Shown here: piece by piece, positions 1 to 64,000 of the stretch | How positions within the stretch are numbered: position 1 is the stretch's first letter | Layout: every line of letters begins with the position of its first letter | Source of the DNA: Gammaproteobacteria bacterium | Lineage (GTDB): Bacteria; Pseudomonadota; Gammaproteobacteria; Steroidobacterales; Steroidobacteraceae | Length of the DNA stretch: 64,000 nt | Assembly: GCA_003164785.1 (NCBI GenBank) | Contig: PLUE01000069.1 | Span: 124,001-188,000, forward strand | Direction of reading: 5' to 3' | The notes under the pieces: model-generated | Seen by the model: the letters and a program-made list of their open reading frames with translations, nothing else | The model's database searches: none | Told to the model about the DNA's origin: nothing | Translations under genes and position numbers: made by a program

Positions 1-539
1 ATCACCGAGGCTTGCGCCTTGGTCGCATCGCGTTGCAGCGTCAGCCGGAAGGGCGTGCCTTCGCCGCTGGCGGCGATGGCCACCTGGGGCCCGGGCGCGG
101 CATTGCTCGACAGGTTCTTGTCGGGGGCTTTGAGCACCACGGTTTGGGCATCCAGCTGCAGCTGGAAGGACAGACCTTTGGCCAGTTCGCGATGGCGAAA
201 TTCGCGCTCTTGATCCATCGGCATCCAGCGATCGCGCGCGGCCTGGTAGGCGACGAACCCGTAGCCGGTGGGCTCGATGCGCAGGCCGAAGTCGCGGCCT
301 TCGAGAAGGGCGCGTTCGTGCAGCATGCCGACCAACCCCTCGATGCGCCGGCTTTCTTCGTCGAGCTGCGCATCGCGGCCGGTCACGCCGACCGACAGGA
401 CCGCCAGCGAGATGACGATGCCCATGATCACCACCACCACCAGGATCTCGACCAGCGTGAACCCACGGCTGCGCGCCAGGGTGCCGGTCCCAACGACACC
501 GGTCCCCACGACGCCGGTCGCCGTGACGCCGGTCCCCAT
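1..539 (-). CDS. gspH: Type II secretion minor pseudopilin GspH (partial, 3' end beyond window)
   Basis: Minor pseudopilin of the type II secretion system; it is cleaved by prepilin peptidase and joins the tip of the periplasmic pseudopilus. The minus-strand frame is open from the ATG at 539 to the window edge (about 179 codons), and the stop lies outside. After a 26-residue leader comes the prepilin site RG|FTLVEIL, followed by a hydrophobic helix (LVVVVIMGIVISLAVLSV), then the soluble part with motifs such as GLVGMLHERALLEGRDFGL and GFVAYQ, as in the GspH family. It follows gspG after 22 bases, the usual G-H order. The leader is unusually long because it is built from four 15-bp repeats; an internal in-frame GTG could be the real start. 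No strong Shine-Dalgarno sequence is visible before the ATG. Confidence 0.85.
   Translation of the reverse strand, partial: MGTGVTATGVVGTGVVGTGTLARSRGFTLVEILVVVVIMGIVISLAVLSVGVTGRDAQLDEESRRIEGLVGMLHERALLEGRDFGLRIEPTGYGFVAYQAARDRWMPMDQEREFRHRELAKGLSFQLQLDAQTVVLKAPDKNLSSNAAPGPQVAIAASGEGTPFRLTLQRDATKAQASV
474..533 (-). repeat. Four tandem 15-bp units encoding a Thr-Gly-Val repeat in the GspH leader
   Basis: On the minus strand four consecutive 15-bp units begin ACCGG (one has the GTGTC variant) and encode TGVTA, TGVVG, TGVVG and TGTLA just before the prepilin cleavage site of gspH. The units differ at a few positions, so this is an imperfect minisatellite. Because the unit is five codons, copy-number change would keep the reading frame. 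Confidence 0.8.
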
Positions 540-561
540 GACGCACCCGGGGGCGGGCGCT

Positions 562-996
562 CTATCGTTGATCGAGGGTGGTCGTGCTGATGTCGGCGTC
601 GTAACCTTCACCGCCCTGCTTGCCGTCGCGGCCGTACGTGGTGATCTCATAATCGCGCCCGTCCGCGCCCGGACTTACATAGATGTAGAGGTTGTTCCAC
701 GGATCCTTCGGCAGCGATGGCAGGTAGCCGCCGGAACGGTAGTTGGTGATCGTCGGATCGTTGGGCTGCTTGACCAATGCCTGCAAGCCCTGCTCCGTGG
801 TGGGATACTTGAAATTGTCCAAGCGATACAGATCGAGCGCCGTCTGGATGGCGCGAATGTCGCTCTGCGCCCGGGTGACCCGGGCCTTGTCGACGTTCTC
901 GAGAATTTTCGGCACCACGAGGGCGCCGAGCACTGCGAGAATGACGACCACGACCATGATCTCGATAAGGGTAAAGCCGCTTTGGCGATTGCGCAT
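562..996 (-). CDS. gspG: Type II secretion major pseudopilin GspG
   Basis: Major pseudopilin that polymerises into the pseudopilus driving type II secretion across the outer membrane. The 144-residue product has a short leader MRNRQSG, the prepilin peptidase site G|FTLIEI with Glu5 of the mature chain, and a hydrophobic helix. The globular domain is typical of GspG: YPTTEQGLQALV, GGYLPSLPKDPWNN and the C-terminal loop DGRDYEITTYGRDGK that forms the calcium site in the family. Length matches the family. The ATG at 996 is preceded by GAGGT with 5-base spacing. gspH follows on the same strand; rrtA is divergent, 46 bases away. Confidence 0.95.
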   Translation of the reverse strand: MRNRQSGFTLIEIMVVVVILAVLGALVVPKILENVDKARVTRAQSDIRAIQTALDLYRLDNFKYPTTEQGLQALVKQPNDPTITNYRSGGYLPSLPKDPWNNLYIYVSPGADGRDYEITTYGRDGKQGGEGYDADISTTTLDQR

Positions 997-997
997 G

Positions 998-1026
998 TTG
1001 ACCTCGGAAATTCACTGAATGATACC
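998..1026 (+). promoter_or_regulatory. Possible sigma-70 promoter for rrtA
   Basis: TTGACC at 998-1003 and GATACC at 1021-1026 are separated by 17 bases and lie just upstream of the rrtA start at 1043. The -10 is a poor match, so this is only a candidate. It overlaps the untranslated leader of divergent gspG. Confidence 0.3.
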
Positions 1027-1042
1027 AAAATAGGCGGCATCG

Positions 1043-1660
1043 ATGGCTCGTGACGACGCAAATCGACTGAACCGGCTCGCGAGCATTCTACAGTGGGACC
1101 GCGGCCGTTGGATTTGGTTGCTGTTGATTTTAGTGCTCCTCGACCTGGTGTTGGGGCTTGGCGACACCCTCGGCGCGTTGCTGCGCTATGACCGCGGCGC
1201 GATTGGCGCGGGTGGTTGGTGGCGGTTGCTTACGGCCCACATCGTGCACCTGGACGTGCATCATTTGATCCTGAACGAGTTGGGGTTGGTCCTCGTGTGG
1301 TCGCTGTTCGCGGCGGATTACGATGCGGTCGAATGGCTGGTGATCGTGCTGGCCGGCGCGCTGGCGATCAGTTCGGGTCTTTGGTGGTGGAGTCCCCGTG
1401 TCGCCTGGTACGTCGGCGCGTCCGGCATTTTGCATACCGTCATGGCGGCCGGCGCGGCGCGGCATCTGATCGAGCGTGCCTGGGATCGTTGGATCCTCAT
1501 CCTCGGCCTGGGCGTCAAGCTGGCCTACGAGCAGTTCGGCGGCCACGAGCAGCCGCTCGTCGTGGTCGATGCCCACTTATATGGGGCCTTGTGTGGTTTC
1601 ATCGTTGGAGCTGCACTCTGCGGCCGGATGGTTATAATCCGCCACCGTAATAAACCCTAA
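1043..1660 (+). CDS. rrtA: Rhombosortase (rhomboid-family intramembrane serine protease)
   Basis: Rhombosortases are rhomboid-type intramembrane proteases that process proteins with a C-terminal GlyGly-CTERM sorting signal, usually type II secretion substrates. This 205-residue protein has about six hydrophobic segments, the conserved early motif LLTAHIVHLDVHHLILNE with the His/Asn oxyanion pair, the catalytic serine in GASG (Ser127) and the catalytic histidine in DAHLYG (His178). The membrane-embedded Ser-His dyad is therefore intact. It lies divergently from gspG/gspH, which fits a role with T2SS cargo. fabD begins 12 bases after its stop, so the fab operon promoter probably lies within its 3' end. 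No GlyGly-CTERM substrate is encoded in this window. Confidence 0.88.
   Translation: MARDDANRLNRLASILQWDRGRWIWLLLILVLLDLVLGLGDTLGALLRYDRGAIGAGGWWRLLTAHIVHLDVHHLILNELGLVLVWSLFAADYDAVEWLVIVLAGALAISSGLWWWSPRVAWYVGASGILHTVMAAGAARHLIERAWDRWILILGLGVKLAYEQFGGHEQPLVVVDAHLYGALCGFIVGAALCGRMVIIRHRNKP
1633..1638 (+). promoter_or_regulatory. Consensus TATAAT upstream of fabD
   Basis: A perfect -10 hexamer lies 34 bases before the fabD start, inside the last codons of rrtA. The region where a -35 is expected (CTGCAC, 16-base spacing) is weak. It could drive the fab-pab-mltG-tmk-holB operon, but it may be chance. Confidence 0.35.
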
Positions 1661-1671
1661 GGGCCCGTCGC

Positions 1672-2634
1672 ATGTCAGTTGCCTTCGTTTTTCCCGGCCA
1701 GGGCTCGCAGTCCATCGGCATGATGAGCGCCCTGGCGCAAAGCTCGCCCGTGATCGAGTCAACTTTCGCCGAAGCGTCGCAGGTGCTGGGCTACGACCTA
1801 TGGCAACGCTGCCAGACGGGTCCCGAGGAGGCGCTGAACGCCACCGAATGCACCCAGCCCGCCATGTTGACGGCCGGTGTCGCCACCTATCGGTTGTGGC
1901 TCGAGCGCGGCGGCGCCGTGCCGAACGTCATGGCGGGTCATAGCTTGGGCGAATTTACCGCACTGGTCGTCGCCGGCTGCCTGGATTTCAAGGTCGCGGT
2001 GGACCTGGTCAAGTTTCGCGCCGAGGCGATGCAGTCCGCGGTGCCGCACGGCGAGGGCGCCATGGCCGCGATCCTGGGGCTGGAGGATGCAGTGGTCGAA
2101 TCCGCGTGCGCCGAGGCGGCCGCGGGCGAGGTGGTGGAGGCGGTCAACTTCAATGCGCCCGGCCAGGTGGTCATTGCGGGCACGGAGGCGGCCGTGGCGC
2201 GCGCCATCGGATTGCTCACGGCCAAAGGGGCCCGTCGCGTCCTGCCGCTGTCGGTCAGCGTGCCGGCCCACAGCTCGCTGATGCTGCCCGCCGCCGAGAA
2301 GCTGCGCGAACGGCTGGCGGCCACGGCGGTCGCGGCGGCGGCCATCGCGGTCTACGGTGTGGACGTGAAAATTCATAGGCGTCCGGACGACATCCGTGCC
2401 GGCCTGGTCAAGCAGCTGCATACGCCGGTGTATTGGGCGGCGACGGTGCGCCGCTTGATCGCGGGCGGCGCCACGCGGCTCATCGAGTGCGGACCGGGCA
2501 AGGTGCTGACCGGTTTGAACCGGCGCGTCGACAAGAATCGTAATCTCAAAATGCTGGCGCTCGAGGATCCGCAATCCTTCGAGGATGCGCTGGCGTTGTT
2601 GCAGAGTGATGACTCAAAGGAAGCCCTATGTTGA
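1672..2634 (+). CDS. fabD: Malonyl-CoA:ACP transacylase FabD
   Basis: Transfers malonyl from malonyl-CoA to holo-ACP, supplying the elongation substrate of type II fatty-acid synthesis in the cytoplasm. The 320-residue protein starts with VAFVFPGQGSQSIGM, carries the nucleophile motif AGHSLGE (Ser91) and the catalytic histidine region SVPAHSSLM, and ends with the C-terminal family motif ECGPGKVLTGLNRR. Its length is normal for bacterial FabD. Its stop overlaps the fabG start by 7 bases, showing translational coupling. In most gammaproteobacteria plsX and fabH precede fabD; here the upstream gene is rrtA. Confidence 0.97.
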   Translation: MSVAFVFPGQGSQSIGMMSALAQSSPVIESTFAEASQVLGYDLWQRCQTGPEEALNATECTQPAMLTAGVATYRLWLERGGAVPNVMAGHSLGEFTALVVAGCLDFKVAVDLVKFRAEAMQSAVPHGEGAMAAILGLEDAVVESACAEAAAGEVVEAVNFNAPGQVVIAGTEAAVARAIGLLTAKGARRVLPLSVSVPAHSSLMLPAAEKLRERLAATAVAAAAIAVYGVDVKIHRRPDDIRAGLVKQLHTPVYWAATVRRLIAGGATRLIECGPGKVLTGLNRRVDKNRNLKMLALEDPQSFEDALALLQSDDSKEALC

Positions 2635-3362
2635 ATGGAGAAGTAGCCTTGGTGACCGGCGCGTCGCGCGGCATTGGCGCGGCCATCGCGGCGCGCCTCG
2701 CGCGCGACGGCGCGCGGGTGATCGGCACGGCGACGACCGCGGAGGGCGCCGCGCGCATCGGTGAAAGTCTCGGGCCGCTGGGCGGCCGGGGCGCCGTGCT
2801 GGACGTCACCCGCCAGGACTCGATCGATGCGCTCATTGCCGACATCGAGGCGCAGGAAGGACCCGTCGGCATCCTCTGCAACAACGCCGGAATCACCCGC
2901 GATACGCTGCTGCTGCGGATGAAGGCCGACGATTGGGATGTGGTGATGCAGACCAACCTGGCGTCGGTGTTCCGGCTGTCGAAGGCTGTGCTCCGGGGCA
3001 TGATGAAAGCGCGCAAGGGGCGCATCATCAGCATCGCGTCCATCGTCGGGCTCACCGGCAACCCGGGTCAGGCGAACTACGCGGCGGCCAAGGCGGGCAT
3101 GATCGGCTTCACGAAGTCGTTGGCCCGCGAGGTGGGGTCGCGCGGCATCACCGTCAACGTGATCGCGCCGGGGTTCATCGACACCGATATGACCCGGTCG
3201 CTGAGCGATGCGCAGAAGGAGACCTTGAACGCGCAGATCCCGCTCGCGCGCCTCGGGCAGCCGTCGGACATTGCCGCTGCGGTGGCCTTCCTGGCATCCG
3301 CCGATGCGGCGTATATCACGGGCGAAACGCTGAGCGTGAACGGCGGGATGTACATGGGCTGA
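2628..3362 (+). CDS. fabG: 3-oxoacyl-ACP reductase FabG
   Basis: NADPH-dependent reductase for the first reduction of each fatty-acid elongation cycle. This 244-residue SDR has the cofactor motif TGASRGIG near residues 10-17, the NNAG motif, a catalytic serine in SIASIVG, and the YxxxK motif with Tyr151 and Lys155. The C-terminal SVNGGMYMG is typical of FabG. It starts inside the end of fabD and is followed by acpP after a 214-base spacer. Confidence 0.97.
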   Translation: MLNGEVALVTGASRGIGAAIAARLARDGARVIGTATTAEGAARIGESLGPLGGRGAVLDVTRQDSIDALIADIEAQEGPVGILCNNAGITRDTLLLRMKADDWDVVMQTNLASVFRLSKAVLRGMMKARKGRIISIASIVGLTGNPGQANYAAAKAGMIGFTKSLAREVGSRGITVNVIAPGFIDTDMTRSLSDAQKETLNAQIPLARLGQPSDIAAAVAFLASADAAYITGETLSVNGGMYMG

Positions 3363-3576
3363 GTGGTCGGCGGGCGGCGGCCCGGGCAGTTTACGCACCC
3401 CAATTCCGGAGTTTTGTCAAGGCACCGATCGGGTGAGTGCAATCAATTGTGTGTTCACGGTAGCCGCCGCCGCCGCGTTCACATAAAATACGCGCCCTGC
3501 CGATACCGGAGGCTGGCCGCGAGCCCTTTGTCGAGCGGCAAAATTTTAATAGCTATCCCGAAAGGACACCATAACG

Positions 3577-3819
3577 ATGAGTACTGTTGAGCAGCAAGTT
3601 AAGAAGATCGTGGCCGAACAGTTGGGCGTGAAAGAAGAAGAAGTGACCAATGACGCCTCGTTCGTCGACGATCTCGGCGCAGACTCGCTGGACACGGTTG
3701 AACTGGTGATGGCGCTCGAAGAAGAGTTCGAGACCGAGATCCCGGACGAGGATGCCGAGAAGATCACCACGGTTCAGCAGGCCATCGACTACATCAATTC
3801 GCACAAAGCGAAGGCCTAA
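3577..3819 (+). CDS. acpP: Acyl carrier protein
   Basis: Small acidic carrier on which acyl chains are built; its serine is modified by 4'-phosphopantetheine. The 80-residue product has the motif [18 protein letters not shown] with Ser37 as the attachment site. AAAGGA at 3561-3566 is a good ribosome-binding site. The 214-base gap after fabG and AT-rich sequence around 3481-3550 suggest an additional promoter (TAAAAT at 3484-3489 is a candidate -10 without a convincing -35). An inverted repeat follows the stop. Confidence 0.98.
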
Positions 3820-3825
3820 CGGCAC

Positions 3826-3852
3826 GCCCTACGGGATCCTACCCTGTAGGGC
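3826..3852 (+). terminator. Inverted repeat between acpP and fabF (possible attenuator or processing hairpin)
   Basis: GCCCTAC at 3826-3832 pairs with GTAGGGC at 3846-3852 across a 13-base loop, immediately after acpP. There is no T-run, so it is not a classical intrinsic terminator. It could stabilise acpP mRNA or partly terminate, giving more ACP than FabF. Confidence 0.35.
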
Positions 3853-3902
3853 TGATTTGGTTCGTCTGCCATCCAAGCAAGCATTTGTTTGAGGAGTCGC
3901 CG

Positions 3903-5144
3903 TTGAGCAAACGTCGCGTCGTAATCACGGGTCTTGGTATCGTCTCACCGGTCGGCAACGACGTGGCTGCCGCGTGGTCGTCAATCCTGGCGGGGCGCAG
4001 CGGCATCGGCCCCGTGACGCGCATCGACACCTCCTCGTTCCCGACGCACTTCGGCGGCGAGATTCGCACCCTGGACATCGAGCCGTACATCAGCGTGAAG
4101 GATGCGCGCCGCATGGATGCGTTCATGCAATACGGCGTCATCGCCGGCATGCAGGCCATGCGTGACTCCGGGTTCGTGGTCACCGCGGAGAACTCCGACC
4201 GCATCGGCGTTCTCATGGGGTCGGGCATGGGCGGCCTCGAGTCCATCGAACAGACCTACGACAAATTTCTCGAGACCCATTCGCCGCGCAAGGTCTCGCC
4301 GTTCTTCATTCCCGGCAGCATCATCAATCTGGTGGCCGGCCATCTGTCGATCGCGTTCAACATGACCGGGCCCAATCTGGCCGTCGCCACCGCGTGCACG
4401 ACCTCGACCCATGCGTTGGGACTGGCGATGCGTCTGATTCAATACGGTGAAGCGGACGCCATGCTGGCCGGTGGTTCCGAGATGGCCACCTGCAACACCG
4501 GCATGAGCGGCTTCTGCCAGGCGCGGGCGCTGTCCACGCGTAACGACGATCCGCAGGGCGCGAGCCGTCCCTGGGACAAGGATCGGGACGGCTTCGTCAT
4601 GGGCGACGGCGGCGGCGCCATGCTGCTCGAAGAGTACGAGTCCGCCAAAGCGCGGGGCGCGAAGATCTATGCCGAGATCGTGGGCTTCGGCATGAGCGGC
4701 GATGCGCATCATGTGACTGCGCCGCCCGAGGACGGCGAAGGTGCGCGCAAGGCCATGTCGAAGGCGCTGATCGATGCGCAATTGAGCCCCGACAAGATCC
4801 AGTATTTGAACGCCCACGCCACCTCGACGGAATTGGGCGACCGGGCCGAGACCACCGCGATTCGCCGCACTTTCGGTGCCGCCGCGGACAAGCTCGCGGT
4901 CAGTTCGACGAAGTCCATGACCGGCCACCTGCTGGGAGCCGCCGGCGCGGTCGAAGCGATATTTTGCGTACTGGCGCTGCGCGACCAGGTGGCGCCGCCG
5001 ACGATCAATCTGGAAGAGCCCGGCGAAGGCTGTGATCTCGACTACGTGCCCAAGGTCGCACGGCAGATGCCAATCGAGTATTCATTGTCGAATTCGTTCG
5101 GGTTTGGCGGTACCAACGGTTCGCTCGTTTTCCGCCGAGTTTGA
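3903..5144 (+). CDS. fabF: 3-oxoacyl-ACP synthase II FabF
   Basis: Condensing enzyme that elongates acyl-ACP with malonyl-ACP. The catalytic set is intact: Cys165 in ATACTTSTHA, His305 in NAHATST and His342 in STKSMTGHLLGAAGA; the C-terminus has the family motif NSFGFGGTN. I chose the TTG at 3903 (MSKRRVVITGLGIV, 413 residues) because GAGGAG at 3891-3896 is correctly spaced before it and the product then starts like other FabF proteins; the TTG at 3885 would place the Shine-Dalgarno inside the gene. It lies between acpP and pabB in the fatty-acid/folate operon. Confidence 0.96.
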   Translation: MSKRRVVITGLGIVSPVGNDVAAAWSSILAGRSGIGPVTRIDTSSFPTHFGGEIRTLDIEPYISVKDARRMDAFMQYGVIAGMQAMRDSGFVVTAENSDRIGVLMGSGMGGLESIEQTYDKFLETHSPRKVSPFFIPGSIINLVAGHLSIAFNMTGPNLAVATACTTSTHALGLAMRLIQYGEADAMLAGGSEMATCNTGMSGFCQARALSTRNDDPQGASRPWDKDRDGFVMGDGGGAMLLEEYESAKARGAKIYAEIVGFGMSGDAHHVTAPPEDGEGARKAMSKALIDAQLSPDKIQYLNAHATSTELGDRAETTAIRRTFGAAADKLAVSSTKSMTGHLLGAAGAVEAIFCVLALRDQVAPPTINLEEPGEGCDLDYVPKVARQMPIEYSLSNSFGFGGTNGSLVFRRV

Positions 5145-5154
5145 GCCTCTGCAG

Positions 5155-6516
5155 TTGATCGCGCAGTTCCCGGATCTGTATCCGGGGCTGCTCGAGAGCA
5201 GCGCACCGGTCGGCACGCTGGTGTCCGGCGGCCGTTTCGATATTCTGCCGATCAGTTCCGGCGAGCGTTTGCGGCTGAGCGCCGCGCGCGGATTGTCCGG
5301 GCCGCATGCCGGTACGGCCGGGTTTTTCCGTGCGCTCGACGCGTGGTGGCGATCGCTGCGGGTGCCGAAACGCTCATCCGCGCTGCCCTTCACCGGAGGA
5401 TGGCTGTTGTACCTGGGCTACGAACTGTCCGCCGAAATCGAGCCGCGCCTGCGACTGCCGCCGAGCGACGATCCCGTCATCGGGCTCGCGGTGCGCACGC
5501 CGGCGGCGTGGATTCGCGATCGCGTCAGCCGCCAATCGTGGCTGATCGCGGAAGCCGGCGCGGAGGGGTTGCTCGATGACTTCGAGGGTCACGTGGCGCA
5601 GTTGGCCGAGGCGGCGCGGCCGGACCCGGCGCCTCACGTCGAGGTCGACGAAGAGGATCCCGCGCTGTTCGTCGCTGCCGTCACACGTGCGCTCGATTAC
5701 ATCGCCGCGGGCGACGTCTATCAGACGAACCTGTCGCGCCAATGGCGGGCGCGTTCGGATCGCCCCCTGGATCCTGTTGCCATCTATCGGAGCCTGCGCG
5801 CCGCCAACCCGAGCCCGTTCGCGGCGCTGCTGCGTGACGGCGATTTTTCCGTGATGAGTTCCTCACCCGAACGGTTGTTGTCCATTCGCGACGGACGGGT
5901 CTCGACCCGGCCGATCGCCGGCACGCGCCCGCGAGGCGGATCGCCCGCGGCCGACGCGGCTTTGATCGAATCGTTGCTGGCCAACGAAAAGGAGCGCGCC
6001 GAGCACGTGATGCTGATCGATCTCGAGCGCAACGACCTGGGCCGCGTGTGCGAGGGCGGAACGGTCGAGGTCGACGAATACATGGTCGTGGAGACCTACG
6101 CTCACGTGCATCACATCGTTTCCAATGTGAGCGGGCGGGTCCGCGAGGAGGCATCGCCGATCGACGTAATTCGGGCGTTGTTCCCCGGCGGCACGATCAC
6201 CGGCTGCCCCAAGGTTCGCTGCATGGAAGTCATCGCCGAGCTCGAGGGCACGGGTCGTGGAGCCTACACTGGTTCCCTGGGCTATCTGAATCGCGACGGC
6301 ACCTGCGACTTGAACATCCTGATCCGCACGCTCGCCGCGAATGCGGCGGGCGATGCCACGCTGACGTTTCGTGCCGGCGCCGGCATCGTGGCCGACTCCG
6401 ATGCGCTGCAGGAGCTGGCCGAAACGCGCGCGAAGGCCAAGGGCATGGTGTCCGCCCTTGCCCACGCCGCGGCGTCGGGCGTCGCGGCGTCGGGCGCCGC
6501 GGACAGCGTGCCATGA
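5155..6516 (+). CDS. pabB: Aminodeoxychorismate synthase component I (PabB-type chorismate-binding enzyme)
   Basis: Converts chorismate plus ammonia (from a PabA/TrpG glutaminase) to 4-amino-4-deoxychorismate for folate synthesis. Family motifs include GRFDIL near the N-terminus, YIAAGDVYQTNLSRQ, RPIAGTRPRG, HVMLIDLERNDLGRV, GTITGCPKVRCMEVI and the C-terminal GAGIVADSD. The start is uncertain: no ATG/GTG lies near the fabF stop, and TTG at 5155 is my choice. Position 255 in PIAGT is alanine, as in anthranilate synthase, whereas E. coli PabB has a lysine there (PIKGT). The overlapping pabC downstream argues for PabB rather than TrpE. Confidence 0.85.
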   Translation: MIAQFPDLYPGLLESSAPVGTLVSGGRFDILPISSGERLRLSAARGLSGPHAGTAGFFRALDAWWRSLRVPKRSSALPFTGGWLLYLGYELSAEIEPRLRLPPSDDPVIGLAVRTPAAWIRDRVSRQSWLIAEAGAEGLLDDFEGHVAQLAEAARPDPAPHVEVDEEDPALFVAAVTRALDYIAAGDVYQTNLSRQWRARSDRPLDPVAIYRSLRAANPSPFAALLRDGDFSVMSSSPERLLSIRDGRVSTRPIAGTRPRGGSPAADAALIESLLANEKERAEHVMLIDLERNDLGRVCEGGTVEVDEYMVVETYAHVHHIVSNVSGRVREEASPIDVIRALFPGGTITGCPKVRCMEVIAELEGTGRGAYTGSLGYLNRDGTCDLNILIRTLAANAAGDATLTFRAGAGIVADSDALQELAETRAKAKGMVSALAHAAASGVAASGAADSVP

Positions 6517-7334
6517 CCGTGTGGGTCAACGGGGTCGCGGGCGCATCGATCGATGCACTCGATCGCGGATTGCAGTATGGCGACGGCGTATTCGAGACCA
6601 TGCGGGTGCGCCGCGGCACCGTACGATTCCTGGACTATCACCTGGAGAGGCTGGCCGACGGTTGCCGACGACTCGCCATCCCGCCGCACAATCCACGACG
6701 CCTGCGGTCGGAATTGGCGCGCGTCGCCGCGGGGCGGCGCGATGCAGTATTGAAATTGATCGTCAGCCGCGGCGTGGGTCCGCGTGGCTATCGTCCGAGC
6801 GGGCGGGAAACGAGCACCCGCGTGATCTCGATCCATCCGCTGTCGCCCGCCGCCTTGGACACGGAGGATGCGCCGGCGCGTGTGCGCATGTGCCGCATGC
6901 GGCTCGGGATCAACGCGACGTTGGCGGGATTGAAGACGTTGAATCGTCTGGAATCCGTGCTGGCCCGCGCCGAATGGCAGGATGCCGGCATCTGGGAAGG
7001 CATGATGCGGGATACGGATGACTACATCGTGGGCGGCACCATGTCGAACCTGTTCGTTCGCCGCGGGTCGATCTTGATCACGCCGTTGCTGGATCGCTGC
7101 GGCATCGCGGGCGTGATGCGTCGTTGGGTCCTGCAGGAAGCCGCCGCGATGCGTTTGCGCGTCGCCGAACGGCGCATCACGTGGGACAGCCTCGCCGGCG
7201 CGCACGAGGCGTTCATGACGAATGCGGTCGTCGGGATCGTGCCGGTGGGCGTGGTGCGCCATGGGCGACTCGTCCTGCGGCTTGGCGAACGGCGCACGGC
7301 CGACGAATTGCGCAGGCGCCTGGAGTTGCTATGA
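6513..7334 (+). CDS. pabC: Aminodeoxychorismate lyase PabC
   Basis: PLP enzyme of the class IV aminotransferase fold that removes pyruvate from aminodeoxychorismate to give 4-aminobenzoate. The 273-residue protein starts MTVWVNG, has RGLQYGDGVFETMRV, the PLP-binding lysine in LKTLNRLE (Lys141) and the GGTMSNLF loop that positions the cofactor phosphate. The ATG at 6513 overlaps the pabB stop in an ATGA junction, and its own stop overlaps mltG the same way, so the genes are translationally coupled. Confidence 0.94.
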   Translation: MTVWVNGVAGASIDALDRGLQYGDGVFETMRVRRGTVRFLDYHLERLADGCRRLAIPPHNPRRLRSELARVAAGRRDAVLKLIVSRGVGPRGYRPSGRETSTRVISIHPLSPAALDTEDAPARVRMCRMRLGINATLAGLKTLNRLESVLARAEWQDAGIWEGMMRDTDDYIVGGTMSNLFVRRGSILITPLLDRCGIAGVMRRWVLQEAAAMRLRVAERRITWDSLAGAHEAFMTNAVVGIVPVGVVRHGRLVLRLGERRTADELRRRLELL

Positions 7335-8368
7335 AACGACTCGCGATCAGCGTGGTGCTGCTGCTGGCAGCGGGGGCGGGCGCCCTGTTCTGGCGTGGCC
7401 TCGCCAGTCTCGATCAACCGTTGAACGTGTCGGCGCCGCTGCGCTTCAAGGTCGGCGCCGGCGCGCCGTTCGCGCGCGTGGCTGCGGGGTTGGCGGCGCG
7501 CGGCGTGATCGCCCAGCCGCGGGCCTGGGTTCTGTACGCGCGCTGGAAAGGCGTGGCAGCCGCCATCAAGGCTGGCGAGTATGAAGTCGAACCAGGCGCC
7601 ACGCCGCGCAGCCTGCTCGACAAAATGGTCAGCGGCCAGGTCCTGCTGCATTCGCTGACCATCGTGGACGGCTGGCGCGTTCAGGACCTCCTGGCGGCGA
7701 TGCGCCGCAATCCGGATATTCTCGTGACGCTGTCCGAGCAGGCGCCGTCGGTCGTGACCGCGACGCTGATGGAGAAGCTGGGTTTTCCGGGTCTGAATGC
7801 CGAGGGCCAGTTCCTGCCGGAGACCTACCGGTTCGAGGGCGGCACCAGCGATCTCGAGTTGCTGCGCCGGGCGCACCTGGCGCTCACGCAGGTGCTGGAT
7901 GCGGCCTGGGCCGGCCGCGATCCGACGTTACCGCTGCACAGCGCCCAGGATTTGTTGATCATGGCGTCCATCGTCGAGAAGGAGAGCGGATTGCCCGAAG
8001 AGCTGCCCAAGATCGCCGGCCTGTACCTGCATCGGTTGAGCATCGGGATGCGATTGCAGGCCGATCCGACCGTGATCTACGGCATCGGCGAGGCCTATGA
8101 CGGCAACGTGCGTACCGTCGATCTGCGTACCGACGGGCCGTACAACTCCTACACCCGTGTGGGCCTGCCGCCCACGCCCATCGCACTGCCCGGTGCGGCC
8201 GCGATCGCCGCCACCACCCGGCCGGAGAAGACCGAGGCGCTGTATTTCGTCGCCTCCGTGAAGGGCGACGGCAGCCATGTGTTCTCGGCGACCCTCGAGG
8301 AGCACAACATCGCGGTGGCGCAGTACGTGGCGCGGCAGCGCCAAAAGGCGGCGGAGGTGCCACGATGA
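7331..8368 (+). CDS. mltG: Endolytic murein transglycosylase MltG
   Basis: Inner-membrane lytic transglycosylase that cleaves nascent glycan strands and helps set peptidoglycan chain length. The 345-residue product has one N-terminal membrane segment (residues about 3-22), a LysM-like part and the YceG domain with the catalytic glutamate in ASIVEKES (Glu216), followed by LQADPTVIYG and GPYNSYTRVGLPPTPI, both hallmarks of the family. Start by ATGA overlap with pabC; tmk overlaps its end. Confidence 0.95.
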   Translation: MKRLAISVVLLLAAGAGALFWRGLASLDQPLNVSAPLRFKVGAGAPFARVAAGLAARGVIAQPRAWVLYARWKGVAAAIKAGEYEVEPGATPRSLLDKMVSGQVLLHSLTIVDGWRVQDLLAAMRRNPDILVTLSEQAPSVVTATLMEKLGFPGLNAEGQFLPETYRFEGGTSDLELLRRAHLALTQVLDAAWAGRDPTLPLHSAQDLLIMASIVEKESGLPEELPKIAGLYLHRLSIGMRLQADPTVIYGIGEAYDGNVRTVDLRTDGPYNSYTRVGLPPTPIALPGAAAIAATTRPEKTEALYFVASVKGDGSHVFSATLEEHNIAVAQYVARQRQKAAEVPR

Positions 8369-9015
8369 ACGTGGGCGCGGGCGCCGGCCGGTTCCTGACC
8401 TTCGAGGGCATCGAGGGCGTCGGCAAGACCACCCAGGTGGCGCGCGTCGCGTCCGCCCTGACGGCGCGCGGCGTGGCACATGTGGTGACGCGCGAGCCGG
8501 GCGGCACGCCGTTGGCCGAAAAAATCCGTGAGCTGGTGTTGAGCCCGCGCGAGGAGGCGCTGCCGCCGGTGGCGGAGCTGTTGCTGATGTTCGCCGCGCG
8601 CGGCGTGCATTTGGCGAATTACATCGAGCCAAACTTAAGCGCCGGACGGTGGGTGATCTGCGATCGCTTCACCGATGCGACCTACGCCTATCAGGGCGCG
8701 GGTCGTGGCATGAACATGGCAGACATCGGTCGCCTGGAGTCGCTGGTCCAGGGGCCCCGGCGTCCCGACCTGACGCTGGTGCTCGACGTGCCGGTGGCCG
8801 TCGGATTGGCGCGCTCGGCCCGGCGCGATCTCGGCAAGACGCGCGATCGTTTCGAGCGCGAGCGGGCGGACTTCTTCGAGCGCGTGCGGGACGGGTATCT
8901 CGGGCGCGCGCGCGCCGAGCCGGAGCGCATTGCAGTGATCGATGCCACGCGTTCGGTCGACGACGTGGCGGCTGCGATCGTTCAGGTGCTGGAATCCCGC
9001 TCATGGATTTCCTGA
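8365..9015 (+). CDS. tmk: Thymidylate kinase
   Basis: Phosphorylates dTMP to dTDP. The 216-residue protein has the P-loop FEGIEGVGKTTQ, the DR(F/Y) motif CDRFTDATYAYQGAGRG that binds the thymidine monophosphate, and VLDVPVAVGLAR. The ATG at 8365 overlaps the mltG stop (ATGA). It overlaps holB by 13 bases. Confidence 0.97.
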   Translation: MNVGAGAGRFLTFEGIEGVGKTTQVARVASALTARGVAHVVTREPGGTPLAEKIRELVLSPREEALPPVAELLLMFAARGVHLANYIEPNLSAGRWVICDRFTDATYAYQGAGRGMNMADIGRLESLVQGPRRPDLTLVLDVPVAVGLARSARRDLGKTRDRFERERADFFERVRDGYLGRARAEPERIAVIDATRSVDDVAAAIVQVLESRSWIS

Positions 9016-10022
9016 GCGCCGATTCGTTGCCGTGGTTGAGCGAGACGCAGCAGCGTCTGCGCGACGCGCGGCTGACCCAACGCCTGCCGCATTCCTCCTT
9101 GCTGCTCAGCAAACCCGGCCTCGGCGCGGAGTACCTCGCGAATTGGATGGCCGCGCTCGCGCTGTGCGAGGCGGCCGAGGGCGTGGAGCGTCCCTGCGGC
9201 GCCTGCGCCTCGTGCGCGCTGCTGCGGTCGGACAGCCACCCGGACTACCACCTGGTCAAGATCGAGGATGACGCCAAGCAGATCAAAGTCGACCAGGTGC
9301 GCGAATTGATCGACTCACTCACCACCAAGAGCTACCGCGGCGGCTATAAAGTGGCGGTCATCGAAGGCGCTGAAGCATTGAACGCCAATGGCGCCAACGC
9401 CTTCTTGAAGACGTTGGAAGAACCGTCGGCCAACACCATGCTGATCATGATCGCGAGGCCCACCCATCGCCTGCCCGCCACGATCGCCAGTCGCTGCGTG
9501 CGGGTGCCCCTGCGGCCGCCCGCACACGAGTTGGCCATCGCCTGGCTCGAGGCCCAGGGCAACCCCGGGCACAATTGGGAGGCTGCGCTGGCGCTCGCCG
9601 GCGGGGCACCCCTCCTGGCGGCGGAGTTGGGGGCGGCCGGTACCGGCAGCGGGCGTGGCGGCGACGGGGGAATCGGGGCGCTCGAGCAGGATATGCAGGA
9701 CTCCCTGCGTGCCTTGGCTGCGGGGGCCGTCGATGTCACGGTGCTGGCCGACGCGTGGGCCCGATCGAATCTGCCGCTGCGCATCACCTGGCTTGAGAAC
9801 TGGATCACACGGCGTGTATATAGCCACCTTGCGGCGCAAGATTCGGCTCAAACTGCGGAACGCGTCCGCTTGCCTGCCGCTTTACTTAAGCCCAAGATAA
9901 GAGCGCTGTTCGAACTTTTGGACGCCGCCCGTGAACTGCGGCGTCTTTCCGCGACGAGCATGAACCAACAACTGGCGTTGGAAGCCCTGCTGCTGGGCGG
10001 ACGATCCGCCCTGGCAAACTGA
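9003..10022 (+). CDS. holB: DNA polymerase III delta-prime subunit HolB
   Basis: Delta-prime subunit of the clamp loader that opens the beta sliding clamp. The 339-residue product has an AAA+ fold with a zinc-binding cluster (CGACASCALLRSDSHPD), VDQVRELI and the sensor/arginine-finger motif ASRCVR. The Walker A position reads SKPGLGAEYLANW and lacks the canonical lysine, as expected because delta-prime does not hydrolyse ATP. Between about residues 200 and 220 is a Gly-rich linker (TGSGRGGDGG) longer than in E. coli. Start chosen at the ATG overlapping tmk. Confidence 0.92.
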   Translation: MDFLSADSLPWLSETQQRLRDARLTQRLPHSSLLLSKPGLGAEYLANWMAALALCEAAEGVERPCGACASCALLRSDSHPDYHLVKIEDDAKQIKVDQVRELIDSLTTKSYRGGYKVAVIEGAEALNANGANAFLKTLEEPSANTMLIMIARPTHRLPATIASRCVRVPLRPPAHELAIAWLEAQGNPGHNWEAALALAGGAPLLAAELGAAGTGSGRGGDGGIGALEQDMQDSLRALAAGAVDVTVLADAWARSNLPLRITWLENWITRRVYSHLAAQDSAQTAERVRLPAALLKPKIRALFELLDAARELRRLSATSMNQQLALEALLLGGRSALAN

Positions 10023-10041
10023 CGAATCGGAACGGTAGTAA

Positions 10042-10392
10042 TTGCGAAGTCCAAGTAACAAACCAGGGTTGTTGACCCTCACGATCAAGGATAAAAGCGC
10101 GCTCTATCTCGCGTATATGCCCTTCGTGAAAAATGGCGGTTTGTTCATTCCCACGAACAGCAACTACCGTCTGGGCGACGAAGTCTTCATGCTGCTCAAC
10201 TTGATGGGCGAGGAAGAGAAGCTCCCCGTGGCGGGCCGCGTCATCTGGATGACGCCCAAGGGCGCCCAGGGCAAGCGCACCGCCGGCATCGGCGTGCAGT
10301 TCAGCGACCAGGACCGCGGCAATACCCAGAAGAAGATCGAGAATTATCTCGCCGGCGCCTTAGGGGGGGACAAGCCGACCCACACGATGTGA
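10042..10392 (+). CDS. pilZ: Type IV pilus PilZ-domain protein
   Basis: Short PilZ-fold protein of the kind needed for type IV pilus assembly in Pseudomonas and Xanthomonas, where the gene also follows holB. The 116-residue product contains MPFVKNGGLFIPT and VAGRVIWMTPKG, then GIGVQFSD. It has neither the RxxxR nor the (D/N)xSxxG c-di-GMP signature, matching the non-binding PilZ class. It starts with TTG, 19 bases after holB. Confidence 0.85.
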   Translation: MRSPSNKPGLLTLTIKDKSALYLAYMPFVKNGGLFIPTNSNYRLGDEVFMLLNLMGEEEKLPVAGRVIWMTPKGAQGKRTAGIGVQFSDQDRGNTQKKIENYLAGALGGDKPTHTM

Positions 10393-10424
10393 TGAACGGC
10401 TAGCGACCTTCCCTCGAGGGCTTA

Positions 10425-11489
10425 TCAACCGCTGTGCGAGCGCGCAGCTTCTGTGGCCGCAAGACCGCCCTTCAAGACGTAGGCCTCGAAGCCGCGCTCG
10501 CTCAGAATGTAGGCGGCGGCCGAGCTGCGGCGGCCGGTGTCGCAGCACACGACGTACTGGGTGTTCTTGTCGAGCGCGTTCAGCTTCAGGCGGATGAAGT
10601 ACAGCGGGATGTTGACGGCATCGTCGATGCGAAAGTTTTGGAATTCGCTGGGCAATCGCACATCGAGCCACTTGCCGCCGGCGGCGATGATTTGTTTTGC
10701 CTGCTCGTAGTCCACCCATTGCAGCAGCGGCTCGTTGAGGAGAGTCTGAAAGTCGCTCTTTCCGAGGCGCATCAAGACGCCGTCCGTCGACATCGTGACG
10801 GTGGCGTTGCGCTTGGCCTCCGCGATCAGAGCCTCTTCGCCGAAACTGTCGCCCGAGCCGAGCTCGGCGAGTTTGATGCCTTCCTTGTTCAACGGCGTCT
10901 CGCGTGTCACCACGCACTTCCCCGACACGACCACGTAGAAATAGTCGCCCTCGGTACCCTGCTTGATGACCACGTCGCGTGCGCGGTAATTGATCCGCTG
11001 CATCCGCATGAAAATCGCCTGGATATTCGCCGGTGGAATCCGGTGGAATGCCTTGGTCTGCAGCAGCGTGGTCATCCAGTCGCCACTGACGTCGAGCCCA
11101 TCCCGGCGCAGCTCCGCCACTTCGTATTGGCCGGTCTGGTCCCAGGTCAGCAGCACGTCGAGCAGGTCGCTGTCGATGACGATGTATTCCAAGGCGCTGG
11201 CCGCCCGAGCCGTGAACTTTCGCGGCAGTCCGGGCGCCAGGGCCGCGCGCGCTTCCGGGCTGCCCGCGCGCACCGTGCCCACGACCCGATCGTCCGAGCG
11301 CAGCTCGACGCTGCCGGAAACCAGGTAAAACGTGCGCTTGTCGGTGTCGCCTTGTTTGAACAGGACCCGACCGGCGTCTAGTTGCAGGATCTGAGTCTTG
11401 CGGGCAAGCGCGTGCAGGTTCTCTTTCTTCAGCCCGTCCAGCGGTGAGAAAGTCTTCAGAATCGCGAGATCGAGCGGTCGTTCATCCAT
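10425..11489 (-). CDS. Dual cyclic-nucleotide-binding domain protein with C-terminal rhodanese domain
   Basis: The 354-residue cytoplasmic protein has two cNMP-binding folds (about residues 10-120 and 140-245; the second has the phosphate-binding cassette GDSFGEEALIAEAKRNATV) and a rhodanese domain (about 260-345). The rhodanese active loop is CDTGRRSS, so the catalytic cysteine and following arginine are present. No DNA-binding or kinase domain is visible, so it is likely a sensor-enzyme rather than a CRP-type regulator. The first cNMP domain has a degenerate cassette (GSPEARAALAPG). It is convergent with pilZ and single on its strand. Function in the cell is not known to me. Confidence 0.8.
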   Translation of the reverse strand: MDERPLDLAILKTFSPLDGLKKENLHALARKTQILQLDAGRVLFKQGDTDKRTFYLVSGSVELRSDDRVVGTVRAGSPEARAALAPGLPRKFTARAASALEYIVIDSDLLDVLLTWDQTGQYEVAELRRDGLDVSGDWMTTLLQTKAFHRIPPANIQAIFMRMQRINYRARDVVIKQGTEGDYFYVVVSGKCVVTRETPLNKEGIKLAELGSGDSFGEEALIAEAKRNATVTMSTDGVLMRLGKSDFQTLLNEPLLQWVDYEQAKQIIAAGGKWLDVRLPSEFQNFRIDDAVNIPLYFIRLKLNALDKNTQYVVCCDTGRRSSAAAYILSERGFEAYVLKGGLAATEAARSHSG

Positions 11490-11598
11490 CGAGAAATTGC
11501 CGGCGCCTTCGGTTACAACCCTATGATTTTGGATGTGAATGCTAACACAGGTCGCCGGTGGCGGACCCTGCAGTGGGTCACAAGACCCACCACTGGAT

Positions 11599-13632
11599 TT
11601 ACCTCAAAGCATCCCAATGAGAATCCGGACGGAAGCGTTCCCCGTAGCGCTGCTGCAGCTCGCGCAGCCGCCGCGTGATCTCGCCGATGCCCCGATCCCG
11701 TGCATACTGCAGCGGGCCGCCGCGAAATGGGGCGAAGCCCGTGGCAAATACGACACCGGCATCGAGCAGGTCCGCATCGCCGATGACGCCCTCGCGCAGG
11801 GCGGCAACCGCTTCGTTCAGCATGGGCAGGATCAAACGATCCTCGAGATCCTCGGGCGGCGCCTGCGCCGATGCGTGCCGCAGCGGTTTATCGTCGCGCC
11901 ACACGTAGAACCCTTCGCCGCTCTTGCGGCCCAACTTCTCCTCGCCGACGAGTCGCGTCAGGACCGGAGGAACGGGGCGCTGGAAGGCCTGCGCGAGCAC
12001 CTGGCCGACGTTCAGGCACACGTCCAGACCCACCCAGTCGGCCAGCTCCAACGGGCCCATCGGCATGCCGAAGCCCTTGCCGCTCGCATCGATCACCGCG
12101 ATCGGCACGCCGCCGTCCAGGGCGAACGTCGCTTCGTTGATGTACGGCATCAAGATGCGATTCACGACGAAACCGGGTGCACTCCGGCAGGGCAGCGGCA
12201 GCTTGTCCAACTGGCGCGTGAACAGCAACGCCCGCTGCGCGGTCGCAGGGCTCGTGGCGGCGCCGCTGACGATTTCGACGAGCTGCATCTGCGCCACGGG
12301 ATTGAAGAAGTGGATGCCGACGAGCCGCGCGGGGTCCGCCAGCTGCCCGGCCAACGTCTCGATTTCGATGCTCGAGGTGTTGGTCGCGAGGATCGCGCCG
12401 GGCTTCATTTGCGGCTCGAGGCGTGCGTACAGCGCGCGCTTCGCCTCGGCATTTTCGACGATGGCTTCGAACACCACGTCGGCGTTCCGCACGCCGACGC
12501 CGTCCACGTCCGGCCGCAGGCGTGCGAGGGCCGCTGCCGCCGCCGCGGGATCCTGCAGTCGGCGCCGGAAATGGGCCTGCGCGCGCTCGAGTGCCGGCGC
12601 GACCAGCGCCGCCGTCCGGTCCTGCAACGTCACGGTGATGCCGCGCAGCGCCGCCCATGCCGCGACGTCGCCGCCCATCACACCGGCGCCGATGACGTGC
12701 AGGTGAGGACAAGCCGGCGACGACGCGGTCTTTCCGGCCAACGCCTTCAGCCGGTCTTGCAGCAGGAAAACCCGCACCAGATTGCGCGACGTGGGCGAGC
12801 ACATGAGCGCGCTGATCGAGCGCGCTTCGGCATCGTAGCTGGCGGGTCCCGCGGCGCCGTAGCGCTGCCACAGGTCGAGCAAGGCATAGGGCGCCGGATA
12901 GTGTCGGCGCGCGACCTTCGAGCGCAGCGCCGCGGCGATGCGGCGCGCGAGGAAGGGGCGCACGGGCCCCAGGTTGAGCAGCTTGTCGACGAAGGGCGGC
13001 GTACGCGGCGGGGGCAACCGTTGCAGCAGTTGCTTGGCGCAGGCGCCGAGATCCTCCGGCGGGACGAGGGCGTCGATCAGTCCGACGGCCAGGGCGCGCG
13101 CACCCTTCACCGGCTTGCCCTTGAGCATCAACTCGAGCGCGCGCCGGACGCCCATGAGGCGCACCGATCGCACGGTGCCGCCGAAGCCAGGATGGATGCC
13201 GAGCATCACCTCGGGCAGACCCAGCGACAGCCTGCCATCGTCGGCGGCCACCCGGTAAGTGCAGGCCATCGCGAGTTCCAAGCCGCCGCCCAGCACGAAA
13301 CCGTGCAGCGCCGCCACGCTGGGCATGGGCAATGCCTCCAGCTGGTCGAGGACCTGCTGGCCGGCGCGCACCAGCGTGAACCCCTCCTCGGGCGAGCGGA
13401 TCTTGGTGAACTCCTTGATGTCCGCCCCGGCGATGAAGCCGTTGGCTTTGCCTGACCTCACCACGACGCCCTTGGGCCGCGGGCTCATCGCAGCGAGGGC
13501 ACTCAAGCAGTCCGCCAGATCTTGCAGGACGACAGCGGACAGAACATTGGTCGAGACATCGGGCGTGTCGCAGACGAGCCAGGCGACCTGATCGTCGTCG
13601 ACGGTCAGCGTCCAGCTGCGGTCCTGCGTCAG
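11599..13632 (-). CDS. FadJ/FadB-like enoyl-CoA hydratase / 3-hydroxyacyl-CoA dehydrogenase
   Basis: Bifunctional beta-oxidation enzyme. The N-terminal crotonase part has GKANGFIAGADIKEF and the oxyanion-hole region ALHGFVLGGGLELAMAC; the centre has the NAD-binding motif GAGVMGGDVA; the dehydrogenase part has NTSSIEI, GIHFFNPV and a C-terminal 3HCDH domain. The first usual start codon in frame is TTG at 13506, but the frame upstream encodes 42 more family-like residues (SWTLTVDDDQVAWLVCDTP and onward) to about 13632, with no ATG, GTG or TTG. I extend it to a CTG at 13632, which overlaps the stop of the upstream gene. Either a CTG start or a sequence error is possible. Confidence 0.85.
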   Translation of the reverse strand: MTQDRSWTLTVDDDQVAWLVCDTPDVSTNVLSAVVLQDLADCLSALAAMSPRPKGVVVRSGKANGFIAGADIKEFTKIRSPEEGFTLVRAGQQVLDQLEALPMPSVAALHGFVLGGGLELAMACTYRVAADDGRLSLGLPEVMLGIHPGFGGTVRSVRLMGVRRALELMLKGKPVKGARALAVGLIDALVPPEDLGACAKQLLQRLPPPRTPPFVDKLLNLGPVRPFLARRIAAALRSKVARRHYPAPYALLDLWQRYGAAGPASYDAEARSISALMCSPTSRNLVRVFLLQDRLKALAGKTASSPACPHLHVIGAGVMGGDVAAWAALRGITVTLQDRTAALVAPALERAQAHFRRRLQDPAAAAAALARLRPDVDGVGVRNADVVFEAIVENAEAKRALYARLEPQMKPGAILATNTSSIEIETLAGQLADPARLVGIHFFNPVAQMQLVEIVSGAATSPATAQRALLFTRQLDKLPLPCRSAPGFVVNRILMPYINEATFALDGGVPIAVIDASGKGFGMPMGPLELADWVGLDVCLNVGQVLAQAFQRPVPPVLTRLVGEEKLGRKSGEGFYVWRDDKPLRHASAQAPPEDLEDRLILPMLNEAVAALREGVIGDADLLDAGVVFATGFAPFRGGPLQYARDRGIGEITRRLRELQQRYGERFRPDSHWDALR

Positions 13633-14387
13633 GGGACGCGCTCCGGATGGATCGTAAAGTCGCAGACCAGCGGCAGATGATCGGAATACTGCACGGCCGG
13701 TATGTCGAAGCGATGCACCTCGATTTGCGCGGTGTGCAGAATGAAGTCCAATTCCTTGCGCGGATTGCTGCTGGGATACGAGGGCAGGCTCCTGGCATTG
13801 GCGTTGGTCAGCCCCGCCGCCTGCATGAACAGGTAAAGCTCGTGATCGCCCCAGTAGGTATTGAAGTCGCCGGCGACGATCACGGGCTTGGTGGTCTTGC
13901 GCACCAGGTCGTACAGCGAGCGCAGCTGGTATTGCCGGTGCCGGTACTTCAGGGACAGATGCACCAGGAAGATCGCGATTTCATCGAGTTCGAGCTCGAT
14001 GATGAGACGCTTGATGCCCGTGTCGAAATAATGAAAGCGTTCGCCGCGCACCCGCGGTGCAGCGAGAAAGGCGTTGGCTTGCTTGCGCACGATCGGCAGC
14101 AGATGATTGACCGAGGAGACGCCGTACTTGCATTCATAGGTCGAGAAGTGACCGAGCGAGCGGGCGATGAAGTCGGCCTGGTTGACCATGCCGGAGCGGA
14201 TGGAGCCCGTGTCAACCTCGATGAGGCCGACGACGTCAGGATCCTGGTCCTTGATGAAATCGGTGATCTGGGACAAAACGCGTTTGTTCGAGCGCAGGTA
14301 CCCGGCGCCGGGAACGGGAAGGTGAAACGCAGGGCCCGTTCCGGTGGCATAACGGATGTTGTAGATCAGCAATCGCACCGGGCCCAT
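13629..14387 (-). CDS. Endonuclease/exonuclease/phosphatase-family metal-dependent hydrolase
   Basis: Cytoplasmic hydrolase of the DNase I/APE1/sphingomyelinase superfamily. Motifs in order: RLLIYNIRYATG (metal-site Asn), DVVGLIEVDTG (metal-binding Glu), FLVHLSLKYRHRQ, PVIVAGDFNTYW (catalytic Asp/Asn pair) and the C-terminal SDHLPL (catalytic Asp-His). All expected active-site residues are present, so it is probably active on a phosphodiester, DNA, nucleotide or lipid substrate. Starts at 14387 (used here), 14414, 14441 or 14456 are possible; longer ones would overlap the divergent TIR-like gene. Its stop overlaps the FadJ-like gene. Confidence 0.82.
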   Translation of the reverse strand: MGPVRLLIYNIRYATGTGPAFHLPVPGAGYLRSNKRVLSQITDFIKDQDPDVVGLIEVDTGSIRSGMVNQADFIARSLGHFSTYECKYGVSSVNHLLPIVRKQANAFLAAPRVRGERFHYFDTGIKRLIIELELDEIAIFLVHLSLKYRHRQYQLRSLYDLVRKTTKPVIVAGDFNTYWGDHELYLFMQAAGLTNANARSLPSYPSSNPRKELDFILHTAQIEVHRFDIPAVQYSDHLPLVCDFTIHPERVP

Positions 14388-14439
14388 TCTATCGACGCGC
14401 GGTACTTCGCGCATGACCATCGGCGAGCTACAATGCGTC

Positions 14440-14895
14440 ATGGCCCCGCCTTCCAACCCGTACCGGCTGTTCGTGTCGCACTCATGGGACCAGACCGAGG
14501 ACTACAATCGTGTGTTCGAGTATCTGGAAGCTTCGGGCACCTTTTACTACAAGAACACCAGCCTGCCGGACTCCAAGCGTCCGCTCGACAAGGAAAGTCA
14601 GCGCGAGGATTTGCGGCGCCAGATCGCGCCGTGCGAAGTGGTCGTGGTGGTGCCGGCGGCCTACAAATGGGCGCCCGAGCTGGTGCTATTTCAAATGAAT
14701 TTTGCGAAGGCAGCGGACAAGCCCATCGTGGCCATGGAGAATTTCGGTTCGACGGAACCCATTCCGAAGGCGGTCAAGGATTTGGCCGACGAGGTTTGCG
14801 CATGGAATTCACGCGATTTGACCGACGTCCTGCGTCGGCAGGCGCGTCATGAGGACACCACGCGATGGGATACGATCGAGTTCAAACTCGACTGA
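14440..14895 (+). CDS. ThsB-like TIR-fold protein (DUF1863 type)
   Basis: The 151-residue protein matches the stand-alone TIR-like fold of Thoeris ThsB/DUF1863 proteins: first strand YRLFVSHSWD, SQREDLRRQIAPCEVVVVV, then KWAPELVLFQ with a glutamate (Glu80) at the catalytic-type position, then KPIVAM. Many such proteins make cyclic ADP-ribose-type signals from NAD during antiphage defence; others are uncharacterised. No ThsA/SIR2 or SLOG effector is nearby. Divergent gene 13629-14387 encodes a phosphodiesterase-fold enzyme and shares the control region. I prefer the ATG at 14440 to the in-frame one at 14413. Confidence 0.7.
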   Translation: MAPPSNPYRLFVSHSWDQTEDYNRVFEYLEASGTFYYKNTSLPDSKRPLDKESQREDLRRQIAPCEVVVVVPAAYKWAPELVLFQMNFAKAADKPIVAMENFGSTEPIPKAVKDLADEVCAWNSRDLTDVLRRQARHEDTTRWDTIEFKLD

Positions 14896-14907
14896 ATTGG
14901 GGATTGG

Positions 14908-15273
14908 TCAGCTGTTGACGAGGAGTTGCTCGACGTTGTGAAGTTGCACGACGTTGGTGCTCGGTCGGCTGATGTTCAGCATCGCACGGCAGGTTACGCC
15001 GTAGATTTCGACGATGAGCGCCGCACAATCATCGGCTTCTTGGATGGAGAGCTTGCGCACCGAGGCGGCCACCGCGTCTTCACCGCGCAGCGGCTCGACG
15101 CACTGCAGCGTGGTCATGACGTGTTTGAAGGATTCGCGCACCTCGGCGGGGAGGTTTTCCGCGGGAAGCGTCAGCAGATGACGGCGGTAGGCGTTCACCA
15201 ACCGTTGCTTGATCGGGGTCGAGCGTACGAGTTCCAATGTCGCATAATGGAGACTTTCCCAAACGCTAATCAT
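14908..15273 (-). CDS. Hypothetical alpha-helical protein
   Basis: A 121-residue product (MISVWESLHYATLELVRS...) with no motif I recognise; predicted mostly helical, without signal peptide or membrane segment. The ATG at 15273 is preceded by GAGGTG, a good ribosome-binding site, and upstream are inverted and direct repeats that look regulatory, which supports a real gene. It is convergent with the TIR-like gene, 12 bases apart. Confidence 0.6.
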   Translation of the reverse strand: MISVWESLHYATLELVRSTPIKQRLVNAYRRHLLTLPAENLPAEVRESFKHVMTTLQCVEPLRGEDAVAASVRKLSIQEADDCAALIVEIYGVTCRAMLNISRPSTNVVQLHNVEQLLVNS

Positions 15274-15278
15274 GCACA

Positions 15279-15419
15279 CCTCGAAACAAGCAATGCGGGA
15301 ACCTTAAAGTGGTTTCGAGGAGCTGGCTTCCTCGGCGAGCATTGATAAATCAATACTCTGCGACCCGAATATACAAGACACCCGACAAAACGCAACGCAG
15401 AATTTTGTCGTTTCGAGGA
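15279..15419. repeat. Cluster of short inverted/direct repeats upstream of the 121-residue hypothetical gene
   Basis: The 221-base gap 15280-15500 has no gene. It contains CCTCGAAAC (15279-15287) and its complement GTTTCGAGG (15312-15320), with a second direct copy GTTTCGAGGA at 15410-15419; a perfect 14-base palindrome ATTGATAAATCAAT at 15341-15354; and an 8-bp stem CGACAAAA/TTTTGTCG at 15383-15410. Together these suggest an operator/promoter region for the minus-strand gene. Confidence 0.5.
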
Positions 15420-15500
15420 ACCGTCGCAGCTCAACCGTTCAGGGCGGTTGCGCTGCTTTCGTGGCTTGCGGCTTTAACCTGGGGGTCTATCTATATGATT

Positions 15501-18500
15501 TCATAATGATTGTGGCGCAGTACTTAGGTCGGCGGTGCCGTCCAGATGCGAATGCGTCGCGCCAATCATCATATAAACTCCCGGAACGACGAATAAGGTA
15601 AACACTGTGCCGATCGCGAGGCCGGTCGAGATGACCAGGCCGATGGCATAGCGCGATGCGGCGCCCGCACCGCTGGCGAACACCAGGGGCAGCACGCCCA
15701 GCACCATGGCGGCCGTGGTCATGAGGATGGGGCGCAGCCGGGCGCTGGCCGCCGCGACGATCGCGGCATGCTTGCTCTTGCCGGTCTGCTGCTCGGTGTT
15801 CGCCACCTCGACGATCAGGATGCCATGCTTGCTGATGAGGCCCATCAGTGTCACGAGCCCCACTTCGGTGTAGATATTCACGCTGGCGCCCCCTACCCCT
15901 AAGGCGATGAAGATCAGCGCGCCGGCGATGGACAGCGGCACGGAGATCAGGATCACCAGCGGATCGCGGAAGCTCTCGAACAAGGCGGCCAGCGCCAGGA
16001 ATACGATGATGATGGCGAACGCGAAGGTGGCCATGATGCCGCCGGATTCGTGGACGAACTGACGGCCCTGGCCGCCGTAATCCAGGGTGTAGCCCGGCGG
16101 CAGGGTGCGTGCGGCAAGCTTCTGGAGGTAGGTGAGCGCGTCATCCAGCGAGACACCGGGATACATCACGCCCGAGAGCGTGGCGGAGTTGAGTTGCTGG
16201 AAGTGATTCAGGGTCTCGGGCACGGTGACCGGATGAATCGTGGCAATCGTCGACAGCAGCACGGGTACGCCGCCCACGGTGGCCACCGGGTAATTCATCA
16301 ATTGGTCCACGTTCAGACGCGAGCCGCGCTCGACCTGCGGGATGACCTTGTAGGAACGGGTGTCCATATTGAAATAATTGACGTAGTTGCCGCCCAACAG
16401 GGAGCCCAGGGCGTTGCCCACCTGGAGCATGGTGAGTCCGAGTTGCGCCGTCTTGTCCCGGTCGATCTCGATCACGGCCTGCGGCAAATCGAATTTCAGG
16501 TCCGTGTCGATGAATACGAACATGCCGCTCTTGACTGCTTCGGCGAGCATTTCTTGGGAAACATCGTTGAGCCGAGAGGCGGGTTCCGTGGTGGTGACCG
16601 CGACCTGAATCGGCAGGCCGAACGCGCCGGGCAGGGAGGGCGGCTGGAACACCGCGATTTTCTGACCCGAAATGGCGGCCATCTTCGTCTGCAGGTCCTG
16701 CTGAATGGCGTTGGCGCCCAACTTGCGCTGGGGACCGAGCGGCGGCAGCGCCAGACCCATGATGACCTGGCCCGGCGAGTCGATCTGGAAGACGTGTTGT
16801 GGGTGTCCCACGGCGGAGGCGATGTCGAAGGCCGCCTTGTCATAGATCGTCTTGCCCTGCAGCGTCGCGTTCGGCGCGGACGTGGCCTGCATCAGCACGA
16901 AGCCCTGGTCCTCCTGGGGAGCCAGTTCGCTCTTCGACGAGGAATACATGTAGTAGATGCTGCCCAGCACCAGCACCACGAGGACCCCGGTGACCGGCGT
17001 GTAGCGCAGGCTGCGCTCCAATTTGCGCTGGTACCAATGCAGCAGTTTGTCGAAGCGGCTGTCGATGAATTTGACGAGGCGGGTTTCCCAATCCGTGGCG
17101 TCCGGGCGATGCGGCTTCAACAGCAACGAGCACATCATCGGCGAGAGTGTCAGTGCGATCACCGCGGACACCGTGACGGCGGCGGCGAGCGTGAACGCGA
17201 ACTCGACGAACAGTGCGCCGGTGAGGCCGCCCTGGAAACCGATGGGAACGAAAACGGCCAGCAGCACCACGGTCATGGCGACGATGGGGCCTGCGAGTTC
17301 GCGTGCCGCGAGGCTGGCCGCGGCCAGCGACGACATGCCACCCTCGAGGTGACGGTTCACGTTCTCGACGACGATGATGGCGTCATCGACCACCAGGCCG
17401 ATGGCCAGCACCAGCGCGAGCAATGTCAGCAGATTGATCGAGAAGCCGAGCGCCAACATGATGGCCAGCGTGCCGATCAAGGATAGCGGGATCGCGACGA
17501 TGGGGATGAGCACCGAGCGCGGGGATCCCAGGAAGGCGAAGATCACGACCATGACGATGACGAGGGCTTCGACGAGTGTCGTCGCCACTTCGTGAATGGA
17601 GCTGTTGACGAATTCGGTCGAGTCATAGATGACCATGGCCGTCAGGCCCTGGGGCAGCTGCGCCTGGATCTGCGGGAAGACAGTCTTCACCCCGTTGACC
17701 ACGTCCAGCAGGTTCGCGCTGGGCGCGACCTGGATGCCGACGAACACGCCGGGCTTGCCGTCGAAGGCGACGTTCGCCTCGTACGAGTCCGCTCCCAGCT
17801 CCACGGTGGCGATGTCGCTCAGGTGGATGTTGGCGCCGTTCACCTGCTTGACCACGAGCTTCTTGAACTCGCTCAAGCTGTGCAGGCTCGTGGTCGAGGT
17901 CAAGGTGACCTGGACCATCTGCCCCTTGGTGTTGCCGATGGCGGAGACGAAGTCGTTGCTGGCGAGGGCGGTGGCGACGTCGCTGGCGGCGATGCCGTAG
18001 GCGGCCAGCTTCTTCGGGTCGAGCCAGGCGCGCAGCGAGAAATATTGTCCGCCGAGGATCTCGGCGGTCTGTACGCCCGGCACCGCCTGTATCTTGGGCT
18101 GCACCACGCGCTGGATATAATCGGTGACCTGGTTGCGTTCCAGCGTGGGGCTGGAGAATCCCACGTACATGGCGTCCGTGGTCTGCCCCACCTTGACGGT
18201 GATGGATGGCTGCTGCGAGCCGATCGGCAGCACGTTCAGCACCGAGTTCACCTTGATGTTGATCTCGGCGGCGGCCTTGGACGTGTCGTAGTTCTGGCGC
18301 AGGTTCACCGTGATGGTGCTCGTGCCGCTCTGGCTGGTCGACGTCATGTAGTCGATGCCGTTCGCCTGGGCCACCGCGGCCTCGATCGGCGTGGTGATGA
18401 AGCCGGCGATGGCATCGGGATCGGCGCCGGGGAAGGCCGTCATGATGGTGACGATGCCGTTCTCGGTCTTTGGGTAGGCCAGCACCTGCAGCGAACTGTA

Positions 18501-18584
18501 GGAGCGCAGGCCCACCACGAGGATCGCGAGGCTCACGACGCTGGCGAGCACCGGGCGGCGGATGAACAGGTCGGTGAAATTCAT
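15501..18584 (-). CDS. RND multidrug efflux permease (HAE-1 family)
   Basis: Inner-membrane proton-driven transporter of a tripartite efflux pump. The 1027-residue length, start MNFTDLFIRRPVLASVV, paired periplasmic loops and twelve membrane segments are those of HAE-1 RND pumps. The proton-relay motif VVDDAIIVVENV in helix IV contains both aspartates. The C-terminal half has GGQGRQFVHESGGI and GLISKHGILIVEVAN. It is the last gene of the TetR-OMF-MFP-RND operon and starts 2 bases after the adaptor gene. Substrates cannot be read from the sequence. Confidence 0.95.
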   Translation of the reverse strand: MNFTDLFIRRPVLASVVSLAILVVGLRSYSSLQVLAYPKTENGIVTIMTAFPGADPDAIAGFITTPIEAAVAQANGIDYMTSTSQSGTSTITVNLRQNYDTSKAAAEINIKVNSVLNVLPIGSQQPSITVKVGQTTDAMYVGFSSPTLERNQVTDYIQRVVQPKIQAVPGVQTAEILGGQYFSLRAWLDPKKLAAYGIAASDVATALASNDFVSAIGNTKGQMVQVTLTSTTSLHSLSEFKKLVVKQVNGANIHLSDIATVELGADSYEANVAFDGKPGVFVGIQVAPSANLLDVVNGVKTVFPQIQAQLPQGLTAMVIYDSTEFVNSSIHEVATTLVEALVIVMVVIFAFLGSPRSVLIPIVAIPLSLIGTLAIMLALGFSINLLTLLALVLAIGLVVDDAIIVVENVNRHLEGGMSSLAAASLAARELAGPIVAMTVVLLAVFVPIGFQGGLTGALFVEFAFTLAAAVTVSAVIALTLSPMMCSLLLKPHRPDATDWETRLVKFIDSRFDKLLHWYQRKLERSLRYTPVTGVLVVLVLGSIYYMYSSSKSELAPQEDQGFVLMQATSAPNATLQGKTIYDKAAFDIASAVGHPQHVFQIDSPGQVIMGLALPPLGPQRKLGANAIQQDLQTKMAAISGQKIAVFQPPSLPGAFGLPIQVAVTTTEPASRLNDVSQEMLAEAVKSGMFVFIDTDLKFDLPQAVIEIDRDKTAQLGLTMLQVGNALGSLLGGNYVNYFNMDTRSYKVIPQVERGSRLNVDQLMNYPVATVGGVPVLLSTIATIHPVTVPETLNHFQQLNSATLSGVMYPGVSLDDALTYLQKLAARTLPPGYTLDYGGQGRQFVHESGGIMATFAFAIIIVFLALAALFESFRDPLVILISVPLSIAGALIFIALGVGGASVNIYTEVGLVTLMGLISKHGILIVEVANTEQQTGKSKHAAIVAAASARLRPILMTTAAMVLGVLPLVFASGAGAASRYAIGLVISTGLAIGTVFTLFVVPGVYMMIGATHSHLDGTADLSTAPQSL

Positions 18585-18586
18585 GA

Positions 18587-19741
18587 TTACTCGTTCGGTG
18601 GCGTCGGATGGGCGTCGTTGGTGGGCACGACCTTGTTGTTGACGACGACGGACGCGCCGTTGCGCAATTTGAGCTGGCCGCCCGTGACCACTTCGTCGCC
18701 GGCCGCGACACCGCTCTTGACGGCCACCTGGTCGCCGCGCGTGTCGCCGACCTGGATGAAACGTTGCAGCACCGTATGGTTCTTCTGCACGAGGTACACC
18801 GTGTCGCCATACGCGTTGTAGGTGATGGCCGACTGCGGCAGCGTGAGCTGCATGGTCGCGCTGCCGTTGTCCACCGCCACGTTGGCATACATGCCGGGGA
18901 TGAGCCGACGATCGGCATTGGCAAAGGAGGCCCGCGCCTGCACGTTGCGGCTGAGGGGGTCGACCTTGGAGTTGATCGAAACCAGTTTGCCGGTGAACGT
19001 GGCGCCGGGGTACGTGTCGACGGTGGCGCCGACCGGTTGGCCCACCTGCATCGTGGCGAGCGCCTGCTGCGGCACATAGAAGTCGATGTAGATCGGGTCG
19101 AGCGCCTGCAAGGTGACCACGGTGGTTCCGGCGGCCAGATACTGCCCTTGGTCCACTTGCCGCAGACCGAGCTTGCCGGCGAACGGCGCGCGTACGGTCT
19201 TCTCTTCGATGAGTGCTTGTTGGGCCGCGACCTGGGCCTTCGCCGAGCGCAGCGTGGCGGCATCGGTGTCGACCGTGGCCTGGCTGATGGCCTGCGCGGC
19301 CAGCTGCTCTTGATCGCGCTTGTAGGTGATGGCGGCGAGTTCGGCATTTGCCTGCAACTGGGCAAGCTTGGCCGGATCATCGTTCGGCTTGAGGGTCAGC
19401 AGCACGGTTCCGGCGGGCACCTCCGCGCCGGACTCGATGTGGATCGTGTCGACCACGCCCGGTGCCTGCGCGGCCAGATCGGCGCCGCGTACGGCGCGCA
19501 AGGTGCCGAGCGCCTCGGTTCGCGACTGCCAGCTCGACTCCGATGCGATGGTGGTGGACACGGTCTGCGACGCCGTGGCCATGGCGCCCATGGCCTTGCT
19601 GATGAACCCGCCCACCAGCGTATGCCACCCGAAGATGGCGCCCATGAGCACCGCCACCGAAATGAACAGGATCAGGAATGGCTTGATCATCGCGCGCGGC
19701 GGGGCCGTGCCTTCGGGGTTCGTCGTCTCGCTGGTGCTCAT
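18587..19741 (-). CDS. RND efflux periplasmic adaptor (membrane fusion protein)
   Basis: Periplasmic adaptor linking the RND permease to the outer-membrane channel. The 384-residue protein has one N-terminal membrane anchor (about residues 20-42), lipoyl/barrel-sandwich halves (AAQAPGVVDTIHIESGAEVPAG and VRAPFAGKLGLRQVDQGQYL), a helical hairpin between them and a beta-barrel domain with YVPQQALATMQVGQPV. The ATG at 19741 overlaps the stop of the OMF gene (ATGA). Confidence 0.93.
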   Translation of the reverse strand: MSTSETTNPEGTAPPRAMIKPFLILFISVAVLMGAIFGWHTLVGGFISKAMGAMATASQTVSTTIASESSWQSRTEALGTLRAVRGADLAAQAPGVVDTIHIESGAEVPAGTVLLTLKPNDDPAKLAQLQANAELAAITYKRDQEQLAAQAISQATVDTDAATLRSAKAQVAAQQALIEEKTVRAPFAGKLGLRQVDQGQYLAAGTTVVTLQALDPIYIDFYVPQQALATMQVGQPVGATVDTYPGATFTGKLVSINSKVDPLSRNVQARASFANADRRLIPGMYANVAVDNGSATMQLTLPQSAITYNAYGDTVYLVQKNHTVLQRFIQVGDTRGDQVAVKSGVAAGDEVVTGGQLKLRNGASVVVNNKVVPTNDAHPTPPNE

Positions 19742-21243
19742 AGGGGTCCCTTGTCTGATGAATTGGCTGCCAGGTCGTTGCGGTTCCACCAACCGCCGCC
19801 CAGCGCCTGAAATAATGCCGCGGTGTCGGCGTAGCGCTGCGCGCGTGCCTTCACGAGCCCGACGGCCGCGGATTGATAGCTTTGTTCGGCCGTCAGCACC
19901 TGCAGGTAGCTGGCGGCGCCGCTCTTGTATTGCGCCTGCACCAGGGTCAGGCTTTCGGCCGCAGTACGCTCGAACAGCGTCTCGGCGGCCAGCGCGTCGG
20001 CGTCTGCTTGCAGGGCGTACAGGGTGTTCGAGACGTTGGAGAAGGCGGTGATGACGGTGGCCTTGTAGTTGGCCGCCGCTTCCTGCGCGGCGGCGATGGC
20101 GGCGCGGCGCTGATGCACCAGCTCGCCACCCTTGAAAATGGGCTGGGTCACGCCGCCGACCAAGCTCCAGATCACCGACGAGGGGTTGAACACGTCGGAG
20201 AATGTCTCGGCCACGCCGCCGTAGCTGCCGGTCAAGGTGAGCTGCGGCAGCATGTTGGCGGTCGCGACGCCGATTTGCGCGGTGGCCTGATGCAGCAGTT
20301 CCGAGTACTGCCGCACGTCCGGGCGCTGCTCGACCAGTTTCGACGGCAGGCTCACCGGCAGATCGGTGGGCAGCGTCAAGTGGTCGAGGTTGATCTCGGC
20401 GCCGCCATAATCGGCCGGCAGCGCGCCCACGTAGGTGGCGAGCAGATTTCGCTCCTGGGCGAGTTGACTGCGCAGCACGGGCAGGTTGGCGAGCGTGCTC
20501 TGCAAGGTCGCTAGCTGTTGCAGCACATCGATGCGCGAGGCGCCGCCGGCCGTGACCCGGCGCTGGGTGATATCGAGCTGGGTGCGTTGCGATTTGGCGA
20601 TGTCCTCGGTGGCCGCGATCTGCGCGCGCAGCGAGGCCTCGGTGACCGCCGCCGTGACGATGTTGGCGGTGAGGCTCAAGTAACTGGCCTCGAGCGAGAA
20701 GCGGGCGGCATCGGCCTGGGCCTGCAGCGACTCGACCTGGCGCCGGATGCCGCCGAAGGCATCCAACGTATAGGACACGTTCACCGTCGCGCTGTTGAGC
20801 GTGTACAGGAACGAGCCGGCGGTCGGCAGGCCGAACTCGGCGCCGGAGGACTTCTCGCGCTCGGCCTGGTAGTTGCCCGACACGCTTGGAAGGTAGCTGC
20901 CGCGCTCGGCCGACGTGGTCTCGTTCGCCTGGCGCAGCGCCGCCTGGGCCGACTCGAGCGTGGGGCTGTTGGCGAGCGCGCGTTCGATCAGTCCGTTGAG
21001 CTCGGGCGATTTGAACAGCGTCCACCATTGTCCCGGAATGTCCAAGCCGTCGACGAAGCGCTGAGCCTCGCCGCCCGGCAGCGGCGCCGACGCGGTGGTG
21101 GCCGGCAGCACGCCGGGCGGGGTGAATCCCGCGGTCTGCGGTGCGGCGGGCGCCTGGTAGTTCGGACCGACGGCGCACGCCGCGAGGCAGGTGCTCACCG
21201 CGGTCGCGACGAGCATGCTGGATGTGGAATTCATATTAGGCAT
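19738..21243 (-). CDS. Outer-membrane efflux lipoprotein (NodT/OprM family)
   Basis: Trimeric outer-membrane channel of the RND pump. The 501-residue precursor has a signal peptide and lipobox LAAC (acylated Cys within CAVGPNYQAP), followed by the two repeated OEP domains, QWWTLFKSPELNGLIERAL and LPVSLPSKLVEQRPDVRQ. The start at 21243 overlaps the end of tetR by 8 bases; a second ATG at 21234 is also possible. Translation coupling with tetR suggests one autoregulated operon. Confidence 0.92.
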   Translation of the reverse strand: MPNMNSTSSMLVATAVSTCLAACAVGPNYQAPAAPQTAGFTPPGVLPATTASAPLPGGEAQRFVDGLDIPGQWWTLFKSPELNGLIERALANSPTLESAQAALRQANETTSAERGSYLPSVSGNYQAEREKSSGAEFGLPTAGSFLYTLNSATVNVSYTLDAFGGIRRQVESLQAQADAARFSLEASYLSLTANIVTAAVTEASLRAQIAATEDIAKSQRTQLDITQRRVTAGGASRIDVLQQLATLQSTLANLPVLRSQLAQERNLLATYVGALPADYGGAEINLDHLTLPTDLPVSLPSKLVEQRPDVRQYSELLHQATAQIGVATANMLPQLTLTGSYGGVAETFSDVFNPSSVIWSLVGGVTQPIFKGGELVHQRRAAIAAAQEAAANYKATVITAFSNVSNTLYALQADADALAAETLFERTAAESLTLVQAQYKSGAASYLQVLTAEQSYQSAAVGLVKARAQRYADTAALFQALGGGWWNRNDLAANSSDKGPL

Positions 21244-21919
21244 CCCCGGTGGGACGGTCGCGGGGGGCCGCGCCGTTCAGGAAAATGTTGATGACCTGTT
21301 CGAGATGCGCGGAGAAGTCGAGGGCTGCCATCTCCTCCGCCGTCCCGAACAACAGGCATTCGTGAATCTCGGCGCACACCATCTTCAGGAACAGCACGGC
21401 GGCTCGGTCGGGGTCGGACAGGGTGAGGGTGCCTCGTTCGATCTGGCCGCGAAAATACGTGGCGATGGCGTTGTCGACGCGCGCCTTGGCGCCGCCGCGC
21501 ATCTTGGCGGCGAGTTCGGGAAAGCGTTGGGCCTCGGTCGCGACGATGCGAAACAGCGCACTCGACGCGGGGTCGCAGGCGCGGCCGCCGATGAGCTGGC
21601 CGACCAAGGTCAATGCCTCCCGCGGCGTCAGCCGGTCGAGTTCGGCCGGGTCGAGCACCGAGGCCATGTTTTGCTCGATGAGGCGGGAAATCACCGCCCC
21701 GAGCAGGTCCGCCTTGTTCTTGAAGCGCTCGTAGATCGTTCGGGTGGAGACACCGGCTTCGGACGCGACCTTGTCGATGCTGGCGGCGTAGTACCCGTCG
21801 CGTAGAAAGACGCGCGTGGCGGTCGCGATCAGCGTGTCGGCGCGCTGGGACTCGGTTCCACGGCGTGGTCGTCCGACGCGCGGCGCCGTCCCTATATCCA
21901 TGTCTTGGTCGTGATCCAT
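21236..21919 (-). CDS. TetR-family regulator of the RND operon
   Basis: The 227-residue repressor-type protein has an N-terminal helix-turn-helix (ATRVFLRDGYYAASIDKVASEAGVS then TRTIYERFKNKADLLGAV) and an AcrR-like C-terminal ligand domain. It is first in the OMF-MFP-RND operon. A 20-base near-perfect inverted repeat begins 8 bases upstream of its start codon and is the likely operator, so it probably represses itself and the pump, and possibly the divergent MarR-led operon. The N-terminus is extended by about 20 polar residues before the first helix. Confidence 0.9.
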   Translation of the reverse strand: MDHDQDMDIGTAPRVGRPRRGTESQRADTLIATATRVFLRDGYYAASIDKVASEAGVSTRTIYERFKNKADLLGAVISRLIEQNMASVLDPAELDRLTPREALTLVGQLIGGRACDPASSALFRIVATEAQRFPELAAKMRGGAKARVDNAIATYFRGQIERGTLTLSDPDRAAVLFLKMVCAEIHECLLFGTAEEMAALDFSAHLEQVINIFLNGAAPRDRPTGDA

Positions 21920-21926
21920 GTCTTAA

Positions 21927-21946
21927 AAAATGACACGTGTCGTTTT
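21927..21946. promoter_or_regulatory. TetR-type operator palindrome between the two efflux operons
   Basis: A 20-base inverted repeat centred on the perfect core GACACGTGTC (21932-21941), flanked by AAAAT and GTTTT, with only one mismatched pair. It sits directly upstream of the tetR start (21919) and 78 bases before divergent marR, a classical place for an autoregulatory operator. Confidence 0.65.
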
Positions 21947-21994
21947 CCTTTGCAAGAACTATTTTCGTGATGGATATTCACTTAGTAAAACATA

Positions 21995-22000
21995 TATAAT
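21995..22000 (+). promoter_or_regulatory. Candidate -10 element for marR
   Basis: Perfect TATAAT in a strongly AT-rich stretch (21960-22025), 23 bases before the marR ATG. The -35 region (TGGATA, 18-base spacing) is poor, suggesting a regulated promoter. The predicted mRNA leader is very short and lacks a Shine-Dalgarno. Confidence 0.45.
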
Positions 22001-22023
22001 TGAATCGTTAGCTAGCATATTAT

Positions 22024-22554
22024 ATGACAAGTTCCAACCAGTTCCAGAAACTCGAAGCCAATCTCGAACGTCTGCACGCGCGCATGCCCGACCTGCCCGT
22101 GTCCGGCGTGCTGCTGAGCCGTCTCCTGCTGCACCTGGGCAGGGGCATGGCAAGCATGCTGGAGCAGGAGATCCGTCCCTTCGGTCTGGCCGAGGCGGAA
22201 TTTCGGGTGTTGACCGCGTTGTTTTCCCAGCCCGAAGGGGTGGCGCATCCCAGCGAGCTGTGTGCCCGAACCTCGCAGAGTCCGGCCAACATGTCGCGCA
22301 TCAGCGATGCCTTGGTCGCGCGCGACTTGATTACCCGCGTCTCGAGCCTGCATGACCGCCGAAAAATGGTGCTGCATATCACCGCGCAGGGCGAGGAACT
22401 GGTGCAGCGCTTGTTGCCCAAGCTGTTCGGCCCGCTGCGCGAAATGCTGGTGGACTTTTCGGAAGAGGAACAGCGGCACCTGATCTCGCAGCTGAAACGT
22501 CTGGGATCGAAGTTGGAAGATGCGTTCACGCAACGCGTCGCGGAGCGAGATTGA
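22024..22554 (+). CDS. MarR-family regulator of the EmrAB-type operon
   Basis: 176-residue winged-helix protein with the family pattern AEFRVLTALFSQPEG, recognition helix SQSPANMSRISDALV and wing SSLHDRRKMVLHITAQGEEL. It heads an operon with an outer-membrane channel, an EmrA-like adaptor and an EmrB-like transporter and probably represses it until a phenolic or lipophilic ligand binds. The stop overlaps the next gene's ATG (TGATG). It has an AT-rich promoter region shared with divergent tetR. Confidence 0.9.
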   Translation: MTSSNQFQKLEANLERLHARMPDLPVSGVLLSRLLLHLGRGMASMLEQEIRPFGLAEAEFRVLTALFSQPEGVAHPSELCARTSQSPANMSRISDALVARDLITRVSSLHDRRKMVLHITAQGEELVQRLLPKLFGPLREMLVDFSEEEQRHLISQLKRLGSKLEDAFTQRVAERD

Positions 22555-23981
22555 TGTCTGCGAAAGGGTCATGGAAATCGAGCCTGGTGGCGCTGGCGGT
22601 CAGCCTGTCCCTGGCCGCGTGCGCGGGTCTGCCGCCCAAGCCGGGCCCGACCGACGTGCCCACCGTGGCGCCGCTCAGCGACTTCGGCGGCGCGGGCGGC
22701 GCCTGGCCGACGGAACAATGGTGGAAGAGTTACCATGACGCCACCCTGGACCAGTTGGTCGACATGGCGCTGGCCACCTCGCCGACGCTGGCCACGGCCC
22801 GCGCGCGCCTGCATTCGGCTCGCCAGTCGGTGCGCATCGCCGGTGCGCAGTCCGGCGCCCAGGTGGACGCGGTGGCGGACGCCGATCGGCAACGCTTGAG
22901 CGACAGCGGTTTGTTTCCGCCGCGGCTGCTGGGGTTCAGTGCCTACAATCTCTACGACCTGGGGCTGCAGGCCAGCTATGACTTCGACTGGTGGGGCAAG
23001 CAGAAGGACACGGTCGAGTCGGCCATGGACGAGGCGCACGCCTCGCAGGCGGAGCGCACGGCCGCGGCGCTGATCCTGGCAAGTTCGGTGACCGACGCGT
23101 ATTTCGCCTGGCAGGCCGATCAGAGCCGCCTGGAGCTGGTGCGGGAGAAGGAGGCCACGGTGCTGCGCCAGGGAGCCATCATGGCGTCGCGCATCCGCGC
23201 GCAGCTGGAGGCAGGCGACGAGGTGCATCGGACCGACGCCGATCTGGCCGCCGTGCGTGAACAGATCGCCGGGCTCGAGGGCGCCGCTAATCTGCAGGTG
23301 GTGGCGCTGGCGGGGCTCATCGGTCGCTCGCAGGCCGAACTGCCTGCCTTGACCATGAGGCCGCTGCCGCAGGTCGGTGGCCCGCTGCCCGACAACGTGA
23401 GCATCGACTTGATCGCGCGCCGTGCCGACATCACGGCGAGCCGCTGGCGCATCGAGGCCGCCGAGAGAACCCGCGACTCGGCGCGCGCCGAATTCTATCC
23501 GGACATCAGCATCAACGCCTTGATCGGCGTGCAGAGCGTCGACATCGGCAGCCTGCTCAAGTACGGCAGCCGCGTGCCGCAGGTGGCGGGCGCGATTCAT
23601 CTGCCGATCTTCGACTCGGGGAGGTTGAAGGCACGCTATGGCGCCGCACAATCCGCGATCGAGTCGGCGGTGGCCAGCTATCAAGAGACGTTGGTGGGCG
23701 CGGCGCGGGACGTCGCGACGCAGGCGGCGACGCGCGCGCAGATCGCCTCCGAGCGCGCCCAGCGGGTCGCGGCGGTGGATGCGGCGCAAAAATTAATAGT
23801 CAGTGCTGCGGCTCGCGTGCGGCAGGGCGTGATCGACTCCCGCGCCGAACTCACGGCGACCGAATCCTGGATCGAGCAGCGCGACGCGTTACTGCAGTTG
23901 GATGCCGAGGCCTTGTCGACGGATATCGGATTACAACGCGCGCTCGGCGGTGGATATGAAAGGACCAAGGCAACACCATGA
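22554..23981 (+). CDS. Outer-membrane efflux lipoprotein (NodT family) of the EmrAB-type pump
   Basis: 475-residue outer-membrane channel precursor with signal peptide and lipobox LAAC (mature CAGLPPKPG), then two OEP repeats with QWWKSYHDATLDQLVDMAL and ARRADITASRWRIEAAE. It will provide the exit duct for the EmrA/EmrB homologues encoded next. The ATG at 22554 shares a base with the marR stop; TTG at 22551 is the alternative. Confidence 0.92.
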   Translation: MSAKGSWKSSLVALAVSLSLAACAGLPPKPGPTDVPTVAPLSDFGGAGGAWPTEQWWKSYHDATLDQLVDMALATSPTLATARARLHSARQSVRIAGAQSGAQVDAVADADRQRLSDSGLFPPRLLGFSAYNLYDLGLQASYDFDWWGKQKDTVESAMDEAHASQAERTAAALILASSVTDAYFAWQADQSRLELVREKEATVLRQGAIMASRIRAQLEAGDEVHRTDADLAAVREQIAGLEGAANLQVVALAGLIGRSQAELPALTMRPLPQVGGPLPDNVSIDLIARRADITASRWRIEAAERTRDSARAEFYPDISINALIGVQSVDIGSLLKYGSRVPQVAGAIHLPIFDSGRLKARYGAAQSAIESAVASYQETLVGAARDVATQAATRAQIASERAQRVAAVDAAQKLIVSAAARVRQGVIDSRAELTATESWIEQRDALLQLDAEALSTDIGLQRALGGGYERTKATP

Positions 23982-25150
23982 ACGCAATCGTAGAAACACC
24001 CCCCGACGCCCCAAGCAGCGGCAAACGGCGCCGGGTTCTCATCATCCTCGCGCTGGTGTTCATCGGCATCGGCGCGGTGTGGACGCTGTATTACTTCCTG
24101 GTGCTGGCGATCCGCGAGCGCACTGACGATGCCTACGTGAACGGCAACAAGGTGGTCATTTCGGCCCAGGTCTCGGGCACCGTCATCGCCGTGCTCACCG
24201 ACGACACCCAGTTGGTGAAGGCCGGTCAGGTTCTGGTGCGGCTCGATCCCATCGATGCGCAAACCGCGCTGGCCCGCAACGCGAGTGCGCTGGGTCAGGC
24301 CGTGCGCCAGGTTCGGCAGCAAACCGAGAATGCCGACCAATACGATTCGATGATCTCGACCCGCAAGTTGGAATTGACGCGGGCCGAGGCCGATCTGGCC
24401 AAGCGCGAGCCGCTGCTGGCCGACAATGCCATCGCGCCGGAAGAGGTGCGTCACGCACGGGAGAGCGTCGAGCTCGCGCGTGCCGCCTTGATCCAGGCGC
24501 AGCGCCAGGCCGCGGCCTCGCATGCGTTGGTCGACGGCACCCAGGTCGAGAACAATCCCTCGGTGCTCGAGGCCAAGGCGGCCTATCGCGACGCGTGGAT
24601 CGCCGCGCAGCGCAATGCCGTGGTCGCGCCCGTGACCGGCTACGTGGCGGAGCGCAGCGTCCAATTGGGCCAGCACGTGACGGCCGGCCAGGCGCTGATG
24701 ACGGTGATTCCGCTCGATTCACTGTGGGTGGATGCGAACTTCAAGGAGGTTCAGCTGCGTAATTTGCGCATCGGGCAGCCGGCCGAGGTGCGCAGCGACC
24801 TGTACGGCGGGGCATTCCTTTATCATGGGCACGTCGAGGGCATGTCCGCCGGCACGGGGGCTGCCTTCGCGCTCTTGCCGGCGCAGAACGCCTCCGGCAA
24901 CTGGATCAAGGTCGTGCAGCGGGTGCCGGTGAGGATTCAGATCGACGATGCGGACCTGGCGAAGTCGCCGCTGCGCGTCGGGCTGTCCGCGACCATCACC
25001 GTCGACACCACCAACCGCAGCGGTCCGGTGCTGGCCGCGCAACCCGCGGACCATGCCGTCGGCATCACCCAGGTCTATACGCAGGATCTCGACAAGGCGA
25101 ATGCCGAAGCGGACGCCGTCGTGCGCCGCAATCTCGGGATCCAGGAATAG
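23978..25150 (+). CDS. EmrA/HlyD-type membrane fusion protein
   Basis: Periplasmic adaptor of an MFS tripartite pump. The 390-residue protein has one N-terminal transmembrane helix (about 20-45), then RTDDAYVNGNKVVISAQVSG, a coiled-coil hairpin, VVAPVTGYVAERSVQLGQHV and LDSLWVDANFKEVQL, all EmrA signatures. The ATG overlaps the preceding stop (ATGA). It works with the 14-helix MFS transporter encoded 13 bases downstream. Confidence 0.93.
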   Translation: MNAIVETPPDAPSSGKRRRVLIILALVFIGIGAVWTLYYFLVLAIRERTDDAYVNGNKVVISAQVSGTVIAVLTDDTQLVKAGQVLVRLDPIDAQTALARNASALGQAVRQVRQQTENADQYDSMISTRKLELTRAEADLAKREPLLADNAIAPEEVRHARESVELARAALIQAQRQAAASHALVDGTQVENNPSVLEAKAAYRDAWIAAQRNAVVAPVTGYVAERSVQLGQHVTAGQALMTVIPLDSLWVDANFKEVQLRNLRIGQPAEVRSDLYGGAFLYHGHVEGMSAGTGAAFALLPAQNASGNWIKVVQRVPVRIQIDDADLAKSPLRVGLSATITVDTTNRSGPVLAAQPADHAVGITQVYTQDLDKANAEADAVVRRNLGIQE

Positions 25151-25162
25151 CGGCCCGACGCG

Positions 25163-26719
25163 ATGGCCGAGCCAATCCCGTCCGCCGCCTATGAATACCC
25201 GCCGTTGCGCGGCGGGAAGCTGCTGTTCCTGACCGCCGCCATCGCCACGGCGTCGTTCATGGAGATCCTGGACATGACCATCGTCAATGTCTCGGTGCCG
25301 TCCATATCGGGCAGTCTCGGCGTGAGCAATTCCGAGGGCACGTGGGCGGTGAGCTCGTACATGCTCGCCGCCGCCGTCATGCAACCGCTCACGGGCTGGA
25401 TCGGGCGGCGCTTCGGCGAAGTGAGAACCTTCGTCACCTCCATCGTGCTGTTCATGGTGTTCTCCGCCCTGTGCGGCCTCGCGACCAGCATGCCCATGTT
25501 GGTCGCGGCGCGGCTGATCCAGGGGCTGGTGTCCGGGCCCATGATGTCGGTGGCCCAGGCGATCCTGCTGCGCAATTATCCGATCGAGCGGCGCGGCATG
25601 GCCATCGCGCTGTGGGCCATGGTCATCATCATTGCGCCGATCTTCGGCCCGATCATCGGTGGCTGGGTCACCGATAATCTCTCGTGGCCGTGGCTTTTCT
25701 ATATCAATCTTCCGGTCGGTGCGTTCGCGGCGATCGCGAGTTGGACCATCCTGCGCGGCCGCGAATCGAAGATCGTGAAACTGCCCATCGACGGCGTGGG
25801 CCTATTCCTGTTGGTCGCTGGCGTCGGCTGCCTGCAGTTCATGCTGGACAACGGCAATGACAAGGATTGGTTCAACTCGCCGGTGATCCTCGCGGCGGCG
25901 GTCGTGTCCTTCATCAGCATCTCCTTCCTCATCCCGTGGGAATTGGGCGACAAGCATCCCGTGATCGATCTGCATCTGTTCAACAGCCGGAATTTCCGGG
26001 TTGGCACGGTGGTGATCGGCGTCGCCTACTTCGGCCTGTCGGCCACCAACATCATTTTTCCGCTGTGGCTGCAGACCACGCTCGGGTACACGGCGACGTG
26101 GGCCGGACTTGCGGTCGCGCCCGTCGGCCTGCTGGCGCTGATCGCGGCGCCGCTGGTGGGCAGGAACATGCCGAGGATGAACCTGCGGTTGGCGGCGAGC
26201 TTCGCGTTCTGCGTGTTCGGCGGCGCGGTCTATTGGACCTCGACCCTCAACGAGACGGCGAGCTTCAGCCAGTTCGCGACCCCGCGGTTCCTGCAGGGCT
26301 TGGGCCTTGCGTTCTTCTTCCTGCCGCTCAACGCCATCATGTTGTCCGGCGTGCGTCCCAGCGATCTGGCCTCGGCCTCGGGCTTGAGCAATTTCGTGCG
26401 CACCATGGCGGGCAGCATCTCGACCGCCGTGACGGTGTGGATGTGGAACCGGCGCACCGACTATCACCATACGGTGCTGGCGGAGCACATCCGCAATTCG
26501 GCGAGCGGTTGGACGCAGTATCAGAACAGCCTCGACGAGCAGGGCATCCGCGGTACCGGGGCATTCGCCTACGTAGATCACATCATCGGCAATCAGGCCG
26601 CGACGCTCGCCGTCAACGACGTATTCTTCGGGCTGGCGTGCATATTCATCTGCCTGGTGCCGTTCGTCTGGCTGGCAAAGCCGCCCTTCACGGCACGCGG
26701 TAGCGACGCGGCCCACTAA
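25163..26719 (+). CDS. EmrB-type MFS multidrug transporter (DHA2 family, 14 TMS)
   Basis: 518-residue drug:proton antiporter. Motif-bearing regions include DMTIVNVSVPSISGSLG (helix 1, with the DHA2 aspartate), GWIGRRFGEVRTF, RLIQGLVSGPMMS and GPIIGGWVTDNLSWPWLFYINLPVG, typical of EmrB. Fourteen hydrophobic segments are visible. It exports lipophilic compounds through the EmrA-like adaptor and the upstream channel. A flavin reductase gene follows 14 bases later and may be co-transcribed. Confidence 0.94.
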   Translation: MAEPIPSAAYEYPPLRGGKLLFLTAAIATASFMEILDMTIVNVSVPSISGSLGVSNSEGTWAVSSYMLAAAVMQPLTGWIGRRFGEVRTFVTSIVLFMVFSALCGLATSMPMLVAARLIQGLVSGPMMSVAQAILLRNYPIERRGMAIALWAMVIIIAPIFGPIIGGWVTDNLSWPWLFYINLPVGAFAAIASWTILRGRESKIVKLPIDGVGLFLLVAGVGCLQFMLDNGNDKDWFNSPVILAAAVVSFISISFLIPWELGDKHPVIDLHLFNSRNFRVGTVVIGVAYFGLSATNIIFPLWLQTTLGYTATWAGLAVAPVGLLALIAAPLVGRNMPRMNLRLAASFAFCVFGGAVYWTSTLNETASFSQFATPRFLQGLGLAFFFLPLNAIMLSGVRPSDLASASGLSNFVRTMAGSISTAVTVWMWNRRTDYHHTVLAEHIRNSASGWTQYQNSLDEQGIRGTGAFAYVDHIIGNQAATLAVNDVFFGLACIFICLVPFVWLAKPPFTARGSDAAH

Positions 26720-26732
26720 CGTATACTGCTGC

Positions 26733-27296
26733 ATGAGCGAGAATTCCCCCTACATCGTTGCGGTCGGCGGCACCCTGCGGGCCGGTTCTTCCACCGAGAA
26801 AGCCATGCGGCACGTGCTGGCGGCCGCGGAACGCGCGGGCGCCCGCACCATGCTCTTGAGCGGCCCTGCTCTGCAGCTGCCCATGTACCAGCCGGAGAAT
26901 CCCGAGCGCACCGACGCCGCCCGCGAGCTGGTGGCGCAGCTGGCGCTGGCGGACGGCATCATCATCGGGTCTCCCGGATATCACGGCAGCATTTCCGGCC
27001 TGGTCAAGAATGCCTTGGACTATGCCGAGGACCTGCGCGCCGACCGGCGCCCGTACTTCAGCGGCCGCGCCGTGGGCTGCATCGCCACCGCCGGCGGTTG
27101 GCCGGGCGCGGTGAACACCTTGAGCGCGCTGCGCGACATCGTGCATGCCCTGCGCGGCTGGCCGACGCCGCTCGGTGCGGCGATCAACACCTCGGAGAAA
27201 GTGTTCGACGCTGCCGGCCTGTGCACGGAACCGAAAGTGGCGCAGATGCTCGATCTGATCGCCGCCGAAGTGATGGCTTTTGCTAAGATGGGATGA
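26733..27296 (+). CDS. NADPH-dependent FMN reductase-family protein
   Basis: 187-residue flavodoxin-fold protein of the NADPH-dependent FMN/azo/quinone reductase family. The phosphate-binding loop GTLRAGSSTEKA and the family motif SPGYHGSISGLVKNALDY are present. It probably reduces flavins, quinones or other electrophiles with NAD(P)H in the cytoplasm. It sits between the efflux operon and an ABC export system; co-expression with the pump would fit detoxification of aromatic compounds, but is inference. Confidence 0.88.
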   Translation: MSENSPYIVAVGGTLRAGSSTEKAMRHVLAAAERAGARTMLLSGPALQLPMYQPENPERTDAARELVAQLALADGIIIGSPGYHGSISGLVKNALDYAEDLRADRRPYFSGRAVGCIATAGGWPGAVNTLSALRDIVHALRGWPTPLGAAINTSEKVFDAAGLCTEPKVAQMLDLIAAEVMAFAKMG

Positions 27297-27326
27297 CACC
27301 ATTGTGCTCTCGGGAGAGGAGTTTTC

Positions 27327-28208
27327 ATGGCGCTGACCATTGCCGGCCTGTCCAAGACCTATCCCAACGGCGTGCGCGCCCTCGATAAGTTGTCGCTCAC
27401 CATCGGCAACAACATGTTCGGGTTGCTGGGGCCGAACGGAGCGGGCAAGAGTTCGCTGATGCGCACCATCGCCACCCTGCAGGAACCGGACGAGGGCACC
27501 ATCGATCTCGATGGCCTGAACGTCCTCACCCAGAAGAACGACGTGCGCAAGGTGCTGGGCTATCTTCCCCAGGAATTCGGCGTGTATCCCAAGATGTCGG
27601 CGCTCGACATGCTGAACCATCTGGCCGTGCTCAAGGGCATCGCGCGAGCCGGCGAGCGCCGCGAGATGGTCGAGGCACTGCTGCAGCAGACCAACCTCTG
27701 GGATGTACGCAAGAAGGCTCTGTCGACGTTCTCCGGCGGCATGAAGCAGCGCTTCGGGATCGCCCAGGCGCTGCTCGCGAATCCACGGCTCATCATCGTC
27801 GACGAGCCGACCGCTGGTCTCGATCCCGCCGAACGCAATCGATTCTTGAATCTGCTGTCCGCGATCGGGCGCGACATCACGGTGATCCTGTCGACCCACA
27901 TCGTCGACGACGTGCGCGAGCTATGCCCGCGCATGGCCATCATCGCGGCCGGCCGCGTGCTGCTCGAGGGCTCGCCGCTCGAGGCGTTGCAGGCGCTGGA
28001 CGGGCAGATCTGGGCGAAGGTGGTCGCCACCGACGATGAGCTGCGGGCGCTGGAGGCCGAACTCGACATCGTGAGCACGCACCTGGTGAGTGGGCAGCAT
28101 GAAATCCGGGTGTTCTGTGCCTCGAGTCCGGGCGCCGGGTTTCACGCCGTACCCTCCGGGCTCGAGGACGTGTATTTCCTGCAACTGTCCCGCCACACCA
28201 AACACTGA
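27327..28208 (+). CDS. ABC transporter ATP-binding protein
   Basis: 293-residue cytoplasmic ATPase of the DrrA/CcmA-type export class. Walker A GPNGAGKSS, Q-loop LPQEFG, signature FSGGMKQRFG, Walker B LIIVDEPTAGLDP and switch histidine in LSTHIVDDV are all intact. Its partner is the permease domain of the fused protein encoded 21 bases downstream. GGGAGAGGAG upstream is a strong ribosome-binding site. Confidence 0.95.
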   Translation: MALTIAGLSKTYPNGVRALDKLSLTIGNNMFGLLGPNGAGKSSLMRTIATLQEPDEGTIDLDGLNVLTQKNDVRKVLGYLPQEFGVYPKMSALDMLNHLAVLKGIARAGERREMVEALLQQTNLWDVRKKALSTFSGGMKQRFGIAQALLANPRLIIVDEPTAGLDPAERNRFLNLLSAIGRDITVILSTHIVDDVRELCPRMAIIAAGRVLLEGSPLEALQALDGQIWAKVVATDDELRALEAELDIVSTHLVSGQHEIRVFCASSPGAGFHAVPSGLEDVYFLQLSRHTKH

Positions 28209-28229
28209 CCTTTGAGGTCGGGAGGCGCC

Positions 28230-31200
28230 ATGGGATTGTTCGGGGAGTTCTTCCGCTTCGAGATGCGGTTCCGCATCAAGAGCATATCCACGTACGTCTA
28301 TTTTCTGATGTGGTTCGCCTTCTCGTTCTTCTGCGTGGCGTCCGAGAGCTTCGGCCCGGTGGGCAACGCCAACGGCAAGGTGTTGCTCAACGGTCCGTAT
28401 GCGAATTCGGTCAACGATGCGTATTCCTGCTTGTTCGGCGTGATCGTGATCGCGGCCATTTTCGGCACGTCGATCCTCCGCGACTTTCAGCGCGACACCT
28501 ATCAGATCCTGTTCACCAAGCCCATTTCGAAGTTCGCGTATCTGGGCGGCCGGTGGACGGGCTCGTTCGTCACCACGGTGTTCGCGTTCTCCGGATTGAT
28601 GTTCGGCACCTGGGTCGGGACCTTCGCGCCGTGGGCGGATCATTCGCGCATCGGCGCGAATCATCTGGGGTGGTATCTGCAACCCTTCCTGTCCATCGTC
28701 GTGGTGCAGATCCTGTTCCTGGGATCGCTGTTTTTCGCGGTCTCCGCGCTCACCCGCAAGATTTTCATCGTCTACCTGCAGGGCGTCGCCCTGTTCATGC
28801 TGTACGTCATCGGCATCACCGTATTCTCGGCCACGCGGTCGCTGGAACACTTCTGGTCCGGCATCCTCGATCCGGTCGGGCTCTTGATGGTGGACCGCAT
28901 CACGCGCTATTGGAGCGTCGCCGAGAAGAACACCCTGTTGCTGCCCTGGAATTTCACGGGGTATTCGCCCGGCGTGTTTCTCTACAACCGCCTGCTCTGG
29001 CTGGCGGTGGGCGGTGCGGCGCTGGCGGTCATGGGCGTCTTTTTTCCCATGTCGGTGGAGGCCTTGACCGCCCGCTCGCAGGGCAGGCGGGCGGCGCGGG
29101 TGCGCGAGCAGGAGGTGCAGGAGGCCCGGCCCGCGCGCTCGCGCGTCGCCGGGCAGCTGCCGCGCGTCAGCCAGCGCTTCGGGCTTTCGACCACGCTGGC
29201 GCAACTCGGCTCGTTGACGCGGCTGCGGATTCGCACCATCACGCGCGAGGTGCCGTTCTGGGCCATCGTCGGACTGCTCATCGTGTTTGCGGTGAATAAT
29301 GGTCACTTCGCCGGCCGCATGGGCGGTACCAACGTCTGGCCGGTGACCTATCTGATGCTGCAGGCGGTGGAGGGGTCGGCGACTTTGTTCTTCTTCATCG
29401 TCGCGGCGTTGTATGCGGCGGAGCTCGTCTGGCGCGAACGCGACAACCGGTTCGACGGCATTCACGATGCGCTGCCCGTCGCCACCTCGACGGATTGGCT
29501 GTCGAAGCTGGTGGCGATTGCCTTCGTCGAAGTGGTCCTGCTGACCGTCACCATGCTGATGGGCATGCTGATGCAGACCCTCGACGGCTACACCCATTAC
29601 GAGGTGCTGCAGTATCTGAAGGAGCTGTACCTCATCACGTTCCCCCAGGTACTGGGGTTCGCGTTGCTCGCCCTGTTCGTGCAGACCCTCGTGTCGAACA
29701 AGTTCATCGGGCACGGCATCGTCATCGGCGTGGTCGTGATCCAGCCCATCCTGTTCAATTTCGGCTGGGAGAACACCTTGTACCTGCCGGGCATGGTGCC
29801 CCAGTACGTCTATTCCGACATGAACGGCTACGGCCATTACGTGCGGGCGATCGCCTGGTCGCTCGGCTATTGGTTCTCGATCTACGCTTTTCTCGGCGTG
29901 GTTTCCATCGCCTACACGCGCCGCGGCGCCGAGGTGGGATTGCGGCTGCGCACCCGGGTCGCCGCCGGGCGTGCCGCGTCGTTGAGCATCGCCGGTATCG
30001 TGTTTCTGCTGGCGGCGGTGGGCTGCGGCGGGTGGTATTACTACAATGCACATGTGCTGAACGAATACTTGACGGCCAAGGATCAGCGCCAATCCCAAGC
30101 CGACTACGAGCGGCAGTTCAAACGCTACGAGACGTTGCCGCAGCCGAAGGTCACCGCGGTGGACACGACCATCGAGATTTTTCCGGAGCGCCGTGGCTTC
30201 GAGGGTGCCGGCGTCTTCACCCTGCAGAACAAGACCGGCACGCCGATCTCGCAGGTTCACATCACGGATTCCCATCAGACCGTGAAGGGCGTGCGGTTCG
30301 ATCGCGCGTTCCATCGGGTGAGCATGTCGGCGCGAAACCTGTACTCGATCTACCAATTCGACCAGCCGCTCGCACCCGGGGACGTGGTCCGCTTGAGCTT
30401 CTCGCTCGAGTTGACGTCGCCGGGTTTTCGCGACGGCAACGAACTCGCGCAATTCGCCGCCAACGGCACCTTTTTCGACACGGACTTCCTGCCCATCATC
30501 GGCTACAACGCGGACGCGGAGCTCGACGACCCGCGCCGGCGACGCGAGGAGGGGTTGGGCCCGCTCGAGGAGATGGCGCCGCGGGGCGATCCCGTTCACT
30601 CGCGCATGAATCTGTTCACGCCGTATTCGGATTGGATCACCTATCACACGGTGGTCAGCACCTCGGACGATCAGATCGCCATCGCGCCGGGTTACCTGCA
30701 GAAGGAATGGCACCGGGACGGGCGTCATTATTTCGAGTACAGCATGGGATCGACGCACATTCTCGATTTCTATGCGTATCTGTCGGCCCGGTACATCGTA
30801 CGCAAGGAGGTCTATCCGGGCATGCGCGGGCCCGTCAATCTCGAGGTGTACTACGACCCGGCCCACCCGTACAACATCGAGGAGATGCTGGACGCGTCGC
30901 GCGCCGGGCTCGACTATTACGAGGCGCACTACAGCCCGTATCAATTCGATCAGTTCCGGATCATGGAATTTCCGCGCTACCGGTCATTCGCGCAATCGTT
31001 CGCCAACACGGTGCCGTTCTCCGAGAGCATCGGATTCATCACCCGGGTGCTCAAACCGACGGACCTGGATCTGACTTATTTCGTCACGGCGCACGAATTG
31101 GGGCATCAATGGTGGGGGCATCAATTGATCGGCGGGCGTGTGCAGGGCTCGAACATGCTGTCCGAAACGCTCGCGCAATACTCGGCCTACATGGTGATGC

Positions 31201-31922
31201 AGCACAAGTACGGCACGGATTACATGCATCGCGTGATGCATCATTTTCTGGATCGCTACCTGCGCGGCCGCGCGGGCGAGGTGCGGCGGGAGCGGCCGCT
31301 GGCGCTGGTCGAGCGCGAGTCCTATGTCTGGTACGAGAAGGGCGGCCAGGTGATGTACAGCCTTGCCGATTACATCGGCGAGGACAAGGTGGACCTGGCG
31401 CTGCACGAGTTCCTGATGCAATACCGCTATGCCAATGCGACCAATCAGGTCGACGCGTCCGATACGGTGACCGGCGCCGCCAGCGAGAATCAGCCGTACC
31501 CGGACACGCGCCTGCTGGTGGCGGCGCTGCGTGCGCAGACGCCGCCAGAACTGCAATATCTCATCGACGATGGCTTCGACCGGATCGTCCTGTACGACAA
31601 CAAGATTCTTTCCGCCGTGTCGGAGAAGACGGCGGACGGCAAGTATCGCGTCACCTTGAAGGTGCAGGCGCGCAAGTCACAGGCGGACGGAAACGGCGTC
31701 GAGACGCCCATGGCGCTGGCGGATTTCATCGAGATCGGCGTGTTCAGCGGTAAGCAGGACGAGGAGAAGCCGCTGGTCATGCGCAAGGAGAAGATGACGC
31801 AGGAGTTCGGCACCTACACGGTGATCGTCGATGAGCCCCCGACGCGGGCGGGGATCGACCCGTACAACAAGCTCATCGACCGGATCGCGGACGACAACAT
31901 GATGGATGTGAGCGAGAAGTAG
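28230..31922 (+). CDS. ABC-2-type permease fused to M1-family zinc aminopeptidase-like domain
   Basis: 1230-residue membrane protein. The N-terminal ~620 residues form two sets of about six membrane helices like ABC-2/gliding-type permeases. After a final helix (about 585-605) a large soluble region carries an M1 peptidase signature: HELGHQWWGHQ with the second zinc-site glutamate in LSETLAQYSA (HExxH-x18-E), near residue 954 onward. The GAMEN exopeptidase motif is replaced by VPFSESIGFIT, so aminopeptidase activity is uncertain. The domain probably faces the periplasm. GGGAGG before the ATG at 28230 supports this start over TTG 28212. Paired with the ATPase just upstream. Confidence 0.9.
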   Translation: MGLFGEFFRFEMRFRIKSISTYVYFLMWFAFSFFCVASESFGPVGNANGKVLLNGPYANSVNDAYSCLFGVIVIAAIFGTSILRDFQRDTYQILFTKPISKFAYLGGRWTGSFVTTVFAFSGLMFGTWVGTFAPWADHSRIGANHLGWYLQPFLSIVVVQILFLGSLFFAVSALTRKIFIVYLQGVALFMLYVIGITVFSATRSLEHFWSGILDPVGLLMVDRITRYWSVAEKNTLLLPWNFTGYSPGVFLYNRLLWLAVGGAALAVMGVFFPMSVEALTARSQGRRAARVREQEVQEARPARSRVAGQLPRVSQRFGLSTTLAQLGSLTRLRIRTITREVPFWAIVGLLIVFAVNNGHFAGRMGGTNVWPVTYLMLQAVEGSATLFFFIVAALYAAELVWRERDNRFDGIHDALPVATSTDWLSKLVAIAFVEVVLLTVTMLMGMLMQTLDGYTHYEVLQYLKELYLITFPQVLGFALLALFVQTLVSNKFIGHGIVIGVVVIQPILFNFGWENTLYLPGMVPQYVYSDMNGYGHYVRAIAWSLGYWFSIYAFLGVVSIAYTRRGAEVGLRLRTRVAAGRAASLSIAGIVFLLAAVGCGGWYYYNAHVLNEYLTAKDQRQSQADYERQFKRYETLPQPKVTAVDTTIEIFPERRGFEGAGVFTLQNKTGTPISQVHITDSHQTVKGVRFDRAFHRVSMSARNLYSIYQFDQPLAPGDVVRLSFSLELTSPGFRDGNELAQFAANGTFFDTDFLPIIGYNADAELDDPRRRREEGLGPLEEMAPRGDPVHSRMNLFTPYSDWITYHTVVSTSDDQIAIAPGYLQKEWHRDGRHYFEYSMGSTHILDFYAYLSARYIVRKEVYPGMRGPVNLEVYYDPAHPYNIEEMLDASRAGLDYYEAHYSPYQFDQFRIMEFPRYRSFAQSFANTVPFSESIGFITRVLKPTDLDLTYFVTAHELGHQWWGHQLIGGRVQGSNMLSETLAQYSAYMVMQHKYGTDYMHRVMHHFLDRYLRGRAGEVRRERPLALVERESYVWYEKGGQVMYSLADYIGEDKVDLALHEFLMQYRYANATNQVDASDTVTGAASENQPYPDTRLLVAALRAQTPPELQYLIDDGFDRIVLYDNKILSAVSEKTADGKYRVTLKVQARKSQADGNGVETPMALADFIEIGVFSGKQDEEKPLVMRKEKMTQEFGTYTVIVDEPPTRAGIDPYNKLIDRIADDNMMDVSEK

Positions 31923-32077
31923 CGGAGAGTGGTTAAAGCGCGAAATGGCCTGGCTCGACCGGGAATCGGAGCGGTGACGGCCATGCCGCAATTCCAGGGT
32001 TGAATTGCCGCATTTGTGTGGCAGAACCGTCGTTTTTGTATGGCAATGTTCCTCAAGTGCTTGCGTCCTCCGCGTAG

Positions 32078-32093
32078 CTGTAGAAATATACAG
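32078..32093 (+). promoter_or_regulatory. LexA (SOS) box directly upstream of the helicase-FAN1 operon
   Basis: CTGTAGAAATATACAG is a perfect CTGT-N8-ACAG LexA palindrome with AT-rich centre, ending one base before the helicase ATG. It is the expected gammaproteobacterial SOS operator and sits before two DNA-repair genes, strongly suggesting damage induction. Its position over the start implies a very short leader mRNA. Confidence 0.75.
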
Positions 32094-32094
32094 T

Positions 32095-34401
32095 ATGGGC
32101 GAGACGTACTCAATTTCGGTCCGGTCGATGTGCGAGTTCACCGCGAAAAGCGGCGATCTCAGCGTGCGTTTCACCCCCGTGCCGACCGCGCAGCAGGGAA
32201 TCGCCGGCCACCACATCCTGGCGGCCCGCCGCGGCGCCGATTATCAGCGGGAAATCGCGCTGACCGGCCGCTACGGGGCGCTCATCGTGCGGGGTCGGGC
32301 GGATGGCTACGATCCCGAACGGCAGGTGCTCGAGGAATTCAAGACGCATCGGGGCGATCTGTCGCGCATGCCGGCCAACCAGCGGGGCCTGCATTGGGCT
32401 CAGTTGAAAATATATGGCGCGCTCCTGTGCGTCGAGCGGTCGTTGACGGAGCTCGACCTCGCCTTGGTGTATTTCGACATCAAGAGCGAGGAGGAGACGG
32501 CGCTCGCGGAGCATTACACCGCGGCGGAGTTGCAGTCTCACTTCGAGGATCATTGCCGTCGATTCCTGGACTGGGCGATGTGCGAAATGGCGCATCGCGC
32601 GCGCCGCGACGAGTTTCTGGTCGCGCTGACCTTTCCCCACGAGGCGCTGCGTGCGGGACAGCGGCAGATGGCCGAAGCGGTGTATCGCGCGGCGGTTGGC
32701 GGGCGGGCTCTGATGGCGCAGGCACCCACCGGCATCGGCAAGACCATCGGAACCTTGTTTCCGCTGCTCAAGGCGGCGCCGAAGCAGAAGCTCGACAAGG
32801 TGTTTTTTTTGGTGGCCAAGACGTCGGGCAGGATGCTGGCGCTCGATGCGGTCCGGCAATTGGCGCCGGCGCAACTGGCCCCAGCGCAAAGCGAGTGCGA
32901 CGCCGGTGCCGAGGTGCCGCTGCGCACGCTGGAGCCGCCGCTGCGCACCTTGGAAATGGTGGCCAAGGAAAGCGCCTGCGAATATCCGGGCCGCGCCTGC
33001 GAGGCGGCGAGTTGTCCGTTGGCAAGAGGCTTCTATGATCGTCTGGCGTCGGCCCGGGCCCAGGCGCTCGAATCGGCGATGCTCGATCGCGAGGGGGTTC
33101 GCCGCGTGGCGCTCGAACATCAGGTGTGCCCGTACTATTTGACCCAGGAGCTCGCGCGATGGTGCGACGTGCTGGTCGGCGACTACAATTATTTTTTCGA
33201 CACCAGCGCCATCCTGCATGCGCTGACGGCACAGAACCAGTGGCGTGTGGGATTGCTGGTCGACGAGGCTCATAACCTGTTGACGCGCGCGCGGGACATG
33301 TATTCCGCCACGCTGGATCCGGCGGGATTGGAGGCGGCTCACACCGGCGCGCCGGCCGCGATCAAGGCCCAACTGCGCGACGTGCAGCGCGCGTGGCGTG
33401 CGATTCACGGGGTACAGATCGAGGACTACGCCGTTCATGCCGAGATACCGGTGGCGTTCATCGCGGCATTGCAGCGCGCCACCACCCTCATCGCCGACGA
33501 CATGGCGGTCGATCCGGCGACCGTCAACGAACCGCTGCTGCGGTTCTATTTCGATGCCATTCATTTTTGCCGGACGGCCGAGGAGTTCGGCAGCCATTCG
33601 TTGTTCGATGTCACACAGGCCGGTGCGGATTCGACCATGTGCATCCGGAACGTGAATCCCGGACCGTTCCTGAGCGCCCGATTCGGCGCCTGCGTGACCT
33701 CGACCCTGTTCTCGGCAACGCTCGCACCCCAGGCGTATTATCGTCAGTTGCTGGGCCTGCCCGACAACACGGAATGGATCAACGTGGATTCACCGTTTCA
33801 CGAACGCCAACTGCACGTGCGCGTCGAACCGCGCATCTCCACACGCTACCGCGACCGGCCGGACTCCGTGGCTCCCATCGTCGAATTGATGGCGCAGCAA
33901 TACCGCGCCGAGCCCGGCAATTACCTCGCCTTCTTCAGCAGTTTCGACTACCTGCAGGCGGTGTTGCGGGTGTTCGGCGCCCGCCATCCCGACATCATGA
34001 CCTGGGAGCAGGTGCGTGGCATGGCGGGCGCCGACCGCAACGCGTTTCTCGCGCGTTTCACGACGCACAGCCGCGGCATCGGCTTCGCGGTGTTGGGCGG
34101 GGCGTTCGCCGAGGGCATCGACCTGCCCGGCGAGCGATTGATCGGTGCGTTCATCGCGACGCTGGGGCTGCCGCAGGTGAACGATGTCAACGCCGAGATC
34201 GAACGACGGCTCGAGACGCTGTTCGGCTCCGGTTATGAATATACGTACCTGTATCCTGGACTGCAAAAGGTGATCCAGGCGGCGGGCCGCGTCATTCGCA
34301 CGACGTCCGATCGGGGCACTGTCTTTTTGATCGATGATCGCTACATGGGCGCACAGGTGCGCGCGTTGCTTCCCGAATGGTGGCGGGTGCAATGCAATTA
34401 G
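32095..34401 (+). CDS. XPD/DinG-type iron-sulphur DNA helicase
   Basis: 768-residue superfamily 2 helicase. Walker A is APTGIGKT (about residue 213), the DEAH box LVDEAHNL (about 389), and the last helicase motif QAAGRVIRT. Four cysteines of the Fe-S domain lie in ESACEYPGRACEAASCPL and QVCPYY. The first ~180 residues form a nuclease-like/PD-(D/E)XK-type N-terminal region (LEEFKTHRGD, QLKIYGALL) as in Cas4/RecB-like folds. ATG at 32095 fits family N-termini. The FAN1-like nuclease gene overlaps its end, so the two act together in crosslink or branched-DNA repair. Confidence 0.9.
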   Translation: MGETYSISVRSMCEFTAKSGDLSVRFTPVPTAQQGIAGHHILAARRGADYQREIALTGRYGALIVRGRADGYDPERQVLEEFKTHRGDLSRMPANQRGLHWAQLKIYGALLCVERSLTELDLALVYFDIKSEEETALAEHYTAAELQSHFEDHCRRFLDWAMCEMAHRARRDEFLVALTFPHEALRAGQRQMAEAVYRAAVGGRALMAQAPTGIGKTIGTLFPLLKAAPKQKLDKVFFLVAKTSGRMLALDAVRQLAPAQLAPAQSECDAGAEVPLRTLEPPLRTLEMVAKESACEYPGRACEAASCPLARGFYDRLASARAQALESAMLDREGVRRVALEHQVCPYYLTQELARWCDVLVGDYNYFFDTSAILHALTAQNQWRVGLLVDEAHNLLTRARDMYSATLDPAGLEAAHTGAPAAIKAQLRDVQRAWRAIHGVQIEDYAVHAEIPVAFIAALQRATTLIADDMAVDPATVNEPLLRFYFDAIHFCRTAEEFGSHSLFDVTQAGADSTMCIRNVNPGPFLSARFGACVTSTLFSATLAPQAYYRQLLGLPDNTEWINVDSPFHERQLHVRVEPRISTRYRDRPDSVAPIVELMAQQYRAEPGNYLAFFSSFDYLQAVLRVFGARHPDIMTWEQVRGMAGADRNAFLARFTTHSRGIGFAVLGGAFAEGIDLPGERLIGAFIATLGLPQVNDVNAEIERRLETLFGSGYEYTYLYPGLQKVIQAAGRVIRTTSDRGTVFLIDDRYMGAQVRALLPEWWRVQCN

Positions 34402-35954
34402 CCGCCGGTTCCGCGCCCGATCCCTGGTATTACGTGAAGAACTTTCAGACGATGCTGGATACCCTGCGGCAGCGCGACGGGGACTTGCTGGCGGCGGACG
34501 AACTGTCGTTCATGGATGGTTTCCTGCGGTTGCCGCCACAGGCCCGGGCCTTGCTGGTACGCATGGTGATGCGTAAGGGGCCCTTGTTCCGCGCCAGCCG
34601 CCTGGTGTATCCGGAGATCGGCGCGACGGCGGAGGCGGTGGCGCCGCTGGTCGCGCTCGGGTGGGTGGATGCACGGCCTACGTTGACATTGGATGAGCTG
34701 TTCCGGCTGATGACCAAACGAGCGTTGGTCGATCACCTGGGGCTGGCCCATCAGAAGGCCGCGCTGCCCAAAGCGCGGCTGCTCGAGGAGTTGCGCGAGA
34801 CGTTGCCCGGTGCTCGAGCGTTCGATCAATGGTGTGACGCGACCGATACCGTATATCGTCTGGAGTTGGGCGCGCTGTGCACCCGGTTGACGTTGCTGTT
34901 CTTCGGTAACTTTCGCCAGGACCTCACCGAGTTCATCCTCGCGGATCTGGGGATCTTCAAATTCGAGACGATCGATCTGCGGCCCGAGTCGCGGCCATTT
35001 CGTACCAGACGGCAGGTGGAAGAGTTTCACCAGCTGCATCACTGCCGTGATCTGCTCCACGAAGGGGCCGATCCGGGCGAGATCCTGCGCGCGCTGCCGC
35101 CGGTCAACGAGGATTGCGAGTGGTTGCAGGACCGGCGCGAGAAGCTGCGTTTCCAGATCGGCCGCGCGCTCGAGCGGGCGGGCGCGGTGCAGGAGGCGAC
35201 CGAAATCTACTCGAATTGCGCGTACCGGGAGGCGGGCGTGCGCGCACGGCGTCTGCTCGCCAAGCCCGGCGGTGGGTCGCGCCGTGGCGGGCAGGACGCA
35301 CCCAGCGCGCCTGAGTTTCGGCTGGTGCTCGCCGACCCGCGGGACGGTCGGTCCGTGGAGCGCCTCGTGCTCGAGGCATTGACGGCGGCGGAGCCTGGGG
35401 AGACCCAAGTTCATTATGTGGAAAATGGACTCATCAACTCGCTGTTCGGATTGTTGTGCTGGCCCGCGATTTTCGCGCCCGTGCCCGGCGCGTTCTTCCA
35501 TCCCTTTCATCACGCACCGGCGGATATCGCCAGTACACGTTTCTACGAGCGCCGGGAGCGCGAATTCAGCCGCTGTCTTGCCGAACTGCGTTGCGGCGCT
35601 TACAAGGACACCATGCGTCGGCGGCTGGCCGAGAAACTCGGTATTTCATCACCTTTCGTGGCGTGGGGGCTCGTCGACGAGACGCTGCTCGAGACGGCAT
35701 TGCAATGCTTTCCCGCCGAGCATCTCGCTCGATGGTTCGACTGGATCGCGCGCGACGTGACCGCCAACCGATCGGGGTTCCCCGATCTCGTACAGTTCTG
35801 GCCGCACAGCGCGCGCTATCGGCTGGTCGAGGTCAAGGGGCCGGGCGATCGATTACAGGAGAGCCAGCGCCGTTTCCTCGATTTCTGTCTGCGCGAGGCC
35901 ATGCCCGTGTCGGTATGCCGGGTGCGGTGGGCCGGGATGGGCGCGTCGGCCTGA
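34392..35954 (+). CDS. FAN1-like VRR-NUC structure-specific nuclease
   Basis: 520-residue homologue of FAN1, a 5'-flap endo/exonuclease acting on interstrand-crosslink intermediates. The C-terminal VRR-NUC domain has the catalytic pattern SGFPDLVQF (about residue 460), YRLVEVKGPGD (about 478) and QRRFLDFC; the region before it matches FAN1 TPR and SAP-like parts (QLHHCRDLLHEGAD, EIYSNCAYREAGVRARR). Start at 34392 or at ATG 34377; either overlaps the helicase gene, so translation is coupled and both genes are under the LexA box. Confidence 0.9.
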   Translation: MQLAAGSAPDPWYYVKNFQTMLDTLRQRDGDLLAADELSFMDGFLRLPPQARALLVRMVMRKGPLFRASRLVYPEIGATAEAVAPLVALGWVDARPTLTLDELFRLMTKRALVDHLGLAHQKAALPKARLLEELRETLPGARAFDQWCDATDTVYRLELGALCTRLTLLFFGNFRQDLTEFILADLGIFKFETIDLRPESRPFRTRRQVEEFHQLHHCRDLLHEGADPGEILRALPPVNEDCEWLQDRREKLRFQIGRALERAGAVQEATEIYSNCAYREAGVRARRLLAKPGGGSRRGGQDAPSAPEFRLVLADPRDGRSVERLVLEALTAAEPGETQVHYVENGLINSLFGLLCWPAIFAPVPGAFFHPFHHAPADIASTRFYERREREFSRCLAELRCGAYKDTMRRRLAEKLGISSPFVAWGLVDETLLETALQCFPAEHLARWFDWIARDVTANRSGFPDLVQFWPHSARYRLVEVKGPGDRLQESQRRFLDFCLREAMPVSVCRVRWAGMGASA

Positions 35955-36001
35955 GGGACACCTGAATGGCAAGCTATCGCCGCCACGCTTTCGCGATTAT
36001 A

Positions 36002-36015
36002 GTAACGATCGTTAC
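36002..36015. promoter_or_regulatory. Operator candidate 1, perfect GTAAC-N4-GTTAC palindrome
   Basis: GTAACGATCGTTAC lies 42 bases upstream of the SnoaL-like gene at 36058. It matches candidates at 43799 and 46156, all in the control regions of the same catabolic island, and is probably bound by the local MarR protein. Confidence 0.6.
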
Positions 36016-36057
36016 ATGTCGTTCATGGCGAAATAATCATCGGCAAGGATCGTCATC

Positions 36058-36480
36058 ATGACTGAAAATACCGAAGCGCCGCGTCTTCAGTCGGAGCGGA
36101 CCGACCGTGAACGACGCAATCTTGCAATCGCGCGGGAGATGTACGAGAGGGTGCTCATGCCCTTCGATTCGACCAATCTCGACCGCTACATTGCACCCGA
36201 TTACATCCAACATGGAGCGCTCGCGGCGGACGGCCGCGAGCCGTTGCGGCGCTTTCTGGATGAAGCCAGGCAGAAATGGCCGAAGGCGCGGCTCGAGATC
36301 CGGCGCGAGTTCGTCGATGGAGACTTCGTCATCTTTCATGTCTTCGGCGCCCTCCGGCCGGAGGATCGAGGGTCGGTCGTGGTGGATATCTTCCGGATGC
36401 AGAACGGTCTCATACAAGAGCATTGGGAGGCCATCCAGGAGATACCGGAGACGCTCGCGCACCAGAACGGGATGGTGTGA
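36058..36480 (+). CDS. SnoaL-like polyketide-cyclase/NTF2-fold protein
   Basis: 140-residue NTF2-fold protein of the SnoaL-like 'ester cyclase' type: AREMYERVLMPFDSTNLDRYIAPDYIQHG, VDGDFVIFHVFG and the C-terminal QNGLIQEHWEAIQEIPE. Such proteins are cyclases, isomerases or binding proteins for small hydrophobic compounds; no specific role can be assigned. AAGGA gives a good ribosome-binding site, and the operator palindrome upstream links it to the catabolic island. It is transcribed toward the island's minus-strand operon end. Confidence 0.8.
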   Translation: MTENTEAPRLQSERTDRERRNLAIAREMYERVLMPFDSTNLDRYIAPDYIQHGALAADGREPLRRFLDEARQKWPKARLEIRREFVDGDFVIFHVFGALRPEDRGSVVVDIFRMQNGLIQEHWEAIQEIPETLAHQNGMV

Positions 36481-36682
36481 GGCGCGGTTCGTCTGGTGGG
36501 TATCCGCATGCCGCAAGAAAGGGGATGACGAGACGGGGGAGTCTTGTGATATGGCTTGCTGCGGCATGCGGTGCCCGAGGTACAAGGTATCTCAGCCGCC
36601 AATTTTCACAACGACCGATTGGTTCTGTCGGCATGCCATTTTGTAATTGCGGGTTTGCTGGATGCGCCGTGAACGTGTTCCT
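36481..36682. other. Junction region without a gene
   Basis: Nothing recognisable lies between the plus-strand SnoaL-like gene and the truncated carotenoid-oxygenase start. The point where homology stops (around 36680) is probably a deletion or rearrangement breakpoint. Confidence 0.4.
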
Positions 36683-36832
36683 GGATGGTGGTTCGGGGAC
36701 CGTTTGGAACCAGGATCCGTTGAACTCCTCGGGGATCGTGCCCTCGACGATCAAATCGCCGATGTCTGCCTCGATCCGGGAGGGCTCGTTATGGCCGATG
36801 AAATCCAGCGTATTCGGATATGCCTGTGGCAT
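36683..36832 (-). pseudogene. Truncated carotenoid oxygenase / lignostilbene dioxygenase N-terminus
   Basis: A minus-strand frame starts at ATG 36832 with AAAGG upstream and encodes MPQAYPNTLDFIGHNEPSRI, then EADIGDLIVEGTIPEEFNGSWF and VPEPP. This is the N-terminus of the RPE65/carotenoid-oxygenase family, the fold of lignostilbene dioxygenases. After about 50 codons homology ends; the frame runs on to 36410 without family sequence and none of the four iron-binding histidines exists. It is the last gene of the minus-strand catabolic operon, 11 bases after the SnoaL gene, and is now a remnant. Confidence 0.7.
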
Positions 36833-36843
36833 GGAGATCGCCT

Positions 36844-37359
36844 TTAAGGTTGTGCGCCGCCGCGCTTGATCACGAGCTCGGGCGGACGCTTGCGGGGAAC
36901 CCATTGACCTTTTCCGGGAAACCGACTGAGGGCCGGTCCATCCCAGAGACGTACGATGCGTCGTTGGAAGAGCCATCCGCCGTCGACCTTCAGCAGCTCG
37001 TCTTCGTAGTATCCGGCAAATCGCAGCGTGTACGGGGGCTCGCCATGGCACTCCGTGACGAAGGCGAAGGATTTCGCCTCGCAGCGCTCCGCGGTGCCGG
37101 TAACCAGCAGTTGCGTCACGTGGTGTTGACGTCCCGGGAAGCCGGGCGAATTCTTGTAGTGATTCGCCAGTTCCCGGATCCCGTCGCGGCCCTCCCAGCG
37201 ATCAGGATCCTCGAACACCTCCTCGATCATCACCGCATCGAGTGTGAAGCATTCCGCAAGCGCATCCACATCCCCCGTATCGAGGGCCCAGGCATACTCC
37301 GCGAACAGATCCTGTATCGCGAACCGGTCGTCTGCCGTCAGCGAACTCTTTATTTTCAT
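36844..37359 (-). CDS. SnoaL-like domain protein in the catabolic operon
   Basis: 171-residue NTF2-fold protein: DRFAIQDLFAEYAWALDTGDVDALAECFT, EGRDGIRELANHY, GRQHHVTQLLVTG and GGWLFQRRIVRLW are typical of SnoaL-like (PF13577-type) proteins, several of which act as hydratases or dehydratases on aromatic or steroid intermediates. The ATG at 37359 is preceded by GAGGG. It follows the GMC gene by 34 bases within the operon. Catalytic role unproven. Confidence 0.82.
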   Translation of the reverse strand: MKIKSSLTADDRFAIQDLFAEYAWALDTGDVDALAECFTLDAVMIEEVFEDPDRWEGRDGIRELANHYKNSPGFPGRQHHVTQLLVTGTAERCEAKSFAFVTECHGEPPYTLRFAGYYEDELLKVDGGWLFQRRIVRLWDGPALSRFPGKGQWVPRKRPPELVIKRGGAQP

Positions 37360-37393
37360 CGATTTGTCCCTCTGCATTGCGTTCCGTGTTCTG

Positions 37394-39100
37394 TCATGCG
37401 AATTGCCTCGCCGGTGGGACCACCGCCTGGGTGCCGTGCCGGTCGGCGGGCACCCGCCAGACGGCATCCACGTCCGCCGACAGGGCCGGACGGCCCAGCA
37501 CGAGGTCCGCGCCTTTTTCGCCGATCATGATGGCGGCGGCGTTGGTGTTGCCGCCGGGGACCGTCGGCATGATGGAGGCGTCGATGACGCGCAGTCCTTG
37601 AACCCCGCGAACTTTCAGTTCCGCGTCCAACACCGCGTCGGGCCCTGTGCCCATCGAGCAGGTACCGACCGGGTGCTGGGTGAGTTGTACCGACGATCGC
37701 ACGAAAGCGTCGATTTCAGCGTCCGATCGAATCTGTTCGCCCGGCGTCAGTTCGGCGCCGGTGAGTTCGGCTTGAGGGCTGGTTCGGTACAGTTCGCGCA
37801 CCGCCCGGATGCCGCGTCGGATCGTGGCGACGTCGTGAGATTCCTGGGCGAGATTCATGACCAGTCGGGGCGCCGCCGTCGGGTCTGCGGAGTGGAGTTC
37901 GACGTGGCCGCGGCTGTGCGGGTGCAAGGCAACGATGCCGACCGAAAACAGGTGCTGCTTTCGCTCCGAGAAGCCCGGATACCAGACATCGGCGTCGAGC
38001 CGCACCGGGTTGCACATCAGCTGCACGTCGGGCCGGTCGAGACCGGGTTCCGTGCGAATGATGCCATTGCAGCTGTTGATCAACGTCGAGAAGGCGCCGC
38101 CGCCAAAAATGGCCCAGCGAGCGGCGGACAGCGCCGCGCGGTCGGCGCGTAATTTCGACAAGAATGTGTTGGCGCGGGTTGCGGCGAATTCGACCATGCT
38201 CACGGCATGCTCGGACAGATTTCGGCCGACGCCCGGCAGATCGGCAACGACCGGGATGGCGTGCCGGTTCAAGTGGGCGGCCGGGCCGACACCCGAGAGC
38301 ATCAGCAGCTGTGGCGAATTGTAGGCGCCGCCGCTCAGGAGAACTTCCCGGCGGGCACGCACCCGCGTGATGCGGCCTTCGCGCGCGTACTCGATGCCGA
38401 CCGCCGTCTGCCCCTCGAACAATACCCGGGTGGTCAGCGCGTTGAGTTCGACGCGCAAGTTTGGACGTTTCATGGAGGGATGCAGATAGGCGCGTGCGGC
38501 GCTCGAGCGCCTTCCCCGGCTGTCGATCGTCACTTCGCCTCGAGCGAATCCTTCCGGAACCTCACCGTTGATGTCGTCCGTGATCGGGTAGCCACAGCGC
38601 TTGGCGGCTTCCATCATTTCCTCGTGAAACAGGCCGTTCGTATTCACGGGGATCACGTGCAGAGGTCCTTTCGAGCCATGATAGCGGTCCTCCCCCCGCC
38701 AGCTGGTTTCCGAGCGCTTGAAGTAGGGAAGCACGTGTTCGTAGCCCCAGCCGGTACAACCCACGGCAGCCCAGCCGTCGTAGTCGAGCGGATGGCCTCT
38801 CATATAGAACATGCCGTTGATGGAAGAGCAGCCGCCCAGCACCTTGCCGCGAGGAATCCACAGCGGCCGGCCGCCGAGATGGGCCTCCGGTTCGCTCATG
38901 AAGTTCCACCCGAATCTCGGATCTCGCACCGCGCGCAGGAATCCCAACGGCATCCGCAAATACGGATGATCGTCGCGGCCGCCGGCTTCCACCAGGATCA
39001 CCGACGATGCTGCGTCCTCCGACAGTCGGGAAGCGAGGACACATCCGGAGGAGCCGGCACCGACCACCACATAATCCGCTTCTGCGTCGTAACGGGCCAT
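37394..39100 (-). CDS. GMC-family FAD oxidoreductase (first)
   Basis: 568-residue flavoenzyme of the glucose-methanol-choline oxidoreductase family, which oxidises alcohols with FAD. FAD-binding VVVGAGSSGCVLASRLSE, VEAGGRD, GKVLGGCSSINGMFYMRGH, the second GMC signature GGAYNSPQLLMLSGVGP and the C-terminal catalytic region LTQHPVGTCSMG (His) with DASIMPTVPGGNTNAAAIMI are intact. The ATG at 39100 overlaps the stop of the NmrA-like gene. In this context it probably oxidises a hydroxymethyl group of a lignin-type phenolic compound; the substrate is inferred. Confidence 0.92.
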   Translation of the reverse strand: MARYDAEADYVVVGAGSSGCVLASRLSEDAASSVILVEAGGRDDHPYLRMPLGFLRAVRDPRFGWNFMSEPEAHLGGRPLWIPRGKVLGGCSSINGMFYMRGHPLDYDGWAAVGCTGWGYEHVLPYFKRSETSWRGEDRYHGSKGPLHVIPVNTNGLFHEEMMEAAKRCGYPITDDINGEVPEGFARGEVTIDSRGRRSSAARAYLHPSMKRPNLRVELNALTTRVLFEGQTAVGIEYAREGRITRVRARREVLLSGGAYNSPQLLMLSGVGPAAHLNRHAIPVVADLPGVGRNLSEHAVSMVEFAATRANTFLSKLRADRAALSAARWAIFGGGAFSTLINSCNGIIRTEPGLDRPDVQLMCNPVRLDADVWYPGFSERKQHLFSVGIVALHPHSRGHVELHSADPTAAPRLVMNLAQESHDVATIRRGIRAVRELYRTSPQAELTGAELTPGEQIRSDAEIDAFVRSSVQLTQHPVGTCSMGTGPDAVLDAELKVRGVQGLRVIDASIMPTVPGGNTNAAAIMIGEKGADLVLGRPALSADVDAVWRVPADRHGTQAVVPPARQFA

Positions 39101-40059
39101 CACGGTCCGACCGGGTGCGGATTGGCCGTCCAACTCGCCTGATGCGCCAACATGATGTCATGCAACGGCGTGGGCTTGCGTCCGGTGATCAATTCCACGT
39201 GATCGGTCAGCACGTCGAAGTAACCCTCTCGAATGGATTGGCCAAAGGTCACCATATCGTCGCTCGACCAAGGGATGGCGCCTCGAGGGCGGACATCGGA
39301 GGCGTGACGCGGCACTCCCAACGCATCGAAATACTCGAACATCTCGTCGTCGTTGACGCGCTTCACGACGATGGGCTTTCCCATCATCAGGGCCGCCATC
39401 TCCACACCTTGCGGAATGGAGAGTAGTTCCGGTCCGGTGATATCGTAGGCCTTGTTCGCATGGCCTTGTTGGATGAGCACTTCGGTGGCGCACGCGACGC
39501 AGTCCTGTCTGGCGACGAACGCCACCCGGCCATCCCCCGAATTGTCCCAACAATGTCCGGCGGCCAACGCGCCCGGGATGATGGCCCCCGCGACCGCCTC
39601 GGCATATTGGCTGTCCCTGAGAAAGGTCCAGTCAAGCCCGGATTGCTCCAGGTGCACTTCAGTCGCGCGATGATCCAGTTTCACGATCGCGGGATTGTCC
39701 GGTTCGGCGGCGCCGAGGACCGAGGTGTAAGCGATGTGCCGTATGCCGGCTCTGGCGGCGGCGTCGATCGCGTTCTTGTGTTGTCCGACCCGGGTGCCGA
39801 CACGGGCGGTGCTGATGAGCAACAACTTGGTGCCGCCCGCGAACGCGATGCTCAATGAACCGGGGTCATCGAAATCAGCGTAGCGGACGCTCGCGCCGCG
39901 CCTCGCGAAGTCGTCGAGGCTCGCCGGCGTCCGCGTAGTCAACACGAGTTGCGAGCCCGGCATCCGGGACAGCAACCGCTCGGCGGCGGCCCGCCCGAAC
40001 GCGCCCGACGCGCCGGTGATGATGACCCTCTCGTGGGTGGGGACTGCGTTGCTGCTCAC
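39100..40059 (-). CDS. NmrA-like NAD(P)-binding oxidoreductase
   Basis: 319-residue atypical SDR with Rossmann motif VIITGASGAFGRAAAERL, then TARVGTRVGQHKNAIDAAARAGIRHIAYTSVLGA and SGLDWTFLRDSQYAE, like quinone oxidoreductase 2 (QorB/YtfG type). I place the start at GTG 40059, which has AGGAG upstream and overlaps the stop of the preceding gene (GTGA); the GTG at 40089 would lack a ribosome-binding site. It may reduce quinones or protect against them during phenol oxidation. Confidence 0.85.
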   Translation of the reverse strand: MSSNAVPTHERVIITGASGAFGRAAAERLLSRMPGSQLVLTTRTPASLDDFARRGASVRYADFDDPGSLSIAFAGGTKLLLISTARVGTRVGQHKNAIDAAARAGIRHIAYTSVLGAAEPDNPAIVKLDHRATEVHLEQSGLDWTFLRDSQYAEAVAGAIIPGALAAGHCWDNSGDGRVAFVARQDCVACATEVLIQQGHANKAYDITGPELLSIPQGVEMAALMMGKPIVVKRVNDDEMFEYFDALGVPRHASDVRPRGAIPWSSDDMVTFGQSIREGYFDVLTDHVELITGRKPTPLHDIMLAHQASWTANPHPVGP

Positions 40060-40613
40060 TGTACTGCGCTCCTGGGTTTCATCAGCCACGTCACTGCCGT
40101 GACGTCATTCGTCTGTCCAATCCTCGTCCAGCCGCTGCCTGCGCCTCTGGACGCAGACCCGGTTGCGATGTAGGTGGCCAGCACCTCAGGCCATGAAGCC
40201 GGCTGCCGGGCGAGGTCCCCTTCACAACCTGTCAGTTCGCCGTGGCAATGATGCTGCACGCCATGGGTGCCGTGGCCGACCAATCGGTAATGCAATTCCT
40301 GGATCGTGCCCGTCAATACGAGGAAATCCGCGTATGTGCAGAGGCCCGCGATCATGTCACGGCGATCGGCCATGGCGAGAAGCCCGCGCGCGAAGCGATA
40401 GCGATCGCCGGTCATCGGGTGACAATCCGACCCGTGTTGCCGGGCGACGGACGCGAAACGCACCGCGGCGTCCACGTTCGGATCGAACACCACGCGAGGC
40501 GCGGGCGACCCGCCCATGGGGGCCGAGGACGCCGGCCGAAGCGCGAGCGTGGCCAGCGCCAGCGATGACGTCACGACGAAGCGGCGCCGGGAGAGCGGTA
40601 CATGCCTGTTCAT
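40056..40613 (-). CDS. Tat-exported protein of unknown function
   Basis: 185-residue protein with a twin-arginine signal (LSRRRFVVTSSLALATLALRP, cleavage near SSA-P). The mature part has several histidines and cysteines (HGSDCHPMTGDRY, GHGTHGVQHHCHGELTGCEGD), suggesting a metal or cofactor ligand. It lies between the cytochrome and the NmrA-like gene with ATGA and GTGA overlaps, so it is a tightly coupled part of the oxidase operon. Export by Tat would place it with the cytochrome in the periplasm. I do not recognise the family. Confidence 0.7.
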   Translation of the reverse strand: MNRHVPLSRRRFVVTSSLALATLALRPASSAPMGGSPAPRVVFDPNVDAAVRFASVARQHGSDCHPMTGDRYRFARGLLAMADRRDMIAGLCTYADFLVLTGTIQELHYRLVGHGTHGVQHHCHGELTGCEGDLARQPASWPEVLATYIATGSASRGAGSGWTRIGQTNDVTAVTWLMKPRSAVQ

Positions 40614-40927
40614 CGGTGCTGCCTCGAGTTGTCTTCGAGGTAGTTGGCGATGGCGTCCAGCTGCAGATCGCTCACTTCACCCCGGGTGATCGCCGGCATG
40701 TTGCCCAGGCCCACACGCGCCACGCGACTGACGAACGCGGCGGACAGATCACCGCGCAACAACAACTCCGGTGGTTGGACGCGGCGGCCGAGCAGCCCGG
40801 TCCCCATGCCCTGCTTGCCGTGGCACATCAGGCACTTTTCAACGAACAGCGCCTGTCCATCGAGAGGTGCGCCCATGCCTACGCGTGCGCTCAGCAACCC
40901 GGCGGCAGCCAACCAGAATACCTTCAT
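40610..40927 (-). CDS. Small periplasmic cytochrome c, partner of the VAO-type flavoprotein
   Basis: 105-residue c-type cytochrome with a Sec signal peptide and one haem site, CLMCH. Downstream GNMPAITRGEVSDLQLDAIANYL supplies the axial methionine (NMP) and final helix. The ATG at 40927 overlaps the stop of the flavoprotein gene (ATGA). This size and pairing are those of the cytochrome subunit of p-cresol methylhydroxylase and eugenol hydroxylase, which accepts electrons from the flavin. Start at 40927 chosen because the longer reading has no signal peptide. Confidence 0.85.
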   Translation of the reverse strand: MKVFWLAAAGLLSARVGMGAPLDGQALFVEKCLMCHGKQGMGTGLLGRRVQPPELLLRGDLSAAFVSRVARVGLGNMPAITRGEVSDLQLDAIANYLEDNSRQHR

Positions 40928-42480
40928 GACTTCTGCTCCCGTTGATGAACGGCCGGCCAAATGCCGCTTTTGCCGGGCGCCAAGATGCCTTTCGGGTCGA
41001 GCGCATTCTTGACGCGCTCGTTCAGACGACGCATCGCGTGGTCATTGAAATCGTAGGTCTCGGCCACGGCGTCCATGTAATCCAGGTGGGTGCGATATTC
41101 TCCATACCCGTTCGACCGCGCATCGGCGATCAAGGTGCGTAGAAAGGGATCGACCCGCTTCATCATGGCGGCGTCGTCCTTGTCGAGGAGAACGGAGTTG
41201 ACGTTGATGAGATGCCGCTCGCCGAACGCGAAGCTACCCTGATAGTCCATGCCGAACTCGTGGTACCGCGCATAGGTACGTTTGAACTGTTCCACGGCCA
41301 GCCGACCGGACTGCGGAAGCACGGGCGAGAATCCGACGTGACCACCCCGTCCCCCATGCCAGTTGGCGCTTTGCAAGGGAAACGTCATGGGAACGCCCCC
41401 GACGATGGCCTCGCGATCGTCGCCGTCCTTCCAGGTGGTGCGCTTGAGCGTCATCGGGCCGAGCGCCGTGATCGCCTTGTCGATGATGTTCATCGATTCG
41501 CGGGCGACCGCCGTTCTGCCGTACACGCGCAGGCTGACGCCCCACCAGCCCATGCCGAATTTCTTGCGAATCGCGCTGATCACATCGTCATCGAGGGCAC
41601 CGGGTTTGGTCGTCCATTGATTGCGGGTGGTCACCACCGCGGCGGCCCGCAGCCAGTTGCCGATGGTGGGCGATTGCTGCAGCACTCCTTCGCGGCGCAG
41701 CGGTCCCAATGTATCGATGAGCGGTCCGAGGTCCTCGGGACGATCGAACTCGACGTCGAGACCTAGAACGGATTCCGGGGCCGGCATCAGCCACATGCCC
41801 ATCTTGGTGACGATGCCGAAATTCGACTGGCAAAACAGCTGATCCCAGGATGGCCCGTATCCGTAGCGATAGAGCTGCCAAGTCGGCGATTGCGTCAGGG
41901 CGCCCATGCCCGTCCTCAGCAGATCGCCATCCGCGAGCACCACCTCCATGCCGCAGATCCTTGCGGTATTGTCGCCATACGGCGTGTAGCCGACGCCCCG
42001 GTCGAGCGCATTGCCGACGACCGAACCCCAGCTGTTGGCGGGAACCGACAGCCAAAGTCTGATGCCCTTCGTCTGCAGGTGATCGTAGAGGTCATAAAAG
42101 CCCACCCCGGGTTCCACGAGCACCGTGCCATTCGCTTCATCGACTTCGATCTTCTTCATCCGGGAAAGATCGAGCACCACGGAACCGGCCAGCGCGGGGG
42201 CGGAGCCTCCATAGCCGAGATTCTTTCCACGGCTGATCGGCCACAAGGGAATGCGGTGTTCCGCGGCAACCTTCACCAGAGCGCGTATCTCTTCCACGGT
42301 CGCAGGCGCGAGCGCGCCCGACGGGTGATGCGCCGCGTCGTCGATCGCAAACTTGTCCGCATAGCTTGCGCGGTCGAGGTCGTCGAAGAACGCGTATTCC
42401 TCCCCGACGCATGCGGTGAATTGCTTCACCGCCGAGCGAAAGGCGGTATTGGAAATCCCGTTCGGTAGTATGGTGTTCAC
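40924..42480 (-). CDS. VAO/p-cresol-methylhydroxylase-type FAD oxidoreductase
   Basis: 518-residue FAD-linked oxidase of the vanillyl-alcohol-oxidase/4-cresol-dehydrogenase family, oxidising the para side chain of 4-hydroxyphenyl compounds. FAD-domain motifs are PLWPISRGKNLGYGG, VLVEPGVGFYDLYD and GNALDRGVGYTPYGD; the C-terminal part has NGYGEYRTHLDYMD, containing the Tyr-Arg pair that binds the phenolate in VAO, and ILAPGKSGIWP. The start is GTG 42480. It may differ from PchF and VAO in flavin attachment: the PchF tyrosine site reads ANWHGGRGG and the histidine site reads ERHLINV. The adjacent cytochrome suggests dehydrogenase rather than oxidase use. Confidence 0.88.
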   Translation of the reverse strand: MNTILPNGISNTAFRSAVKQFTACVGEEYAFFDDLDRASYADKFAIDDAAHHPSGALAPATVEEIRALVKVAAEHRIPLWPISRGKNLGYGGSAPALAGSVVLDLSRMKKIEVDEANGTVLVEPGVGFYDLYDHLQTKGIRLWLSVPANSWGSVVGNALDRGVGYTPYGDNTARICGMEVVLADGDLLRTGMGALTQSPTWQLYRYGYGPSWDQLFCQSNFGIVTKMGMWLMPAPESVLGLDVEFDRPEDLGPLIDTLGPLRREGVLQQSPTIGNWLRAAAVVTTRNQWTTKPGALDDDVISAIRKKFGMGWWGVSLRVYGRTAVARESMNIIDKAITALGPMTLKRTTWKDGDDREAIVGGVPMTFPLQSANWHGGRGGHVGFSPVLPQSGRLAVEQFKRTYARYHEFGMDYQGSFAFGERHLINVNSVLLDKDDAAMMKRVDPFLRTLIADARSNGYGEYRTHLDYMDAVAETYDFNDHAMRRLNERVKNALDPKGILAPGKSGIWPAVHQREQKS

Positions 42481-42539
42481 CGCTGCTGCATTCCTCGCTG
42501 ACGCATGAAGGTTTGTTCCGATGTCCTGGTGTGCAGGGT

Positions 42540-43748
42540 TTATTGGGCGAAGGCGCGAACGGGACGCATCCCGACTCCGACACTCAGCAAGAGCGCGAGG
42601 ACGAAACTGGAGGTGACCACCATGAGCAAGGGGGCCACCGAAAATGCCGGGAACCAGGAAATAACGGCGCTTGCGGCGGCGGTCACTGCCAGTGTGAGCG
42701 TGCCGAGCGTCGCCGCGGTCGCACCGGCGCCGCCGGTGCCGGCGTCGAGCGCGCTGATGGCGGCCGGCGTGAGAATGAGGCCAACCAGTGCGAACGCCAG
42801 CATCGAAAACAGTTGAAAGGTCACCAGGCCCACGACGTCGGCAGCGATCATTGCCCCGAGAACGACGCAGGCCATCGTTCCCAGAAGGGTCATGCGGACG
42901 AGCAATGTGCGCGCACCCCAGCGGCGCATCAACACGGGTGACAGTTGCGACATGCCGATCGAGCACAGCGAATCGATGCCCAACAGGATCGAGTAGCCGT
43001 GGCTGTCCAGGTGGAATGCCGACGGAAATACGAAGGGCGCGGCGGTCACATACGCATAGGGGATGGTGGTGGCGAGACCGGCCACCACCGCGGCAAGCAG
43101 GAATCGTCGATTCCTCGCCAACCCGCCATAAACACGCCAGACGGCGACGCCCGCGGGTCGCCGCCGTTCCGCCGGCAGTGACTCCACGAGAGCGAAGCGC
43201 ACGACCAGCAACCCGAGGATGCCGGTCATGGCGAGCACCGCGAACAGTCCGCGCCACGGCATCAGGATCAACAGATAACTGCCGATGAGCGGCGCGAGCA
43301 CCGGGGACAATCCAATGATGAGGAACGTGAAGGCCATGAGCTGCGCCGCGGCCGCGCCGCTTCGCAGATCACGAATCATGGCGCGGGATACGGCGGTTCC
43401 GGCGCAGATCGAGCATCCCTGGACGAAACGCTGGGCAATCAGCATGTCGATGGATCGACTCGCGGCGCATGACAGGGACGCGACGACGAAGATGGAAAGA
43501 CCAATATATAACGTGAGTTTTCGGCCATGGCGGTCGCTGAACGAGCCTATGGGTATCTGCGCGACGGCAAGCGCGAGGAGAAAAACGGAGAGCGTGCGCT
43601 GAACCTCGCTCGGCGTCGCTCCAAAGTCCCGCGCGATGTGGGGGAACGCGGGCAGATACAAATCGATCGACAGCGGACCGAGACACGAAAGCAGCCCCAG
43701 CGCCAGCCCCGGGCGCCAGGTCGCTGACGAAGACGCCGAGCGCTGCAT
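42540..43748 (-). CDS. MFS transporter, Bcr/CflA family
   Basis: 402-residue transporter with twelve hydrophobic segments, motif A-like GSFSDRHGRKLTLY and the Bcr/CflA-type N-terminus GPLSIDLYLPAFPHIARDFG. Proteins of this family are drug/proton antiporters and export small amphipathic molecules. It is first in the minus-strand operon and starts at ATG 43748; the operator palindrome at 43799 lies 51 bases upstream. It could export toxic phenolic intermediates, or import substrate; direction is inferred. Confidence 0.9.
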   Translation of the reverse strand: MQRSASSSATWRPGLALGLLSCLGPLSIDLYLPAFPHIARDFGATPSEVQRTLSVFLLALAVAQIPIGSFSDRHGRKLTLYIGLSIFVVASLSCAASRSIDMLIAQRFVQGCSICAGTAVSRAMIRDLRSGAAAAQLMAFTFLIIGLSPVLAPLIGSYLLILMPWRGLFAVLAMTGILGLLVVRFALVESLPAERRRPAGVAVWRVYGGLARNRRFLLAAVVAGLATTIPYAYVTAAPFVFPSAFHLDSHGYSILLGIDSLCSIGMSQLSPVLMRRWGARTLLVRMTLLGTMACVVLGAMIAADVVGLVTFQLFSMLAFALVGLILTPAAISALDAGTGGAGATAATLGTLTLAVTAAASAVISWFPAFSVAPLLMVVTSSFVLALLLSVGVGMRPVRAFAQ

Positions 43749-43798
43749 CGCTCCATTCTGCAAACTCGCTACCCCCGAAACCCGCCTATGCTGACATC

Positions 43799-43812
43799 GT
43801 AACATCGGTTAC
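43799..43812. promoter_or_regulatory. Operator candidate 2, GTAAC-N4-GTTAC palindrome in a divergent promoter
   Basis: GTAACATCGGTTAC lies between the minus-strand MFS-led operon (start 43748) and the plus-strand GMC gene (start 43874), so one protein bound here could control both. It shares both half-sites and spacing with the site at 36002. Confidence 0.6.
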
Positions 43813-43873
43813 ACTATCCTGCACCTGCCGCCAAGGGATTTCTCAAGTACAGCGCTTACGCGGGTGATCATTT

Positions 43874-45472
43874 ATGAGTGAAGAATGCGACATCGTCGTC
43901 GTGGGTGGCGGGTCCGGCGGATGTGCGATGGCCGGTCGACTCGCGGAGGCCGGCGTCAGTGTGGTTTTGTTGGAGGCGGGTAAATCGGACCGGGATTACC
44001 GTCTGAAGATCCCGGCGCTCACGAGTTCCGTCGTACAAAACACCGACTTCGATTGGAAATACGTTGCGGAGCCGGATCCCTCGATTGGTGGGCGGGCGGA
44101 CGTCTGGCCGGGCGGGAAGCGCCTGGGCGGCGGAAGTTCCATCAACGGCATGATGTACGTCCGTGGACACCGCTGGGACTACGATCGCTGGGCCGAGTTG
44201 GGGGCCCGCGGATGGACGTACGAGGACGTGCTGCCGTTCTTCCGGCGCATGGAGACATTTCGCGGCGGCGATTCGCGCTGGCGCGGAAGCACCGGCCCGA
44301 TCAGCGTCTCACACGGCCGTGTTCATTATCCCATCGTCGATGACTGGATCCGCGCCGCCGAGAGCTGCGGTGTCCCGCGCACGAGTGACCACAACGGCGA
44401 GAACCCCGGAGAGGGCACGGATTATGCGCAGGTCACACAGCGGAATGGTTTGCGCAGTTCGTCGACCGCCTACCTGAAGTTGCCTGGAGTCGGAAAGCAT
44501 CTTCAGGTGCAGTTGGAATCCCAGGTCAGACGAATCCTCATCGAAGACGGTCGCGCCGTTGGCGTCGAATTCGATCGAGAGGGACGGACGACCCGAATCA
44601 GGGCGCGCGCGGGCGTCGTGCTGGCCGCGGGCAGCCTGAACACTCCGCGTCTCCTCATGTTATCGGGCATCGGTCCCGGTGCGCACTTGCAGGAATTCGG
44701 CATCGACGTCATCCGTGACTCGAGCGGCGTGGGCGCCAACCTGCAGGAGCACGTCGGAACCCATCTGGTGAACCAGGTCAATACGCCCACGATCAACAGC
44801 GATGCGCGCGGACTGGCGCTCGCCGTTCAGATGGCCAATTTCGCGTTTCGCCGGCGGGGGGTCTTGACGACTTCCGTCGGACACGCGCAGGCGTTTTTGC
44901 GTACCCGGGAGCGGGCGCCGGTGCCGAATGTCCAGATTTCATTCACCGCATTTGCGTTCGACCTCGACAAGGATGGGAAGCTCGTGCTTCGCCGCGACCC
45001 ATCGGTGAGCACCGTCGTGTGCATCGCCCGGCCGCAGTCGAGAGGGACGCTCACCCTGCGATCCAAGGATCCGCTAGCCCCACCGAGAATTCAGCATGAA
45101 CTGCTTGGAATCGAGGACGATTTGGATCAACTCGTGGAGGGATTGGAGCGGGCGCGGCAAATCATGGACACCCCCTCGATGCGCTCCTATGTGACCTCCG
45201 AGGTACGGCCGGGCACGACCTCGACGGGCGACGCCCTGCGGGATTTCGCGCGGGTGGCCGCGATTCCGCTCTACCACCCGGTGGGCACCTGTAAAATGGG
45301 GATCGATCCCGGCGCGGTCGTCGACCCGTCGCTGGCGCTGCATGGCATCAAGGGATTGTGGATATCGGACGCATCGGTGATGCCCACGTTGCCGATCGGC
45401 AACACCAATGCGACTTCCATCATGATAGGCGACAAAGGCGCCTCGCATGTCCTTGCAGCGCTGCAGGCGTGA
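43874..45472 (+). CDS. GMC-family FAD oxidoreductase (second)
   Basis: 532-residue GMC flavoenzyme with VVVGGGSGGCAMAGRLAEAG, LEAGKSD, GKRLGGGSSINGMMYVRGHRWDY, GSLNTPRLLMLSGIGPG and the catalytic region YHPVGTCKMG (His) with SDASVMPTLPIGNTNATSIMIG. It resembles the first GMC protein but the two differ clearly in length and sequence, so they probably act on different stereoisomers or steps. It is divergent from the MFS-led operon and lies downstream of operator candidate 2. It converges with marR, 17 bases apart. Confidence 0.92.
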   Translation: MSEECDIVVVGGGSGGCAMAGRLAEAGVSVVLLEAGKSDRDYRLKIPALTSSVVQNTDFDWKYVAEPDPSIGGRADVWPGGKRLGGGSSINGMMYVRGHRWDYDRWAELGARGWTYEDVLPFFRRMETFRGGDSRWRGSTGPISVSHGRVHYPIVDDWIRAAESCGVPRTSDHNGENPGEGTDYAQVTQRNGLRSSSTAYLKLPGVGKHLQVQLESQVRRILIEDGRAVGVEFDREGRTTRIRARAGVVLAAGSLNTPRLLMLSGIGPGAHLQEFGIDVIRDSSGVGANLQEHVGTHLVNQVNTPTINSDARGLALAVQMANFAFRRRGVLTTSVGHAQAFLRTRERAPVPNVQISFTAFAFDLDKDGKLVLRRDPSVSTVVCIARPQSRGTLTLRSKDPLAPPRIQHELLGIEDDLDQLVEGLERARQIMDTPSMRSYVTSEVRPGTTSTGDALRDFARVAAIPLYHPVGTCKMGIDPGAVVDPSLALHGIKGLWISDASVMPTLPIGNTNATSIMIGDKGASHVLAALQA

Positions 45473-45489
45473 GCGGGCCCGGGCAGGAT

Positions 45490-46077
45490 TCAGCTCTTCG
45501 ATGCGCGCTTGCTTGCGACGTCCGACGTCGTACGCTGCAAAAATATTGAGTGCCCTTCGGGGTCGAGGGCATCCAGTCGATTGGTGATTGCCACGATACA
45601 GGCATCGAACGATTGGATTTCCTTCGGCGTCATCGCTTCGAACATGTATTTCGCCAGCTCCTCCGTGTGGGGCTGCATCTGCTCGTAGAGCGTCCGGCCT
45701 TTCGGCGTCAATCGCAGCACCTTGCGACGGCGATTTCGGGGGTCGAGGTGGGTGATGATGCGGTCGTGGCGCTCCAGGACCGCGATTCCCCGGCTCACCA
45801 TCATCGTGTTGACGCCGACGAGATCCGCGAGTTCATGGGATGCCGTGACGCCCAGGCGCCCGATCATCATCAACAACCGGAACTCATTGAGGCTGATTCG
45901 ATAGCGTTTCTTTATATAGACGGTGAACGGCGCCATGATCCGGTTTTCCATCTTGAGCAGGCGTCGCAAGACATCCGCCGGCGCGGCGCCGGACAGGAGA
46001 TCGACTGCTGATTCGCGCTCGTGGAGGTCCACTTTCGGCGTCGTTGGCTTGGGTGACTTGGTCGGCTTCTTGCTCAT
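45490..46077 (-). CDS. MarR-family regulator of the catabolic island
   Basis: 195-residue winged-helix protein with an extended Lys/Pro-rich N-terminus (SKKPTKSPKPTTPK), ISLNEFRLLMMIGRLGVTASHELADLVGV, recognition helix NTMMVSRGIAVLERHD and wing DPRNRRRKVLRLTPKGR. It lies among the catabolic genes and its own upstream region holds operator candidate 3, so it is the best candidate for the protein that binds GTAAC-N4-GTTAC. MarR proteins of aromatic pathways typically release DNA on binding the substrate or a CoA ester. Confidence 0.88.
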   Translation of the reverse strand: MSKKPTKSPKPTTPKVDLHERESAVDLLSGAAPADVLRRLLKMENRIMAPFTVYIKKRYRISLNEFRLLMMIGRLGVTASHELADLVGVNTMMVSRGIAVLERHDRIITHLDPRNRRRKVLRLTPKGRTLYEQMQPHTEELAKYMFEAMTPKEIQSFDACIVAITNRLDALDPEGHSIFLQRTTSDVASKRASKS

Positions 46078-46155
46078 CCCGCAGGTGGTCTCTCGAAAAA
46101 TGTGCCAGCGTCATTGTGCCCACTTTAAATGCTTTACGCGAGATGGCTTCCTATT

Positions 46156-46169
46156 GTAACGTATGTTCC
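46156..46169. promoter_or_regulatory. Operator candidate 3, near-match GTAAC-N4-GTTCC
   Basis: GTAACGTATGTTCC differs from the symmetrical motif by one base. It lies between divergent marR (start 46077) and the DUF3237 gene (start 46252) in an AT-rich stretch, with further weaker symmetry ATTGT-N18-ACAAT (46153-46180). Confidence 0.5.
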
Positions 46170-46251
46170 ATTATAACAATTCGAATTCGCCGGCTGGTCT
46201 GGCCGTCCGCCGGACCATCAGTTCCGAGCTTTGTTCTTGAAGGAGTTGGTC

Positions 46252-46782
46252 GTGAGCGATTCCCTGTCGGATCACCCCGTATTTGCCGATATGTCGACTC
46301 CGACCGAACCGAAATTGGAATTTTGCTTCTCCATCAGAGTCTACTTTACGCGCGTGAACATGGTCGGGGACATGCCATCGGGCGCGGCTCGCGGTGCGGT
46401 CTATGTGGACGGCGGGACCATCGAGGGGCCGCGGCTCACCGGAAGCGTGCTTCCCGGGTCCGGGGCGGACTGGGCGCTGTTTCGGCCCGACGGGGTTCTG
46501 GCCACCGATGCGAGATACATGCTGCAGGCGGATGACGGTGCTCTGATCCTCCTGCACAACCGAGGCTATCTGTGGGGTAGGACCCCGGACGTCATTCCCC
46601 GAATGCAGGATTTCATGTTCAGAGGCGGCCCGCCGGTGCCGCATCGCGAGTTCTATCTGCGCTCGTCCCCCGTCTTCGAGGTCGCGAAAGGAAAGCATGA
46701 CTGGCTCACGCGGCATGTCTTTGTGGGAATCGGTGATCGATACGCGGACGGCAATATCATTCGCTACTTTGCGGTGCTGTAG
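46252..46782 (+). CDS. DUF3237-domain protein
   Basis: 176-residue protein carrying the DUF3237 fold: LEFCFSIRVYF, GGTIEGPRLTGSVLPGSGADWALFRPDGV, DARYMLQADDGALILLHNRG, REFYLRSSPVFEV and WLTRHVFVGIGDR are in family order. As I recall, the PhcF and PhcG decarboxylases of dehydrodiconiferyl-alcohol catabolism in Sphingobium SYK-6 are DUF3237 proteins. I chose GTG 46252, with AAGGAG at 46240-46245, over TTG 46231. It leads the DUF3237-ALDH-SDR gene set. Enzymatic role here is inferred. Confidence 0.85.
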   Translation: MSDSLSDHPVFADMSTPTEPKLEFCFSIRVYFTRVNMVGDMPSGAARGAVYVDGGTIEGPRLTGSVLPGSGADWALFRPDGVLATDARYMLQADDGALILLHNRGYLWGRTPDVIPRMQDFMFRGGPPVPHREFYLRSSPVFEVAKGKHDWLTRHVFVGIGDRYADGNIIRYFAVL

Positions 46783-46806
46783 CAACCAACGACCAGGAGA
46801 CTCGCA

Positions 46807-48282
46807 ATGGTGCCTGACGGAATCAATCTTAAGCATCCGGATCGCCTCTACATCGGGGGCGGGTGGGTCGAGGCCCTCAGCGGCAGGATGTTCGAACTCG
46901 TTTCGCCGAACACCGAAAAGGTGGTCGCTCGCGTCGCCGAGGCGGGCGAATCCGACATGGACCGGGCGGTCGATGCGGCGCGAAAGGCCTTTGATGTCGG
47001 ACCGTGGGGAAAAATGTCCCCCGGCGAGCGGGGGAAACTCATTCGTGCGATGGGTGAGCTGCTGCGCGTCCGGGAGCCGGAACTGGCAAAGGCGTGGGTC
47101 GCGCAGGTGGGCGGGCTGGCGTCGTTCGCTCCCATCATGACCAGCGGCGGGACGCACGATTTCATGGCCACCGCTTCTCTGTGCGACACGTATCCCTTCG
47201 TGGAGCAGCGGCCGAGTCAGATGGTCAACACGGCGATCGTGGTTCGTGAACCGGCCGGCGTGGTGGTGGCCATCGCGCCGTGGAACGCGCCGTACGGGAT
47301 CATGGCATCGAAGGTGGCCTACGCCCTGGTCGCGGGCTGCACCGTGATCGTCAAGCCCTCTCCCGAAACGCCGCTCGAGGCCTACATCATCGCCGAAGCG
47401 GCGGAGGCGGCGGGCATTCCCCCTGGGGTCGTTAATCTCGTATGCGGCGGTCGCGAAGCATCCGACTATCTGGTGCGAAATGCCGGCGTCGACAAGGTGA
47501 GCTTCACCGGATCCACTCTGGCCGGCAAACGCATCGCCACCGTCTGCGGGGAGCGGATTGCCCGCGTGACCCTCGAACTGGGCGGCAAATCCGCGGCCAT
47601 CGTGCGCGACGATTTTCCGATCGAGGCGGCCGCGGCGATTCTGGGCAACACAATAACGATCATGAGCGGCCAGGTCTGTGCGATGTTGAGCCGGGCAATC
47701 GTCTCGAGGCATCGCCACGACGCCCTGGCCTCGGCCATCAAGGACGTGATGGAGTCGATTCGGATCGGTCACAGCGACGATCCCACGACGCAACTCGGGC
47801 CGGTTGCGATGAAGCGGCAGCTCGACCGCGTCGAGGGGTATATCGCGGAAGGCCGGAAGGTCAGTGATCTCGTGACCGGGGGCCGGCGTCCGCCGCACAT
47901 GAACGCCGGCTATTTCGTCGAGCCGACGCTCTTTGCGAACGTCGACAACAAGAGCCGCATCGCCCAGGAAGAGATTTTCGGACCGGTGCTCTGCTTGATA
48001 CCCGCGGAGGATGAGGCCGATGCGATCCGGATCGCGAACGAGAGCAACTACGGTTTGAATGGCTCCGTCATCACGCAGGATGTCGACGCGGCCTACAACA
48101 TCGCGAGACAGATGCGCGTGGGCGGCGTCGGACAGAACGGCATGCGCCTCGAATTCAGCATGCCCTACGGCGGCTTCAAGCAGTCCGGCATCGGTCGTGA
48201 GGGCGGACCGGAAGGACTGGTGCCGTATCTCGAGACGAAAACCATTCTCCTGGATGGCTTGCCGTCCAGTTTGCGGCTTTGA
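46807..48282 (+). CDS. NAD(P)-dependent aldehyde dehydrogenase
   Basis: 491-residue aldehyde dehydrogenase. Cofactor and catalytic motifs: APWNAPYG, VIVKPSPETP, FTGSTLAGKRIA, LELGGKSAA with Glu257 as general base, SGQVCAM with the nucleophile Cys291, and EEIFGPVL. CAGGAG precedes the ATG. Placed between the DUF3237 and SDR genes, it probably oxidises an aromatic or side-chain aldehyde made by the GMC or VAO-type enzyme to the acid. Confidence 0.95.
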   Translation: MVPDGINLKHPDRLYIGGGWVEALSGRMFELVSPNTEKVVARVAEAGESDMDRAVDAARKAFDVGPWGKMSPGERGKLIRAMGELLRVREPELAKAWVAQVGGLASFAPIMTSGGTHDFMATASLCDTYPFVEQRPSQMVNTAIVVREPAGVVVAIAPWNAPYGIMASKVAYALVAGCTVIVKPSPETPLEAYIIAEAAEAAGIPPGVVNLVCGGREASDYLVRNAGVDKVSFTGSTLAGKRIATVCGERIARVTLELGGKSAAIVRDDFPIEAAAAILGNTITIMSGQVCAMLSRAIVSRHRHDALASAIKDVMESIRIGHSDDPTTQLGPVAMKRQLDRVEGYIAEGRKVSDLVTGGRRPPHMNAGYFVEPTLFANVDNKSRIAQEEIFGPVLCLIPAEDEADAIRIANESNYGLNGSVITQDVDAAYNIARQMRVGGVGQNGMRLEFSMPYGGFKQSGIGREGGPEGLVPYLETKTILLDGLPSSLRL

Positions 48283-48293
48283 CCGCTGCCGAC

Positions 48294-49040
48294 ATGCGCT
48301 TCGTAGACAAAATCGTCTTGATCGTGGGTGGCAACAGCGGCATTGGCCTGGCGGCTGCCATCGGATTCGCACGGGAGGGCGCCACCGTGATCATCACGGG
48401 GCGCGATCAAGTCACGCTCGACAAGGCGATTCATGACATTGGCGCCGCCGCCGCCTTCCGCGCGGATGTCGCCGACACGGAGAGCATGGTCCCGGTGGTC
48501 GAGGAGATCCGCAGGATGCACGGACGGATCGACGTCTTGTTCGTGAATGCCGGAGTTGGTGCATTCGCACCCGTCCGGGAAGTTACGCGCGAATTATGGG
48601 ACCACATTCACGACATCAACCTGCGCGGATGTTTCTTTGCCGTACAGAAGGCACTGCCCTTGATGGGGAGGGGTAGTTCCATCGTCGTTACCGGTTCGAT
48701 CGGATCGCTCGCCGGCGTGCCCGGTAATGCGATCTACGCGGCGTCGAAAGCCGGACTACGCGCGATCGTTAGGATTCTCGCGACCGAATTGGTGGCGGAG
48801 GGAATTCGCGTCAACATGGTCAGCCCGGGCCCCACGGAGACACCCCTCATCCGCCGCAACGTGGGCATGGATGAATCGGCGGTCGAGAGTCTGCGTCAGG
48901 TCATGATCTCGGTGGTACCGATGAAGCGGATGGGGGAGCCGGAGGAGATCGCACGGCCGGTTCTATTCTTGGCGTCGGATGAAGCCAGTTTCATCACCGG
49001 CGTCGACCTCTTCGTCGATGGCGGATGCCTGGAGCTGTGA
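48294..49040 (+). CDS. SDR-family dehydrogenase/reductase
   Basis: 248-residue classical short-chain dehydrogenase: VGGNSGIGLAAA cofactor motif, NAGVGAF, catalytic serine in VTGSIGSLAG, YAASKAG with Tyr and Lys, and PGPTETP. C-terminal FVDGGCLEL is typical. TTG at 48279 overlapping the ALDH stop is an alternative start; I prefer ATG 48294. It likely interconverts an alcohol and ketone in the same pathway. Not convincingly assigned to a substrate. Confidence 0.9.
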   Translation: MRFVDKIVLIVGGNSGIGLAAAIGFAREGATVIITGRDQVTLDKAIHDIGAAAAFRADVADTESMVPVVEEIRRMHGRIDVLFVNAGVGAFAPVREVTRELWDHIHDINLRGCFFAVQKALPLMGRGSSIVVTGSIGSLAGVPGNAIYAASKAGLRAIVRILATELVAEGIRVNMVSPGPTETPLIRRNVGMDESAVESLRQVMISVVPMKRMGEPEEIARPVLFLASDEASFITGVDLFVDGGCLEL

Positions 49041-49195
49041 CGCCCCGACCGCGGCAGGGCGCGCCGGGCCACCAATCTCGCAAGCGGCTCAGATAGGTCG
49101 TTCGGGATCTCGACAGCCGGCGTTCCGTTCGATACGGTACGCGGCTGGTTGGCCACTCCGGACGACGCGTCCAACGCGTCAGGGTATTTCGTCAC

Positions 49196-51352
49196 ATGCG
49201 TAGTCAGATCCTTGCGGTACTCGGCGCGGCATCGGTCGCGGTGGCCGGTCTGGCCGCCCCTGTAGCGGCCGCCGGCGGCCCCTACGCGTCGGTCGACACC
49301 CAGCGGCTGTCGCAGGCCGCCTCACCGGCGAACGCGGGCCAATGGATGTCGTACGGCCGCGATTACAGCGAGCAGCGCTACAGTCCGCTCAAGCAGATCG
49401 ATGCGGACAACGCCGGCCGGCTGGGTCTTGCCTGGTATGGTGATCTGGCCGAGCGCGGCGGCAGTTACGAGACGACACCGATCGCCGTCGACGGCAGCAT
49501 TTTCGTGACGACCCCCTGGAGCAAGGTCTACGCCTTCGACGCAAAGACCGGCAAACTGCGTTGGAAATACGACCCCAAGGTTCCGGGCGAGTACGCCGTG
49601 AAGCTGTGCTGCGGCATCGTGAACCGCGGTGCCGCGGCGTGGAAGGGCAAGGTGATATGGGGCACGTTGGACGGGCGACTGATCGCCGTCGATGGGAAGA
49701 CCGGCAGGAAAGTCTGGGAGGTCCAGGCGACGGATCCGCAGAAAACGCTGTCCATCACCGGCGCGCCACGCATCGCGAATGGCCGCATTTTCATCGGCGA
49801 GGCGGGATCCGAGTTCGAGCAGCGCGGCTACATGGCCGCCTACGATGCCGACAATGGCAAGGAGTTGTGGCGCTGGTGGGTGGTGCCCGGCGATCCGTCG
49901 AGAGCGTTCGAGCAGCCGGAGCTCGAATGGGCCGCGAAGACCTGGACCGGTGAATGGTGGAAGGCCGGCGGCGGCGGCACTCCCTGGGATGCCATCAACT
50001 ACGACCCGGTCACCGATCTCGTCTACATCGGTACCGGCAACGGTGCGCCGTGGCCTTCGGAGATCCGGTCGCCGGGCGGTGGCGACAACCTGTTCACCTC
50101 GTCGATCGTTGCGCTGGATGCGAAGACCGGCAAGTATCGCTGGCACTACCAGGAGACGCCGGCCGACAGCTTCGACTTCGACAGCACGCAGCAGATCATC
50201 ACGGCGGATATTCCCATCAACGGTGAGAAAAGACATGTGGTGATGCATGCCCCCAAGAACGGCATGTTCTACGTGATCGATGCGACCACCGGCCAACTGC
50301 TGGCCGGAAAGCCCTTCGTGCCGACGCTGAACTGGATGACGGGACTCGACGCGAACGGCAGACCGAGCCTGAACCCGGAGGCCAATTACGGCAAGACCGG
50401 CAAGGGATTCAACGTCGTGCCGTCGGCGGGCGGCGCGCACAGCTGGCACCCCATGGCGTTCAATCCCAACACCGGGCTCGTGTACATCCCGACCAATTAC
50501 GGCAGCTTTCCCCTGGTGGCGGAGGCGGGCGCGAAGATGGGTAATCAGCTGCTCTCGATCAACGTCACCAAGCGTCCCAACGATCCGCCCCCGAAGCTCG
50601 ATGGCGCCGGTTCCTACCTGCTGGCGTGGGACCCTGTGAACATGGCGGCAGTCTGGAAGCAGCCGCAGGGCAGCGCGAAATCGGGAGTGATGACGACCGC
50701 CGGCAACCTCGTGTTCCAGGGTTCCGCGCCACGGAGTTTCTCGGCGTTCCGCGCGGATACCGGCGAGCGGGTCTGGACGACGGACACCCAGGCGGGCATC
50801 GTCGGCGGGTCGGTGAGCTACACCGTCGATGGGGTACAGTATGTCGCCGTGGTGGCCGGCACCAGCGGTTTTGGTGGCTACTGGGCGCCGACTTACTCGC
50901 GACTGCTGGTTTACAAGCTGGGTGGCACCGCGACGCTCCCCGAGCCCGCGCAATACGCGCCACCCGTGCTCGATCCGCCCGCTGAGTTTGGCGACGCGGG
51001 CCAGTTGGCGAAGGGCGAAGCAGAATACAACGCGCACTGTGGCAGCTGCCATGGGAATAACACCCGGGTCAGCAGCATATTCCCGGATCTGCGCTACGCG
51101 AGCGCGCTACAGAGCGCCGACTTGTTCAAGGCGATCGTGATCGACGGCGTGTTGCAGGCCAATGGCATGGTGTCCTTCGCCAAGGTGCTGACCCCGACGG
51201 ACGCCGAAGCGATTCGCGCGCATGTCGTGCGCCTGGCAAACCTGGCCAAGAACGCGCCACCGGGGCTCGGCTTCGGCCCCGGGTCCGCGCCGGGGCCCGC
51301 GCCGCCGCCGGGGGCTCCGCCAGCTACGCCTGCACCGCCCCTGCATCAATGA
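49196..51352 (+). CDS. PQQ-dependent quinohaemoprotein alcohol dehydrogenase
   Basis: 718-residue periplasmic dehydrogenase with a signal peptide, an eight-bladed PQQ propeller and a C-terminal cytochrome c (CGSCH). The vicinal disulphide CC over PQQ is in KLCCGI; GGGTPWDAINYDP and GTGNGAPWP are PQQ-pocket motifs. The catalytic aspartate region reads SFDFDST: Asp327 followed two residues later by Asp329, the D-x-D pattern associated with lanthanide-dependent enzymes. A Pro-rich tail follows the haem domain. Electrons probably pass via the cytochrome domain to the cytochromes encoded next. Confidence 0.93.
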   Translation: MRSQILAVLGAASVAVAGLAAPVAAAGGPYASVDTQRLSQAASPANAGQWMSYGRDYSEQRYSPLKQIDADNAGRLGLAWYGDLAERGGSYETTPIAVDGSIFVTTPWSKVYAFDAKTGKLRWKYDPKVPGEYAVKLCCGIVNRGAAAWKGKVIWGTLDGRLIAVDGKTGRKVWEVQATDPQKTLSITGAPRIANGRIFIGEAGSEFEQRGYMAAYDADNGKELWRWWVVPGDPSRAFEQPELEWAAKTWTGEWWKAGGGGTPWDAINYDPVTDLVYIGTGNGAPWPSEIRSPGGGDNLFTSSIVALDAKTGKYRWHYQETPADSFDFDSTQQIITADIPINGEKRHVVMHAPKNGMFYVIDATTGQLLAGKPFVPTLNWMTGLDANGRPSLNPEANYGKTGKGFNVVPSAGGAHSWHPMAFNPNTGLVYIPTNYGSFPLVAEAGAKMGNQLLSINVTKRPNDPPPKLDGAGSYLLAWDPVNMAAVWKQPQGSAKSGVMTTAGNLVFQGSAPRSFSAFRADTGERVWTTDTQAGIVGGSVSYTVDGVQYVAVVAGTSGFGGYWAPTYSRLLVYKLGGTATLPEPAQYAPPVLDPPAEFGDAGQLAKGEAEYNAHCGSCHGNNTRVSSIFPDLRYASALQSADLFKAIVIDGVLQANGMVSFAKVLTPTDAEAIRAHVVRLANLAKNAPPGLGFGPGSAPGPAPPPGAPPATPAPPLHQ

Positions 51353-51528
51353 GCTGAGTTTGGCGATGGCTGGTCGGGCTCAAGCCCGCGGCACGTGCGT
51401 TATCGATGTGCCAGTGCAATACGATCGTCAGCGCAATGTCGTACCTTGCGTTCAGGCGGTTTCGCTTCACGCATCGTTCACAATCCAGTGCCATACTGCA
51501 CGCCCGTCGGCGTTTTATTGGGATTGTA

Positions 51529-52749
51529 GTGCCACGCTCGAGTACACCATGTGGCGCGATCGCCGCCCGCGTTGCGGGCGTCCTTCTCAGCATCGTCGCA
51601 GTGACCAATACCGCCGGCGCACAGGTCCCGAACCCCGGACGGCGCGAGCCGTCGTCGGCAGAGTTGGCGCAATTGGGACGGTTGATGTTCTTCGATCCCT
51701 CACTGTCGGCGTCGGGGAAGCTCGCGTGCGGCACCTGCCACGACCCCCGCTACGCATATGGGCCGCCGCCCGGCAAGGGCATCGCTCGCGGAGGTGCCAC
51801 CATGGCGCTGTCCGGCACACGCGCGGTGCCTTCGCTGCGGTATCTGCACCGCTTCCCGCAATTCAAGGAGCAATATCGGTTTGTCGACGGTGATGTGGGA
51901 CCTGTGGGCGGCCTGACGTGGGATGGGCGCGTCGGCAGCTTGCATGAACAGGCGGAGATTCCCTTGCTGGCGGCCAATGAAATGGCCAATGCCGGGTCGG
52001 AGGAGGTCGCCGCGCGCTTGGGAAAAGCCGCATACGCGGCGCAGTTCCGGGCGGCCTTCGGCGACGATATCTTCAAGGATGCGCAACAGGCCTACGCTGC
52101 AGGATTGCGTGCGCTCGAAGCGTTTCAACAGGTGCCTGAGGAATTCTTCCCCTACAGCAGCCGCTACGATGCGTTCCTGCGCGGCAGTCTTGAACTGACA
52201 CCACAGGAGGAGCGGGGCGTGCAACTGTTCAAGGACCCCGCGAAGGGCAATTGTGCGAGCTGCCATTTGGGCGTCAGTCGGGCGGGAGCACCGCCGCCCT
52301 TTACCGACTTCGATTTCGTCAACGTCGGGGTGCCGCGCAATCCACGCCTGGCGGCCAACGGAGATCCTGGCTACTACGATCTTGGTTTGTGTGGACCGCT
52401 GCGTCAGGACTTCATCGGCAGGCGCGAATATTGCGGATTTTTCCGTTCCCCGACGATGCGCAATGTCGCAACGCGCACAGTTTACTTCCACAACGGTGTG
52501 TTCACGTCGTTGCGAGATGTGCTGCATTTCTATAACGAGAGAGATCTTCATCCGGAAAAGTTCTATTCGCGAAATACGGACGGCAGCGTTCACAAATTCG
52601 ACGACTTACCGCCAGCATATCCCGACAACGTCGACCATGATCCACCGCTTGATCGGAAGCCGGGTGACGACCCAGCGCTGTCGGAAGAGGAGATCGACGA
52701 CATCATCGTTTTTCTGAAAGCGTTGACCGACGGATACGCAGGTCCGTGA
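51529..52749 (+). CDS. Dihaem cytochrome c peroxidase/MauG-like protein
   Basis: Periplasmic dihaem protein of the bacterial cytochrome c peroxidase/MauG superfamily. It has two CxxCH sites, CGTCH near the N-terminus of the mature part and CASCH in the centre, with family motifs GRLMFFDPSLSASGKLACGTCHDP, TWDGRVGSLHEQAEIPLLAANEM and SPTMRNVATRTVYFHNGVF. The start is uncertain: GTG 51529 gives a plausible signal peptide (ARVAGVLLSIVAVTNTAGAQ). It may maintain or reoxidise the neighbouring quinoprotein, or be a peroxidase. Confidence 0.85.
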   Translation: MPRSSTPCGAIAARVAGVLLSIVAVTNTAGAQVPNPGRREPSSAELAQLGRLMFFDPSLSASGKLACGTCHDPRYAYGPPPGKGIARGGATMALSGTRAVPSLRYLHRFPQFKEQYRFVDGDVGPVGGLTWDGRVGSLHEQAEIPLLAANEMANAGSEEVAARLGKAAYAAQFRAAFGDDIFKDAQQAYAAGLRALEAFQQVPEEFFPYSSRYDAFLRGSLELTPQEERGVQLFKDPAKGNCASCHLGVSRAGAPPPFTDFDFVNVGVPRNPRLAANGDPGYYDLGLCGPLRQDFIGRREYCGFFRSPTMRNVATRTVYFHNGVFTSLRDVLHFYNERDLHPEKFYSRNTDGSVHKFDDLPPAYPDNVDHDPPLDRKPGDDPALSEEEIDDIIVFLKALTDGYAGP

Positions 52750-54029
52750 AAAACCGTCGCGCAAGGCTCGGCGCGGCGGCCGCGGTATTTGCGTCCAATT
52801 GGCTGGTGGCGTGGGGGTCGCAGGCCGCGGTCGAGGTGAATTGGAAGGCTCCCTGGCGGGAACCGCGGGATCGGGTGGCGGCGGAGCAGCGCAGTGACGA
52901 ATATGCCTGGCGGTTGTTCGTGGCCCTCAATTGGCCCGCGAATATCGCAGCGCGCGCGGCCGATCCCTCCGCCGACTTCGGGGCGGATCGTCCCGTGGTT
53001 TGGGAAACCTGGGCGACCGCCGGTGAGGTGTATCTCGAGGATGGGCGCGATCCCGGGCACTGGGCGCGTCGCGCCCGGTCGCTTCAGCCGGAGCGGCGTT
53101 TCGAGACTACGGGTCTGCTCGATCTGCATGCTGCCCGGCACATTGTCGATGGCGTGATGGTGCCGCTCGTCGAGCCGCTCGAGGCCGCCGGGCGACTGAC
53201 CGAGATTCGAATGAATCGTTACACGTTCGACTATATCCGGGCCCGGGAACTCTACAATGTCGGCGGTCAGTTACGTGCCTATGGCCGATCGACGAGGGTC
53301 TCATTCCCTTACGGCGCAAAGGAAGTCAAAGCGACTTGGCGGCCCATTGATCCCAGCCAGGGCGCTCGATATCACACGACCTGGGTCGCGTTCGCGGACG
53401 GTTCCCGGCGACTCTACGGATTGACAGGACTGCATGTCGTCTCGAAGGATCTTCCTCATTGGTTCTGGGCAACGTTCGAACACGTCGACAACCCATCGCT
53501 CAAGGGGAATGAAGGTTGGAAGCTGACGTCCAGGGATCGATTTTCCTGTCCAACCAAAGCAACTGATTGCGATGGGGCGCCAACCACGATTGGCCTGGGC
53601 GGGACCGTTTGGCAATATTACCGTTTGCGGGGATCCCAAACACGATTCGTCGATGACCAGAGTCAGCCGACGCGGCTTGCGAATTCCGAGCTCGAAAGCG
53701 GATTTCAGAGGTCGGCATCCTGCATGACATGTCATTCGCGATCGGCCGTCGGCGTCATCGCGGGTGTGCCGTCGCGGTTGCCGGTCTTCGACTCGAGCAG
53801 CGCAGAAGAGCATGACGCAAGATCGCGTCGCGGTTTTGTCGGTTTGCCGGCCGCGGATTGGTTCGACCCTGGCACCCAGGCGCACTTCAAGTCGCTGGAT
53901 TTCGTTTGGTCTCTCTCGAACGCCAAGGCGAAGGCCGGGTCCCCGGTCGAGCAGATCCGAATCGACGCGCATTCGACTCCGTCCTCGGGCGCGGATCGCT
54001 CATTTTCAAATGCACGGAGTTCGCGATGA
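52746..54029 (+). CDS. Exported monohaem cytochrome c-like protein
   Basis: 427-residue exported protein starting at GTG 52746 (GTGA overlap with the previous gene) with an N-terminal hydrophobic segment. One haem-c site, CMTCH, lies near residue 325 in SASCMTCHSRSAV. The large N-terminal region (AWRLFVALNWPAN, VVWETWATAGEVYLEDG, HTTWVAFADGS) resembles proteins found beside MauG-like cytochromes; I know no assigned function. A shorter haem-type region and the position suggest electron transfer to or from the dihaem protein. Confidence 0.75.
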   Translation: MKNRRARLGAAAAVFASNWLVAWGSQAAVEVNWKAPWREPRDRVAAEQRSDEYAWRLFVALNWPANIAARAADPSADFGADRPVVWETWATAGEVYLEDGRDPGHWARRARSLQPERRFETTGLLDLHAARHIVDGVMVPLVEPLEAAGRLTEIRMNRYTFDYIRARELYNVGGQLRAYGRSTRVSFPYGAKEVKATWRPIDPSQGARYHTTWVAFADGSRRLYGLTGLHVVSKDLPHWFWATFEHVDNPSLKGNEGWKLTSRDRFSCPTKATDCDGAPTTIGLGGTVWQYYRLRGSQTRFVDDQSQPTRLANSELESGFQRSASCMTCHSRSAVGVIAGVPSRLPVFDSSSAEEHDARSRRGFVGLPAADWFDPGTQAHFKSLDFVWSLSNAKAKAGSPVEQIRIDAHSTPSSGADRSFSNARSSR

Positions 54030-54469
54030 AACGTTTTTCCCTGATTGCAGTGTTGTTCGGCCTGGGCGTCATGATGAGCCGCGCGGAGGACCAGCCGTCG
54101 TCCGCAGTACAGCCGGCAGCGAGACCGCGACAAGCCGCTGCTCCCCCGGACGTGCAGCCCAGCGCCACTACTTCCAATGAGAATGTACCGCCGCACCAGG
54201 CAAGGTTCGTCAGCGAAGCCACGTGGGGTGTTGCCGGCTATAACAACAACGAGGTGTATTACGCCGTGTTCGTGACCAACCTGGATGGCGGAATCATTCG
54301 TTGCGCCACGCAGATCACGGGTTATTACATCGACAATGGCACGAAATTGACCATTGCAGACCGCCAGCTCACGACGGTCTTTCCCGGCGTACCGACGCAG
54401 GTTGGAATCTGGATGGATATGGATCAGGCCTCGGGTGCGACCTACTCCGTCAAGTGCCATCCGGTGTGA
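54026..54469 (+). CDS. Small exported protein of unknown function
   Basis: 147-residue product with a signal peptide (KRFSLIAVLFGLGVMMSRA) and a Pro/Ala/Gln-rich linker before a compact C-terminal part with two cysteines (RCATQ, KCHPV). ATGA overlap with the cytochrome gene makes it the last gene of that set. I do not recognise the family. Confidence 0.65.
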   Translation: MKRFSLIAVLFGLGVMMSRAEDQPSSAVQPAARPRQAAAPPDVQPSATTSNENVPPHQARFVSEATWGVAGYNNNEVYYAVFVTNLDGGIIRCATQITGYYIDNGTKLTIADRQLTTVFPGVPTQVGIWMDMDQASGATYSVKCHPV

Positions 54470-54608
54470 CGGATCACGCCGCACAAATGCATTGTGCCTG
54501 TCATATCCATGAGATCGTTCGCGGTTATGTTACGGATGGATCAACACTCAGTCTCGATGGGGCGATCCAAAGCAATCGGGACAAAACCAAAAGCCAAGAG
54601 GGATTATC

Positions 54609-56114
54609 ATGCCGTCGACTGATTCGAGGCGCCGCGATCGGCGCCGCGCGCGAAGCCTGTTTGCAGTTTCAGCCATCATGCTGTCGGTCTGCGGCGCCGT
54701 GGGTGCACAAAGCAATGATCCGGTCATCTTCAGTTTCGCCACCGTCGGCGACAGCCGAACCGATCCGAACAAACCGGACGCGACCACGCTGTTGGCGAAT
54801 CCGAGCCCCACATCTCAGGGCGGCGCGCCCAGTTTGACGGGCACCATCCTGCCGCAAGACAACGAGTGGGTGACGAACACCGCGGCCTTTTCCAAGATCT
54901 TGAGTGGCATTCAGTCGCAGAATCCGAACCTTCTGTTTTTCAACGGCGATATGATTTATGGTTACGGCCGGCCCACCCTGCCGACCGCCTGGGCAAACGG
55001 CAAGCCCAACAGCTGGAATACCGCCCAGTCCGTCTCTCCCGACGCGATTTTCGAATTCCTCCAGTATTCCTACTGGCGTGGGATGATCGCCAATTTGTTC
55101 CAGTCGGGAACCTATGTGTTGCCGGTGCCCGGCAATCATGAGACGCAGTGCAGCTATAGTGCGGCCCCGTACTCGGCCGGTTCGCCGAATCCGAATTGCA
55201 ATACCGCGGCACAGGGAAACCTGACCGGCAAGACGGCGTACGCAGACAACGAAAACATGTTCCGCTTCAACATGGGCGATCTGGTGCAGGACCTGGTGAC
55301 GAACATTCGTTTCTCGAACGTGTCCGGGTATTTCGCGACCAACGTTGCCGGGCTGACCCAGGCGACGGCGCCCGGCGGCGCGAGCGCCTATACCGGCGGC
55401 GTGCCGGCAAACAACGGTCCAATCACGAGCAATCAAGCGCAACTCAGCTACTCGTTCGACATTCAGGTACAGCCGGGACTGTTGTTGCATTTTGCCGTGA
55501 TCAATACCGATCCGGCCGGCGCGGATTCGACTGCGCCAGCGGATTGGCTGGCCGGCGACTTCGCCGCGGCCAAGGGGCGCGGCGCCGCGAAGTACTTCGT
55601 GTTCGGTCATAAGCCCGCATTTACGTACAACTACGCTGCGGCGACCGGCGGCAGCGTCAATCCGCCGACCACCAACAGTCCGGGTCCCGGTGGGCTCGAC
55701 GCGAACTATACGACCACCGTCAGCAATGGCGTGACCACGTATGGCGAGGCATACCGCAACGCGTTCTGGAGCGTGATCGCGCAGTACGGCGCCACCTATT
55801 TTTCCGGGCACGAACATACCGTCAATGTTTCGCGGAACGCCGATCCTACCGGCTTGAACCCCGGAGCGCCTTATCAGGTCATCGTCGGCTCGGGCGGATC
55901 GCCCTTTGACGACAAGTTGGTGGGCACCTGCTCGTCGACGAGTCCCCCGGGTTGCGTCGAACCGACTTTGACCAACCCCTACGATCGTTACTACGCCTGG
56001 GCTCTGATCTCGGTGCATGCGAGCGGCAACGTCTCCCTGCAGGTCAGCGGTTTCAGCGACCAGTTCGGTCCTGTCCAGGATCTTGGCATCTATGACGTGG
56101 GCACGCTGCAATAA
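54609..56114 (+). CDS. Exported calcineurin-like metallophosphoesterase
   Basis: 501-residue secreted phosphoesterase. Metal-site motifs are GDSR, GDMIYG, PGNHET, GHKPAF and SGHEHTVN, the full calcineurin-like set. A hydrophobic signal (LFAVSAIMLSVCGAVGA) follows an Arg-rich N-terminus. The Thr/Asn/Gly-rich stretches between motifs suggest an extracytoplasmic location. It is separated from the upstream gene by 139 bases; the PEP-CTERM gene follows by 24 bases. Confidence 0.88.
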   Translation: MPSTDSRRRDRRRARSLFAVSAIMLSVCGAVGAQSNDPVIFSFATVGDSRTDPNKPDATTLLANPSPTSQGGAPSLTGTILPQDNEWVTNTAAFSKILSGIQSQNPNLLFFNGDMIYGYGRPTLPTAWANGKPNSWNTAQSVSPDAIFEFLQYSYWRGMIANLFQSGTYVLPVPGNHETQCSYSAAPYSAGSPNPNCNTAAQGNLTGKTAYADNENMFRFNMGDLVQDLVTNIRFSNVSGYFATNVAGLTQATAPGGASAYTGGVPANNGPITSNQAQLSYSFDIQVQPGLLLHFAVINTDPAGADSTAPADWLAGDFAAAKGRGAAKYFVFGHKPAFTYNYAAATGGSVNPPTTNSPGPGGLDANYTTTVSNGVTTYGEAYRNAFWSVIAQYGATYFSGHEHTVNVSRNADPTGLNPGAPYQVIVGSGGSPFDDKLVGTCSSTSPPGCVEPTLTNPYDRYYAWALISVHASGNVSLQVSGFSDQFGPVQDLGIYDVGTLQ

Positions 56115-56138
56115 GCGCCGCAATACTTGGAGAATGAG

Positions 56139-56786
56139 ATGATGAATGCAAAGACGATGATTCTCGGCGGCGCGTTGGCGTCCTTGTTGATCGCACCTGG
56201 CCTGGCAAGCGCGGCCTTCGTTTTGGACACGGGGGCCCCGAGCAGCGACACCGGCGCGCCGGTGAGCGTGCTCTCGACGTCCCAATTCCTGGCCGACGAG
56301 TTCTCCGTCGCCGCGGGCCTGAATGTCACCTCATTGTCGGCGTATCTCACCGAAGGCGTCGGTCAGCCGGGTGACACATTTACTTTCGACATTTACTCAA
56401 GCGCTGGCTTCACCAGCCGACCCAGCAGCCGACCTGCGCCCGTGTTCACGGCCACGGGGACCTTTTCCGCGAACGGTTGGAATAGCGCCTCGGTGGACTG
56501 GGTGCCCGCGAGCACCGGCACGTATTGGTTGGCACTGCAAGTGGGATCGACCACGCAGACCAAGGGTCTGGACGCGCCGGGTCTCGGCATTTCCACGACC
56601 AGCGGCAGCGCACCGGCGCTAGGCTTTGCCTACGCGGGTACGACGGGTCAGTACGCCCTGTCCAGTGCTGCACCCGTGGCGATGGAGATCACCGCAGCTC
56701 CGGTTCCTCTACCTGCGACGGCTTGGCTATTCGCCAGCGGCCTGTTCGCCGTGGGCGGCTTCGCCCGCCGACGGCGCCCGAGTTAG
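56139..56786 (+). CDS. PEP-CTERM sorting-domain protein
   Basis: 215-residue exported protein with an N-terminal signal (ILGGALASLLIAPGLASA) and a C-terminal sorting signal VPLPATAWLFASG then a hydrophobic segment and RRRRPS tail, the PEP-CTERM/VPLPA form recognised by exosortases. The mature part is Ser/Thr/Gly-rich without cysteines, as in surface or exopolysaccharide-associated proteins. No exosortase is present in this window. GGAG precedes the ATG at 56139. Confidence 0.88.
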   Translation: MMNAKTMILGGALASLLIAPGLASAAFVLDTGAPSSDTGAPVSVLSTSQFLADEFSVAAGLNVTSLSAYLTEGVGQPGDTFTFDIYSSAGFTSRPSSRPAPVFTATGTFSANGWNSASVDWVPASTGTYWLALQVGSTTQTKGLDAPGLGISTTSGSAPALGFAYAGTTGQYALSSAAPVAMEITAAPVPLPATAWLFASGLFAVGGFARRRRPS

Positions 56787-56820
56787 GGCCTATCCAGAGT
56801 CCCCGGGCAGCCGATCTCGG

Positions 56821-58017
56821 TCAGCTTCCAGCCCGGGGGACTCGATCGATGGGCCCGTACCGTCGGTCATCCTGTCTCTGACCGAGGACTTGCACGATGA
56901 GGTCGAGTAACCGTTTGGTATCGAGCGGCTTCGTCAGATAGTCATCCATCCCGGCCTCGAGACAGCGTTCGCGGTCTCCGTCCAACGCGTGAGCGGTCAA
57001 TGCGATGATCGGAATACTTGGGTCGTTTGCGCCGCCGTTCGAGCGTCGCAGTAAGCGAGCTGCCTCATATCCGTCCATCTCCGGCATCTGGCAGTCCATG
57101 AGCACGAGGTCGAATATGCTGGTTTTTGCGAGCTCGACAGCCTCCGCGCCGTTGCACGCCAGGGTCACGACCATGTCCAATCGAGTCAGCTGTCTTTCGC
57201 CGAGCTTGCGGTTGACCGGATTGTCATCCGCCAGCAGAACTCTGAGCCCATGCACCGACGGCAGATTCGATGACCGCTCGACCGACGAGGACGACCCTGC
57301 GTCGTCTCCGTTCCGCGTCAGGGCATCGAGGAACCCATGGCATTTGAGCGGGGTGTGGCATACGGCGACGAATAGTGCACGATCCTCCGCCGGAAATGTC
57401 CGATTGAGGGGGGCGAGCAAGACGATCCTGGTCTCCCGGATGGGGTCGAGGTTGCGAATTCGTCGGGCCAACTCCGCGCCACTGCCATCCGGTAATTCAT
57501 CCTGGACGACCAGAAATTGGGGTGCGCGACCGGCGGCGGACAATTCCCTCCATCGATCGAGTCCCTGTTGGGACGACGAGACATGCTCTGCGACCACACC
57601 GGCCTCCCGGAAGCGGGCGATGTGGATGGTTGCGCCCGATGTACGGTCGCTCACCAGGAGCGCGCTGAGATTCGCGGGCATTCGCCGGGCAGATGCCGTC
57701 GGCGACGAAATCGCGCGGTCGAACGAGATATGGAATCGAAACGTCGACCCCTCACCAGGGCTGCTCTCCACCGTGATTTGGCCGCCCATGGCCTGGATGA
57801 GTCGGCGAGAAATGGCCAGGCCCAGGCCCGTACCGCCGAAGCGTCGGGTCGTGGAGGCGTCCGCCTGCACGAAGGGCGCAAACAGCGCGGCCATGGCGTT
57901 TTCATCGATGCCGATGCCGGAATCCTTGACCATAAAGTTCAGGGTCTCGCGCCCTTGGAGGCACGGGCCTTCGGAGACCTTGATGATGACCTCCGATGCA
58001 GACGCGCGAAAGGCGTA
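56821..58017 (-). pseudogene. Headless hybrid histidine kinase (HATPase + two receiver domains)
   Basis: The frame encodes only the C-terminal part of a hybrid sensor kinase: ATP-binding G1/F/G2 boxes (DSGIGIDENAM, FAPFVQADAST, GGTGLGLAISRRLIQAMGG), a degenerate middle receiver-like domain and an intact receiver domain (LLADDNPVNRK, VLMDCQMPEMDGYEA, ALTAHA, GMDDYLTKP). The dimerisation/phospho-accepting histidine domain and any sensor are missing; upstream family-like sequence (SEVIIKVSEGP) stops around 58017 where the N box should be. An ATG at 57933 exists, but the product could not autophosphorylate. Confidence 0.75.
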
Positions 58018-58065
58018 CTTCGAAGATCCGACGGATGGCCTCGTCGACGAGATGACCGTGTGAAA

Positions 58066-58798
58066 TCACCGGCCCAGGCGCATCCGAAGCGTCAGGCTTT
58101 GCGGTTGACGTGCTCCCAGACTTTGGAGATCACGACCGATCCCTCTCCGACGGAGGAAGCCACGCGAAGACGCGTCGCGAATGGTCAGTGCCTCGAGGTG
58201 ATGGCTGCCGTGCAAAGCGCTCACCTCGGCGCCGTATTCGATCGAGATGCGTGGGTCGGCCTGGAGCCGGCTCGAGGTGCCGGCCTGGCCCCCGATCGCA
58301 GTGTCCTCCACCACCAGTGCGCACAGGCCTTCGGCTCCGGCATAGACACCTGCAGCGACCCCTGCCGGGCCACCGCCGACGATCAACACGTCGAACGATT
58401 CGTCATCCCGAAAGTCGAGATTCAGACCGAGCAGTCGCGCGACCTTGTCCGGCGTGGGATCGGATACGACCGCGTCCCGCCCAAATATCACCGCAGGTTG
58501 GGTCGCAGGGATCGAACAGGCCTGGGTTGTCGCCAGCGCTTCGGGGCTTCCCTGTGGATACGAGGTATACGGAATGCGGTTGCGGCTGGCGAACGCAGCG
58601 ATCCGGCGCACGTTGCGATCCTCGTCCTCGCCGATAAGCCGCAAGGTACTGGCGCTGTGGTCGAGCGCGCTGCGGCGCCCGCGCGGAGAAGACCGTGATG
58701 ATGATGTCGGACATCTCGGGGATTCGCGACATCAACGTCAGCGTTGCTTCGCGCGGCACTTCGATCACCCGCGTCTCACTGACTGCGCGCACCGGCAT
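58066..58798 (-). pseudogene. Frameshifted thioredoxin-reductase-like protein with cNMP-binding domain
   Basis: The N-terminal piece (58798 to about 58650) reads SETRVIEVPREATLTLMSRIPEMSDIII, the end of a cyclic-nucleotide-binding domain. Then the family continues in another frame (58644 on): LIGEDEDRNVRRIAAFASRNRIPYTSY and the FAD motif VLIVGGGPAGVAAGVYAGAEGL, then IGGQAGTSSR. The motif that normally follows is missing, the sequence jumps to ISIEYGAEVSALH, and the product ends prematurely. This is one frameshift plus at least one internal deletion and truncation of a known cNMP-TrxR-like family. Confidence 0.75.
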
Positions 58799-58852
58799 CG
58801 ACCACGCTCCCTACCGACCTACGGGTGGGTTGAAGAGCTCGCGCACCATCCG

Positions 58853-59245
58853 CTATGGCTTCATCGACAAGGCCGACGCCCTGGCACTCGCTTTTGCCGC
58901 CTGGTAGTCCGCCGCGGCTTGGTCTTTACATGCCTTTTGCGCGTCGCCGTTTTGCGCTTCGCATTTCGCCAGGGCGACCTTGCGGTCCCCGTCCGCCTGC
59001 GACACGGCGAGTTTGTACGCGTCCTTGGCGACCTGGTTGTCGAAGCTGGCCAGTTCATCGTCGACGTTTCCAGCCGCCTTGTTCAGGTCACTGGCAGCCT
59101 GGTCTTCGGTCTTCGCCACTTCCTTATCCGCACTGAGTTCGGCTTTGGTGGTGTCGGAGGCCACCTGGTCGGGCGATTTTGCGTTGTTGCACGCCGAGAT
59201 CATCAGAATTCCGGCAGTCAGCGAGGCGAGAAGTAGTTTTTTCAA
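58853..59245 (-). CDS. Small Ala/Lys-rich lipoprotein
   Basis: 130-residue lipoprotein: signal KKLLLASLTAGILMISAC with lipobox ISAC, then an Ala/Asp/Lys-rich helical region likely to form coiled coil and a Cys pair (AKCEAQ, QKACKD). The start is TTG 59245 with GGGAG seven bases upstream. Its function is unknown. It stands alone between decayed genes. Confidence 0.7.
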   Translation of the reverse strand: MKKLLLASLTAGILMISACNNAKSPDQVASDTTKAELSADKEVAKTEDQAASDLNKAAGNVDDELASFDNQVAKDAYKLAVSQADGDRKVALAKCEAQNGDAQKACKDQAAADYQAAKASARASALSMKP

Positions 59246-59349
59246 GTCGAGCTCCCGAGGTAAAAAATGGTTGTTGGCTCAAGGCTACAAGCCTTTTTCG
59301 CGGCGGCCACCAGTATACATAGCTGGAAGGGTGGCCCGGCAACATTGCT

Positions 59350-59577
59350 ATGGCGGGTGTGGCGGAGGTTAACCTCGACGCCCACGTGGGTGAAGTTCCT
59401 ACCATCATGAGTTTGTTTTTTGCGTCAGGAGACGCGAGACCTGAGCACTTGAGCGACTGGGATAGATCCTTTATCAAACGGCTTTACACGACCGACCCAG
59501 TGGACCGCCATCAGCGTGTAATGATTGCAAAGGCGATGTTCAACGATGTGGCGCCTGATTCGGGGAAGCAAAACTAG
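59350..59577 (+). pseudogene. C-terminal remnant of a larger protein
   Basis: 75-codon frame MAGVAEVNLDAHVGEVPTIM and onward with LSDWDRSFIKRLYTTDPVDRHQRVMIAKAMFNDVAP. This last part looks like the C-terminal tail of longer exported proteins I have seen in related bacteria (pattern xWDxxFLxxLYxTDQ...QRxxI), so I read it as a truncated 3' end. There is no upstream domain or ribosome-binding site. It could instead be a genuine small ORF. Confidence 0.45.
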
Positions 59578-60022
59578 CAAGCTGAAGTCTCCGTTCCATA
59601 CCCAAGCTAATGGCTGCTTCGTGGCCGTCAACACAGGACGGTCAATGACGGGTCTTGGCCGGATGCCGCCAGTCACCATCGCCAATCCAGCGTCGCCGAT
59701 TAATCCTGCGTCAATGTCGTGCTCTGCGTCTCAGAAAAGGCCTCGACGATCTTGGCGAATCGACGAGGTCTGAATCACAATTTCAAATAGCACGTTTCGT
59801 TTTGTATAACTCTCAACGCTTTAACCGCGGGCCCGAGGGCAATAGGGAAGGTTTGTCGCGCCGATCCGGGCATCTTGAAGGCGCACTCCATCGGCGTATC
59901 ATGCTGGCAACAGGTCGGTTGCTTCAGCCCATGAATGAGCCTCGGTCGATGAGCGAGCCGCGGCGCAACTTTTTCTTCGCTGCCGTGTTCTAGCCTGATG
60001 AAAGACGTATCGAGGAAATTCT
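59578..60022. other. Non-coding stretch
   Basis: 445 bases without a supported gene. I see no tRNA, terminator or repeat. The last ~100 bases have AT-rich parts (AATTTCAAATAGC, TTTTGTATAAC) that could be the promoter of the PspC-type gene at 60023. Confidence 0.4.
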
Positions 60023-60340
60023 ATGGCGCTTGCGGATGAACTCGGAAAGCTGGCGGAGCTGCACGCGAACGGGCGCTTGACGGAAGACGAGTTCAAGCGC
60101 GCCAAGGAGTCCCTGTTGGGCGCGGAGCGAACGCGGTCCGATGCACCGTTGGCGTCCGCGTTGAACGCCTTCCGGCGCAGCAGCACCGACCGTTGGTTGG
60201 GCGGCGTGTGCGGCGGAATCGCGCGATCGACTGGCACGGAGGCGTGGGTATGGCGCCTGCTGTTCGCGTTGCTGTTCATTTGTGCGGGATTCGGCATCCT
60301 CCTGTACCTCTTGCTATGGATCTTCGTGCCGAGCGAGTAG
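60023..60340 (+). CDS. SHOCT plus PspC-domain protein
   Basis: 105-residue membrane protein: SHOCT-like oligomerisation motif ELHANGRLTEDEFKRAKESLL at the N-terminus, then the PspC region RRSSTDRWLGGVCGGIARSTG followed by a hydrophobic hairpin (LLFALLFICAGFGILLYLLLWIFVP). PspC proteins respond to envelope stress. GAGGAA precedes the ATG. Stand-alone, without pspA, in this window. Confidence 0.85.
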   Translation: MALADELGKLAELHANGRLTEDEFKRAKESLLGAERTRSDAPLASALNAFRRSSTDRWLGGVCGGIARSTGTEAWVWRLLFALLFICAGFGILLYLLLWIFVPSE

Positions 60341-60546
60341 GCGGGCGATTGCGGCGGGCTTCGTGCCGGCCGAGCATCGATTCCACGCCCGTCAAGCCGC
60401 CGTGCCAGCCCGGTCAACGGCGGTGGCACGCGGCGGCTTTACGATGTCACTTCCCCAGCCGCCGGACCGGACGGCGAGCGTGAGCGAACCACAGTGAGTC
60501 ATGACATGGCGTGTATGCGATCGGCAGTCCAGGACATGCCGCAGCG

Positions 60547-61932
60547 ATGAGGGCGGCGGCCCGGTTGCTGGTGTGCGCCGTGATCTTGTTCTCGACGATC
60601 GGACCTTTCCGGTCGAAGGCCGCGGCCGCCGCCCCTGGCGCGCGCGTGGATGCGCTGGTGCGGGAAGTGCAACTGCTGGAGGACACTCGCGCGATCAAGA
60701 CGCTGCAGCGAGCCTACGGCTACTACACGGATCGCGCTCTGTGGCACGAGGTGGCCGATTTGTTCGCGGACGATGCGACCCTCGAACTCGGTGCCGATGG
60801 CGTATACGTGGGCAAGCAGCGGATACAGGAGTACCTGCGCCATCTCGGCGGCGGCCGCGAAGGTCTGGCGTACGGCGAGCTGCACGAGCACCTGCAGCTG
60901 CAGCCGGTCGTTCACGTCGACCAGGATGGCCTGCATGCCAAGGCGCGCTGGCGCGACGTTGGCATGCTCGGCGAGTATGGCAAGAGCGCTGCATGGACCG
61001 AGGGGATCTACGAGAACCAGTACGTGAAGCGCAACGGGGTTTGGATGATTCGTTCCGCGCACCTCTATGTGACGTTCGAGGCGCCTCTGCAGCTCGGCTG
61101 GGCAAGATTGCAGTCCATCGCGGATTGGAGGTCGCAGGCGGCCAAGGATTATCCGGCGGACCGGCCGCCCAGCGTGCGCTACGGACGGTTTCCGCAGGTG
61201 CAGGTGGTGACGTTTCACTATGGCAACCCCGCCGACACGAATGATTCCCGCAGCGCCTCGGGCGAGCGTGCGGAGGGCGGGGACCGCGGCCGCGGGGATG
61301 CACTGGCGACATACGAGCATCGCGTCCGCTTGCTGCGCGACCATGACGAGATCGAAAATCTGCAGGGCATCTACGGCTATTATTTCGACAAGAACTTGTG
61401 GGACGAGGTCGCGAAGTTGTTCACACAGGACGCCACCTTCGAGGACGGACAGCGCGGCGTGTACGTCGGGAGGGATCACATCCGCAAGGCGCTCCTCCTG
61501 TTCGGTGCGCAGGGTCCGCGGCAGGGACAGCTCAACAACTACCTGCAGCTGCAGCCCGTGATCGACGTCTCGGAGGACGGCAAGAGCGCCAAGGCGCGCT
61601 GGCGCGCGGTCATCCAGCTCGCCTCGCCGAACGCCGACGGCCAGTGGGGTGAGGGCACCTACGAGAACGAGTATGTCAGGGAGGGCGGCGTTTGGAAGAT
61701 CCGCAAGCTGCATTTCTATCTCACCGCGCTGACCGACTACGACCTGATGTGGAGCAAGGGTTCGATCGCCGTCCCCGCTGCGAGCACGCTATTGCCGCCG
61801 GACCGGCCGCCCACCGAGATCTACCGGTCTCTGCCCGGCGTCTATCTGCCGCCATTTCATTTCGCTCACCCGGTGACCGGGCTGCCCATCGACTCGCATC
61901 CGCCGGCGGATTCGCTGCTGGGGCGACCATGA
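60547..61932 (+). CDS. Exported tandem-duplicated SnoaL-like protein
   Basis: 461-residue exported protein with signal peptide (RLLVCAVILFSTIG) and two SnoaL-like (NTF2-fold) domains, about residues 35-200 and 255-420. Each repeats LxxxxxIxxLQxxYGYYxDxxLW, ADDATLELGADGVYVGKQRI / TQDATFEDGQRGVYVGRDHI, LQLQPVxxV and KARW. Domain two ends with a proline-rich tail. It has no recognised active site. The following gene encodes a third copy of the same unit. Function unknown; possibly binds small aromatic or polyphenolic ligands in the periplasm. Confidence 0.85.
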   Translation: MRAAARLLVCAVILFSTIGPFRSKAAAAAPGARVDALVREVQLLEDTRAIKTLQRAYGYYTDRALWHEVADLFADDATLELGADGVYVGKQRIQEYLRHLGGGREGLAYGELHEHLQLQPVVHVDQDGLHAKARWRDVGMLGEYGKSAAWTEGIYENQYVKRNGVWMIRSAHLYVTFEAPLQLGWARLQSIADWRSQAAKDYPADRPPSVRYGRFPQVQVVTFHYGNPADTNDSRSASGERAEGGDRGRGDALATYEHRVRLLRDHDEIENLQGIYGYYFDKNLWDEVAKLFTQDATFEDGQRGVYVGRDHIRKALLLFGAQGPRQGQLNNYLQLQPVIDVSEDGKSAKARWRAVIQLASPNADGQWGEGTYENEYVREGGVWKIRKLHFYLTALTDYDLMWSKGSIAVPAASTLLPPDRPPTEIYRSLPGVYLPPFHFAHPVTGLPIDSHPPADSLLGRP

Positions 61933-62627
61933 ACAACGCCAGGCGATACGTCGTGTCGATCGTGGGTCTGTGCGCTTTGTCCTGCGCGGCGTCGAGACTC
62001 GCTGCCGCGCCTCCGGTGGAAAGGGATGCCGCCGACCGTCTGGAGGCGCTGACCGCGCGGTTGCAACGGCTAGAGGACGCCAATCAGATCGAGAACGTGC
62101 AGCGTGCCTACGGCTACTTCGTGGACAAGGCGATGTGGCACGAGGTCTCCGATCTCTTCGCCGATGACGGTACGTACGAGATCGGCGGCCGGGGAGTGTT
62201 CGTCGGCCGCCGCCGCGTACTCGAATACCTGCAGACCGGTCTGGCGCCGGAACGGCCCGTCGAGGGCCGGCTGTACAACCACATGACGCTGCAGCCCATC
62301 GTCCACGTGGATGCGGATGGCTTGCACGCGCACGTGCGCGCGCGGGCGTGGGTGATGAGTTCCGGCGGTTGGGGCGATGCGATGTACGAGAACGAACTCG
62401 TCAAACAGGGCGGAGTCTGGAAGTTCTCCACCGTGCGCGGCCCCTTCCAGATGTTCAGTTCGCTCGACGGTTGGGCAAAAGCCTCCGTACCCAACACCCG
62501 TCCGGACAGTTTTCTGCCGCCGCCGGACCGGCCACCGAGCGTGATTTACCTCGCGTATCCCTCCGTCTACATCGTGCCCTTCGATTATCCCAATCCGGTG
62601 ACCGGCCGCCCCTGGAAGGCCGACTGA
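61929..62627 (+). CDS. Exported single SnoaL-like protein (third copy of the family unit)
   Basis: 232-residue exported protein, signal peptide followed by one SnoaL-like domain: LQRLEDANQIENVQRAYGYF, VSDLFADDGTYEIGGRGVFVGRRRV, NHMTLQPIVHVDADG and a Pro-rich tail (PPPDRPPSVIYLAYPSVY) shared with the preceding gene. The ATG overlaps the preceding stop (ATGA). It probably arose by duplication and acts with its neighbour. Confidence 0.85.
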   Translation: MNNARRYVVSIVGLCALSCAASRLAAAPPVERDAADRLEALTARLQRLEDANQIENVQRAYGYFVDKAMWHEVSDLFADDGTYEIGGRGVFVGRRRVLEYLQTGLAPERPVEGRLYNHMTLQPIVHVDADGLHAHVRARAWVMSSGGWGDAMYENELVKQGGVWKFSTVRGPFQMFSSLDGWAKASVPNTRPDSFLPPPDRPPSVIYLAYPSVYIVPFDYPNPVTGRPWKAD

Positions 62628-62697
62628 CGCCGGTCGGCCGTGGCCGCGCGGGTTGGGCGCGCGCCGCGGTTCGCGAGCGTTGCCGGCAGTCGCCGGC

Positions 62698-64000
62698 CTA
62701 TTTGCGTTTCGGCCGGCTGAAGTCGGGCTGCCAGTCCTCCTGGGCCCGCGCTATCAAATAAGCATGGATTGATTGCACCTGGGCCGTGCTCAGGCGATCG
62801 CTGAAGCTTTCCATGCCTTCCTTTTTCAACTTTCCGCCGAGCACGATGTCCAGGAACTGCGCTTGGGTGTCGGCGTTGAGGTAGCGCAGATCCTTGACGC
62901 CTCCCGCCGCGTTCTGGCCGTGGCAGACGGCACATTGGGCCGCGTACAGCACGGCTCCAGCCTGCACTTGATCCGCCGGTTGTGGATCGGACGGCGGAGC
63001 GGGCAGGGAGTCCGCGGGGGGCGTCGGCGGCAGCGTGACACCCTTGGCGTCGAGCGCGAAGACGAGGAGATTCGCCGAGCTGACACTGAAGGGCTCGGGC
63101 CCGTCGTGCAGACCGTGCACGATGGCGCTGTTCCAGCCCGCGTTGACCGCAATGTATTGCGTGCCGTCGATCTCGTACGTCATGGGACCCGCGACGGGCA
63201 CGCTGCCCGCCGGCATCTCCCAGAGCTTTCTGCCGTCATCGGCACGATAGATCGCGAGCGTTCGATTGATCGTTCCCTGCACGAGCAGGTTGCCCGCGGT
63301 GACCAGGGTCCCGCCATTGCCGGGGTGCGGATAGGGAATGCGGAATGCCTCGCGCTGATGAACCGGATCCCAGGCCAGCAGGTACCCCTTGTCGCGGGTG
63401 TCGGCTGCCGCATTGAGCTGCTTTCGCAGTTCGGGTTCGTTGCTCACACCGGCGCCGAGGGTCGACTGTCCCAGTGCAAATTTGAACTGGCCGTCCGGGA
63501 GCCGCGACTCCACCATCCATTGCTCCATGGTAGGAATGTAGACCAGTCCGGTCACCGGACTGTAGGACATGGGATTCCAGCTGTGACCGCCGCCGTAGCT
63601 CGGGGTCATGAGATGGGGTTTCTCGGTGAGGTAGGCCTCGGGATAGACGTCGGGTCGGCCTGTTTTCAGATCCACGTGGGAGGCCCATAGGTTGGGCACG
63701 AAATTCTTGGCGGAGATGACCTTCCCGGTGGCCCGGTCGAGCACGTAGAAAAATCCGTCTTTCGGCGCGTGCATCACCACTTGACGCGTCCGTCCGCCGA
63801 TCTTCAGATCCGCGAGAATGAGCGGCGCGGTGCAGTCGTAGTCCCATTGTTCCGCGGGCACCTCCTGGTAATGCCAGACATACCGGCCCGTGTGCGCGTT
63901 GACCGCGACGATGGAGCACAGGAACAGATTGTCGCCGCCGCCAGGGCTGCGGAACGCCTGCGGATGCGGGGATCCGTTGCCCGTGCCGAAGTACACGAGG
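62698..64000 (-). CDS. Second PQQ-dependent quinohaemoprotein alcohol dehydrogenase (5' part outside the window)
   Basis: C-terminal ~430 residues of a PQQ propeller dehydrogenase with a C-terminal cytochrome c (CAVCH). Seen: GTGNGSPHPQ, RSPGGGDNL, the catalytic region QWDYDCT, GGHSWNPM, GGTLVTAGNLLVQGT and LLAWDPVHQ. The D-x-D pattern (WDYD) is again present. Start, signal peptide and the PQQ disulphide lie beyond 64000. It is convergent with the SnoaL-like pair. It differs from the protein at 49196, so the two are not recent duplicates. Confidence 0.9.
   Translation of the reverse strand, partial: LVYFGTGNGSPHPQAFRSPGGGDNLFLCSIVAVNAHTGRYVWHYQEVPAEQWDYDCTAPLILADLKIGGRTRQVVMHAPKDGFFYVLDRATGKVISAKNFVPNLWASHVDLKTGRPDVYPEAYLTEKPHLMTPSYGGGHSWNPMSYSPVTGLVYIPTMEQWMVESRLPDGQFKFALGQSTLGAGVSNEPELRKQLNAAADTRDKGYLLAWDPVHQREAFRIPYPHPGNGGTLVTAGNLLVQGTINRTLAIYRADDGRKLWEMPAGSVPVAGPMTYEIDGTQYIAVNAGWNSAIVHGLHDGPEPFSVSSANLLVFALDAKGVTLPPTPPADSLPAPPSDPQPADQVQAGAVLYAAQCAVCHGQNAAGGVKDLRYLNADTQAQFLDIVLGGKLKKEGMESFSDRLSTAQVQSIHAYLIARAQEDWQPDFSRPKRK

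Follow-up and report, generated by a model that had tools for sequence, protein, structure and literature searches.

A candidate pin-type gene island for the catabolism of beta-beta linked lignans or lignin dimers in a gammaproteobacterium

A 64,000-nucleotide stretch of a gammaproteobacterial genome (hereafter the window) probably carries a pin-type catabolic island, predicted to act on beta-beta (8-8') linked lignans or matching lignin dimers. The comparison is with pinZYXWVU, the beta-beta (pinoresinol) pathway published in 2025 for Novosphingobium rhizosphaerae LY (PMC12607616). All six LY enzyme kinds occur here in one place: an NmrA-like reductase, a GMC oxidase, a DUF3237 decarboxylase, a PCMH-type flavoprotein, a cytochrome c and a lignostilbene dioxygenase, the last as a remnant with an intact copy nearby. 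As in LY, the flavoprotein and cytochrome genes are coupled. An earlier note had proposed catabolism of lignin-derived phenolic dimers, taking Sphingobium sp. (lignivorans) SYK-6 and its dehydrodiconiferyl-alcohol (Phc) pathway as the model. That reading was right in kind and wrong in relative, the beta-beta pin system fitting better than the beta-5 Phc system.

Gene content and layout

The features are as follows (coordinates of the window, strand, description, basis).

36058..36480, plus: SnoaL-like protein, 140 aa (Pfam SnoaL_2/SnoaL)
36659..36832, minus: decayed lignostilbene-dioxygenase remnant (tblastn)
36844..37359, minus: SnoaL_4 (NTF2-like) protein, 171 aa (60-64% to homologues in the RL4, SYK-6, D43FB and L162 clusters)
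37394..39100, minus: GMC oxidoreductase GMC1, PhcC/PhcD group (Pfam GMC_oxred_N/C; 52% to SYK-6 PhcD)
39100..40059, minus: NmrA-like reductase, PinZ-related (Pfam; 59-65% to cluster homologues)
40056..40613, minus: Tat-signal protein, 185 aa (homologues 3' of the cytochrome gene in related loci)
40610..40927, minus: small exported cytochrome c (CLMCH), flavoprotein partner, PinV-like (Pfam, CxxCH motif)
40924..42480, minus: VAO/PCMH-type flavoprotein, 518 aa (Pfam FAD_binding_4 and FAD-oxidase_C)
42540..43748, minus: MFS transporter (Pfam; 48-54% to homologues in related clusters)
43874..45472, plus: GMC oxidoreductase GMC2 (Pfam GMC_oxred_N/C; 59% to SLG_27980)
45490..46077, minus: MarR-type regulator (Pfam, 23.7 bits against a cut-off of 24.6)
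46252..46782, plus: DUF3237 protein, predicted decarboxylase (Pfam; PinX-like clade)
46807..48282, plus: aldehyde dehydrogenase (Pfam; 74% to the SYK-6 cluster gene, 72% to that of RL4)
48294..49040, plus: classical SDR (59-65% to homologues in RL4, V4, D43FB and L162)
49196..51352, plus: PQQ-type alcohol dehydrogenase with C-terminal cytochrome c (37-40% to homologues in related clusters)
60547..62627, plus: two SnoaL_4 proteins, one with two domains (33-35% to SYK-6 LdpA)

For positions 36058-49040, Pfam bears out the gene list of the earlier note (two GMC oxidoreductases, the VAO/PCMH flavoprotein and its partner cytochrome c, and DUF3237, aldehyde dehydrogenase, SDR, SnoaL, MFS and MarR-like proteins), the main family exceeding its curated cut-off for every assigned protein except the MarR-type regulator, which falls just below. 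The regulator has homologues in the RL4 (52%) and SYK-6 (46%) clusters. Homologues of the 140-residue SnoaL-like protein (40-50%) lie near SDR and DUF3237 genes in RL4, V4, D43FB, SYK-6 and L162, and 57 of 80 loci hold one at 38% or above. Two genes did not figure in the earlier note, that of the NmrA-like reductase (39100-40059) and that of the Tat-signal protein without known family (40056-40613).

The genes of the flavoprotein, cytochrome, Tat protein, NmrA-like reductase and GMC1 form a run of five, overlapping successively by 4, 4, 4 and 1 bases. The grouping is better than chance because the set recurs in distant genomes and DUF3237 genes lie near dioxygenase genes. Each of the six DUF3237 genes of this genome has a dioxygenase gene no more than 22 kb away, an outcome that never arose when positions were drawn at random 20,000 times on a single circle as long as the genome; for four of the six the distance is at most 7 kb, which was reached in one of the 20,000 draws. 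On both grounds we rejected chance grouping. As to a mobile origin, there is neither a tRNA nor a clear G+C step within the window. Contamination of the genome bin is 6.45%.

The PQQ-type alcohol dehydrogenase is a probable member of the island. A second block, comprising the SnoaL_4 pair at 60547-62627, a PQQ dehydrogenase and an intact dioxygenase past the window end, is a possible one. We rejected the identification of the SnoaL_4 protein at 36844 as LdpA: none of its solved relatives bears that name (many names there are uninformative), and SYK-6 LdpA, which gene count places at SLG_12650, is a better match to the 60547-62627 proteins.

The enzymes and their relatives

The best solved relatives of the flavoprotein are VAO/PCMH enzymes that oxidise 4-phenols, the closest being the eugenol-active vanillyl-alcohol dehydrogenase of Marinicaulis flavus. 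It has a histidine at the VAD His387 site and Ala148-Asn149 at the flavin N5 site, where the acidic/Leu pair of oxidases is absent; according to PMC7617285, VAD P151N remains a dehydrogenase. With the FAD_binding_4 fold, the adjoining CxxCH cytochrome and this N5 pair, the protein has the features of a 4-phenol flavocytochrome, and is predicted to be a cytochrome-linked dehydrogenase like PinW. It shares with a PinW-like protein the Gly/Ala-Asn N5 pair, the flavin-linking His, the architecture and the coupled cytochrome c, at about 45% identity and in a separate clade. The Tat-signal protein, which has no match in Pfam or NCBIfam, is a candidate third component of such flavocytochromes: in related loci a homologue is encoded after the cytochrome, with 19-31% identity among the 11 aligned (row L073:8626-9129, NTF2-like in appearance and no Tat homologue, was left out of the alignment). 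The earlier note took the VAO-type enzyme for a novelty, which it is not, since LY already has such a flavocytochrome, PinVW, in a pathway of this kind (PMC12607616) and Pseudomonas sp. SG-MS2 has one too (PMC12997858).

The earlier note had named a placement of the GMC and DUF3237 proteins with sugar or terpenoid enzymes as speaking against dimer catabolism. Trees built among related loci do not refute that part of its reading, which is supported: GMC1 falls in the PhcC/PhcD group alongside PhcD, GMC2 with SLG_27980 and the DUF3237 protein with PinX-like proteins. The clade of GMC2 and SLG_27980 has support of 100/100, and a 2026 review gives SLG_27980 as the SYK-6 homologue of PinY, so that GMC2 is of the PinY type by way of this stand-in for the LY protein. 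The DUF3237 protein, 57% identical to a PinX-like protein of N. umbonatum, belongs to a PinX-like clade of 39 rows (SH-aLRT 98), in which PinX is represented by the SYK-6 homologue SLG_07290 and the Novosphingobium X-W-V loci. PhcF and PhcG lie outside it, in other clades that take in two further genes of this genome. PinU, PinX and PinW were represented by proteins from Novosphingobium loci with the corresponding gene order, in place of those of LY itself.

The NmrA-like reductase is 45% identical to SLG_07320, which was recognised as SYK-6 PinZ from its gene count together with Ser39, Met154 and residues 248-259. The insertion of PinZ with its terminal Trp, described relative to triphenylmethane reductase in PMC12817470, is kept in the NmrA-like reductase of the island, whereas Met151 and Lys45/Ser39 of PinZ are not. 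In the NmrA tree it lies outside the seven-row PinZ-like clade (96/100) and joins no other group with good support; it may nevertheless function as PinZ does. A plant-type pinoresinol/lariciresinol reductase was considered and rejected, none of 11 PDB matches being of that kind and the nearest being YtfG and triphenylmethane reductase.

The earlier note also listed the start of a carotenoid oxygenase of the lignostilbene-dioxygenase type. What tblastn finds is a decayed remnant with an internal deletion. The N-terminal 48 residues (36832-36689, minus strand; 50% to an intact copy of the same genome; E = 1e-15 against a 601-base stretch and 1e-12 against the window) are followed in frame by the internal motif TFTAHP at 36676-36659, and beyond that by short weak matches only, so this is no working gene start. 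A full-length four-His carotenoid-oxygenase protein is absent from this copy, and an intact dioxygenase inside the operon is ruled out.

The nearest intact copy (contig C70:189022-190455) begins 1022 bases beyond the window end, 28 kb from the remnant. It is of full length, has the four His and shares with LSD5 a Phe at the position of LSD4 Ser283; it falls in a clade with LSD5 and PinU-like proteins (SH-aLRT 100), of which the operon itself has only the remnant. It lies among LdpA-like and PQQ-dehydrogenase genes and could serve another pathway. The genome has 11 lignostilbene-dioxygenase homologues, against eight in SYK-6.

Predicted pathway and alternatives

What the sequences show is the content and overlaps of the genes, their homology, clade placement and conservation; the steps that follow, the sequence in which they run and the kind of substrate are proposed by homology to the LY pathway. 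The NmrA-like reductase would first open a benzylic ether ring with NADPH. The freed CH2OH group would be oxidised to a carboxylate by GMC2, to which GMC1 or the PQQ dehydrogenase might contribute, and the DUF3237 protein would decarboxylate this product, opening the second ring and forming an alkene. The flavocytochrome (flavoprotein, cytochrome c and possibly the Tat protein) would then oxidise a 4-hydroxyphenyl unit to a quinone methide, which would lose formaldehyde to give a stilbene-like diene. A lignostilbene dioxygenase would cleave the diene with O2 into two aldehydes, to be oxidised to acids by the aldehyde dehydrogenase. Because the operon dioxygenase is decayed, a different copy would have to perform the cleavage, and the intact gene at a distance of 28 kb is the simplest candidate.

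Homologues of Y, Z, X, W and V lie within 7.7 kb here (39100-46782), whereas in LY pinY is elsewhere (R9J51_15355). The gene order also differs from that of LY, the U gene is here a remnant, and GMC1, the Tat protein, SnoaL_4, MarR and MFS are extra. Counting against the pin reading are the identities of only about 45% of the NmrA-like protein to SYK-6 PinZ and of the flavoprotein to a PinW-like protein, the broken operon dioxygenase, and the result that none of the seven other genomes of the same genus searched gave a dioxygenase or flavoprotein match at the limits used.

A distinct dimer pathway would run through equivalent reactions (reduction of the ether, oxidation of CH2OH, decarboxylation, formation of a quinone methide and stilbene cleavage) but start from a dimer other than a furofuran lignan, such as a mixed dimer or a lignan of the dibenzylbutane or butyrolactone type. 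We judge this unlikely, though worth keeping in view. The flavoprotein and the dioxygenase branch apart from those of pin-like clusters, and the NmrA-like protein stands outside the PinZ-like clade; SYK-6 has a cluster of this type besides its PinZ and PinX homologues and yet leaves lariciresinol unused; and LSD5 favours lignostilbene over the beta-5 stilbene (PMC8191317). Against it, all pin enzyme classes are represented and GMC2 is of the PinY type.

It is very improbable that the flavocytochrome, despite its eugenol-active closest solved relative, oxidises the side chains of monomers (eugenol, isoeugenol, vanillyl alcohol) ahead of the aldehyde dehydrogenase, with the DUF3237 protein and the reductase as unrelated neighbours, since reductase, DUF3237, GMC, dioxygenase and flavocytochrome genes occur side by side as a group in distant genomes.

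To the beta-5 Phc pathway proposed in the earlier note we give hardly any weight. GMC1 stands with PhcD, the DUF3237 family is common to both, and over 44 residues the remnant is 55% identical to a SYK-6 dioxygenase that its position, 1.40 Mb, suggests to be LSD4. However, the DUF3237 protein belongs to another clade (44% to PhcF, 42% to PhcG), the reviewed Phc pathway has neither a reductase nor a flavocytochrome (PMC12997858), and a closer set lies on contig C34 of the same genome, with a GMC protein 60% identical to PhcD and 48% to PhcC, a DUF3237 protein 68% identical to PhcG and 45% to PhcF, and a dioxygenase 58% identical to the same presumed LSD4. On the DUF3237 tree and this separate locus we rejected the Phc assignment.

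Cluster type and distribution

Among the closest known systems is the SYK-6 LSD5/SLG_27980 locus (about 3.001-3.022 Mb), where the identities are 74% (aldehyde dehydrogenase), 70% (flavoprotein), 60% (SnoaL_4), 58-59% (GMC2), 53-56% (DUF3237), 53% (cytochrome), 50% (dioxygenase), 46% (MarR), 40% (SnoaL) and 32% (Tat). There the dioxygenase is intact, no NmrA gene was found nearby, and there is no SDR or MFS of the 50% type. Since the reductase gene is missing from its vicinity and SYK-6 takes pinoresinol no further than lariciresinol (PMC12607616), the substrate of the cluster type in SYK-6 is probably not plain pinoresinol. A pathway description for this locus was not found in the literature searched, and the island would supply a direct hypothesis for it in a model strain.

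The cluster type, with flavoproteins 61-73% identical, is conserved in some other genomes of the host's family, in sphingomonads including SYK-6 (the LSD5 locus) and on megaplasmids; most of the set occurs together in Novosphingobium sp. RL4, Sphingobium sp. D43FB, a Caulobacteraceae MAG and SYK-6. The DUF3237 tree held 49 of 98 collected sequences and the flavoprotein tree 45 of 66, each with the window's own; those left out came mainly from Novosphingobium and Sphingobium loci resembling the ones kept. These trees and that of the dioxygenases were made by a quick method. Several long rows in the DUF3237 and flavoprotein trees, and one in the NmrA tree, were flagged, and their positions are therefore unsure.

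Known stilbene-forming dimer pathways are mainly those of sphingomonads, and the single gammaproteobacterial pinoresinol route is oxidative and incomplete (PMC12997858). In that route, of Pseudomonas sp. SG-MS2, a VAO/PCMH flavocytochrome, PinAB, starts the breakdown (PMC12997858). By description it shares with the island a gammaproteobacterial host, this enzyme type and a probable lignan substrate, and differs in its oxidative first step, which is described as unrelated to the LY pathway (PMC12997858, PMC12607616). A compact reductive, decarboxylating kit outside sphingomonads would broaden the known hosts and supply enzymes for lignin use.

The cluster type, of which the literature searched gave no description, probably stands as a sister to the pin cluster. 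More tentatively, and with somewhat less than even confidence, we propose that the island represents an undescribed, widely shared cluster type, sister to pin and present also in SYK-6, that breaks down a lignan class without a known pathway. Most of the deeper lineages of the flavoprotein branch are in the host's own family, some members of which hold 5-11 lignostilbene-dioxygenase homologues; if the sister-cluster reading is true, that family would therefore be, besides the sphingomonads, a main home of lignin-dimer catabolism.

Gene content and layout of the island

Gene calls and Pfam/NCBIfam scans bear out the gene list of the earlier note for the island (window 36058-49040). From 42480 down to 37394 on the minus strand, genes for a VAO/PCMH flavoprotein, a small cytochrome c, a Tat-signal protein without a known family in these scans, an NmrA-like reductase and a GMC oxidoreductase (GMC1) follow one another; the run is very likely one operon because its four junctions overlap (by 4, 4, 4 and 1 bases). 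This run has an MFS gene 59 bases upstream and a SnoaL_4 gene downstream. The plus strand carries GMC2 and, beyond a minus-strand MarR-like gene, the DUF3237, ALDH and SDR genes, then a PQQ dehydrogenase.

Genes discussed individually (window coordinates)
36832-36689 (-), N-terminal part of the lignostilbene dioxygenase remnant
37394-39100 (-), GMC1
39100-40059 (-), NmrA-like reductase
40056-40613 (-), Tat-signal protein
43874-45472 (+), GMC2
46252-46782 (+), DUF3237 protein

What had been taken for a carotenoid-oxygenase start is what remains of a decayed gene. The N-terminal 48 residues of a lignostilbene dioxygenase (50% identity to an intact copy in the same genome) come first; the motif TFTAHP, which lies near residue 165 in intact enzymes, follows in frame, and beyond it there are short weak matches only. 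The nearest intact dioxygenase (contig C70:189022-190455) begins 1022 bases beyond the end of the window. The four His are conserved in it, and alignments show Phe at the Ser283 site of LSD4 of Sphingobium SYK-6; LSD5 and LSD6, reported to share this Phe, favoured lignostilbene over the beta-5 stilbene in lysates (PMC8191317, available part).

Between the island's two blocks (window 51406-56114) a gene for a MauG-type di-haem peroxidase is followed by three whose products have no confident family assignment, one of them matching metallophosphatase weakly. Window 1672-10022 reads fabD-fabG-acpP-fabF-pabB-pabC-mltG-tmk-holB, the E. coli order with pabB added, and on this order rests the presumption that the source is a gammaproteobacterium. 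The window, contig C70:124001-188000, belongs to a genome of 5.85 Mb spread over 75 contigs, with completeness 99.7 and contamination 6.45.

Placement among lignin-dimer pathways

Pinoresinol (beta-beta) breakdown in Novosphingobium rhizosphaerae LY is reported to employ the NmrA-like reductase PinZ, the GMC enzyme PinY, the DUF3237 protein PinX, the PCMH-type flavocytochrome PinWV and the lignostilbene dioxygenase PinU (PMC12607616, available part), and each of these classes has a representative at the island. To judge from sequence comparison, the island is real, conserved and for lignin-dimer catabolism, and we read it best, with somewhat better than even confidence, as a pin-type (beta-beta) cluster belonging to a sister type. 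The lignin-dimer island of the earlier note stands as a conserved set, but its tie to the dehydrodiconiferyl-alcohol (beta-5, Phc) pathway of SYK-6 is not supported: the window's DUF3237 protein falls in a 39-row clade (SH-aLRT 98) with SLG_07290, the SYK-6 homologue of PinX, and with Novosphingobium X-W-V loci, whereas two further DUF3237 genes of the source genome are the partners of PhcF and PhcG in other parts of the tree, which is a tree built by a quick method and with several long branches flagged. GMC2 lies within the clade of SLG_27980 (support 100/100), the SYK-6 homologue of PinY (review PMC12997858, Table 1), and GMC1 within the PhcD group (92/93, open fork). The substrate may be other than pinoresinol: SYK-6, a carrier of this cluster type, is reported to convert pinoresinol only as far as lariciresinol (PMC12607616, available part).

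By its residues, the gene at 766 kb in SYK-6 is PinZ: Ser39, Met154 and residues 248-259 (PVDDQYVRGIPW) agree with those reported for SlPinZ and, once the numbering is offset by three, for NrPinZ (PMC12817470, available part). The window's NmrA protein, 45% identical to it, lies outside the 7-row PinZ-like clade (96/100) and joins none of the remaining rows with good support. GxxGxxG is intact in it, as is the Trp-bearing inserted loop, but the Lys45/Ser39 site is occupied by Thr and the Met151 site by Ala; a function like that of PinZ is therefore plausible.

The flavoprotein belongs to a 24-row clade (SH-aLRT 100) distinct from that of the PinW-like proteins. Within it the deeper lineages come mostly from genomes of the window's family, with sphingomonads and the window nested (midpoint root, which does not fix the direction of transfer). 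Among solved proteins, the flavoprotein is closest to the vanillyl-alcohol dehydrogenase (VAD) of Marinicaulis flavus, whose His387 is matched by His and whose Asp150-Pro151 by Ala148-Asn149. Since the P151N variant of VAD is reported to remain a dehydrogenase (PMC7617285, available part), the neighbouring cytochrome would probably accept the flavoprotein's electrons. In the flavoprotein's cluster relatives, as in the PinW-like protein, the Ala148-Asn149 site reads Gly-Asn, a pair absent from Table 1 of the VAD paper (PMC7617285).

Occurrence in other genomes

Novosphingobium sp. RL4 has 14 homologues of the island set within 18.2 kb on a megaplasmid (identities: MFS 49%, MarR 52%, SnoaL 45%, SDR 59%, DUF3237 58%, ALDH 72%, GMC2 59%, PQQ dehydrogenase 38%, NmrA 61%, SnoaL_4 60%, Tat 28%, cytochrome 66%, flavoprotein 73%; 50% to the intact dioxygenase). 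All 14 recur in Sphingobium sp. D43FB (24.3 kb), 13 in a Caulobacteraceae MAG (GMC2 not seen; Tat gene placed by position, 25%), 8 in the 45 kb read of Sphingobium sp. V4 and 10 in SYK-6 (about 3.001-3.022 Mb), where NmrA, SDR, MFS and PQQ-dehydrogenase counterparts were not seen at the locus. Gene counting makes the SYK-6 dioxygenase SLG_27970 (LSD5) and its GMC neighbour SLG_27980, an assignment supported because identical counting recovers the published tags of phcF/phcG, LSD7, phcC/phcD, pinX and pinZ.

Among the best 80 of 323 loci from the DUF3237 alignment, with DNA covered up to 10 kb each side, 13 had at least five island members, 10 a flavoprotein with 58% identity or more and five an NmrA protein of at least 50%; 23 instead had the order DUF3237-flavoprotein-cytochrome (flavoprotein 43-46%), which agrees with pinX-W-V as numbered for N. 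aromaticivorans. Within the window's family, 10/100 genomes have the flavoprotein at 61% or more (own genome counted in both), and none of the seven other same-genus genomes among them gave a match at E 1e-60. Related clusters outside Proteobacteria occur in Acidobacteriota MAGs (loci L091, L096, L102, L106), with DUF3237 at 61-68% identity in all four, NmrA at 45-46% in three, SnoaL_4 at 62-70% in two and the flavoprotein at 46% in one. A literature search covering few subscription papers found, among the matches listed, no published description of this cluster type or of members outside sphingomonads.

Related genes elsewhere in the source genome

The source genome has six DUF3237 genes and 11 carotenoid-oxygenase homologues, the maximum among the 100 family genomes searched (the next have 10); 31 of the 100 have any, some matches in fragmented genomes being partial. 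Lignostilbene-dioxygenase homologues are patchily expanded in the family (5-11 per genome in 15/100, 0-3 in the other 85), and LSD7 is the tree partner of the dioxygenase at C70:457 kb (SH-aLRT 100). A Phc-like locus on another contig (C34:190-212 kb; L024, L025) carries a dioxygenase, a 308-aa gene, ALDH, GMC, DUF3237 and GMC; another DUF3237 gene stands some 15 kb further along. The locus, with GMC 60% identical to PhcD and 48% to PhcC and DUF3237 68% to PhcG and 45% to PhcF, probably encodes the genome's beta-5 pathway. Eight LigB-family, two Dioxygenase_C (one with an internal stop) and six VanA_C matches (one weak) make ring cleavage and demethylation of monomer products plausible, these families having other members too.

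The gene of the Tat-signal protein comes directly after the flavocytochrome's cytochrome gene in sphingomonads and the window's family (homologues at loci L067, L068, L128, L195, L197, L075, L080, L079, L076, L070 and L199), and the protein could be a third component or maturation factor of flavocytochromes.

At four loci, genes for lignostilbene dioxygenases and PQQ dehydrogenases have a protein of tandem SnoaL_4 domains in their neighbourhood, the longest reaching 1012 aa.

Tandem SnoaL_4 proteins of the source genome
C70:394.9-398.0 kb (L031:9920-12958)
C29 (L026:7360-9273)
C38 (L032:10449-13441)
Window 60547-61932, 35% to LdpA of SYK-6

Identity of the other three to the window protein is 38-56%, and all may possibly be multi-domain formaldehyde lyases.
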